From Desulfotomaculum sp. (lineage in GTDB: Bacteria > Bacillota > Desulfotomaculia > Desulfotomaculales > Desulfallaceae), in the NCBI GenBank assembly GCA_016841675.1, contig JAENYQ010000038.1:1-32792 (forward strand): a stretch of 32,792 bases of DNA. Direction: 5' to 3'. Within the stretch, counting starts at the first letter, position 1, and the number at the start of each line of letters is the position of its first letter. Shown here piece after piece: positions 1-32,792 of this stretch. A model generated the notes under the pieces. That model searched no databases. It was not told where the DNA came from and was given only the letters and a program-made list of their open reading frames with translations. Position numbers and translations under genes: made by a program.

Positions 1-2
1 GC

Positions 3-71
3 GCCCTGGCCAATTGCGTTCGGGTCATTAAAGGGGAGAGACCGCTAGCGGTGGTAAACGGGGTTGAATAG
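3..71 (+). CDS. C-terminal end of a D-2-hydroxyacid dehydrogenase-like protein (partial)
   Basis: The window opens inside a reading frame that ends at a TAG at 69-71. The 22 visible residues end in VIKGERPLAVVNGVE. This resembles the usual tail of D-isomer-specific 2-hydroxyacid dehydrogenases (phosphoglycerate dehydrogenase family), which often close with a helix and a GE-P-L-x-VVN stretch. Too little is visible to be sure of the family. The broken iorB begins three bases after this stop, so the two were probably joined by the same deletion or belonged to one operon. Confidence 0.45.
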   Translation, partial: ALANCVRVIKGERPLAVVNGVE

Positions 72-73
72 CT

Positions 74-546
74 ATGCCGGTTGCCGGAGTGGGCGGCCAG
101 GGCACCATCCTGGCCGGCAACATTGTATCGGAAGTGGGCATGCTGAGGAGGGTAACGCCGATTTTCTGCTGGCCTTTGAAATGCTGGAGGCGGCCCGCTG
201 GCCCCATTTCCTGGCACCCGGCTCCGTTGCACTAGTTAATATCCACCAGGTGATGCCGCCGTCGGTCAACCTGGGTCAGGAGAAGTATCCGGAAGAAAAG
301 GAAATTGAGTCTATTCTGACCGGGGCTGGCGACCGGGTGATCTGGCTCGAGGGCGCCGCCAAAGCAGTTGAACTGGGTAATCATCCCACCTTGGCCGGGG
401 TGGTGCTGCTTGGTGTGCTGTCTACGCGCCTGGACGAGCCGGCGGAAACCTGGCTGCGGGCCGTGGAGGATCTTGTTCCGGCGAAGTTCAAAGAACTGAA
501 TGTGAAGGCCTTTTGGGCCGGGCGAGAAATGGCGGCGGGTAGTTAG
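74..546 (+). pseudogene. iorB: Indolepyruvate ferredoxin oxidoreductase beta subunit, broken by an internal deletion
   Basis: IorB is the small subunit of indolepyruvate:ferredoxin oxidoreductase, which oxidatively decarboxylates aryl pyruvates to aryl-acetyl-CoA. From ATG 74 one frame reads the family's N-terminal motif VAGVGGQGTILAGNIVSEVG. At about 137-150 the homology jumps to another frame, which runs to the TAG at 544-546 (EEGNADFLLAFEMLEAARW, then LGNHPTLAGVVLLGVL and PAKFKELNVKAF). The stretch of about 40 residues normally between these blocks, with its HGMAQRGG-type motif, is missing, and the reading frame changes, so no intact protein can be made. The few residues before VAGVGGQG are also shorter than usual. 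No iorA is visible beside it. The family call is firm. An assembly error at the junction cannot be excluded. Confidence 0.8.
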
Positions 547-571
547 TTATAAATTAGAGACATTATACGTT

Positions 572-602
572 GGGGACATTCCTCCGCAGGAGGTGTGTCC
601 CC
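572..602. repeat. Short inverted repeat with GGGGACA ends
   Basis: Two 14-base arms (GGGGACATTCCTCC and AGGAGGTGTGTCCCC) face each other across a tiny loop, with two mismatches. A related GTGTGTCCCC end recurs at about 617-628, and GGGGACATCG occurs twice at 18125-18149. It looks like a decayed copy of a small dispersed intergenic repeat ending in GGGGACA. It could also act as a weak terminator for the remnant upstream. Confidence 0.5.
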
Positions 603-739
603 TATCCTTTTTAGAAGGTGTGTCCCCTTTCCTTATTTGCAGAAGTGCTTTGAAATCATTTCTGCTGTCATTATTGCATTAGTATTTCTGGTTGGTTGTA
701 GGTGACATCTATGAATTATTAAATTTTAAATAATGACTA

Positions 740-781
740 TTGACAAAAGACTATTGACAAAAGAGTGAATCTTGATACAAT
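740..781 (+). promoter_or_regulatory. Sigma-A type promoter P1 with doubled -35 element
   Basis: TTGACA at 754-759 and TACAAT at 776-781 are 16 bases apart. A second TTGACA lies 14 bases upstream at 740-745, within a direct repeat of CTATTGACAAAAGA. Transcription would begin near 788, inside the operator-like site at 786-804. It would produce a leader of more than 200 bases before the small ORF at 1030 and the TetR gene at 1307. Confidence 0.7.
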
Positions 782-785
782 TAAC

Positions 786-804
786 TTAACAAACGTTCAC
801 TAAT
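786..804. promoter_or_regulatory. Operator-like site O1 (copy 1 of 3)
   Basis: TTAACAAACGTTCACTAAT lies directly after the -10 box of P1. The same 19-base pattern, TTAxCxAxxGxTCACTAAT, follows promoters at 1990-2008 and 26756-26774. It is an imperfect inverted repeat, which suits a TetR dimer, and overlaps the expected transcription start, which suits repression. The neighbouring TetR genes (1307, 23268) are the obvious candidates to bind it. Confidence 0.65.
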
Positions 805-1029
805 TTCAGACAACTAAGGCAGATTTATTCCCCTTACGACACAATCACCAGTTTTATCAAACGTAATCCATTTGACTACCAGTAGCATGTACCGTGAAAA
901 GGGTTTCGGTCAACAAATGTTTCTAGCAGCAGAACCGAGTGCCATGCGTCGCTAACCAGTATTTCATATTAAGCGCCAGTACCTTCGGTGTCAAACCTAT
1001 GGAATAACTTCTAAGAAAAGGAGGTGCCT
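805..1029. other. Long untranslated leader or spacer
   Basis: Nothing recognisable is coded between O1 and the small ORF at 1030. No RNA gene, riboswitch box or long hairpin was seen. If P1 is active this stretch is transcribed as a leader. Confidence 0.4.
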
Positions 1030-1239
1030 ATGGTGAGTTTGTTAAATGAAGGTTGGCATCGTTTAAAAAAATTTCTAAGTGAAATTTTTTTTCAATCTGC
1101 GTTTTACGGCATCCTTGCTTTATGGGTGCTGCTGTCTGGGGCAACCTTGCCAACGCGTATTCTGAGGCGTTTAAGGAAGACTGAAAGTTTTCGGGACGAA
1201 TTTGATAAATTAGAAACAACCCGCCCAGCCCGGTTTTAA
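1030..1239 (+). CDS. Small hypothetical membrane protein (69 aa)
   Basis: ATG 1030 follows an excellent ribosome site (AAAGGAGGT, 1017-1025). The predicted product has an amphipathic basic start, one hydrophobic stretch at about residues 24-44 (FYGILALWVLLSGATLP) and a charged tail rich in Arg, Lys and Glu, like a single-pass inner-membrane protein. I do not recognise the family. It sits between promoter P1 and the TetR gene, so it may be cotranscribed with the regulator. A perfect 16-base palindrome (CCGGTTTTAAAACCGG, 1230-1245) spans the stop codon. The piece could also be the surviving start of a larger lost gene. Confidence 0.4.
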   Translation: MVSLLNEGWHRLKKFLSEIFFQSAFYGILALWVLLSGATLPTRILRRLRKTESFRDEFDKLETTRPARF

Positions 1240-1306
1240 AACCGGTATTAACTTAACGATGATTATGAATTTAATAAACAAAAAATAAATTTATGTAGGG
1301 GGAAAA

Positions 1307-1879
1307 TTGACTGACCGTAAGGATGAAATTATTAAAATAGCTACCGTACTTTTCAGCGAAAATGGATATGACAACACTTCAATTCGAGAACTTGCCAAAA
1401 ATGTTGAACTTAGTGTTGCCGGGCTTTATTATTTTTTTCAAAACAAAGAGGAGATTCTTTTCAATATTCTTAATCGGACACTAACTAGCCTTTTGGAATA
1501 TGTGCAATTGGCTATAAATAAAGACAATGATCCTCAAACAAACATTACAAAAGTTATAGACCATTTTGTTAAAGAGGTAGTAGATAATAAAATGGAAATT
1601 GTTTTGTTATTAAAAGAAAGCCAACGACTAAAACCCGAACAGTTGGCAATTATTAAAAAAAAAGAAAGAAGTGTTATTAAATTAATAAAAAATGAAATTT
1701 CTAGACTAAGTAATGAAGGACGTCTTAAAAATTTTAATTTAACATCCACAACTTTTACATTATTGGCTATTGTTAACTTTACTCGTTACTGGTATGACCC
1801 AAGGGGGCAGTTATCAACAAAAGAATTTGTAACAGAGACCACTGACCTTTTTTTAAATGGTGTTCTTAACAATCAATAG
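1307..1879 (+). CDS. TetR/AcrR family transcriptional regulator (copy 1)
   Basis: A 190-aa one-domain regulator starting at TTG 1307 behind AGGGGGA. Residues about 5-50 form the TetR DNA-binding domain, with the helix-turn-helix in NTSIRELAKNVELSVAGLYY followed by FFQNKEEIL. The rest is the helical ligand and dimerisation domain. It is closely related to the TetR at 23268-23834 (roughly 70% identical by eye), and their leaders also resemble each other, so they are paralogues. Regulators of this type beside beta-oxidation genes usually repress them and are released by an acyl-CoA or aromatic ligand. The shared operator-like sites at 786, 1990 and 26756 suggest that it controls itself and the operon starting at 2373. 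Ligand unknown. Confidence 0.85.
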   Translation: MTDRKDEIIKIATVLFSENGYDNTSIRELAKNVELSVAGLYYFFQNKEEILFNILNRTLTSLLEYVQLAINKDNDPQTNITKVIDHFVKEVVDNKMEIVLLLKESQRLKPEQLAIIKKKERSVIKLIKNEISRLSNEGRLKNFNLTSTTFTLLAIVNFTRYWYDPRGQLSTKEFVTETTDLFLNGVLNNQ

Positions 1880-1956
1880 TTTAGGAATCCTAACATAGGG
1901 GGAACTTCAGATAGATGGTCAAAATAAAACTCTTAAGAGGAAGAAGATTAAGACTA

Positions 1957-1985
1957 TTGACAAAAGTGCAAACTTTGTCTAAAAT
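1957..1985 (+). promoter_or_regulatory. Promoter P2 of the bbs-like operon
   Basis: TTGACA (1957-1962) and TAAAAT (1980-1985) have the ideal 17-base spacing, and the -35 context (GACTATTGACAAAAG) is the same as in P1. The site lies 78 bases after the TetR stop. The next gene with a good ribosome site is the hydratase at 2373, so the transcript would have a leader of about 365 bases. Confidence 0.75.
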
Positions 1986-1989
1986 AAGC

Positions 1990-2008
1990 TTAACGAGTGC
2001 TCACTAAT
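1990..2008. promoter_or_regulatory. Operator-like site O2 (copy 2 of 3)
   Basis: TTAACGAGTGCTCACTAAT lies five bases after the -10 box of P2, in the same position as O1 relative to P1 and O3 relative to its promoter. The arms TTAaCGAGT and GCTCACTAA are partly symmetrical. The likely role is repression of the bbs-like operon by one or both TetR proteins. Confidence 0.65.
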
Positions 2009-2372
2009 TACAATTAAAAATCTACGTAAAATAGATTGACTTCCCTAGGAAGGAAGTAGCCTCTTGAAACGTTGGTTGTTATTGATAGGGAGTAGACTTG
2101 ATGCATGAGCCGTTACATTGGGATAAAGATTGTGAATTTTGGGTGAGTTGATGTAACTAACGGGTTAGTTAAGTATTTGGCAGACTACGATAAGGTGGTC
2201 GTCTAAGTAGAATCACATACACCCAGATGTAATTAGATTACATCAGTATTTGGGTATCGCCTGAAGTTGAAGGACTATGTGGAGGGGAGGTGATGAACTC
2301 AGCAAATCCGGTGGTGAGTTTAAAAGATAAAAACGATTAGCTGACTACTAGATGAATTTGGGAGGTAAACAA
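2009..2372. other. Leader of the bbs-like operon, with hairpin and short leader ORF
   Basis: There is no gene of normal size here. A small perfect hairpin, GATGTAAT-TAG-ATTACATC, lies at 2226-2244. At 2293-2340 a 15-codon ORF (MNSANPVVSLKDKND) follows GGAGGGGAGG at 2281-2290. It may be a leader peptide or a decayed gene start. Part of the leader (about 2150-2215) resembles 26800-26880 behind the third promoter copy, so promoter and leader were duplicated together. Confidence 0.35.
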
Positions 2373-3158
2373 GTGACCTTAGAAACTTTGTTGTACGAAA
2401 CGAATGGTTCGATTGGCATCATCACGTTAAACCGCACCCAGAAAATGAATGCCTTAAGCTCACAGCTATTGGGGGAGCTTAGCGAGCTTCTTGATATGTA
2501 CGAAAGTGACAGGAGCGTAAGCGCGCTGGTGTTGGCAGGTAGCGGAAAGGCATTCTGCGCCGGAGGTGATATCAGCGGTTCCGATTCAGGCGACGACCCC
2601 CTTACCACCTTCCTTAAATTCTCACGCCTTACACGCGAAACGTTCCATAAGATTGAAGGGTACAAAAAGCCCGTTATTGCGGCGATCAATGGTTTTGCCT
2701 TTGGCGGTGGCCTTGAATTGGCCCTTTGCTGCGACCTGCGGGTAGCGTCAGAAAAAGCAAAAATGGGATTGACGGAAACCAAATTAGGAGTAGTACCTGG
2801 AGCTGGCGGCACACAGCGCCTGCCACGGTTAGTTGGACCGGCGATAGCAAAACAGCTTATTTTTACCGCAGGTATTATTACTGGAGCAGAGGCTTATCGA
2901 ATCGGCCTGGTCAACGCAGTGGTTCCGCCGGAAGAGTGCTTGAACAAGGCGCTGGAGTTAGCCAAAGAAGTGTCGGCAAGGGCGCCGCTGGCTGTGCAAG
3001 CTGCTAAGAAGTGCATCAACATGAGCCAGCAGGTTGACCTGGAATCCGGGTTAGATTATGAGGCTGAATGTGTAAAGTATGTGTTTTGCAGCGAAGACAA
3101 AGAAGAAGGTGGTAAAGCCTTCAGGGAGAAACGCGATCCGGTGTGGAAAGGCCGCTAA
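2373..3158 (+). CDS. Enoyl-CoA hydratase/isomerase (crotonase family, BbsH-like)
   Basis: This enzyme adds water to a 2,3-unsaturated acyl-CoA in beta-oxidation. GTG 2373 is the better start because GGGAGG stands 7 bases before it; an in-frame ATG at 2352 has no ribosome site. The 261-aa product is the normal length. The oxyanion-hole segments AFCAGGDIS and GFAFGGGLELAL are present. Both catalytic glutamates of crotonase are conserved (E115 in GGGLELA, E135 in LTETKLG), followed by PGAGGTQRLPRLVG, so this should be a true hydratase. It is first in an operon whose content matches bbs; BbsH hydrates E-2-benzylidenesuccinyl-CoA. The actual substrate here is inferred only from the neighbours. A 25-base piece of its 3' end recurs inverted at 26887-26911. 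Confidence 0.9.
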   Translation: MTLETLLYETNGSIGIITLNRTQKMNALSSQLLGELSELLDMYESDRSVSALVLAGSGKAFCAGGDISGSDSGDDPLTTFLKFSRLTRETFHKIEGYKKPVIAAINGFAFGGGLELALCCDLRVASEKAKMGLTETKLGVVPGAGGTQRLPRLVGPAIAKQLIFTAGIITGAEAYRIGLVNAVVPPEECLNKALELAKEVSARAPLAVQAAKKCINMSQQVDLESGLDYEAECVKYVFCSEDKEEGGKAFREKRDPVWKGR

Positions 3159-3194
3159 GAAAGGGTCAGATAAAAATTTGTTAAGGAGGTTGCC

Positions 3195-3611
3195 ATGAGT
3201 AGCGAACTGAAACCAATGTTGGATGGAATTTTCGAAGTGGGACCGCCCCCAAGATTATTAGGAGCTCATTGTCCGGTATGTGATCAAAAGTTCTTTCCTA
3301 AGCCGGTAGTTTGTCCCCACTGCCTCGGGGAAGTGCAGGGAATTGACCTTTCCAGTGAAGGAACAGTCTATAGTTATTCGATATTGCGCATACCAAATAT
3401 GATGTACAAGTTTCCCCAACCATATGCGAGTGGCTATGTTGATCTTGATGGCGATAATATACGGGTATACGGCTTGTTTGACCCGGAAAAGGTGTCAGAA
3501 ATAGAGATCGGCAAGCGGGTCACTCTACAGGTCGGGCAAATCGGTATAGGCCTCGACGGTAAGGAATGCTTGCGGTATTATTTTACTCCTCAAGATGGAG
3601 GTGGCAAATAA
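3195..3611 (+). CDS. DUF35 zinc-ribbon/OB-fold partner of the thiolase (BbsA-like)
   Basis: A 138-aa protein starting at ATG 3195 behind AAGGAGG. Cysteines 26, 29, 40 and 43 (CPVCDQKFFPKPVVCPHC) form a zinc ribbon, followed by an OB-fold domain from about residue 50 that binds acyl-CoA in this family. Such proteins form tight complexes with SCP2-type thiolases, as in BbsA of toluene degraders and the DUF35 partners of steroid side-chain aldolases. Its stop overlaps the thiolase start by one base (TAATG), which indicates translational coupling and a stoichiometric complex. Confidence 0.88.
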   Translation: MSSELKPMLDGIFEVGPPPRLLGAHCPVCDQKFFPKPVVCPHCLGEVQGIDLSSEGTVYSYSILRIPNMMYKFPQPYASGYVDLDGDNIRVYGLFDPEKVSEIEIGKRVTLQVGQIGIGLDGKECLRYYFTPQDGGGK

Positions 3612-4762
3612 TGAGATCGGTAGATATAATTGGTGTCGGTATGACCCCTTTTGGAAAGCATGAAAAGACGCCGCTGGTGGAAATGGGAACCCGTGCCGCC
3701 ATTGAGGCCATCAAGGATGCCGGGATTAAATCATCTCAGATCAATATAGGTTACTTCGCCAACATGCAGGCGGGCAACCTTACCAAGGAGTTTACTGTGG
3801 GGCAAGCTGTAATGTGGGGTGCCGGAGTAAATAAAGTTCCTGTATTCAACATTGAGAACGCCTGCACCTCAGGTGCTTCCGCGACTACTTTAGCCTGGAT
3901 GAGCATTGCTTCAGGACAGTATGATATAGCCATTGTCGTGGGGGCAGAGAAGTTGAATGTGCCGTTTGTTCCCTTGTTAAACCCCAGCATGAGAGATATT
4001 AACGTTTTAGAAGGTAATGTTGTGATCAATGGCTTTGCACAGCGCGCCGTCAGACACATGCATTCCTTTGGCACTACAAAAGAGCAATTAGCCATGGTCG
4101 ACGTCAAAAACAGGCGCCACGCCAGCATGAATCCGTTGGCCATGTTTTATAAAAAACCAGTGACCTTGGAAGAAGTGCTCAACACTACTATGATGGCAGA
4201 TCCGCTAACAAAATTGAGTTGCTGTCCAAACGCTGACGGAGCAGCGGCCCTCGTGCTCTGCGCCTCTGAATTGTCCAGCCAATACACAACCAAGCCTGTT
4301 CATATAAAAGCATCGGTACTGGTGTCAGGCGTCTTTGATGAATGGCCCGATATGGAAACATTTGAAGAAGACCAGCGTGCCAGCCGCATAGCCTACGAGA
4401 AGGCGGGGCTGGGGCCGGAGGATGTTAGCGTCGCCGAATGTCACGATGCCTTTACGATTTGTGAGGTAATGCACACTGAGAACCTGGGGTTCTGCCCGAT
4501 AGGCGAGGGTGGCAGATTCGTGGAATCAGGGGCGACCAGTCTTGGCGGAAAGATACCCATGAACGTCTCGGGAGGATTGCTCGGAAAAGGACATCCTCTT
4601 GGTGCTACAGCTTGTGCGCAGATTGTTGAAGGCGTACGCCAGCTTCGGGGAGAGTGCGGTGATCGCCAGGTAGAGGGCGCCAAAGTGTTCCTAGCGGAAT
4701 GCATGGGAGCAGAGTTGCGTGGGGATGCAAAGACTTGCACCGTAAATATTCTTCAAAAATGA
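3611..4762 (+). CDS. SCP2-type thiolase (BbsB-like)
   Basis: The predicted reaction is CoA-dependent cleavage of a beta-ketoacyl-CoA with an alpha branch. ATG 3611 overlaps the stop of the DUF35 gene and gives 383 aa; an in-frame start further upstream lies inside that gene and is rejected. The nucleophilic cysteine is C85 in IENACTSGA. The histidine motifs ECHDAFT and GGLLGKGHPLGATA are present, and AECMGAE near the C terminus carries the second active-site cysteine. With all catalytic residues present, a thiolase is likelier than the retro-aldolase activity known for some DUF35-paired relatives. In bbs operons the equivalent BbsAB splits benzoylsuccinyl-CoA into benzoyl-CoA and succinyl-CoA. 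An exact 59-base copy of 3954-4012 lies at 26920-26978. Confidence 0.88.
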   Translation: MRSVDIIGVGMTPFGKHEKTPLVEMGTRAAIEAIKDAGIKSSQINIGYFANMQAGNLTKEFTVGQAVMWGAGVNKVPVFNIENACTSGASATTLAWMSIASGQYDIAIVVGAEKLNVPFVPLLNPSMRDINVLEGNVVINGFAQRAVRHMHSFGTTKEQLAMVDVKNRRHASMNPLAMFYKKPVTLEEVLNTTMMADPLTKLSCCPNADGAAALVLCASELSSQYTTKPVHIKASVLVSGVFDEWPDMETFEEDQRASRIAYEKAGLGPEDVSVAECHDAFTICEVMHTENLGFCPIGEGGRFVESGATSLGGKIPMNVSGGLLGKGHPLGATACAQIVEGVRQLRGECGDRQVEGAKVFLAECMGAELRGDAKTCTVNILQK

Positions 4763-4786
4763 TCATATTCGGGGAGGTTTGAAAGA

Positions 4787-5536
4787 ATGGATTTGAATTT
4801 ATCGGGTAAGACAGCCGCAGTAGTTGGCGGAGCAACTGGTATTGGCAAAGCTGTTTGTTTGACTTTAGCCGCTGAGGGATGCAATATCGGTGTTCTCGAT
4901 AAGAATATCGAGGCCGCAGAAGCAACAGTCAAGGAGATTCAGGGTAAAGCGGTAGCGGCACAGGTGAACATCGCCGATTTTGACAGCGTAAGCGCGGCTT
5001 TTGCAAAGGTTGCTGCTGATTTGGGGCCGGTAGATATTATGGTATTTGCCGATGGTAAATATGACACTTTTGGGACCGTCAAGCAAACGAGCCCGGAAAC
5101 TTGGGATAACGAGTTAGCCAATACTCTGTCCGGCGCCTTCTACTGCATCAAGGCGGTGGGTCCATCGATGAAAGAGCGCAAGTGGGGCAGAATAATTAAT
5201 ATTTCGAACAGAGCGGTAACGAGTGGTGCTTATGGGCAGAGCGCCCACATTGCGGCCATGGCAGGGCTTTTTGGTTTGACAAAGACGGCGGCATTGGAGT
5301 ACGCGCGTAAGAACGTCACCTGTAATATTGTCTTACCCGGTCTGGTCGACACACCTGCTTATCGGGCTCTTCCTGAAGCAATCCAAGAAAAACTTCTCAA
5401 CAAGGGCCTGACAAAACGATTGCAGGAGCCTGCGGAAATTGCCAATATGATCGCCTTCCTTTGCAGCGATTATGCGAAAGGCATCACTGGCGCTGAGGTT
5501 GATGTGACAATGGGCAACGAGCTGTTTGTGTTCTAG
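4787..5536 (+). CDS. Catalytically degenerate short-chain dehydrogenase (BbsC-like)
   Basis: A 249-aa SDR-fold protein with GGGGAGG ahead of its ATG. The nucleotide-binding glycine motif is recognisable (VVGGATGIGKAV, residues 12-23), but the active site is gone. Aligned with the next gene, catalytic Ser becomes N141, Tyr becomes H154, Lys becomes M158 and the supporting Asn becomes T113. The fold and the C terminus (IVLPGLVDTP, YAKGITGAEV) are well conserved, so this is not random decay. It is best read as a structural partner of the SDR at 5728. As I recall, BbsCD of toluene degraders is likewise a heteromer in which only one SDR carries the active site. The two genes look like a tandem duplication (see 5677-5727). 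Confidence 0.85.
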   Translation: MDLNLSGKTAAVVGGATGIGKAVCLTLAAEGCNIGVLDKNIEAAEATVKEIQGKAVAAQVNIADFDSVSAAFAKVAADLGPVDIMVFADGKYDTFGTVKQTSPETWDNELANTLSGAFYCIKAVGPSMKERKWGRIINISNRAVTSGAYGQSAHIAAMAGLFGLTKTAALEYARKNVTCNIVLPGLVDTPAYRALPEAIQEKLLNKGLTKRLQEPAEIANMIAFLCSDYAKGITGAEVDVTMGNELFVF

Positions 5537-5727
5537 AGTAGGTTTCCTGGAAATAATGCTTTTATTCATGGTCAAAGGTGTCAGGGGGCAAGCCGCACAC
5601 GGTGTAATATACGGCGCTGTAATTTGCCGGCCTGAAAACGGGTGGTAGTTATGGCAGTGCCTGATATGATGTTAAACTTCACCGTAAATACCCCTTCAAA
5701 ATAGATTTTATCAGGAGGTTTGAAATA
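5537..5727 (+). pseudogene. Spacer with remnant of a thiolase 3' end
   Basis: At about 5677-5727 the sequence repeats the end of the thiolase gene and its junction with the first SDR (4735-4786): CACCGTAAATA, CTTCAAAA and the ribosome site GAGGTTTGAAA-AATG recur in the same order. This means that a unit of thiolase tail plus SDR was duplicated in tandem and the thiolase part then decayed. The first part of the spacer (5537-5676) holds nothing else recognisable. Confidence 0.6.
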
Positions 5728-6528
5728 ATGGATTTAAAATTGTCCGGCAAGACTGCAGTAGTAACTGGTGGAGCTAGAGGTATCGGACGCTCTGTTTGTC
5801 AGGTTTTAGCAGCAGAAGGGGCTAATGTTGCTGTTTTTGATATCCTTGCTGATGCAGCGGAAGAAACCGCGCAGATGATTCGTGAGACAGGCAAAAAAGC
5901 CATAGCGTGTTCAGTAAATTTGGCCGATTACGCCAGCGTAAAAGCGGCCATGGATAAGGTAAAAGCTGAGTTGGGGCCGGTTGACATTGTATCATGCGTT
6001 GCCGCTATTACCGATAACATGGGTACAATTGAAAAGATGCCGGTTGAGAAGTGGACCAGAGAGATAAAAGTCAATTTATCAGGTTGCTTCTACTGTGTCA
6101 AAGAGACCATTGACTCAATGGTTGAGCGCAATTTTGGCCGGTACATTTTTGTTTCCTCAAGAGCAGGTATGGACGGCGGCTATGGGCAGTGCTCCTACTC
6201 ATCAAGCAAGATGGGTCTCATTGGTTTTGCAAGGTCGTTATCATTGGAGTATGCCCGGATGGGGGTAACCAGCAATATTGTCTTCCCCGGCCTGGTCAAT
6301 ACGCCTGCTACTGCGGGACTTAGTGATGAAGCTAGATCGCGCATTATCGCCCGTGGTGTGATGGGGCGGTTGCAGGATCCTGAAGAATTGGGCAATGCCA
6401 TTGCATTCCTGGCCAGCGAACAGGCGAAAGGCATCAATGGCGCGGAGCTTATGGTAAGCATGGGTCCGGCTCCCTACTCTTTCCGCCCGATGAATCTTCC
6501 AGGCGATGAGGCGGCTATGGGCATTTAA
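5728..6528 (+). CDS. Short-chain dehydrogenase, active subunit (BbsD-like)
   Basis: A 266-aa NAD(P)-dependent oxidoreductase with AGGAGG before its ATG. It has the Rossmann motif TGGARGIG (13-20), D38 after beta-2 (usually NAD preference), and the full catalytic set N116, S144, Y157 and K161 (CSYSSSK). The expected role is oxidation of a beta-hydroxyacyl-CoA to the beta-keto form; in bbs this is 2-[hydroxy(phenyl)methyl]succinyl-CoA dehydrogenase. It is about half identical by eye to the preceding inactive SDR, with a C-terminal extension of about 17 residues. Its position directly before the acyl-CoA dehydrogenase supports the same pathway. Confidence 0.88.
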   Translation: MDLKLSGKTAVVTGGARGIGRSVCQVLAAEGANVAVFDILADAAEETAQMIRETGKKAIACSVNLADYASVKAAMDKVKAELGPVDIVSCVAAITDNMGTIEKMPVEKWTREIKVNLSGCFYCVKETIDSMVERNFGRYIFVSSRAGMDGGYGQCSYSSSKMGLIGFARSLSLEYARMGVTSNIVFPGLVNTPATAGLSDEARSRIIARGVMGRLQDPEELGNAIAFLASEQAKGINGAELMVSMGPAPYSFRPMNLPGDEAAMGI

Positions 6529-6696
6529 TGCATGAACAAGACCAGGGCAATTAGCACAGTTTTGGTATTGAACGCCCTATGGTGAGGTGTAATCTTGTCA
6601 ACGATGTTATACCCATTCTGGATGGTAATGTTTCGTTAATATGCTACGGTGAGATTTTCTTTAGGTGTGCAATCAGTGTGTACGGAGGCTTAATTT

Positions 6697-7872
6697 ATGG
6701 ACTTCAATCTAACTGAAGAACAGCAGTTATTAAAGAAAAATGTTGGAAATTTTGCCCGGGAAGAGTTAGCGCCAATGGTTCGTGAAATAGATGAAAAAGG
6801 CGGATTTTCCTGGGATGCTTGGGGAAAGTTAGCTGATATGGGAATCACAGGTTTGACCGGTCCTGAAGAATACGGTGGGGCAGGCGTTGACAGCCTGCTC
6901 ACTCAAGTCCTGGTTGTCGAGGAATTGGCTCGGTATGATTTTTCAGCTGCAGCGAACACAGTATCAAATTGGGCGCTTATACGTAAACTGGTTAGTGACG
7001 GTAAAAAAGAGCATAAAGACCTATATCTAAGTCGAATCATCGATGGCGAAATAGTGGGTTCTTTCGCGCAGACCGAGCCCAATGCCGGTTCAGATGTTGC
7101 CTCGCTGAAAACCACTGCCCGCCTGGAAAACGGAGAATACATTCTTAACGGCGAGAAGTGTTTCGTAACGCAAGCTGGAGAGGCAGAGTTCACAATCGTT
7201 GTAGCCAAGGTCCCCAGTGAGAGTGGAAAAAGTGCCATAAGTTCTTTTTTGGTTGAAAGAGACAGGCCTGGTTACATTCTTGGAAATAAAGAAGATAAAC
7301 TTGGCTACCGGGGGTCAACAACACGCACACTGGCCCTTGATGACTGCAAGATTCCGGCTTCTAATATGTTGGGAGAAGAGGGAAAAGGATTAAGTGCGTC
7401 ACTTAAGAGTCTAGCGACCGGACGGGTGGTTACAGCAGCCCAAGCGCTAGGCCAGGCACAGGCGGCACTTGACGAATCGATCAAGTATGCCAAGGAGCGC
7501 GTTCAGTTTGGCAGGAACATTGGAAGTTTTCAACTCGTGCAAGGGAAGATCGCGGACATGGCGATCCATCTAGAATCTGCACGGCTTTTGACCTACTATG
7601 CAGCCTGGTTGCGTGACAACGACCAGCCGTACGCTATGTACGGTTCTATGGCCAAGACCCTTGCTACTGATATGGCAATGCAGGCGGGTGTGGACGCAGT
7701 GCAGATTTTCGGTGGATATGGATTTATGCGTGAATACCCGGTCGAGAGAATTATGCGTAACGTCAAGATTACCCAGATCTATGAAGGGACCAATGAGATC
7801 CAGCGTTTGATTATTGCTCGTGAATTGTTGGGTGATAAGAGATCATTTAGGGAATTGTACGGCCAAAAATAA
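6697..7872 (+). CDS. Acyl-CoA dehydrogenase (BbsG-like)
   Basis: A 391-aa FAD enzyme that introduces the alpha,beta double bond and passes electrons to ETF. Start ATG 6697 follows ACGGAGG. Family blocks appear in order: FAQTEPNAGSDVASLKTTA (substrate/FAD), EKCFVTQAGEAEFTIVVAK, RVQFGRNIGSFQLVQGKIADM, and QIYEGTNEIQRLIIAREL, where E363 is the catalytic base in the usual position of short/medium-chain enzymes. In the bbs pathway the counterpart is benzylsuccinyl-CoA dehydrogenase. No etfAB is present in the window, so the electron acceptor must be coded elsewhere. It is the last gene before the hairpin at 7911, and a gap of 168 bases without features separates it from the SDR. Confidence 0.9.
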   Translation: MDFNLTEEQQLLKKNVGNFAREELAPMVREIDEKGGFSWDAWGKLADMGITGLTGPEEYGGAGVDSLLTQVLVVEELARYDFSAAANTVSNWALIRKLVSDGKKEHKDLYLSRIIDGEIVGSFAQTEPNAGSDVASLKTTARLENGEYILNGEKCFVTQAGEAEFTIVVAKVPSESGKSAISSFLVERDRPGYILGNKEDKLGYRGSTTRTLALDDCKIPASNMLGEEGKGLSASLKSLATGRVVTAAQALGQAQAALDESIKYAKERVQFGRNIGSFQLVQGKIADMAIHLESARLLTYYAAWLRDNDQPYAMYGSMAKTLATDMAMQAGVDAVQIFGGYGFMREYPVERIMRNVKITQIYEGTNEIQRLIIARELLGDKRSFRELYGQK

Positions 7873-7910
7873 AGTTTAGAAGACGATATTCCAGTTGTTT
7901 AGGAATTTAA

Positions 7911-7947
7911 AATACTTTTGAGCGTCTTTCGGTCGCTCAAAAGTATT
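7911..7947 (+). terminator. Strong hairpin after the bbs-like operon
   Basis: Two perfect 14-base arms (AATACTTTTGAGCG and its complement) enclose a 9-base loop, 38 bases after the acyl-CoA dehydrogenase stop. There is no long U tract after it, so it is either an intrinsic terminator of moderate strength or a 3'-end stabilising structure. It marks the operon end. Confidence 0.65.
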
Positions 7948-8131
7948 AATTAGCATTGTTCATAAAGGTATTAATCATTTGACTAGAATATGTATAATAT
8001 GCTTAATTATCAGATTTGGTGAAATATAAAAAAACAGGTTTGGTTAATAAGCAACAGAACTATTAGCGCTTGCAAAAATCATTGTCTTTTGGATGATATG
8101 TTTCAGCAAAATTCTAACAGGAGGTATGTTA

Positions 8132-9787
8132 ATGGTTCTGGATATCGCGCGGGAAAGAGTAATGCATAAGCTTCTTGAACGGCAGGCAGCAAAATACAGT
8201 GAACGTACCTACATGTATTTCGAAGATAAAAAAATAAGTTTTAAAGAATTAAATGATGCGGCCAATCGGGTCGCTTGTGGCCTGCAGAAATTGGGGATCA
8301 CCAAAGGGGACAAAGTGTCTGTCATTATGGAGAACTGCCCCGAGTCAATTTTCCTGATGTTCGGGCTATCCAAACTGGGAGCGGTTAAGGTGCCGATCAA
8401 TACTGCCCACAAAGGTGAAGTAATGACTTATATGGTGGACCATTCAGACTCAAGTATATTATTCATGCACAGCCACTTCGTGGACCGGTTGGCCTCTGTA
8501 TTGGAAAAAACAACTAAGATAAAGTCTGTTGTGGTATTGGAAGAAGACTGTGGCAAACACAAATCAGACGACAATGCTGAGGGCGCGGATACCGTTAAAG
8601 ATCAGATCAATGCGCTTGGCAAGGAATTGGTGGAATGGTCCGATCTTACGAGCAATGATGGCGGATACCAGCCGGTGGATGTCATATGGTCTGATCCGGT
8701 CCTGATTTTGTATACATCCGGAACCACCGGACTGTCGAAAGGTGTTTTGATTCCGCAAAACCTTTTATTTTCCATGGCAGAGCGCTATTACAACGGAGTT
8801 CTAGAGCAGAATTTGGATGAAAATGATTGTATTTACGTCAATAGCGCACTTTTTCATGCCCACGCCTGGCATGCCGGCATTAATCTTGCTTTGTTAAAAG
8901 GTGCAAGTATATTGCTGGCAAAACAATTCTCCGCCAGTAAATACTGGGAAGATATAAAACGATATGGTTGCGCCATTAGCATTGCCGGCGGGGCACGCCT
9001 ACCGATCTTGCTCTTAGCTGAGCCCAGTCCCGAAGATGCAAACAACCCCCTAAAAATTATTTTGGGAGGGCCGGCGTCGGAGAAACTTTGCAGTGCATTT
9101 GAGCCGAGGTTTGGAGCCAAGATCATTGAGTTTTATGGATCGAGTGAGCTTGGTATGCCAATAATAAATCAAGTTTCAGAACGCAAGCTTGGCGCCTGCG
9201 GCAGAGCACACCAGGACTTTTCAATCAAAATCGTCGACGAAGACGGTGCCGAGGTCGGAGTCAACCAACCTGGTGAAATTCTCATTCGTCCCCTGAAACC
9301 AAATATGATAATGCTCGAATATTATAAAATGCCGGAAAAGACTGTCGAAGCATGGAGGGATCTCTGGTTTCACACCGGAGATAACGCTCTCATTGATGAG
9401 GATGGATACTACCACTTCGTAGACCGGAAAAAAGACTCGATAAGGCGTCGCGGCGAGAATGTCTCCTCCTTTGAGGTGGAAAGGGTCATCAACTCGCATC
9501 CGTCTGTGATAGAATCGGCCGTATATGCGGTAGAATCTGAATTAACAGAAGATGATGAAGTCATGGTGAGTTTGGTGTTTAAGCCGGGTCAGAGCCTCTT
9601 GCCTGAGGATTTAATGAACTATTGTGAGGATAAAATGGCCTATTTCATGGTTCCAAGATACGTACGCTTCATGGACAGTCTTCCTAAAAATGCTGTTCTC
9701 CGCGTGGAGAAGTACAGGTTGCGCGAAGAAGGGATCACGGCGGATACCTGGGATCGTGAAAATGCCGGTTACAAGCTTAAGCGTTGA
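8132..9787 (+). CDS. AMP-forming acyl-CoA synthetase (CaiC/fatty-acyl ligase type)
   Basis: It activates a carboxylic acid to its CoA thioester via an acyl-adenylate. AGGAGG at 8119-8124 favours ATG 8132 over in-frame ATGs at 8093 and 8126, giving 551 aa. The P-loop is YTSGTTGLSKG (194-204); FYGSSELGMP (A5), the ribose-binding aspartate in WFHTGDNALIDEDGYYHFVDRKKD (A7/A8) and the hinge RRRGENVSSFEVE follow. The C terminus has the lysine-bearing EKYRLREEG. It resembles crotonobetaine/carnitine-CoA ligases. In the classical bbs pathway a CoA-transferase does this step, so this gene is a candidate activator for the acid fed into the operon. A TATAAT box (7993-7998) lies upstream without a clear -35. 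A diverged copy of its 3' part lies at 26979-27187. Confidence 0.88.
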   Translation: MVLDIARERVMHKLLERQAAKYSERTYMYFEDKKISFKELNDAANRVACGLQKLGITKGDKVSVIMENCPESIFLMFGLSKLGAVKVPINTAHKGEVMTYMVDHSDSSILFMHSHFVDRLASVLEKTTKIKSVVVLEEDCGKHKSDDNAEGADTVKDQINALGKELVEWSDLTSNDGGYQPVDVIWSDPVLILYTSGTTGLSKGVLIPQNLLFSMAERYYNGVLEQNLDENDCIYVNSALFHAHAWHAGINLALLKGASILLAKQFSASKYWEDIKRYGCAISIAGGARLPILLLAEPSPEDANNPLKIILGGPASEKLCSAFEPRFGAKIIEFYGSSELGMPIINQVSERKLGACGRAHQDFSIKIVDEDGAEVGVNQPGEILIRPLKPNMIMLEYYKMPEKTVEAWRDLWFHTGDNALIDEDGYYHFVDRKKDSIRRRGENVSSFEVERVINSHPSVIESAVYAVESELTEDDEVMVSLVFKPGQSLLPEDLMNYCEDKMAYFMVPRYVRFMDSLPKNAVLRVEKYRLREEGITADTWDRENAGYKLKR

Positions 9788-10034
9788 CATTTACTTTATA
9801 ATGGTAATTGCTTAAGGATTGATGTTTTTGTTTGCGCAGTATGTATTAAGATAATTTTGAGGGCTTATTGTTATAGGATGCGGTATGTTGGCTTGTTTGA
9901 GTTTGCCGTTAATATATGAGGAACTGAAACAAAGGGTAAAGTTTTCTAAGTACGAGTTTATTTTACGTTGTCCTAACGTTTAGGAATACAGGATAAAGAT
10001 ACAGTAATATTGTTGAAGGAGTGTAGTTCGTACG
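9788..10034 (+). other. Spacer with remnant of an MFS gene end
   Basis: Bases 9924-9950 are identical to 14140-14166, the last codons and stop of the MFS gene, and weaker similarity continues upstream (about 9900-9923 versus 14090-14139, with a deletion). A second copy of the transporter gene once stood here. At 9971-9985 there is an inverted repeat, TCCTAA-CGT-TTAGGA. The related TTAGGA-A-TCCTAA lies at 1881-1893 after the TetR gene. The sequence TTTAGGAAT also recurs near 7898. Confidence 0.6.
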
Positions 10035-12122
10035 ATGAAAACTGGGTTAAATAACCTTCTAAGTCCAAAATCAGTAGTAGTTTTCGGTGTTTCTGAACAA
10101 GAGGGCAAGGCTGGTAACTCGGTCGTGAAGCAGCTCATGGACGGCAGTGTTCGGGTCTACGGGATTAATCCCAAAGGTGGAACATTGTACGAAAAAACTA
10201 TTTATCGCAATGTTGATGAGCTGCCGGATGTGCCGGACTTAGCTGTAATTGCTTTGCCGTCCGGGTTAGCGCCGGAGGCTACTCGCGCTTGTGTCAGGCG
10301 GGGTATAGGCGCGGTAATTGTGATCTCAGGTGGTTTCGGCGAAATCGGCGAAGCAGGGCGGAAACTGGAACAGGAGTTAAAAGAAGCAATTGTCGGTACA
10401 CGCACCCGTATCCTTGGTCCCAATACATTAGGATTGCTCATTCCACGGCTAAAACTGGATACTGTTTTTCTACCGTCAAGTCACCTTAGACGTCCAAATC
10501 CAGGAAATATAGCGATCATCTCTCAGAGCGGCTCGGGCGTTATGGGAGCACTGGATGTAGGATCATTCTACGGTGTTGGCCTCTCTGCTTTCGTTGGACT
10601 TGGCAACCGTATCGATGTCAACGAAAATGAGCTGATTGAGTATTTTGCGGAGGACCCCAACACGTCAGCGATAGGCGTATATCTGGAAAGCTTTGTAGAT
10701 GCTCAAAAATTTATTGAAGTCTGTCGGAAGGTAAGCCCACAAAAGCCGATAGTACTTGTAAAGGCCGGCCGTTCTTCAGCCGGTGCTAAAGCAGTTGCGT
10801 TGCACACCGGGTCGCTGGCAGGATCGGACCGGGTTACTGATGGTGTTCTCAGACAGTTGGGTGTTATAAGAGCTTATGACGACGAAGATCTCCTGGACAC
10901 AGCACGGGCCCTCGCTTACGCGCAACCACTCAATGGTCGTCGGGTAGCGATTTTGACCGGCGGCGGTGGAACAGGAGTCATGATTGCCGACTACGTTGAG
11001 GCAAAGGAAAAGGGCATCGCTGCTAACCTGGCGAAACTAGACCCGGAAATTGAGGCGAGATTGGCCAGGATGGCTCTTCCTTTCGCATCGGTTCATAATC
11101 CGATCGACCTGACCCCCTCTGCCAGTAATGATATGTATGCCGAGGCGATAGAGATTCTCCAGGACGACCCGGGGGTTGATGTTATAATCGCTTGCCTCAT
11201 GTACCACGCTGCGAAAAGAGACGAACAATTGACAGAGAAAATATGCCACTGGGGCAAGCACGGTAAAAAACCGCTAATCGTTGCGGCGATTGGTTCTGAG
11301 ACCACTATGCAGGCTAATCGGCAGATGGGAACCGCCGGAGTTCTTGCCTTTCCGTCCTTCTGGCGGACTGTAAAGGCCGTGGATGTTCTTGCCCAACGGG
11401 CAGAGTTCCTCCGCCAGGTGAATTCGCAAAAAGAGGACGTTCCGGCGCCAACCGGACTGGAGTCTTTGTTTGTGCCAAAACCTGGCGTACCTTTGGCCGA
11501 AGACGAGGTTAAAGCTATACTACGCAAGCGCGGTATAGCCACTCCAGAATCGATTGTGCTTTACAAGGGGCTGCTGCCGGCAGAGATCCCGTTACCGTTC
11601 CCCCTCGTGGTGAAAATAAGGTCTGCCGAAGTGCTCCACAAAACAGATTTAAAGGGAGTGGCGCTCAATATCACGGATATAGAAATTCTGGAACAGACTG
11701 TCGCGGAGATGAGTTCCCGTTTCCCGGGCGAAGACTTGCTTGTCGAGCATATGGAGCCTCCCGGGGTGGAGATCATTGTGGGACTTATTGAAGATGGCAC
11801 CTTCGGCTTGTCAATTATGTGCGGAGTTGGCGGCATTCTGGCTGAGCTCTACCAGGACGTGACCTTCCGGCGGGTGCCGATCAGCCGTCTTGATGCCAAT
11901 AACATGTTGCGCGAACTGAAGGCTCATGCTTTATTTGAAGGCTTCAGGGGAATCAAAGCCAATCGTGAGGCGGTAACCGATTTGCTTCTCAAAGTTTCTA
12001 GTCTCGGCCAGGACCTAAAGGGGCACATCGACCAGATGGACCTCAATCCGATCATCGTGCGTGAGGATAAGGCAGTAGTTGTTGATGCGAAGTTAATCTG
12101 GAAGACTGGAACCATGGAGTAG
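10035..12122 (+). CDS. ADP-forming acyl-CoA synthetase (acetate-CoA ligase family), alpha-beta fusion
   Basis: This family interconverts acyl-CoA + ADP + Pi with acid + CoA + ATP, and can either activate an acid or conserve energy from a CoA ester. The 695 aa match the fused architecture: CoA-binding Rossmann domain (about 1-130, ISGGFGEIGE), two succinyl-CoA-synthetase-like domains (about 145-460), and an ATP-grasp beta part (about 475-690, with VVKIRSAEVLHKTDLKGV and HMEPPGVEIIVG). H257 in ALHTGSLAGSD is the phosphohistidine of this family. AAGGAG lies a rather long 13 bases before ATG 10035. It might recover ATP from the acyl-CoA released by the thiolase, or activate the substrate. Confidence 0.9.
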   Translation: MKTGLNNLLSPKSVVVFGVSEQEGKAGNSVVKQLMDGSVRVYGINPKGGTLYEKTIYRNVDELPDVPDLAVIALPSGLAPEATRACVRRGIGAVIVISGGFGEIGEAGRKLEQELKEAIVGTRTRILGPNTLGLLIPRLKLDTVFLPSSHLRRPNPGNIAIISQSGSGVMGALDVGSFYGVGLSAFVGLGNRIDVNENELIEYFAEDPNTSAIGVYLESFVDAQKFIEVCRKVSPQKPIVLVKAGRSSAGAKAVALHTGSLAGSDRVTDGVLRQLGVIRAYDDEDLLDTARALAYAQPLNGRRVAILTGGGGTGVMIADYVEAKEKGIAANLAKLDPEIEARLARMALPFASVHNPIDLTPSASNDMYAEAIEILQDDPGVDVIIACLMYHAAKRDEQLTEKICHWGKHGKKPLIVAAIGSETTMQANRQMGTAGVLAFPSFWRTVKAVDVLAQRAEFLRQVNSQKEDVPAPTGLESLFVPKPGVPLAEDEVKAILRKRGIATPESIVLYKGLLPAEIPLPFPLVVKIRSAEVLHKTDLKGVALNITDIEILEQTVAEMSSRFPGEDLLVEHMEPPGVEIIVGLIEDGTFGLSIMCGVGGILAELYQDVTFRRVPISRLDANNMLRELKAHALFEGFRGIKANREAVTDLLLKVSSLGQDLKGHIDQMDLNPIIVREDKAVVVDAKLIWKTGTME

Positions 12123-12673
12123 GGGGCAGCCCCCAGGGGCAAGCGTTTTTCAGTAGAGTCCCGTTATTAAACTACTGCTTTGGGATATGTGGTGTCAATT
12201 GCTTTTATAGGTATGTTTGTGGATGCTTAAAAATTGATTAATTAGGATGTGTCTTAATGTTTTCGGGATATTGCGCGTGAGAGAGTTTAAAACATTTTGA
12301 CAGGTTTAGACATTTACAAATGTAATATTTTAGTTAATCCGTTACATAGCTGGAAATAATAACTTAACCAGATTGTTTAATATACAAAAATTATAGTGCA
12401 ATGTTATTTCCAGCTAGATTATCCAGGGAATATTTAATAAATGGCATTTTTATTGGGCGTTTTATTCAGAACAAGTGTTTTTACATGTTGTACTGCAACA
12501 TTACAAATTTAAATCATAGTAAACTTAAACCTGAAAGAATAGGTACTGGGGAACTACTGTTAACACATGTTTTTAAATGTCTTAATTGTTCGAAATTTTA
12601 ATATTTACCTATGGCCAGTTCAACAAGTTTTTGAATACTACCATGGTGACGTGGTGGTTTACGGTTCTTGCCA
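12123..12673 (+). other. Gene-poor spacer with remnant of a ligase start
   Basis: Bases about 12244-12287 resemble the ribosome site and first codons of the AMP ligase at 8119-8161 (AGGA-GT-TTAATG, GGATAT-GCGCG-GA-AGAG), with indels that break the frame. It looks like the decayed start of a second ligase gene. A GGGGG-CAG-CCCCC run directly after the synthetase stop (12122-12134), followed by TTTTT at 12146, might terminate transcription weakly. An ORF at 12401-12601 has neither ribosome site nor recognisable product and is not called. Confidence 0.4.
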
Positions 12674-12742
12674 AGCTTTTTTGAGCTTTGCGTCGGCAGG
12701 GTTGGAGAGAATCCTGTCTGGCCTTGGAAACAACAGGATTCT
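12674..12742. repeat. Left copy of a ~69-bp inverted repeat flanking the MFS gene
   Basis: This block is repeated in inverse orientation at 14188-14255, on the other side of the MFS gene, at about 80% identity by eye. Its inner part forms a hairpin: AGAATCCTG (12708-12716) pairs exactly with CAGGATTCT (12734-12742). It may be the end of a small mobile cassette or one of two copies of a hairpin repeat. Confidence 0.7.
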
Positions 12743-12806
12743 CCATGCATAATCAGTTAATTAAAATCATTCCAAAAATTATTTAAATAATTGAAGGGGG
12801 TTTAAA

Positions 12807-14165
12807 ATGAGCACTATGAGCAATAGCGGCATAAACCAACGCGTAAGCATATCAAGCCGGTTGGAACGTCTTCCACACTCATCATACCTGATAACTTTGT
12901 GCTGGATATTATTAATGTCGATACTTGCTGCAACCTTTATCAACAACGGATTTCAATATCTGATGCCCGGTTTGAAGGAATATTTGAATATTGATCCTGC
13001 TGTTTTGGGATCTTTGGCGTCGCTAGCTTTTGCAGGTATGTTTTTTGGTGCCATGATCGGTGGGCACTTGGCAGATAGAATTGGCAGGAAGCCCGTCATT
13101 ATTGGTTCTATGATTATATGGGGAGTTGCCGGAGTCATGCTGACGTATGCAGATTCTGTGTTGCAAGTTCAAGTGAGTCGTTTCTTTATTGGTTTAGGCT
13201 TAGGGACACATTTACCGACGGCCGCGGTTTTGCTGAGTGAAATGGTTCCTTCACGTTTACGCGGCAAGTATCTCGTAGGTTATATAGCAACTATGGCATT
13301 TGGAATGTCATTGGTGGGATTTACGACTTATTTTTTATTGCCTAAGTGGGGCTGGCAGGGTGCGGGCATGTTAGATGCACTTTGTGCAGTATGGGCCATT
13401 ATTCTATGGAAGTTCATGCCGGAATCTGCCCTTTGGCTGGACGCTGCAGGCAGGCATTCAGAAGCCGACAAGATAATGGACAAAATCGAGAGCGCAATAC
13501 AAAAACGCACTGGACAGCCGTTGCCTCAACCGGTAGAGGTTAAGCCCGTCAGCATTTCTGCTGAAAAGGTGGAAGAGAGCAAATCACTTTGGACGAAAGC
13601 TTACATTGGTCTTGTGCTTATGATGACAGTCTACATGCTTTGCCAGATGATGGGTAATTATGGTATAAGCATGTGGTTGAGTAGCATGCTGGTTATGAAG
13701 GGCTTCACAATGATGAAGTCTGTGCTCTATGTAGCTTGGCTTTCTCTTGGCGGTGTGCCGGCTTTATTCCTACTGGGTTACCTGGTAGATAAGATTGGTA
13801 GGAAATGGACTGTTATATTAATGGCTATTATGACTGCTATATTTGCATTTATCTATGGCCAGGCAGCAACCTATACCATGGTAGTTATTACCGGTGCGGT
13901 TTATATGTTTATGCAGACCGGCTATAATATGTCCTCCATGGTATTTACAACAGAAGTGTGGCCAACGAGCGTGCGGGGTATGGGCAAAGGGTATTCCCAG
14001 GCGTGCGGCCGAGTAGGAGCCTTTTTTGGACCTTTGGTTGCAGGATATATAGTAGCTGCCGGGTTTGGCAGTAATGGAATAATAATTTTTGCAGTTGTCG
14101 TTAATATCACTGCCGCAATTGTTATATATTTATTTGCACCTGAAACAAAGGGTAAAGTTTTCTAA
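12807..14165 (+). CDS. MFS transporter, sugar/aromatic acid:H+ symporter type
   Basis: A 452-aa inner-membrane carrier with 12 predicted membrane helices in two halves and a charged central loop (about residues 205-265). The signature GGHLADRIGRKP stands between helices 2 and 3, its weaker counterpart GYLVDKIGRKW in the second half, with PSRLRGKY, PESALWL and the C-terminal FAPETKGKVF. These belong to the sugar porter / aromatic acid:H+ symporter branch. GAAGGGGG precedes ATG 12807. It probably imports an organic acid for the surrounding catabolic genes; the substrate cannot be read from sequence. The gene is framed by inverted repeats, and its last 27 bases also occur at 9924-9950. Confidence 0.88.
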   Translation: MSTMSNSGINQRVSISSRLERLPHSSYLITLCWILLMSILAATFINNGFQYLMPGLKEYLNIDPAVLGSLASLAFAGMFFGAMIGGHLADRIGRKPVIIGSMIIWGVAGVMLTYADSVLQVQVSRFFIGLGLGTHLPTAAVLLSEMVPSRLRGKYLVGYIATMAFGMSLVGFTTYFLLPKWGWQGAGMLDALCAVWAIILWKFMPESALWLDAAGRHSEADKIMDKIESAIQKRTGQPLPQPVEVKPVSISAEKVEESKSLWTKAYIGLVLMMTVYMLCQMMGNYGISMWLSSMLVMKGFTMMKSVLYVAWLSLGGVPALFLLGYLVDKIGRKWTVILMAIMTAIFAFIYGQAATYTMVVITGAVYMFMQTGYNMSSMVFTTEVWPTSVRGMGKGYSQACGRVGAFFGPLVAGYIVAAGFGSNGIIIFAVVVNITAAIVIYLFAPETKGKVF

Positions 14166-14187
14166 GCACTAAAAATTAGTATTTAAT

Positions 14188-14255
14188 AGAATCCTGGGGT
14201 TTCAAGGCCAGACAGGATTCTATCCAACCCTTCCGACACAGGGTTCAAAAGAACT
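14188..14255. repeat. Right copy of the inverted repeat flanking the MFS gene
   Basis: This is the inverse complement of 12674-12742 at about 80% identity. It starts 23 bases after the MFS stop. Its hairpin arms are AGAATCCTG (14188-14196) and CAGGATTCT (14213-14221), so transcripts of the MFS gene would carry a stem-loop here, which could aid termination. The remaining 14256-14435 holds no gene. Confidence 0.7.
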
Positions 14256-14435
14256 AGCATTTGTGAATTCAGAAATGCCGTTAAAGGAATTGTAATTCCT
14301 ATAATATGAAAACTGGCGTGGCAGTTTCCGGCATTCGATTTGGGCCGGGAGAGCGTTTCTTAATAAAGTATGAGTATATGACATGATGTTGCAGACTAAG
14401 GCATGTTCATTTAAAAGATAATGGAGGAATTAGCA

Positions 14436-15818
14436 TTGAGTACTCATATTGAAAAAATGTCAGACAACGTATTGAGCACAAAGTTTGAAAATTTTAATCA
14501 AGAAAAATTAGAAAATTCCAAATATCGTATTATTGATGTACTAGGGTGTGTAATTAGTGGTGCAAATGCTCCCGGCAATTTAGCTTTAATTGATTTGGTT
14601 AAGGCCTGGGGAGGCAGGGAAGAAGCAACAATTTTTGTTCATGGCGGCAAGGCGCCGGCCCATAATGTTGCTATGATAAATAGTGTTATGGCTAGATCCT
14701 ACGATTTTGAAGCAACACAGGCGCGTGTTAATGGTGTCAATCTTCCATCTCATATTAGTGGGACTACAGTAATGACTGCCCTGACCTTAGGGGAAGTCAA
14801 AGACATCAGTGGTAAAGAATTAATTTCTGCACTATTGGTTGGAGATGACTTTGCCTGCAGGGTACTAGCTGCTTCCGGTTTTGGATTTGATTTGGGATGG
14901 GATAATGTTGGAACAGTTAACGCATTGGGAGCTACAGCTATTGCTGGACGGTTGTTGGGGTTATCCAAAAAACAACTTCAAAATGCCTTTGGCATTGTTT
15001 TAAATCAATTGGCTGGCAGTTTTGATACAATATGGGAAGGAACTCCCATCTTTAAACTCACTCAAGGTTTGTCAGCCAGGAATGGTATATTTTCAGCGGA
15101 ATTAGCTAAAGCAGGGTGGACCGGACCCAAGGATGCTTTGCTCGGCAAATTCGGTTATTTTAAACTTTATACTGAAGGGTGCACTAATCCTGATATTTTA
15201 ATAGAGGATCTAGGTAAAAAGTACCATACTGAGGTTACGTATAAACCATATCCAGGGTGCCGCGCTAATCATACTGCTGTGGGTTGTGCCCTTAATTTCG
15301 TTAAAAAATATGATGTAGAAAGTGATGAAATTGACCAAATAATTCTCAAGGTTCCTGCGGCGGTCCGCGATATGTTTGTTGGGCCACCTTTTATAATCCG
15401 GGAGGTTCCTCAAATAGATGCGGCTTTTAACCTTCGCTTTTGTGTTGCAAATGTATTATTAAGAAAAGATATAATTTTAGAGCATTTTCAAGAGAATTTG
15501 ATAAGGGACCCCCGTATTATTAATATTGCCAATAAAATCACGATTGAAGAATTGACTAGTGCTGATAAACAAGCAAGAGGTGCTTTTTTAAAAGTAAAAC
15601 TGAAGGATGGCACAGAATATACTTCGGAAGCAAGCTTTGCAAAGGCTGACCCGGTTTTAGATCCTCTTTCTAACGAGGAAGTAAAACAGAAGTTCATAAA
15701 CAATGTAGCTTTTTCCCAAACAATATCTGAAGTGAATGCTGAAAGGATCCTTAACTTAGTTGAGAATCTTGAGGAAGTTGAGAAAATCAGTGATTTAATA
15801 AAGCTAATGACAACCTAA
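14436..15818 (+). CDS. MmgE/PrpD family protein
   Basis: A 460-aa protein. The preferred start is TTG 14436, eight bases after GGAGG; the in-frame ATG 14421 overlaps that site. The family includes 2-methylcitrate dehydratase, cis-aconitate decarboxylase and epimerases or isomerases of small polycarboxylic acids, all acting next to a carboxylate. Recognisable blocks are the N-terminal helical domain with RIIDVLGCVISG, the central FKLTQGLSARNGIFSAELAKAGWTGP (usually K-LH-G-AA-NG, here with LTQG in place of the His-Ala-Gly form), and KPYPGCRANHTAVGCAL, typical of the second domain. The substrate is probably a di- or tricarboxylic acid. It stands 250 bases ahead of the first mutase, so it may prepare or process the mutase's acid. 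No further function is claimed. Confidence 0.82.
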   Translation: MSTHIEKMSDNVLSTKFENFNQEKLENSKYRIIDVLGCVISGANAPGNLALIDLVKAWGGREEATIFVHGGKAPAHNVAMINSVMARSYDFEATQARVNGVNLPSHISGTTVMTALTLGEVKDISGKELISALLVGDDFACRVLAASGFGFDLGWDNVGTVNALGATAIAGRLLGLSKKQLQNAFGIVLNQLAGSFDTIWEGTPIFKLTQGLSARNGIFSAELAKAGWTGPKDALLGKFGYFKLYTEGCTNPDILIEDLGKKYHTEVTYKPYPGCRANHTAVGCALNFVKKYDVESDEIDQIILKVPAAVRDMFVGPPFIIREVPQIDAAFNLRFCVANVLLRKDIILEHFQENLIRDPRIINIANKITIEELTSADKQARGAFLKVKLKDGTEYTSEASFAKADPVLDPLSNEEVKQKFINNVAFSQTISEVNAERILNLVENLEEVEKISDLIKLMTT

Positions 15819-16068
15819 TAACCGATGCGCTGGGTCCAGGCTGCCCAATTCATTGTGCATTTACGGTTAAACAAACCAATAAACAAAGGAGCTAGGGCAA
15901 TTTATCCATTTACATGGGAAGTTTGCTGCCGGGAGACGATGTGCAATCCATCTGGGCCATGATAAAAAACACGCGGTCTTGGTTTAGTTACACGTTGTCA
16001 TCCATAATTATACATTGATGTAAATAACAAAAGTTAGATTAAATCATATCTGAAAGGGATGAGCATTC
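15819..16068. other. Spacer without recognised feature
   Basis: I see no gene, no clear terminator and no cobalamin riboswitch box in the 250 bases between the MmgE/PrpD gene and the first mutase subunit. Confidence 0.4.
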
Positions 16069-16509
16069 ATGAACGAGAAGGTACATTCATTGAAAACTCT
16101 GGTGACAGGTGTTATAGGTGAGGACGTCCACGTTATTGGGATTAGGATCTTAGAATACGCCTTGCGAGAGGCGGGATTCAAGATTGTCTCTTTAGGCGCC
16201 CAGGTGTCTCAGGAAGAGTTCATAGAAGCGGCGTTAGAGACTAAGGCTGATGCCATCTTCGTATCTTCCCTCGGCGGACATGCGAGGATCTCGGTGCCGG
16301 GGCTCAGGGAGAAGTGTGTGGAGGCTGGGCTGAAGGACATCCTGCTCTATCTGGGCGGACAGCTGACTATCGGCGATGTGAAATGGGAGGAGTCTGAAAA
16401 GGCATTCAAGGATATAGGTTTTGATCGGGTTTATCCTCCCGATATAGAGCTTGCAACCGTTATTAGGGATCTTGAAGCAGATTGCCGACGAGAAGGGGTG
16501 AGATCATGA
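16069..16509 (+). CDS. Glutamate-mutase-like B12-binding subunit (S component), copy 1
   Basis: The 146-aa small subunit carries adenosylcobalamin for the E subunit coded next. The base-off/His-on motif DxHxxG is present as D19-V-H21-V-I-G24, followed by LGAQVSQEEF, FVSSLGGHA and LYLGGQL, the other corrin-contact loops of the flavodoxin-like fold. The length fits GlmS/MutS of Clostridium (about 137 aa). Its TGA overlaps the ATG of the E subunit, so the two are translationally coupled. The E partner lacks glutamate-specific residues, so a glutamate-specific name is not used. This pair and the reactivase at 18258 are richer in G+C and use AGG arginine codons more than the second pair. Confidence 0.88.
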   Translation: MNEKVHSLKTLVTGVIGEDVHVIGIRILEYALREAGFKIVSLGAQVSQEEFIEAALETKADAIFVSSLGGHARISVPGLREKCVEAGLKDILLYLGGQLTIGDVKWEESEKAFKDIGFDRVYPPDIELATVIRDLEADCRREGVRS

Positions 16510-17942
16510 TGGTGAAGAACAGGAAGCTGAACGATGACGAGTTTTTCAAGGAAAGAAAGGCGATCCTTGCCACGTGGCCAACGGGATCAGAGGTTGATCT
16601 GGAGGAAGCGTTGACTTTTCACAACTCCCTCCCAGCCAAAAAAAATTTCGCCCTTCGGCTCGTCGAAGCACGCGAAAAAGGGGAGACTCTGATTCGCTGC
16701 GAATCGGGAATACCTACTGTGGAGGAATTCAGCAACTACCTGAGGTTTCTGCAGGATGAAGGTCATGCAGACCTTTTGGGTGCCCATGTGGACAGCATGA
16801 CCCGGAATCAACGGTATGCGGAGACGGAGCGCGGTTTGGAGGAGAGCCTGAAGACGGGGCGATGGGTCCTCAACGGGTTCCCCATGGTTGCTCACGGCGT
16901 CCGGGGGACGAGGAAGTTGATAGATGCCGTTGACCTCCCCTTGATGATCAGGAATCCTTGCGTAGATCAGAGGCTGGTCGCTGAGATTGGATTTGCCAGT
17001 GGATTTACTGGTGCTTCCGGATGCCCCATCCTAGCGTTTTCGCAATACTCCAGGAATATACCCCACGAAGTTGTGATCAGTTACTACCAGTATGTATACA
17101 GGCTTATGGGCTACTATGGCGAAAGAGATGTACCCATGGTTGCATCCATCATTGGGGGATTTGCTATCTTGTGTCCTTTAAGCGTCCTCATTGCAGGTGC
17201 GATCATTGACTCACTCATTGCTGCGGAGCAAGGGGTCAAACACATCAATCTGGTCAATAATGCTCAGGGTAATTTGGTGCAAGATGCGGCTGGCATAATT
17301 GTCCTTCGCAAAACTGTTAAACGGTATCTGGAGGCTCAGGGCTACAAAGATATAGAAGTGACAATGAATTTGAGCAATTGGTCCGGCCAGTTTCCGGCGG
17401 ATACATTCGATGCCTGTGCCATCATTAGTGTAGGTGTTACCGCAGCCGTAGCGGGCAAGAGCGAACTCTGCACGGTTAAGACAATAGAAGAGGCAAAATC
17501 GATCCCCACGCGGGAGGCAAGCGCTAATAGTCTGCGACTTGGCAAGACATTAATCAAGCAATTGAAGAGCCAGAACTTTCAGCTTGAGGACAAGCTCCTT
17601 GAAGCAGAGGCTGCAATGTTGGAAAAGGAGACAGAGCTCATCGTAGACAAGATTCTGGAGCTGGGTGATGGCGATGCCGTAGTGGGGGAAATCAAGGCCA
17701 CACAAACCGGCGTTTTTGATGTTCCCTTTTCAACGAGCCAATATGTCCAGAGCAGGGTGAAAGGAGTCCGGGATCTTCAGGGTGCAGTAAGATATATAGA
17801 CCACGGGAACCTCCCGTTTACCAGTGAGATCATCGACTTCCACAAGGAGAAGATCGCGGAGAGAGAAAAAGCTATAGGGAAGAAACTTGACTATCAGACA
17901 ATTGTGAAAGATATATCTTCCATATCAAGAGGAGAACTATAG
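16506..17942 (+). CDS. Glutamate-mutase-like catalytic subunit (E component) with altered substrate site, copy 1
   Basis: A 478-aa TIM-barrel subunit of an AdoCbl-dependent carbon-skeleton mutase. With ATG 16506 (overlapping the S-subunit stop) it aligns without gaps, over residues 1-181, to my recollection of C. cochlearium GlmE. R100 (MTRNQRY) and R149 (LPLMIRN), two of the three carboxylate-binding arginines, are kept, as are Y181 and the K and E of VKTIEEA that hold the adenosyl ribose. Changed are R66 to E66, amino-group-binding E171 to S171, and Y177 to A177. The enzyme should therefore still do radical rearrangement of a dicarboxylate, but probably not on glutamate. No methylaspartase is encoded nearby. 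The substrate is unknown. Confidence 0.87.
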   Translation: MMVKNRKLNDDEFFKERKAILATWPTGSEVDLEEALTFHNSLPAKKNFALRLVEAREKGETLIRCESGIPTVEEFSNYLRFLQDEGHADLLGAHVDSMTRNQRYAETERGLEESLKTGRWVLNGFPMVAHGVRGTRKLIDAVDLPLMIRNPCVDQRLVAEIGFASGFTGASGCPILAFSQYSRNIPHEVVISYYQYVYRLMGYYGERDVPMVASIIGGFAILCPLSVLIAGAIIDSLIAAEQGVKHINLVNNAQGNLVQDAAGIIVLRKTVKRYLEAQGYKDIEVTMNLSNWSGQFPADTFDACAIISVGVTAAVAGKSELCTVKTIEEAKSIPTREASANSLRLGKTLIKQLKSQNFQLEDKLLEAEAAMLEKETELIVDKILELGDGDAVVGEIKATQTGVFDVPFSTSQYVQSRVKGVRDLQGAVRYIDHGNLPFTSEIIDFHKEKIAEREKAIGKKLDYQTIVKDISSISRGEL

Positions 17943-18257
17943 AATAACCAATTTTCGTTAGGCACCGCAGCCGACATGCTGGCCAATTCAAAGGCGGATC
18001 TCCATACTTAGGGACCTGGTAAAAAACACTCTAACCTGTTTAATACTTGGGTTTATGGATTGTCAGGGGCAAAAGAAATGAGTTTATCTTAACCCCTGAC
18101 AACCCATATGTTAGGGCGGGGTTTGGGGACATCGCTCATGGGGACATCGGTTTTGGGCAGTGAGATTTACCAAATATGCAAATTGTTATGATAACTAATT
18201 ATGAGAGCAGAATAAGGTCAAACTTGCCTGAGTAGCGTCATACAAGGGGGGATGTAA
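17943..18257. other. Spacer with hairpin and GGGGACATCG direct repeats
   Basis: A 15-base stem with one mismatch (18055-18069 paired with 18093-18107, core TTGTCAGGGG/CCCCTGACAA) could end transcription of the first mutase pair, though no U tract follows. GGGGACATCG occurs twice in tandem (18125-18134 and 18140-18149) and resembles the ends of the repeat at 572-602. GGTCAAACTTGCC at 18216-18228 resembles the palindromes at 30773 and 30840 but is imperfect. There is no gene here. Confidence 0.5.
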
Positions 18258-19679
18258 GTGCCTAATATTGTTATCTTTGTTGATTTCGGCAGTACATACA
18301 CTAAGGCCGTGGCTTTCGATATTGATGAAGAGAGGATTATCGGACAGGGACTTTCTGAAAGCACGGTGTCAAGCGATATTGCCATTGGTCTAAAGTCGGC
18401 GCTTCAGCAATTGGAATCGAATGCTCAGCAAAAGTGCACCAAAGAGGCCACCATGCGATTGGCTTGTAGTAGCGCCGCAGGGGGTCTGCGTTTGGCCGTC
18501 GTGGGTTTGGTCCCTAACCTTTCGCTAAAGGCAGGGAGGATGGCAGCACTGGGGGCTGGTGCAAAACTGGTGGAAAACTATTCCTTTAAGCTTAATCACT
18601 CTGAGATAGTCCAAATGGAGCAGGCATCACCGGATATCATACTTCTGGTGGGCGGTACCGACGGGGGAAATGAAGAAGTTATCATTCATAATGCAAAAAT
18701 GATAGCCGGATCGAACACAAGAGCTTCCGTAGTGGTTGCAGGGAACAAGGTTTGCGCCGATGACGTCACCAACATACTTGAATCAGCCAATAAATATGTC
18801 AAAGTTGTGGATAACGTCCTGGTAAGTTTGGATGAATTGAATGTAGAGCCGAGTCGTGCTGCGATCAGGGAAGTATTCATGAACCGGATTGTCCATGCAA
18901 AAGGTTTGGATAAGGCGGGAGAACTTGTGGACGGTGTGATCATGCCGACACCGATGGCTGTCTTGAGGGCCGCAGAAGTTCTTGCGATGGGTTCCGGTAG
19001 GGAAGATGGACTGGGTGAATCGGTTATTGTTGATGTGGGTGGGGCGACCACAGACATCCATTCTATTGCGCATGGACATCAAAAGGATTTTGGAATTCTC
19101 ATGAAAGGCATAGCTGAGCCCTTCGCGAAAAGAACTGTGGAGGGGGATCTCGGCCTTCGATACAATGCACTGTCAATTGTGGAGGCGGCCGGTGAGGTGC
19201 GGATACTGAGAAACGGGGTGCGGCCGGAATCTTTGACCGAATTGCGGGATAAGGCAAAATATCTGTCGGAACACGTTGAAACATTGCCAACCAGCCAGAT
19301 AGATTTCCGGTTGGATAACTGGTTGGCGAGAATAGCTTCGGAAATCGCCATGGAAAGACATGCAGGTCGCCTGGAGCAGATTTATACGACCCAGGGCCCG
19401 ATATATAAGCAGACCGGCAAGGACCTCAGAGAGGTGAGAAACATTATCGGCACCGGAGGGATCTTTGCTCATAGCTCGGAACCGGCGAAAATTCTTGAGG
19501 GGGCGCTCTTTTCAAATGAAGATCCCTTGTCACTCAGACCCCAGTCCCCTGAGTTTTTTGTTGATAGACGTTACATTCTTTATGCAATAGGACTACTGGC
19601 CGAGAGTGCTCCTGAGAAGGCTGTAAGGATAGGGAAGAGGTATCTCGAACGTGTATCGCGGGAAACTGGAAGTGATTGA
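18258..19679 (+). CDS. glmL: GlmL/MutL-type mutase reactivase ATPase
   Basis: A 473-aa ASKHA-fold ATPase of the GlmL (MutL) family, found with glutamate-mutase genes and thought to exchange damaged cobalamin in the mutase. GTG 18258 follows AAGGGGGG. Phosphate-1 motif VDFGSTYTKAVAFD (about 8-21), phosphate-2 motif VDVGGATTDIHSI (about 257-269) and the adenosine motif IGTGGIFAHS (about 395-405) are all visible. It lies between the two S/E pairs and is the only reactivase, so it may serve both. Its base composition resembles the first pair, which suggests that glmS1-E1-L came as one block. It is unrelated to DNA mismatch-repair MutL. Confidence 0.9.
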   Translation: MPNIVIFVDFGSTYTKAVAFDIDEERIIGQGLSESTVSSDIAIGLKSALQQLESNAQQKCTKEATMRLACSSAAGGLRLAVVGLVPNLSLKAGRMAALGAGAKLVENYSFKLNHSEIVQMEQASPDIILLVGGTDGGNEEVIIHNAKMIAGSNTRASVVVAGNKVCADDVTNILESANKYVKVVDNVLVSLDELNVEPSRAAIREVFMNRIVHAKGLDKAGELVDGVIMPTPMAVLRAAEVLAMGSGREDGLGESVIVDVGGATTDIHSIAHGHQKDFGILMKGIAEPFAKRTVEGDLGLRYNALSIVEAAGEVRILRNGVRPESLTELRDKAKYLSEHVETLPTSQIDFRLDNWLARIASEIAMERHAGRLEQIYTTQGPIYKQTGKDLREVRNIIGTGGIFAHSSEPAKILEGALFSNEDPLSLRPQSPEFFVDRRYILYAIGLLAESAPEKAVRIGKRYLERVSRETGSD

Positions 19680-19827
19680 AATCAATTAAGTCAAATGAAG
19701 ATCATGGGTATGAATGCACTCTCCACTTCTAAAAGCGTTCTCCAAGGGAGAGGGGTGCAAAATATACACGATTTAGCGAAATAATAATGGTTTTGTCAGT
19801 CAATTTTTTAATAATAGGAGGATAAGG

Positions 19828-20271
19828 ATGGGTGTTGACAATAAATTAATGGGAACTGTAGTGACAGGAGTAATTGGTGAGGATGTCCACGTTGTAGGCA
19901 TAAAGATTATTGAGCGAGCATTAAATGATGCCGGCTTTAAGGTAAATTCAATAGGAGCGCAAGTCTCACAAGAGGAATTTATCGATGCCGTTGTGGAAAC
20001 AAATGCAGATGCCATTTTTATTTCTTCTTTTAGTGGGCATGCCGCAATTTTGGTTCGCTCATTTAGAGACAAGTGTGCCGAGGCCGGTTTAGGTGATATT
20101 CTTCTGTATATTGGCGGCTCCTTGCTTCTTAAAGAAGAACTTTGGGAAGAGGTCGAAAAGAAATTTAAAGGACTAGGTATGGACAGAGTGTATCCGCCTG
20201 GTATTTCACCAACCAGAGTATTAGAAGATCTTGAAACGGATATTTCGCTTCGAAGGAGGGTAAGCAAATGA
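19828..20271 (+). CDS. Glutamate-mutase-like B12-binding subunit (S component), copy 2
   Basis: A 147-aa paralogue of the protein at 16069, with AGGAGG before ATG 19828. The cobalamin motif D19-V-H21-V-V-G24 and the loops IGAQVSQEEF, FISSFSGHA and LYIGGSL are intact. It is roughly 60% identical to copy 1 by eye but written with more AT-rich codons, so it is not a recent duplication. Its TGA overlaps the ATG of the following E subunit by four bases (ATGA), the same coupling as in copy 1. Confidence 0.88.
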   Translation: MGVDNKLMGTVVTGVIGEDVHVVGIKIIERALNDAGFKVNSIGAQVSQEEFIDAVVETNADAIFISSFSGHAAILVRSFRDKCAEAGLGDILLYIGGSLLLKEELWEEVEKKFKGLGMDRVYPPGISPTRVLEDLETDISLRRRVSK

Positions 20272-21710
20272 TTAGAAATAAAAAACTAAGCGAGGACGAG
20301 TTTTTTAAACAAAGAGAGGAAGTATTGGAACAATGGCCTACAGGTAAGGAAATCGTTGATCTTGATGAAGCCATTGAGTACCATAAAAGCTTGCCGCCCC
20401 TTAAAAACGCTGTCAATAAATTAAAATACGCGAAAGAACATAATGAAATATATGCTGTCTGCGGCGCGGGGAAAGCAACTATGGAAGAACATATAGAGCT
20501 GTATCAATATACCGAAAAAGAAGGTCAGGCTGATCTACTGGGACTTTCTCCCGACAGTATGACCAGACAGAATAACTATGAAGGGGCTCGGCGTGCCCTG
20601 GATGAAAGCATAAAAACAGGTGAATCAAAGCTTAACGGTTTGCCTGTAGTAAATCATGGTGTTGCTGCCATTAGGAAAATGGTTGAATCCGTTAATGTTC
20701 CCGTTCTACCACGCTATGGAGCTGCTGATGCCAGGCTCTGTGATGATACCCTTCTTGCCGGAGGATGTAGTTATTCAGCGCCCGATATTTTCATGGATTT
20801 CTGGAATCAGCACGCCAAAGTTTCTTTGGAAAAAGCCATTAGTACCCATCAATATGTTTGTAGGTTAATGGGTTATTATACAGAGCATGGTGTGCCGATT
20901 TGTGCTGCGGCACAGGGTCTATATCCCGCGGCTATTCCACCATCTTTGCAAACTGCCAACCTTATCCTTTCTGTTATGCTACAGGTGGAACAAGGTGTTA
21001 AATATATTTCTGTAAAATGTCCGGCTCATGGTAATTTGGTCCAGGATGTTGCTTCTGCAGAAGTTCGCTGCAATCTCCTTCAATTGTACCTTAAGAAACT
21101 TGGCCATCATGATGTAGAGTTATTTCCTAATTCAAGTTTTAGTTTGATGCAATATCCGGTGGAGGTAGGGGCAAATTTTGCCGTGGTATTTATGAATACA
21201 CTTGTGGGCAAATTGATCGGGGCACAAATAAACGACATCAGGACTGTGGCAGAAGCCAAAGCTATCCCCACTAAAGAGGATATGGCGTATACTTTTCGGA
21301 CTGCCAAAGTAATACAAAACTTCCTGCAAACGCAAAAAATCAATATTGATAGGAAAGAAATCGACATGGAAGCTCAGATGGAAGAGCAAGAAGTCCGTTC
21401 TATCCTGGATAAGATATTGGAGCTTGGTGACGGTGATCCATTAGCAGGAGCAGCTAAAGCTGTCGTAAGTGGGATTCTTGACAACCCCTTTGCGGCTAAT
21501 CGTGCTGCCGCGGGTAAAGTCCTGGGCATTAAAGATTGTGAAGGCGCAATCAGATATTATGATACTGGTAATTTGCCCTTTCCAAAAGAAATTGTGGAGT
21601 ATCATAAAGGGAAAATAATAGAAAGAGAAATAAAACGAGGTAAAAAGATTGACTATGAAACACTGATTAGTGACCTTTTGTCAATCAGTAAAGGCTATTT
21701 AGTTCAATAA
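20268..21710 (+). CDS. Glutamate-mutase-like catalytic subunit (E component) with altered substrate site, copy 2
   Basis: A 480-aa AdoCbl mutase catalytic subunit. The N terminus (EEVLEQWPTGKE) is very close to GlmE. From residue 31 numbering stays in register with GlmE through 181: R100 (MTRQNNY) and R149 (VPVLPRYG) are kept, but R66 becomes G66, E171 becomes A171, Y177 becomes D177 and Y181 becomes Q181. The ribose-binding lysine is Arg (IRTVAEA) and its glutamate is kept. The substrate pocket differs both from GlmE and from copy 1 (E66, S171, A177, Y181), so the two enzymes probably act on different non-amino dicarboxylic acids or on successive steps. The end of the gene (LLSISKGYLVQ) is intact. 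Reference residues are from memory. Confidence 0.87.
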   Translation: MIRNKKLSEDEFFKQREEVLEQWPTGKEIVDLDEAIEYHKSLPPLKNAVNKLKYAKEHNEIYAVCGAGKATMEEHIELYQYTEKEGQADLLGLSPDSMTRQNNYEGARRALDESIKTGESKLNGLPVVNHGVAAIRKMVESVNVPVLPRYGAADARLCDDTLLAGGCSYSAPDIFMDFWNQHAKVSLEKAISTHQYVCRLMGYYTEHGVPICAAAQGLYPAAIPPSLQTANLILSVMLQVEQGVKYISVKCPAHGNLVQDVASAEVRCNLLQLYLKKLGHHDVELFPNSSFSLMQYPVEVGANFAVVFMNTLVGKLIGAQINDIRTVAEAKAIPTKEDMAYTFRTAKVIQNFLQTQKINIDRKEIDMEAQMEEQEVRSILDKILELGDGDPLAGAAKAVVSGILDNPFAANRAAAGKVLGIKDCEGAIRYYDTGNLPFPKEIVEYHKGKIIEREIKRGKKIDYETLISDLLSISKGYLVQ

Positions 21711-21871
21711 CTAGGCTGAATACCATCTCGTTAAGGTTCTATATTGACATAACCCCAATCGCAATAAGGGTTTATGCCATTCCAAGTATCTTTCAAGACT
21801 ACGTTTTTTAGAGTGCGAAACTTAAGTTAGAAATAAAATAAAGAAGTATACTTAATGGGAGGGATGATGTT

Positions 21872-22957
21872 GTGCAACGATATCATTGGTTTTGGGTTAT
21901 CTGGGTCCCACTGTTGCTCATAGGGCTGATGCTTAGCGGATGCCAATCAAACTCTACACCAAGTGCGTCCACAAACAAGGCACAGGAAACGGTGCCTGAA
22001 GAGTTCCCATCGACGATTGGGCTCGGAACGTTTCCTACTGGCGGTTCGAGTTACATGGTCGCAACAGGGGTGGCCAAGGTGCTTAGCGATCGTTCGCCAA
22101 TTAAGGTGATAGTAAAGCCTAGTGCCGGGCCGGTTGCTTTTAACCCCTTATTGGAATCAGGGGAACTTGGGTTAGGCATCGAATCTGGAAATGACATCGC
22201 ATGGTCTTACAACTCAGGGCCCGGCTACGAAAAACCGTACAAAAACATGCGGGTACTGGTTAGCGGCCATGGAAATCCTACAGTTACTCTATCAGTGCGC
22301 TTGGATTCCGGTATTAGTTCAATCAAGGAATTAAAAGGGAAGAGGGTGGCGGGTGGTTATGGGGGTTTCGTAGTGGGTAAGCAGTGTGTAACAGCTACCC
22401 TGGAATCCGTTGGCCTCACCTGGAATGACGTGAAAGAAATACCTGTAGCCGATCCCTCATCAGCCGTACGCGCCTTGCAGGAAAGACGTGTCGACGCAGC
22501 TTTCGGTGGCCAGCCAATAGGTTCTCTCAACCTTGAGATCGACTCGGCAACACCTTTGCACGCGCTGAATTTTGGAGATTTACCCGCCGAGCAGGCTGAT
22601 AACCCGCCCATTGAACTGGTCGAGGTGTTGCGGAAGTATGTGCCCGGCGCAAGCATATATCGCCAGCATAAAGAGGGCTTCCTTAAGTCGGATAGCACAG
22701 CGATCAATTTTGTTTCTTGGCTTGCGGCTTCATCTAAGCTTAGTGCCGACGCCGCATACGAGATTACCAAGAGCGTTTACGAAAACGACAAGGAACTTCA
22801 GCCACTGCACGACTTATTAAAGGAATGGCGGCAGGAAACCATGTTTGATTCCGAACAACCTGCGCCGTACCACGAGGGAGCTGTACGCTTCTGGAAGGAA
22901 AAAGGGTTGTGGACCCCAGAGGCAGAGGAGAACCAAAAAAGGCTTCTGGGGCAGTAG
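21872..22957 (+). CDS. TAXI-family TRAP transporter solute-binding lipoprotein
   Basis: A 361-aa extracytoplasmic binding protein starting at GTG 21872, eight bases after GGAGGG. The signal peptide ends in the lipobox LSGC, with C24 as the lipidated residue. The mature part begins with TIGLGTFPTGGSSYMVATGVAKVL, typical of TAXI proteins, and has the later ELKGKRVAGG and DAAFGGQPIGS segments of the two-lobed fold. TAXI proteins pair with fused DctQM permeases; the only one here is at 24646, now separated by a TetR gene and a decayed copy of this gene. The ligand is unknown, probably an organic acid. Confidence 0.9.
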   Translation: MQRYHWFWVIWVPLLLIGLMLSGCQSNSTPSASTNKAQETVPEEFPSTIGLGTFPTGGSSYMVATGVAKVLSDRSPIKVIVKPSAGPVAFNPLLESGELGLGIESGNDIAWSYNSGPGYEKPYKNMRVLVSGHGNPTVTLSVRLDSGISSIKELKGKRVAGGYGGFVVGKQCVTATLESVGLTWNDVKEIPVADPSSAVRALQERRVDAAFGGQPIGSLNLEIDSATPLHALNFGDLPAEQADNPPIELVEVLRKYVPGASIYRQHKEGFLKSDSTAINFVSWLAASSKLSADAAYEITKSVYENDKELQPLHDLLKEWRQETMFDSEQPAPYHEGAVRFWKEKGLWTPEAEENQKRLLGQ

Positions 22958-23267
22958 GGGGACACTTTCAAAAAACATTCTTACTTCCAAGGACTTTAAT
23001 CTTGCCCTGACAGCGAGTTGTAACAAGACTATGTTTACGGTTGCCGTGCAGCAGGTTGTGTGGTTGATGAGAAACCAATAGGGAGAAATGACACCTGCAT
23101 GTTCCAAAAAGCATTTGACTGCGACTGGCTGGAAAAGGTCTTTTTGTAAAATTTAATACTTGTTGAAAATGATTTACTTGTTCAGCAAGCTGTGTGATGA
23201 CACGAGCAATAAGTAGGGTAAATGATAATTACAGAATTTACATTTAATTGAATATGGAGGGCAAAAA
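22958..23267. other. Spacer: tail of the duplicated TAXI segment and TetR leader
   Basis: Bases about 22965-23090 show weak similarity in the same order to 24448-24580 after the decayed TAXI copy (ACTTTCAA-AA-CATTC, GTGCCGTGC-GCAGG), so the duplicated unit extended beyond the gene. The part before 23268 resembles the leader of the first TetR gene. No operator copy like O1-O3 was found here. Confidence 0.4.
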
Positions 23268-23834
23268 TTGATCGATCGTAAAGAAGAAATCATGAAAATA
23301 GCTATTGTACTTTTTAGTGAAAATGGATATGATAACACTTCAACACGAGAACTTGCAAAAGCTGCTGAACTTAGTATTGCCGGGATATATTATTTTTTTC
23401 AAAACAAAGAAGAGATCCTTTTCAGTATTCTTAACTCATTATTAAATAAGCTTTTGAAGTCTATGCGTTCTGCAATAAATAGAGATGATACACCACAAAC
23501 TAATATTACACGGATTATCGATCATGGGTTAAAAGAGGTAATAGAAAATAAAATGGAAATTGGTTTATTATTAAAAGAAACTCAACGACTAAGCCCAGAT
23601 CAGTTGGTAATAATTAGAAATAAAGAAAAAGATGTATTTAATTTAATAAAAAATGAGATTTCTAGACTAAATGGTGAAGGTCGCCTTAAAAATTTGAATT
23701 TGACAGCCACAACTTTCTCATTATTAGCTATAATTAGTTTTTCTCATAACTGGTATGACCCAAAGGGTCAACTATCGACAAAAGAATTTGTAGCAGAGAC
23801 CACCGAGCTTTTTTTAAATGGTGCTCTTAAATAA
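23268..23834 (+). CDS. TetR/AcrR family transcriptional regulator (copy 2)
   Basis: A 188-aa regulator from TTG 23268 behind GGAGGG. The helix-turn-helix segment (NTSTRELAKAAELSIAGIYYFFQNKEEILF) is almost the same as in the TetR at 1307, which suggests overlapping DNA specificity. Differences are concentrated in the ligand domain (residues about 55-75, LLNKLLKSMRSAINRDD, compared with LTSLLEYVQLAINKDN). Two paralogues with the same DNA-reading head and different ligand pockets could let two inducers control the operators O1-O3. It sits inside the split TAXI transporter region, between the intact and the decayed binding-protein gene. Confidence 0.85.
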   Translation: MIDRKEEIMKIAIVLFSENGYDNTSTRELAKAAELSIAGIYYFFQNKEEILFSILNSLLNKLLKSMRSAINRDDTPQTNITRIIDHGLKEVIENKMEIGLLLKETQRLSPDQLVIIRNKEKDVFNLIKNEISRLNGEGRLKNLNLTATTFSLLAIISFSHNWYDPKGQLSTKEFVAETTELFLNGALK

Positions 23835-24056
23835 ACAAATTATTGACTTGGCTTTTTACAGTTTTACTCTCTATTTAAATGGTCAAGTTACATTATATTT
23901 ACTTGGGAACTTTGAATTGATTAGTACCGCAAGTAATCTATTGTATAAAAAGGACGTATTGCTAATTACAACATGTAAATATACATATAAAACCCTTATA
24001 ACATATTAAACATCTACGGATGGGGCATAACGAAAATGAACTTTATCATGATACAC

Positions 24057-24443
24057 TTTTGGCGGTCAGCCAATAGGCTGACAAACTACCTAATGAGCTA
24101 GTTGAGATGTTGCACAAGTATGTGCCTGGCGCAAGCATATATCGCTAGCTGAAAGAGGCCTTCTCAAGTCGGAATAGCACAGCAATTATGTTTCATGGCT
24201 TGCGTCTTGAATCTTGAATCTAAGATTAGTGCTGACGCTACCTACGGGCTCACCAAGGCTGTTTACGAAAACGATATGGAACTCCACTCACTGCATGACT
24301 TATAAAAGAAATGGCGGCAGGAAACCATGTTTGGCTTCGAACAACTGCGCCGTACCACGAGGGAGCTGTACGCTTCTGGAAGGAAAAAATGGTTGTGGAA
24401 CCCGGAACCCGAGGTGATGCAAAAGATGCTTCTAAAGCATTAG
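24057..24443 (+). pseudogene. Decayed second copy of the TAXI binding-protein gene
   Basis: This stretch follows 22503-22957 closely but with a deletion of about 70 bases near the start, several frameshifts and internal stops. Some blocks are still identical, for example the codons around GGCGGCAGGAAACCATG (24313-24329) and a run of about 40 bases near 24349-24389. Only the C-terminal third of the gene survives. Similarity continues to about 24580. It lies directly before the permease gene, where a functional binding protein would be expected. The bases 23835-24056 contain no gene. Confidence 0.8.
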
Positions 24444-24645
24444 AAGTTTACTTTCAACAACATTCAGGATTCCAGAGGGTTTATTCTCATTTTTAAACCA
24501 GCAGCGCTTTATAAACAGGAACATGCTTCTGGTGCCGTGCTGCAGGGTCTTTGGCTGGCAGAAAATTAAATTAGGAGAGTGCCAGCTCTCACGTTTGAAA
24601 AGTCGTGCGAATGATTAATAGCTAACAGAAAGAGGTGGTCTAAAA

Positions 24646-26667
24646 ATGTGCGCGACTAAGAATGCGGTGCCGAAAGACCAGGAACAAAAAAAGAAACAGG
24701 TGAATGTCGAAAGTGCGAGTTTCCGAGAGCTTCCTGGTCTGCTAGGCTTATTGCAGCGCAGCCTACTCTGCTTAGTTCCTATTTTGGGTATTCTGTTTAT
24801 TATGGGCATCCACACTTATTGGGGTTGGGGGTTGTACACAGAACAATACGTTGGCCTGTTTATAACGCTCGTTTTTGTAACTATGTTCTTTTCCAAACCA
24901 GCCAGCAATAAAGCTCCACATGATTACTTGCCCTGGTATGACGCTCTGCTTGCTATATTGGCGCTACCGATAGGTCTTTACCTCACGTGGTTCTATCCCC
25001 AGATCGCTTTTTGTCTGGGTGATATTTCATTAGAACGAACTATATTGGGGGTACTAACGATTCTGCTTATCCTAGAAGGGGTTCGCCGTTTTGCTGGATG
25101 GGTGTTTGTGATTGTGATTGGCGCTTTCATACTCTACGGTCGTTATGCTGACCTGTTTCCGGGATCATTACAAGGTATTGGTACCACATGGGAGAGGCTC
25201 ATCACTTACCTTTATATAGACCCTAATAGTATTCTTGGTCAAATGACCTTAGCTGCCGGTATTGCATTGGCGTTTATCTTATTTGGCAATGTTTTGACTG
25301 TTTTCGGGGGAGCCAATCATCTTGCTAATTTGTCTATAGCAATCCTCGGCCATTTACGGGGTGGTTCGGCTAAGGCAGCGGTAGGGATGTCGAGCCTCAT
25401 TGGCTCAGTCACTGGTGGCTGCACTACCAACGCCATGATAACCGGGACGATTACCATCCCGCTAATGACCAAAGCTGGTTACAAACCTGAATATGCTGGA
25501 GCAGTGGAGGCTGTATCTTCCTCGGGTGGTGGAATAATGCCGCCAGTTATGGGCATTGTAGCTTTCATGATAGCTGAGAACCTAGGCATGCCTTATGCGG
25601 ATGTGGCACTTGCCGCCCTTATACCTGCGTTATTGTTTTATGTGGCGTTATTTGTACAGGTAGACTTGGAAGCAGGAAAAAGGGGGTTTTTGTGCATTCC
25701 TAAAGCCGAGATATCAAAATCGCGAGCAGCCCTGCGTGATGGGTGGGTTATTATTCCCTGCCTGGCTATTCTTATTTATACCTTAATGATAATCCGTATT
25801 AATCCCAACGTTGCCGGCGTTATCTCAGGCTTTGCTTCGGTACCGATCCTTATGATGACCAAGGACGGGCGTGGCAATTTCATAAAACGTGCCGTAGCTA
25901 CCCTCGAAGGGACTGGCAAAATGCTAATGACAATCACTGCCCTGATCGCTGGTGCCGGCATAATCATTGGGATAGCCTCTGCTAGCGGCCTTGGTTTTAA
26001 TATAGCCTATGCCCTCACTATTATTAGTAATGACAACTTATTTTTCCTTCTTGTTATTGCGGCTGTAGCGTCGGTAGTTCTAGGAATGGGTATGCCTCCG
26101 GTGCCAGCCTACGCTCTAGTGGGCACACTCATCGCGCCAGCGATGATAGAACTCGGCGTTCTCCCGATAGCCGCTCACCTGTTCATTTTCTATTTTGCCA
26201 CAGTCGCCAATTGGACACCTCCGGTCGCCCTCGCTTGTTTTGCCACCTCAGCACTTACTGGCGCCAACCCCAACCAAATTGGCTTAATCTCTATGCGCCT
26301 TGGTATACTAGCTTATGTAATACCCTTTTTATTCGTGTACTCACCGGCACTAATTCTAAACGACGCCAGTTTGACGATTATTCTTTTATCAGTGGTAACT
26401 GCAGTTATTGGCACCATCACTTTAGGCATCGGGTTGGTCGGTTATCTTTTCCATGTTGTGCCATTGTTTCGCCGGGTTTTGTACTGCATCGCCAGCGTTG
26501 CACTTCTCATTCCATTTAACCATGACATAAAGATAGGCACGATAGTGAATGGGACCGGGTTCCTTGTAGTAGTGATCCTACTTTTGTGGGAGATATGGTA
26601 CCGTCGCTCTGTAACAGGGTCTCTTCATAAGGGCATATCGTTCGTTAATAGAGACTATAGCGCGTAA
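24646..26667 (+). CDS. TRAP transporter fused permease (DctQM, TAXI type)
   Basis: A 673-aa inner-membrane protein starting at ATG 24646 after AAAGAGGTGG. The first about 200 residues hold the DctQ-like helices (LLCLVPILGILFIMGIHTYWGWGLY onward); the rest is the DctM part with about 12 helices. GSVTGGCTTNAMITGTITIPLMTKAGY and SSSGGGIMPPVMGIVAFMIAE form the conserved substrate/sodium region, with the repeat-related GMGMPPVPAYALVGTLIAPAM in the second half. Together with the TAXI lipoprotein at 21872 it should form a Na+- or H+-driven importer of an organic acid. The cotranscribed partner position is occupied by a pseudogene, so the distant intact binding protein probably serves it. Confidence 0.92.
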   Translation: MCATKNAVPKDQEQKKKQVNVESASFRELPGLLGLLQRSLLCLVPILGILFIMGIHTYWGWGLYTEQYVGLFITLVFVTMFFSKPASNKAPHDYLPWYDALLAILALPIGLYLTWFYPQIAFCLGDISLERTILGVLTILLILEGVRRFAGWVFVIVIGAFILYGRYADLFPGSLQGIGTTWERLITYLYIDPNSILGQMTLAAGIALAFILFGNVLTVFGGANHLANLSIAILGHLRGGSAKAAVGMSSLIGSVTGGCTTNAMITGTITIPLMTKAGYKPEYAGAVEAVSSSGGGIMPPVMGIVAFMIAENLGMPYADVALAALIPALLFYVALFVQVDLEAGKRGFLCIPKAEISKSRAALRDGWVIIPCLAILIYTLMIIRINPNVAGVISGFASVPILMMTKDGRGNFIKRAVATLEGTGKMLMTITALIAGAGIIIGIASASGLGFNIAYALTIISNDNLFFLLVIAAVASVVLGMGMPPVPAYALVGTLIAPAMIELGVLPIAAHLFIFYFATVANWTPPVALACFATSALTGANPNQIGLISMRLGILAYVIPFLFVYSPALILNDASLTIILLSVVTAVIGTITLGIGLVGYLFHVVPLFRRVLYCIASVALLIPFNHDIKIGTIVNGTGFLVVVILLLWEIWYRRSVTGSLHKGISFVNRDYSA

Positions 26668-26722
26668 CGAAGTGCCTGATTTATTAATATGGTGCGATAT
26701 AAAAAAAAGAATATTAAGATTA

Positions 26723-26774
26723 TTGTCCAAACATATGAATATTGTTAAAATAAACTTATCGAGTGTTCACTAAT
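26723..26774 (+). promoter_or_regulatory. Third promoter/operator copy (P3/O3) in front of a gene graveyard
   Basis: TTGTCC (26723-26728) and TAAAAT (26746-26751) are 17 bases apart, followed at 26756-26774 by TTATCGAGTGTTCACTAAT, the third operator copy. The arrangement matches P2/O2, except that the -35 box has lost its consensus. Downstream there is no intact gene for more than 800 bases, only remnants, so this is probably the promoter of a lost or scrambled second copy of the bbs-like operon. Confidence 0.6.
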
Positions 26775-26886
26775 AAAATGTATGCTGATTTAGTTGTGGG
26801 ATGAAGTGACTAACTAGATAGTTACTTACTTACTTGTTTACTTCTCATACCGTGCAGAGCTCATCTAAGTAGAAACATTTACACGC

Positions 26887-27187
26887 GCCTTTCCACACCG
26901 GATCGCGTTTCCTAAACCGTGAATGTGCCGTTTGTTCCCTTGTTAAACCCCAGCATGAGAGATATTAACGTTTTAGAACTCGCATCCGGCTGTAATGGAA
27001 TCGGCCGTATTCGGAGTAAAATCTGATTTAGCAGAAGATGATGAAGTCATGGTTAGTCTGGTACTTAGACCGGGACAAAGCCTCTTACCAGAAGATCTTA
27101 TTACCTTTTGTGAGGAACGAATGGTCTATTTCATGGTTCCAAGATACGTGCGTTTTATGGACGTTCTTCCTAGGAACGTTGTTCTTG
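26887..27187 (+). pseudogene. Mosaic of fragments from the bbs-like operon and its ligase
   Basis: Three pieces lie end to end. 26887-26911 is an exact inverted copy of the hydratase 3' end (3128-3152). 26920-26978 is an exact direct copy of 59 bases of the thiolase gene (3954-4012). 26979-27187 is a diverged copy of the AMP-ligase 3' part (about 9490-9700), still open for about 70 codons (ESAVFGVKSDLAEDDEVMVS) but cut off before the catalytic lysine. The first two are recent and the third is old, so several events met here. No product is expected. Confidence 0.75.
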
Positions 27188-27614
27188 TTCGGTTGCACTT
27201 TGCGTGATCTATTTTTACATTTAAGCATGTGAAATCGTGAAACCGGCTATTACCATATACCAAATTTATGTGCTATATTATCATGGTAGGGCATCATTCT
27301 ATGTTGGTTGTTTGTGAAAAATGGGTACCGTTTTTAAATTGCAAATTCACACGAGTGCATAAAAGAAGGCGCTGAACAATCATCACTCAGCGAAGTGATC
27401 GGTTACTTTTTCACGCCAGTTGTCGGATTCGCTGTTGCAACCAGCAAATACAAGTCTATTTTGACCCGATAACCAACCGCTTGGAAGTCCAATTGAAAAT
27501 TAGGTCTAAATCTTTAGAGCTCAAAATGAGGCATTGAATTATTATCCTGAAACCGCATAAATACTGTTTAAAGATTAAACTAAGTTTACTAAGGGAACTA
27601 AGGGAGGTAATTTA
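27188..27614. other. Spacer without recognised gene
   Basis: No reading frame with a ribosome site, RNA gene or terminator was recognised between the mosaic and the DctP gene. The minus strand of about 27395-27500 is open for some 25-30 codons in two frames but matches nothing I know. Confidence 0.35.
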
Positions 27615-28787
27615 ATGAAAAAGCGAGTGCAATTATTTTGGGTTTTGTTGACATTGGGAGTTGCGCTGTTGTTAATTAGCGGTTGTGAAGGATCTTCTAA
27701 AAATATTGCTGATAACACTGAGCTGGCAGATGAACAAACAACCAAAATTATAAAATTAAAATTTGCAAATTACTTTCCTGCTGAGAGTGGTCAAGGAAAA
27801 ATTGGTCAAGAATTTGCTGATGATATAAATAAACTTACTGACGGCCAAGTTGAAGTAGAATACTATCCAGGTGGTATGTTTATTGGACCGGACAAGACAT
27901 ATGATGGAGTAACCCAGGGAATCGTTGACATTGGTCTTTCGAGCCTTAGTTATAATTTCGGCAGGTTTACTCAGACAGAGGTACTTGACCTCCCCCTGGG
28001 TTTTCCAAACGCCTGGGTTGCAAACCATGTAGCTGTTGATTATTACAATGAATTTCAACCAAAAGAATTTGATGATGTACACATGCTCACCTTGCATTCC
28101 TCTGCAGTAAATAATATCTTTACTGTCAACAAACAGGTCAAAACACCGGAAGATCTTAAGGGCCTTAAAATAAGAGGCACCGGCTACATAGCAAAGTTAG
28201 TAGAGGCGTCAGGGGCTGCACCGGTTGCGGTAACTACGCCGGAAACATATGATAGCTTGTCCAAGAACTTGCCCAAGAACTTGTACAAGAACATCATTGA
28301 TGGCGTTATGCTTCCCTATGAAACGATTCTAACCTTTAGGCTTGGGGAAGTTACTAAAAATGTAACTGAGATTTGGCCTTTGGGGCAAGTTTATACTTTT
28401 TATATTGTTATGAACAACAAAAAATGGGATCAGCTTACACCTGATTTACAGAATACTATCACCGAATATGTTCAAGGAGGCTTTAGTAAAAAACTAACAA
28501 CGATGTGGAATGATATCGATATCAGTGGCTATAAATATGTCAGGGAATCAGGGTACAGTATTACTGAATTGAGCCAGGATGAATTGGTTGCATGGAATAA
28601 ATTGTCTGACAAAGTTATAGAAGATTATGTTAACAGCATGGTGTCCAAGGGTTACACCGAGGAAGAAGTTAATAGTTGGATTAGTTTTATCCAAGAAAGG
28701 ATCGGTTATTGGACCACACAGCAAATAGAACAAGGAGTTAAATCCTCAACTGGCCCTGCTGAGGTTCGTATAAGTCTTTTCCCATAG
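27615..28787 (+). CDS. dctP: DctP-family TRAP solute-binding lipoprotein (orphan)
   Basis: A 390-aa binding protein with GGGAGG before ATG 27615. The signal peptide ends in LLISGC (C24), so it is a lipoprotein. Mature features are LKFANYFPAESGQGKIGQEFADDI, YYPGGMFIGPDKTYDGVTQGIVDIGL, and LKGLKIRGTGYIAKLVEASGAAPV, which contains the carboxylate-binding arginine of the family (LKIRG). The usual hinge ETYDSLSKxxIDGVM carries an in-frame insertion (KNLPKNLYKN) from a triplicated 12-base unit at 28260-28295. No DctQ or DctM follows, so it must share a permease coded elsewhere or act as a sensor partner. The probable ligand is a carboxylic acid. Confidence 0.9.
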   Translation: MKKRVQLFWVLLTLGVALLLISGCEGSSKNIADNTELADEQTTKIIKLKFANYFPAESGQGKIGQEFADDINKLTDGQVEVEYYPGGMFIGPDKTYDGVTQGIVDIGLSSLSYNFGRFTQTEVLDLPLGFPNAWVANHVAVDYYNEFQPKEFDDVHMLTLHSSAVNNIFTVNKQVKTPEDLKGLKIRGTGYIAKLVEASGAAPVAVTTPETYDSLSKNLPKNLYKNIIDGVMLPYETILTFRLGEVTKNVTEIWPLGQVYTFYIVMNNKKWDQLTPDLQNTITEYVQGGFSKKLTTMWNDIDISGYKYVRESGYSITELSQDELVAWNKLSDKVIEDYVNSMVSKGYTEEEVNSWISFIQERIGYWTTQQIEQGVKSSTGPAEVRISLFP

Positions 28788-28904
28788 CTGGTTGGTGCTC
28801 GCTTTTTCCCTATTTTAAGCAATTTTGCGTGGTGCTGGGGGTATCCCTACTTTTGTGTAAATGGGTAAATCCAACGAATAATGGAAAACCTAATTAAGGC
28901 TCTT

Positions 28905-28970
28905 ACCAGTGAAGAATTCTATAATCAAGGAGATGATAAAATTAATCAATTTAACAAAAAAATACATCAT
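28905..28970 (+). pseudogene. Fragment of a PaaK-like gene end
   Basis: The sequence coding EEFYNQGDDKINQFNKKIHH matches the PaaK gene at about 32268-32328 (DEFYNQGRDNIEQFTKKLHH). It is cut at its right end by the inverted-repeat element at 28973. It shows that a second paaK-type gene once lay here. The bases 28788-28904 hold nothing else recognisable. Confidence 0.65.
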
Positions 28971-28972
28971 AA

Positions 28973-29110
28973 CCCAAGTTTGGCGACATAATTTTCCAAC
29001 ACAAGGCGTAGCATGGAAAAATGCTGATTAATTAGGACTACTTTATAGGGCGCAAGGCATGAGAAACCTTGTAACATAAGGGATTGGAAGTTTATGTCGC
29101 CAAACTTGGG
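28973..29110. mobile_element. 138-bp MITE-like element with perfect 19-bp terminal inverted repeats
   Basis: The ends CCCAAGTTTGGCGACATAA (28973-28991) and TTATGTCGCCAAACTTGGG (29092-29110) are exact inverse complements. The interior has no ORF. It interrupts a paaK fragment, as expected for an insertion. Flanks are CATCATAA and ATAGTATT, so a target duplication is at most two or three bases and not certain. It is probably a non-autonomous derivative of an insertion sequence with these ends; the parent is not in the window. Confidence 0.65.
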
Positions 29111-29120
29111 ATAGTATTCC

Positions 29121-29167
29121 AAAAAACCGCCTGCTTTTTTTCGAAGAAAAGCCAGGCGGTTTTTTTA
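29121..29167 (+). terminator. Rho-independent terminator
   Basis: The stem ACCGCCTG (29126-29133) pairs with CAGGCGGT (29153-29160) and extends inward through GCTTTT/AAAAGC. It is flanked by A6 on the left and T7 on the right, so it can work in both directions. It ends transcription from the dctP side before the regulator gene. Confidence 0.85.
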
Positions 29168-29329
29168 TATCCTAATAATTATTGCATTCTGTATTTTGGT
29201 ATTGATTATGAAGAGTATAATAGTCCATAATTACATATATGTATACTTATATTAACGTTACAGTATTAGTTAGTGGCTATGCTAGTTTAAAAATAAGCTC
29301 CTTGGATGTATAAGAAGGGAGATCTAGTA

Positions 29330-30784
29330 TTGGGGAATAGAAAAAGTTACCAGGAAATAACGGATGAGCTTAATTATTTACGCGACAGATTAACGGAATT
29401 AGAAGAACTAAATCGGGACTATTTAGGTATGATTGAAAACTCCTACGATGCTATGACTATAACTGATTGTGATGGCAGACTTCTTTTAGTGAATCCGGCG
29501 TTTGAGAGGATTATGGGAATAAAGAAATCAGAAGCACTTAGCCGGACAATTCAGGACTTGACAAATGAAAGGATTACCGACGCTAGCGCAGCCTTAAAAG
29601 CATTTGAGACAGGTAACGAGGAAACAGTAATTGTAAACACAAGTGCAGGCAGGCAGGTTTTAAGCACCGGAGTCCCGTTCTATGACCATACCGGTAAAAT
29701 TGTTAGAGTGTACTGCAATATACGCGATGTAACAGAATTAAACCATTTGAGACAAAAATATGAACAATCCCAAAAACTCGCTTCAAAATACTTATTTGAG
29801 CTGCTTGAATTAAAAAGAGGGAAAACATTTAAGTTCGTTGCCCACAGTAAAAAAATTAAGCTAATGCTTGAAACCGTTTATCGAATTGCCATTGTGGATA
29901 GTACAGTTCTTATCCTTGGTGAATCCGGAGTTGGCAAGGACCTCGTAGCCCGGATTATCCATGAGGCTAGTTTGCGAAATGAATGTGGATCTTTTTTAAA
30001 AATTAACTGTGCTGCCATCCCGGCGGACTTACTCGAATCTGAACTTTTTGGTTATGAGGGAGGGGCCTTTACCGGGGCCAAGAAGGATGGCAAAGTTGGT
30101 TACTTTGAAATAGCAAATAAAGGAACCATCTTTCTTGACGAAATAGGAGAGCTTCCCAAAAAACTTCAAGTAAAGCTATTAGCGGTAATTCAGGATCAAA
30201 AAATCACTAAGATTGGCGGGGTAAAAGAAAAAGATGTTGATGTCCGTATCATTGCAGCTACCAATCGGGACTTGGAGCAAATGGTGAGACAGGGTGATTT
30301 CAGAGAAGACCTTTTTTATAGGCTGAACGTGGTTCCGATAATAATTCCTCCGTTGCGGGAACGAAAAGAGGATATACCATTCCTGATTGTCCATTATACA
30401 GAACTTTTTAATCAAAAGTACAATCGGGAAGTAAAGTTCAGCAAAGAGGCTATCGAAGTGTTATATAAGTATAATTGGCCGGGTAATGTTAGGGAACTTG
30501 CCAATCTTGTCGAAAGAGTTATCGTAACTAGCCAGGAGTCAGTAATAAACCCGGAACTTATTCCGAATAAATACCTAGTACGGACTCAAAACCCTGCCGA
30601 AACAGGGTTTAATTTTAAGTCTCTCAGTGATGCAGTGGAGAAGTACGAGTTGAAGCTTGTTAAAAATACTCTGGAACTTTGTAAAAGTAGGGAAGAGGCC
30701 GCTAATAAACTTGGTATAAGCCTTTCCAGCCTAACTCGAAGGATGAGAAGACTGAAACAAGTCGAAAATGAAGGTCAAATTTGA
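29330..30784 (+). CDS. PAS-domain sigma-54-dependent transcriptional activator
   Basis: A bacterial enhancer-binding protein of 484 aa. TTG 29330 is preferred, eight bases after AAGGGAG; the in-frame ATG 29306 lacks a ribosome site. The order is a short coiled segment, a PAS sensor domain (about 25-140, MIENSYDAMTITDCDGRLLLVNPAF), and the AAA+ domain (about 175-405) with Walker A GESGVGKD (197-204), the sigma-54 contact loop GAFTGA (245-250), Walker B GTIFLDEIGEL and the arginine-finger region FYRLNVVPI. A Fis-type helix-turn-helix follows at about 440-480 (EEAANKLGISLSSLTRRMRRL). There is no receiver domain, so a small ligand at the PAS domain is the probable signal. The likely target is the paaK gene downstream, through the palindromes at 30773 and 30840. 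Confidence 0.9.
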   Translation: MGNRKSYQEITDELNYLRDRLTELEELNRDYLGMIENSYDAMTITDCDGRLLLVNPAFERIMGIKKSEALSRTIQDLTNERITDASAALKAFETGNEETVIVNTSAGRQVLSTGVPFYDHTGKIVRVYCNIRDVTELNHLRQKYEQSQKLASKYLFELLELKRGKTFKFVAHSKKIKLMLETVYRIAIVDSTVLILGESGVGKDLVARIIHEASLRNECGSFLKINCAAIPADLLESELFGYEGGAFTGAKKDGKVGYFEIANKGTIFLDEIGELPKKLQVKLLAVIQDQKITKIGGVKEKDVDVRIIAATNRDLEQMVRQGDFREDLFYRLNVVPIIIPPLRERKEDIPFLIVHYTELFNQKYNREVKFSKEAIEVLYKYNWPGNVRELANLVERVIVTSQESVINPELIPNKYLVRTQNPAETGFNFKSLSDAVEKYELKLVKNTLELCKSREEAANKLGISLSSLTRRMRRLKQVENEGQI

Positions 30785-30786
30785 CC
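30773..30786. promoter_or_regulatory. Upstream activator site, copy 1
   Basis: GGTCAAATTTGACC is a perfect 14-base palindrome that overlaps the stop codon of the sigma-54 activator gene. An identical copy stands 67 bases further on. It is centred about 128 bases before the -24 element of the sigma-54 promoter, a normal enhancer distance. Confidence 0.7.
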
Positions 30787-30839
30787 TGGCAAAAAGTCTT
30801 GATTTGAGGTCATTTAACAGTTACACACTTTGTTTTGAA

Positions 30840-30853
30840 GGTCAAATTTGACC
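30840..30853. promoter_or_regulatory. Upstream activator site, copy 2
   Basis: The second identical palindrome GGTCAAATTTGACC is centred about 61 bases before the -24 element. A half site (GAGGTCATTT, about 30807-30816) lies between the two. Paired identical sites are typical for the binding of enhancer-protein dimers, and the adjacent activator gene is the natural candidate. Confidence 0.7.
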
Positions 30854-30883
30854 AGCTAGATACCTGACAATTCAGAAAATTGA

Positions 30884-30921
30884 GGCAAAAAGCGTGCTGC
30901 AAGTTTGGCACGCTTTTTGCC
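30884..30921 (+). terminator. Hairpin with 14-bp perfect arms after the activator gene
   Basis: GGCAAAAAGCGTGC (30884-30897) and GCACGCTTTTTGCC (30908-30921) are exact inverse complements around a 10-base loop. A GC-rich core followed by TTTTT looks like an intrinsic terminator for the activator gene. The right arm is at the same time a full sigma-54 promoter match, so both functions may share the site. Confidence 0.6.
30906..30920 (+). promoter_or_regulatory. Sigma-54 promoter of the paaK-type gene
   Basis: TGGCACG-CTTT-TTGC matches the sigma-54 consensus at every position, with correct spacing of the -24 GG (30907-30908) and -12 GC (30919-30920). Two enhancer-type palindromes precede it and a sigma-54 activator gene is adjacent. 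Transcription would begin near 30932 and leave a leader of about 180 bases. Confidence 0.65.
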
Positions 30922-31053
30922 TATTTATAAAATCAGTGGAACCTGTTGAATTTATTTTATGTAGATGCTCGAGCGATGTAAGGGCGGTAAAAGGTTTTAG
31001 GTGGTGTTCGAAGCGTTGTACCGCTCAAAAGTAAACTTAATTAGGGAGGGCCG

Positions 31054-31107
31054 ATGACAGTTGGGGTTAGGTTTCATAATTTTAAAAAAATTTCTTTTAA
31101 GGAGTGA
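31054..31107 (+). CDS. Possible 17-codon leader peptide before paaK
   Basis: ATG 31054 follows GGGAGGG and starts a short frame (MTVGVRFHNFKKISFKE) that ends with TGA at 31105-31107, right after the AAGGAG ribosome site of paaK. This arrangement would let ribosomes on the short frame couple into, or cover, the paaK start. There is no homology to known leader peptides, and the frame may be fortuitous. Confidence 0.3.
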   Translation: MTVGVRFHNFKKISFKE

Positions 31108-31112
31108 TATTC

Positions 31113-32450
31113 ATGGTAAAAATGCCCAGCCATACCCTAATCCGTGACCCTAAAGTCGAATGTATGCCTATTGAAGAACGTCGGCAGCTTCAGTTTAAGC
31201 GATTAAAAGATCTGGTGGAAAGGGTATATATACAATCGCCGTTTTACAGGAAACATTTTATTGAACATGGAGTCAGGCCGGATGATATCAAAACTCTTGA
31301 AGATTTACGCAGACTACCGTTTACAGTAAAAGACGATCTGCGTGAAAATTATCCCTTTGAACTTTTTTCAGTACCTGTAAAAGACGTAGTTAGAATACAT
31401 TGCTCCAGCGGTACCACCGGCAAGCCGGTGGTATCAGGTTACACTCATAATGATATGGAAACATGGACTGAATTGATGGCCAGAACCTTTACCTTAGCCG
31501 GCGTTACGTATCGAGACGTTGTGCACAACGCCTTTGGGTATGGCCTGTTTACCGGTGGCTTGGGGCATGATATGGGGGCCAGAAAAATCGGTGCCGCCGT
31601 CGTGCCTATGTCTGGGGGAGTAAATAATCGCCAAATAATGCTCATGGAGGATTTCGGGGCCACCGTATTAACTTGTACCCCCTCATACGCCTTAGTATTG
31701 GCGGAAACGGCAGCTAAAATGGGAGTGGATATAAAATCCCGTCTCAAGCTAAGAGTAGCCTTATTTGGTGCCGAACCATCGACCGAAGAGATGCGCGAAC
31801 ACATTGAAGAAAAGCTGCATTTGGAGGCCTATGAAACCTTTGGTATGGGTGAAATTATGGGCCCCGGGATTTCGGTTGAATGTGCTTATCATAACGGTAT
31901 GCATATGCAGGATGATCATTTTCTGCCGGAAATTATCGATCCGGATACAGGGGAGCCATTACCACCCGGCGAGCAGGGTGAGTTGGTGATCACTACCCTG
32001 ACCAAGGAAGCCATGCCACTAATCAGGTATCGGACCAGGGATATCACCAGGCTGAACACCGAACCATGCCCGTGCGGTCGTACAGCCATACGCCATTTCA
32101 AACTGGCTGGTCGCACTGATGACATGATGGTTATCAAGGGCGTCAACGTATTCCCATCTCAGGTGGAAGCTGTACTGCTGCGTCATAGTGAACTGGCGCC
32201 GCAATACGTGTTGGTTGTAGAGCGGGTCAATAACCTGGATCGGTTGGAAATACAGGTAGAAGCCAGTGATGAATTCTACAATCAGGGAAGAGACAATATT
32301 GAGCAATTTACTAAAAAACTACATCATGAAATGCAACAGATGCTTTATATCTCCAGCAAAATAACCATTGTGCCGCCGCGGGCCATCCAGCGCAGTGAGG
32401 GTAAGGCCAAGCGGGTCATAGACAGGCGCAAAGAAACAAATCAAATCTAA
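31113..32450 (+). CDS. paaK: Phenylacetate-CoA ligase family protein
   Basis: An AMP-forming ligase of 445 aa that activates aryl acids such as phenylacetate to CoA esters. ATG 31113 has AAGGAG at the right distance; an in-frame GTG at 31104 overlaps that site. Motifs are the P-loop CSSGTTGKPVVSGYT (97-111), YETFGMGEIMGPG (from Y240), the RTRDITRL segment with the ribose-binding aspartate, the cysteine pair in EPCPCGRT, GRTDDMMVIKGVNVFPSQVE at the hinge, and the C-terminal AMP-binding domain ending EGKAKRVIDRR with the catalytic lysine. PaaK paralogues vary in substrate, so phenylacetate is likely but not certain. Apparently induced through sigma-54. A fragment of a related gene lies at 28905-28970. 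Confidence 0.88.
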   Translation: MVKMPSHTLIRDPKVECMPIEERRQLQFKRLKDLVERVYIQSPFYRKHFIEHGVRPDDIKTLEDLRRLPFTVKDDLRENYPFELFSVPVKDVVRIHCSSGTTGKPVVSGYTHNDMETWTELMARTFTLAGVTYRDVVHNAFGYGLFTGGLGHDMGARKIGAAVVPMSGGVNNRQIMLMEDFGATVLTCTPSYALVLAETAAKMGVDIKSRLKLRVALFGAEPSTEEMREHIEEKLHLEAYETFGMGEIMGPGISVECAYHNGMHMQDDHFLPEIIDPDTGEPLPPGEQGELVITTLTKEAMPLIRYRTRDITRLNTEPCPCGRTAIRHFKLAGRTDDMMVIKGVNVFPSQVEAVLLRHSELAPQYVLVVERVNNLDRLEIQVEASDEFYNQGRDNIEQFTKKLHHEMQQMLYISSKITIVPPRAIQRSEGKAKRVIDRRKETNQI

Positions 32451-32767
32451 ACTAATTTATCATCTTAGTTTAAAGTATCAAACCCTCTTCCTTAAATTAT
32501 ATAAATGCAAATATATATAGAATTGGAGAGGCGCCTGCATGTAAAATCAATAAATAACATGATTATTCCCTTTACTGTAGAATCCCGTTTAATGAGAAGA
32601 ACATTTTTCATTGGCAATTTTGCATCAAAGAGGGCAGCTGTCGTCTAAGAACGTTAGCGAAGGATCTAGATTCTTCACTTCGTTCAAAATGACATGACGC
32701 AATACACATACTGAGTTAACGGTATAATCATGTAAAGTAATTAATTGACGGACGGGGGAGTTAGCCC
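32451..32767. other. Spacer with weak hairpin and dispersed-repeat-like sequence
   Basis: TAAACTAA and TTAGTTTA (32448-32455, 32465-32472) form an AT-rich hairpin at the paaK stop. At about 32657-32700 the sequence GGATCTAGATTCTTCACTTC, continuing to AAAATGACATG, resembles a short intergenic repeat seen in many bacterial genomes (from memory). TATAAT at 32723-32728 may be the -10 box of the next gene; no good -35 is seen. Confidence 0.35.
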
Positions 32768-32792
32768 ATGGAAACAGTTAAGAAGGAGCAAA
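32768..32792 (+). CDS. Start of the next gene (partial)
   Basis: ATG 32768 is preceded by GGGGGAG and the frame METVKKEQ is open to the window end. Only eight codons are visible, so no function can be given. Confidence 0.5.

Follow-up and report, generated by a model that had tools for sequence, protein, structure and literature searches.

Among B12 radical enzymes, glutamate mutase is a textbook case and, to our knowledge, is known for one substrate. A 32,792-nt stretch of DNA from Desulfotomaculum sp. (contig JAENYQ010000038.1, assembly GCA_016841675.1; hereafter the window) carries two GlmE-like catalytic subunits, E1 and E2, which a first-pass annotation described as mutases that have lost the glutamate-specific residues. 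The question is whether these proteins convert L-glutamate and, if they do not, what kind of substrate they might use. The genes of S1, E1, the reactivase MutL/GlmL, S2 and E2 lie where that annotation had placed them (Table 1); E1 ends at 17942 and starts with an ATG at 16506 or 16509.

Table 1. Features of the window (C90 is a second contig of the same genome; cut-offs are those of the models named).
Feature	Position	Strand	Evidence
TetR-family regulator 1	1307..1879	+	72% identical to regulator 2
Enoyl-CoA hydratase, BbsH-like position in set	2352..3158	+	PF00378 225.7 bits; 69% homologue in C90 E1 set
OB-fold/zinc-ribbon protein, BbsA-like	3195..3611	+	PF01796, PF12172
Thiolase, BbsB-like	3605..4762	+	Best solved match BbsB 7pxp, 257 bits; next 199
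SDR1	4787..5536	+	YxxxK Tyr/Lys replaced by H/M
SDR2	5728..6528	+	YxxxK intact
Acyl-CoA dehydrogenase	6697..7872	+	PF00441 and others
AMP-forming acyl-CoA ligase	8093..9787	+	PF00501
NDP-forming acyl-CoA synthetase	10035..12122	+	PF13607, PF13549
MFS transporter, aromatic-acid symporter-like	12807..14165	+	PF07690; TIGR00895 217.8 bits, below cut-off 418.55
MmgE/PrpD family protein, proposed replacement partner for methylaspartase	14421..15818	+	PF03972 142.9 bits
S1, GlmS-like B12-binding subunit	16069..16509	+	NF002612 180.7 bits; B12 motif DVHVIG, second motif SSL
E1, GlmE-like catalytic subunit copy 1	16506..17942	+	E66, R100, R149, S171, A177, Y181, new R64
GlmL/MutL reactivase	18258..19679	+	NF040745 591.4 bits, cut-off 475
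S2, GlmS-like B12-binding subunit	19828..20271	+	NF002612 175.5 bits; B12 motif DVHVVG, second motif SSF
E2, GlmE-like catalytic subunit copy 2	20268..21710	+	G66, R100, R149, A171, D173, R326
TAXI TRAP solute-binding protein	21872..22957	+	TIGR02122 143.5 bits; 61% homologue in C90
TetR-family regulator 2	23268..23834	+	Named only by 72% identity to regulator 1
Fused TRAP permease	24646..26667	+	TIGR02123 521 bits; 62% homologue in C90

Judged from their sequences and predicted structures, E1 and E2 are putative AdoCbl-dependent carbon-skeleton mutases of the GlmE superfamily. Structural comparison with GlmE, which had been proposed as a check, was made with AF2 models (pLDDT 93.2 for E1 and 89.7 for E2) that match GlmE (1cb7) with TM scores of 0.97 and 0.95, respectively, and an rmsd of 1.8. 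S1 and S2 both carry an intact D-x-H-x-x-G B12 motif, each E gene is coupled to an S gene and a reactivase is present, as the first-pass annotation had maintained. With glutamate mutase GlmES (EC 5.4.99.1; PDB 1cb7, 1ccw, 1i9c, 6h9e) the window system has in common the full-length fold, the S-subunit motif, the GlmL reactivase and the residues R100, R149, G68 and N123; it differs in that R66, E171 and Y177 are replaced, that no methylaspartase adjoins it, and that E1 and E2 belong to separate clades, with 38-41% identity.

Pocket residues were numbered by alignment to solved GlmE (MAFFT, phmmer) and compared among four E1-type and eight E2-type proteins, grouped by positions 66 and 326 and not by 171, and 70 canonical rows, a class defined by R66 and E171, which are accordingly kept in 70/70. 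Passages of PMC9545868 have the glycyl part held in GlmE by R66, R149 and E171 and the acrylate by R100 and Y177, and give G68 and N123 as adenosine contacts. Our alignment agrees with the earlier observation that R66 is replaced (E in E1, G in E2), as is E171 (S and A), and that both copies retain R100 and R149. The arginine claw R66/R100/R149 is incomplete in 12/12 E1/E2 proteins, a class defined by position 66, and R100 and R149 are present in all 12. E171 is missing from 4/4 E1-type and 8/8 E2-type proteins, which have S, A or P instead; as the groups were set by positions 66 and 326, this loss is not due to chance. The Y177/Y181 pair was correctly read as A/Y in E1, but in E2 it is uncertain by one position, since MAFFT returns the D/Q reported earlier and phmmer, which opens a one-residue gap there, returns F/H; E171 is absent in both alignments. 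G68, N123 and E330 occur in 12/12 proteins, and at position 326 E1 has K where E2 has R (326 and 330 are functional positions of GlmE). The cofactor side of both proteins looks intact, and for the substrate side a non-amino compound is plausible.

In the tree, E1 and E2 form separate sister clades outside the canonical glutamate mutase clade (support 100/98 for the canonical clade, 100/97 for E1, 100/100 for E2 and 100/99 for E1+E2 as sisters). Given these two different clades, the functions of the two copies probably differ, in line with the earlier suspicion. Non-canonical members come from records titled Bacillota, Deltaproteobacteria, Spirochaetes, Dehalococcoidia, Actinomycetes and Betaproteobacteria.

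The neighbourhoods differ as well. Across 59 canonical and 21 non-canonical loci, several of the latter on contigs as short as 4.2 kb or little longer, methylaspartase is present at 56/59 of the former and 0/21 of the latter (Fisher p = 2e-16); a second sample with flanks of about 1.5 kb, in which three genomes are counted twice, gives 36/38 and 0/3. None was found among the annotated genes of the window, as already noticed, and the whole genome yields one match to PF07476 (MAAL_C, the C-terminal domain only), of 24 bits against a cut-off of 27. Short MAAL_C matches of 27-29 bits, at or barely above the cut-off, occur in two genomes with both E1 and E2 (G443, G444), and comparable matches are found in 2/14 control genomes. 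Because the pocket changes are clade-wide and methylaspartase is missing at 21/21 non-canonical loci, E1 and E2 are probably not glutamate mutases converting L-glutamate, which upholds, as a probability, the first-pass reading of a lost glutamate specificity. The expectation that E171-lacking members would form separate clades with the same neighbours holds for the clades and for the missing methylaspartase, and only in part for MmgE/PrpD, which lies near 7/21 non-canonical against 0/59 canonical loci (p = 4e-5), a contrast confounded by lineage, the canonical loci being mostly clostridial by title.

In the window, the MmgE/PrpD gene stands directly before S1-E1. Both Pfam domains of the family, which includes 2-methylcitrate dehydratase, cis-aconitate decarboxylase and IDS-epimerase, score above their cut-offs, and the solved members are matched with 86 (IRG1, the nearest), 70 (IDS-epimerase) and 22 bits (PrpD). 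With TIGR02330, the equivalog model for 2-methylcitrate dehydratase, it scores 34.7 bits against a cut-off of 458. The protein clades with copies from other E1/E2-bearing genomes in a tree without a characterised member. Its genome has four MmgE/PrpD genes, three of them on contigs with GlmE-type mutases, and a Deltaproteobacteria MAG has the order S-E1-MutL-E2-MmgE. At the E1-E2 locus of G444 no MmgE/PrpD gene was found; 17 lie elsewhere in that genome.

Upstream of the mutases, genes for an OB protein, a thiolase, two SDRs, an acyl-CoA dehydrogenase and an enoyl-CoA hydratase lie together, as in the Bbs pathway (BbsABCDEFGH). Unlike that pathway, the window set has no BbsEF CoA-transferase but an AMP-forming ligase and an NDP-forming synthetase, and SDR1 lacks YxxxK. 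Of the solved structures, BbsB is the closest to the thiolase, yet the NCBIfam equivalog model for BbsB ranks fourth with 277 bits, far below the cut-off of 750; its best NCBIfam model is a general thiolase (332 bits, cut-off 420). The BbsB copy in a full bbs-type operon on contig C141 (398 bits) also falls below 750. SDR1 matches BbsD (7pcs) with 134 bits, which ranks fourth among solved structures (the top one scores 166), and the acyl-CoA dehydrogenase is nearest to solved acyl-/butyryl-CoA dehydrogenases, with 7p98, which we take to be BbsG, at rank 14. On contig C90 of the same genome, ECH-OB-thiolase-SDR adjoins MutL-S-E1, the second E1 locus, and the identity to the window copies is 62-70%, except for MutL (48%); this recurrence suggests that the set and S/E1/MutL are kept together. 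The link of bbs-like genes to E1 comes from this genome alone, where a single duplication may have given rise to both loci.

From the fold of the predicted models, the motifs, the clades and the neighbourhoods we infer an activity, a substrate class and an order of steps, and on balance we lean towards the following model. E1/S1 and E2/S2 would be two AdoCbl-dependent carbon-skeleton mutases on the glutamate mutase fold, reactivated by a common GlmL, each in its own clade and with a pocket re-specified for something other than L-glutamate. The radical chemistry would be retained (B12 site, adenosine pocket, R100/R149 for a carboxylate), and the pocket would have been rebuilt in its upper half, where GlmE grips the amine and carboxylate of the glycyl part. 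The likely substrate would be an organic diacid with a hydroxyl group or carbon branch replacing the alpha-amino group; MmgE/PrpD would take the step of methylaspartase, by dehydration or hydration as opposed to ammonia loss, and after CoA activation the product would enter the upstream bbs-like beta-oxidation set, to give an acyl-CoA and succinyl-CoA. Migration of a carbon group in a non-amino diacid is a class of chemistry that E1 and E2 would share with 2-methyleneglutarate mutase and other AdoCbl carbon-skeleton mutases, which have a different protein architecture. A narrower version, which we rate as quite unlikely, has the mutases feed benzylsuccinate-type beta-oxidation by a B12 route, in which migration of a carboxymethyl (or hydroxycarboxymethyl) group would turn a 3-substituted glutarate into an R-methylsuccinate; (de)hydration by MmgE/PrpD would supply or drain the acid, and cleavage by the bbs-like enzymes would release acyl-CoA and succinyl-CoA. 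R-methylsuccinate is the skeleton also made by fumarate-adding glycyl radical enzymes.

The pocket has gained residues as well as lost them: E/D66 and R64 in 4/4 E1-type, and D173 and D/N177 in 8/8 E2-type proteins. The 70 canonical rows have none of these residues there. In the predicted E1 model, positions 64 and 66 are two apart, on and just past one strand. These residues might hold an amine or a carboxylate placed otherwise than in L-glutamate, as would suit mutases for another amino acid (e.g., a D- or beta-amino diacid), with the amine on E/D66 in E1 or D173/D177 in E2 and the E1 carboxylate on R64. We consider this unlikely, given that methylaspartase is near none of the 21 non-canonical loci and that the scanned subset of neighbours holds no aminotransferase or ammonia-lyase family; the sole exception in that scan was an FMN oxidoreductase with an NAD domain that weakly matches alanine dehydrogenase. 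That the pocket has simply drifted in ordinary glutamate mutases is barely credible: TIGR01503 (cut-off 390.1) does accept E1 with 431.8 bits and places E2 slightly below with 385.3, but PF06368 gives them 432 and 373 bits against 731-791 for ten canonical GlmE proteins of the same order, E171 is gone from all 12 E1/E2 proteins, and methylaspartase is neither nearby nor above cut-off in the genome.

The mutases could also be functional and re-specified with the upstream bbs-like genes unrelated to them. The genome encodes BssA-like enzymes (1478 bits to TutD; paralogues at 87% and 62%), so the set may serve another fumarate adduct, an X-succinate from a benzylsuccinate synthase paralogue, and in bin73 distances of about 265 and 290 kb separate E1 from the two closest thiolase relatives. 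Against this stand the second copy of the set beside S/E1/MutL on C90 and the separate operon of bbsABCDEFGH order on C141, which leave the idea a small but real chance. Very unlikely, in our view, is that catalysis falls to E1 or E2 alone, or that both join one S subunit in a mixed complex. At two loci (L023, L024) E1 and E2 do have one S gene between them, although each of these genomes has another S next to an additional E2 (L025, L026), and K326 is replaced by R in 8/8 E2-type proteins. However, the window has one S gene per E, genome G377 has E2 without E1, no E1 surfaced among the homologues listed for the genomes of L027 and L049, and R100, R149, G68, N123 and E330 are found in E1 and E2 alike.

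Returning to re-specified mutases, the tree and neighbourhoods show that in several deep clades of the GlmE family the pocket is altered and no methylaspartase lies nearby. Since the standard equivalog model labels copy 1 a methylaspartate mutase, probably wrongly, claiming glutamate fermentation or B12 use on the basis of genomes can be misleading. If the B12 route into benzylsuccinate-type beta-oxidation were true, the alkene additions of GlmE (glycyl radical and acrylate) and BssA (benzyl radical and fumarate) would converge on one pathway, and if the link to the bbs-like genes is real, it would point to a new anaerobe route for branched diacids in hydrocarbon-type habitats.

E1 and E2, the two GlmE-like subunits of the window, are very probably not glutamate mutases; that identity was rejected on the evidence of the substrate pocket, the clades and the gene neighbours. 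According to one paper (PMC9545868), GlmE holds the glycyl part of its substrate with R66 and R149 together with E171, contacts the acrylate part through R100 and Y177, and contacts adenosine via the backbone of G68 and N123. The first-pass annotation had read R66 and E171 as replaced and R100 and R149 as kept in both window copies, and an alignment of 100 E proteins bears this out. In GlmE numbering, the E1-type proteins (n = 4) carry E/D66, R100, R149, S171, A/S177 and Y181, and the E2-type proteins (n = 8) carry G66, R100, R149, A/S/P171, D/N177 and Q/H/M181, the E2 alignment between 171 and 181 being uncertain by one residue, as two alignments disagree there. G68, N123 and E330 are kept in 12/12 of these proteins, and position 326 is K in the E1 type and R in the E2 type. 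Because the classes were defined by some of these positions (canonical, that is with the glutamate mutase pocket, by 66, 149, 150 and 171; E1 by 66; E2 by 66 and 326), counts at them follow from the definition, but the missing E171 of both types does not. Furthermore, arginine is found at position 64 in 4/4 E1-type proteins, together with the acid at 66, and D173 in 8/8 E2-type proteins. The pocket therefore appears rebuilt, not merely stripped, and these gained residues weaken the inference from a lost E171 to a substrate without an amino group. The modelling on GlmE that the earlier annotation proposed predicts agreement over the full length of the fold: AlphaFold2 models (pLDDT 93.2 for E1, 89.7 for E2) match the solved GlmE with TM 0.97 and 0.95, respectively (rmsd 1.8).

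The clades were examined in a tree of 48 E proteins, in which the canonical set was thinned to 18 of 70 and 479 of 504 columns were used, pocket columns included. As the first-pass annotation had suggested checking, E1 (100/97) and E2 (100/100) each form a supported clade apart from canonical GlmE (100/98), and are sisters of one another (100/99). The window's genome encodes four PF06368 proteins, none of them canonical: the window's E1 and E2, a second E1 on contig C90 (67% identical) and a protein of another pocket type, W, on contig C130. Beyond this genome, E1 types turned up in bin73 and Zod_Metabat.1361, two Deltaproteobacteria MAGs that belong to the same order; of 85 genomes in that order, only these two have E1 or E2 types, and L- and W-type proteins occur in two more. 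Across 398 genomes of the window's phylum, the E1 profile gave no further match above 519 bits, against 950-960 for the genome's own E1 proteins, and, when the top 29 matches outside this genome were read, 28 proved canonical and one an E2 (genome G377). Besides G377, E2 occurs elsewhere in a Bacillota MAG (locus L027) and a Spirochaetes MAG (L049). The gene order is S-E1-MutL-E2-MmgE in bin73 and E1-S-E2 in Zod_Metabat.1361. In the tree, the E2 that adjoins E1 in bin73 is more distant from the window's E2 than are the E2 proteins of L027 and G377, so E1 and E2 have not always moved as a pair.

The neighbours were compared in 80 of 286 relatives, those most similar to E1 (59 with a canonical pocket, 21 without; loci of 3.5 to 21 kb). 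Methylaspartase was scored by phmmer at E up to 1e-30, with a Clostridium tetanomorphum gene as seed, the one that follows glmE, which we take to be methylaspartase from its position. With statistics that ignore lineage, it was present in 56/59 canonical versus 0/21 non-canonical loci (Fisher p 2e-16), and MmgE/PrpD in 0/59 versus 7/21 (p 4e-5). At 41 other loci (flanks of about 1.5 kb, E up to 1e-8), methylaspartase was found in 36 of 38 canonical ones, three genomes being counted twice, and in none of three non-canonical ones. In the window's genome (99.98% complete), the C-terminal methylaspartase domain has a sole match, which at 24 bits stays below the cut-off of 27; short matches in bin73 and Zod_Metabat.1361 score 27 and 29 bits, respectively, and the domain exceeded the cut-off in 2 of 14 control genomes.

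Three of the genome's four MmgE genes lie on mutase contigs (C85, the window's own; C90; and C130) and one on C159; that of C90 is about 17 kb from E1. A single clade for mutase-linked MmgE was not upheld, as the MmgE tree has two main groups. One clade (100/100) unites the window, C159 and C90 proteins with two from G377 and with the bin73 copy that neighbours E2; all of its members come from genomes with E1 or E2. Against reading this clade as E1/E2-linked, none of six Zod_Metabat.1361 proteins tested (of 17 copies) falls in it, and for three of its six members no mutase E gene lies nearby. MmgE linked to the W and GE types forms the other (ten rows, three not counted as linked; 100/100). 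Unlinked copies occur inside both groups, and the MmgE of locus L044 falls outside both. The GlmE-like protein of L044 keeps E171, yet stands outside the canonical clade; its neighbours include MmgE/PrpD and an acyl-CoA dehydrogenase, with no methylaspartase on its 11.9 kb. The C159 MmgE is 77% identical to the window's; at this locus (L183) a molybdenum-hydroxylase-like trio (large subunit scanned) lies between TRAP genes and an AMP ligase with MmgE, and the acyl-CoA dehydrogenase is 72% like the window's.

Several further GlmE-like types were seen. The W type forms a third clade, with R66, R100 and R149 kept, P171 and W177 (loci L005, L018, L071, L088, L092, L094, L095 and L101). MmgE is near five of nine W-type loci, HyuA-like and TRAP genes near some, and the E frames of L088, L095, L096 and L101 (about 645-670 residues) could accommodate an E-S fusion. 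Scans placed a glycyl radical enzyme beside the W type in L071, L088 and L092, with a radical SAM protein also in L071 and L088; ORFs of similar size, known by size alone, take its place in L095 and L101. Benzylsuccinate synthase was rejected as its identity: the L092 protein most resembles hydroxyproline dehydratase and glycerol dehydratase, with TutD, the true synthase, second from the bottom among 31. The entry 8iof, named benzylsuccinate synthase, ranks sixth, but is itself a distant match to the BssA of this genome (296 bits versus 1478 for TutD). Betaproteobacterial proteins of L067 and L097 (L or Y at 66, T171, N326) form a separate long-branched clade. E2 loci of two phyla (L153, on G377 C25, and L023) have in common a fumarate-reductase-like flavoprotein (71% identical) and a DUF169-like protein, the latter scanned in L023 only; two URO-D family proteins are near E2 in L153. 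Zinc alcohol dehydrogenases adjoin S-E2 in L025 and L049 (scanned), and in L184 (G377) an ORF similar by reading adjoins MutL-MmgE.

Coordinates of the features discussed (window unless stated)
Feature	Position	Strand	Remark
TetR-type regulator	1307-1879		brackets gene set
Thiolase-SDR-SDR-ACAD-ligase-ACD block	3605-12122		copied on contig C8
MmgE/PrpD protein	14421-15818	+	upstream of S1
S1, E1, GlmL/MutL, S2, E2	16069-21710	+	in this order
TetR-type regulator	23268-23834		brackets gene set
W-type locus L005	12277-16205		contig C130

The S/E pairs and reactivase are present where the earlier annotation had placed them. Within each pair, S1/E1 and S2/E2, the genes overlap by a few bases, and the remaining gaps from MmgE through TAXI measure 148-315 bases. 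An MFS transporter, two kinds of acyl-CoA synthetase, an acyl-CoA dehydrogenase (ACAD), two SDRs, a thiolase, an OB-fold zinc protein (OB) and an enoyl-CoA hydratase (ECH) lie 5′ of MmgE/PrpD, and TAXI/TRAP transport genes 3′ of the mutase genes, all on one strand. Scans of 12000-24700 gave 36 promoters versus 25.6 (sd 5.9) in shuffles and 9 terminators versus 12.3 (sd 4.4), counts that were set aside. No Rfam family reached the gathering threshold in the window, which thus has no cobalamin riboswitch match. The two regulators are 72% identical to each other.

The upstream set resembles benzylsuccinate beta-oxidation (Bbs) genes. The nearest solved structure to its thiolase is the benzoylsuccinyl-CoA thiolase BbsB (257 bits; next 199), while among NCBIfam models BbsB is only fourth (277 bits versus a cut-off of 750). 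On C90, an ECH-OB-thiolase-SDR set (62-69% identical to the window's) adjoins MutL-S-E1, and the copy of the window's thiolase-to-ACD block on C8 (L202; 72-96% identical) may be a duplication or a co-assembled strain. A search of bin73 for a bbs-like set adjoining E1 found none; its closest thiolase relatives stand about 265 and 290 kb from E1, in a different gene context. The genome also encodes a benzylsuccinate synthase, scoring 1478 bits to TutD and 510 to the next entry, together with another copy at 87% and a third, more remote relative at 62% (L190, L191, L201); given these BssA-like genes, the organism likely performs toluene-type fumarate addition. A separate set on contig C141, OB-thiolase-SDR-SDR-two 412-aa ORFs-ACAD-ECH, has the order of bbsABCDEFGH, and the two ORFs read like CoA-transferases. 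Both C141 SDRs have YxxxK; one member of the window pair is without it.

We found no paper on this mutase variant in the literature searched, which omits most subscription journals. We propose that a diacid held by R100 and R149 would undergo radical rearrangement and that MmgE/PrpD would act on a hydroxylated or unsaturated partner acid, two steps drawn from family knowledge and gene proximity; CoA activation would follow, and then bbs-like cleavage, which gene content suggests. By analogy, migration of a carboxymethyl group in such a mutase would convert a 3-R-glutarate to an R-methylsuccinate, the skeleton taken by the bbs enzymes, and the window's genes could carry out the bbs-type steps on a different R-methylsuccinate, with ligases providing the activation.
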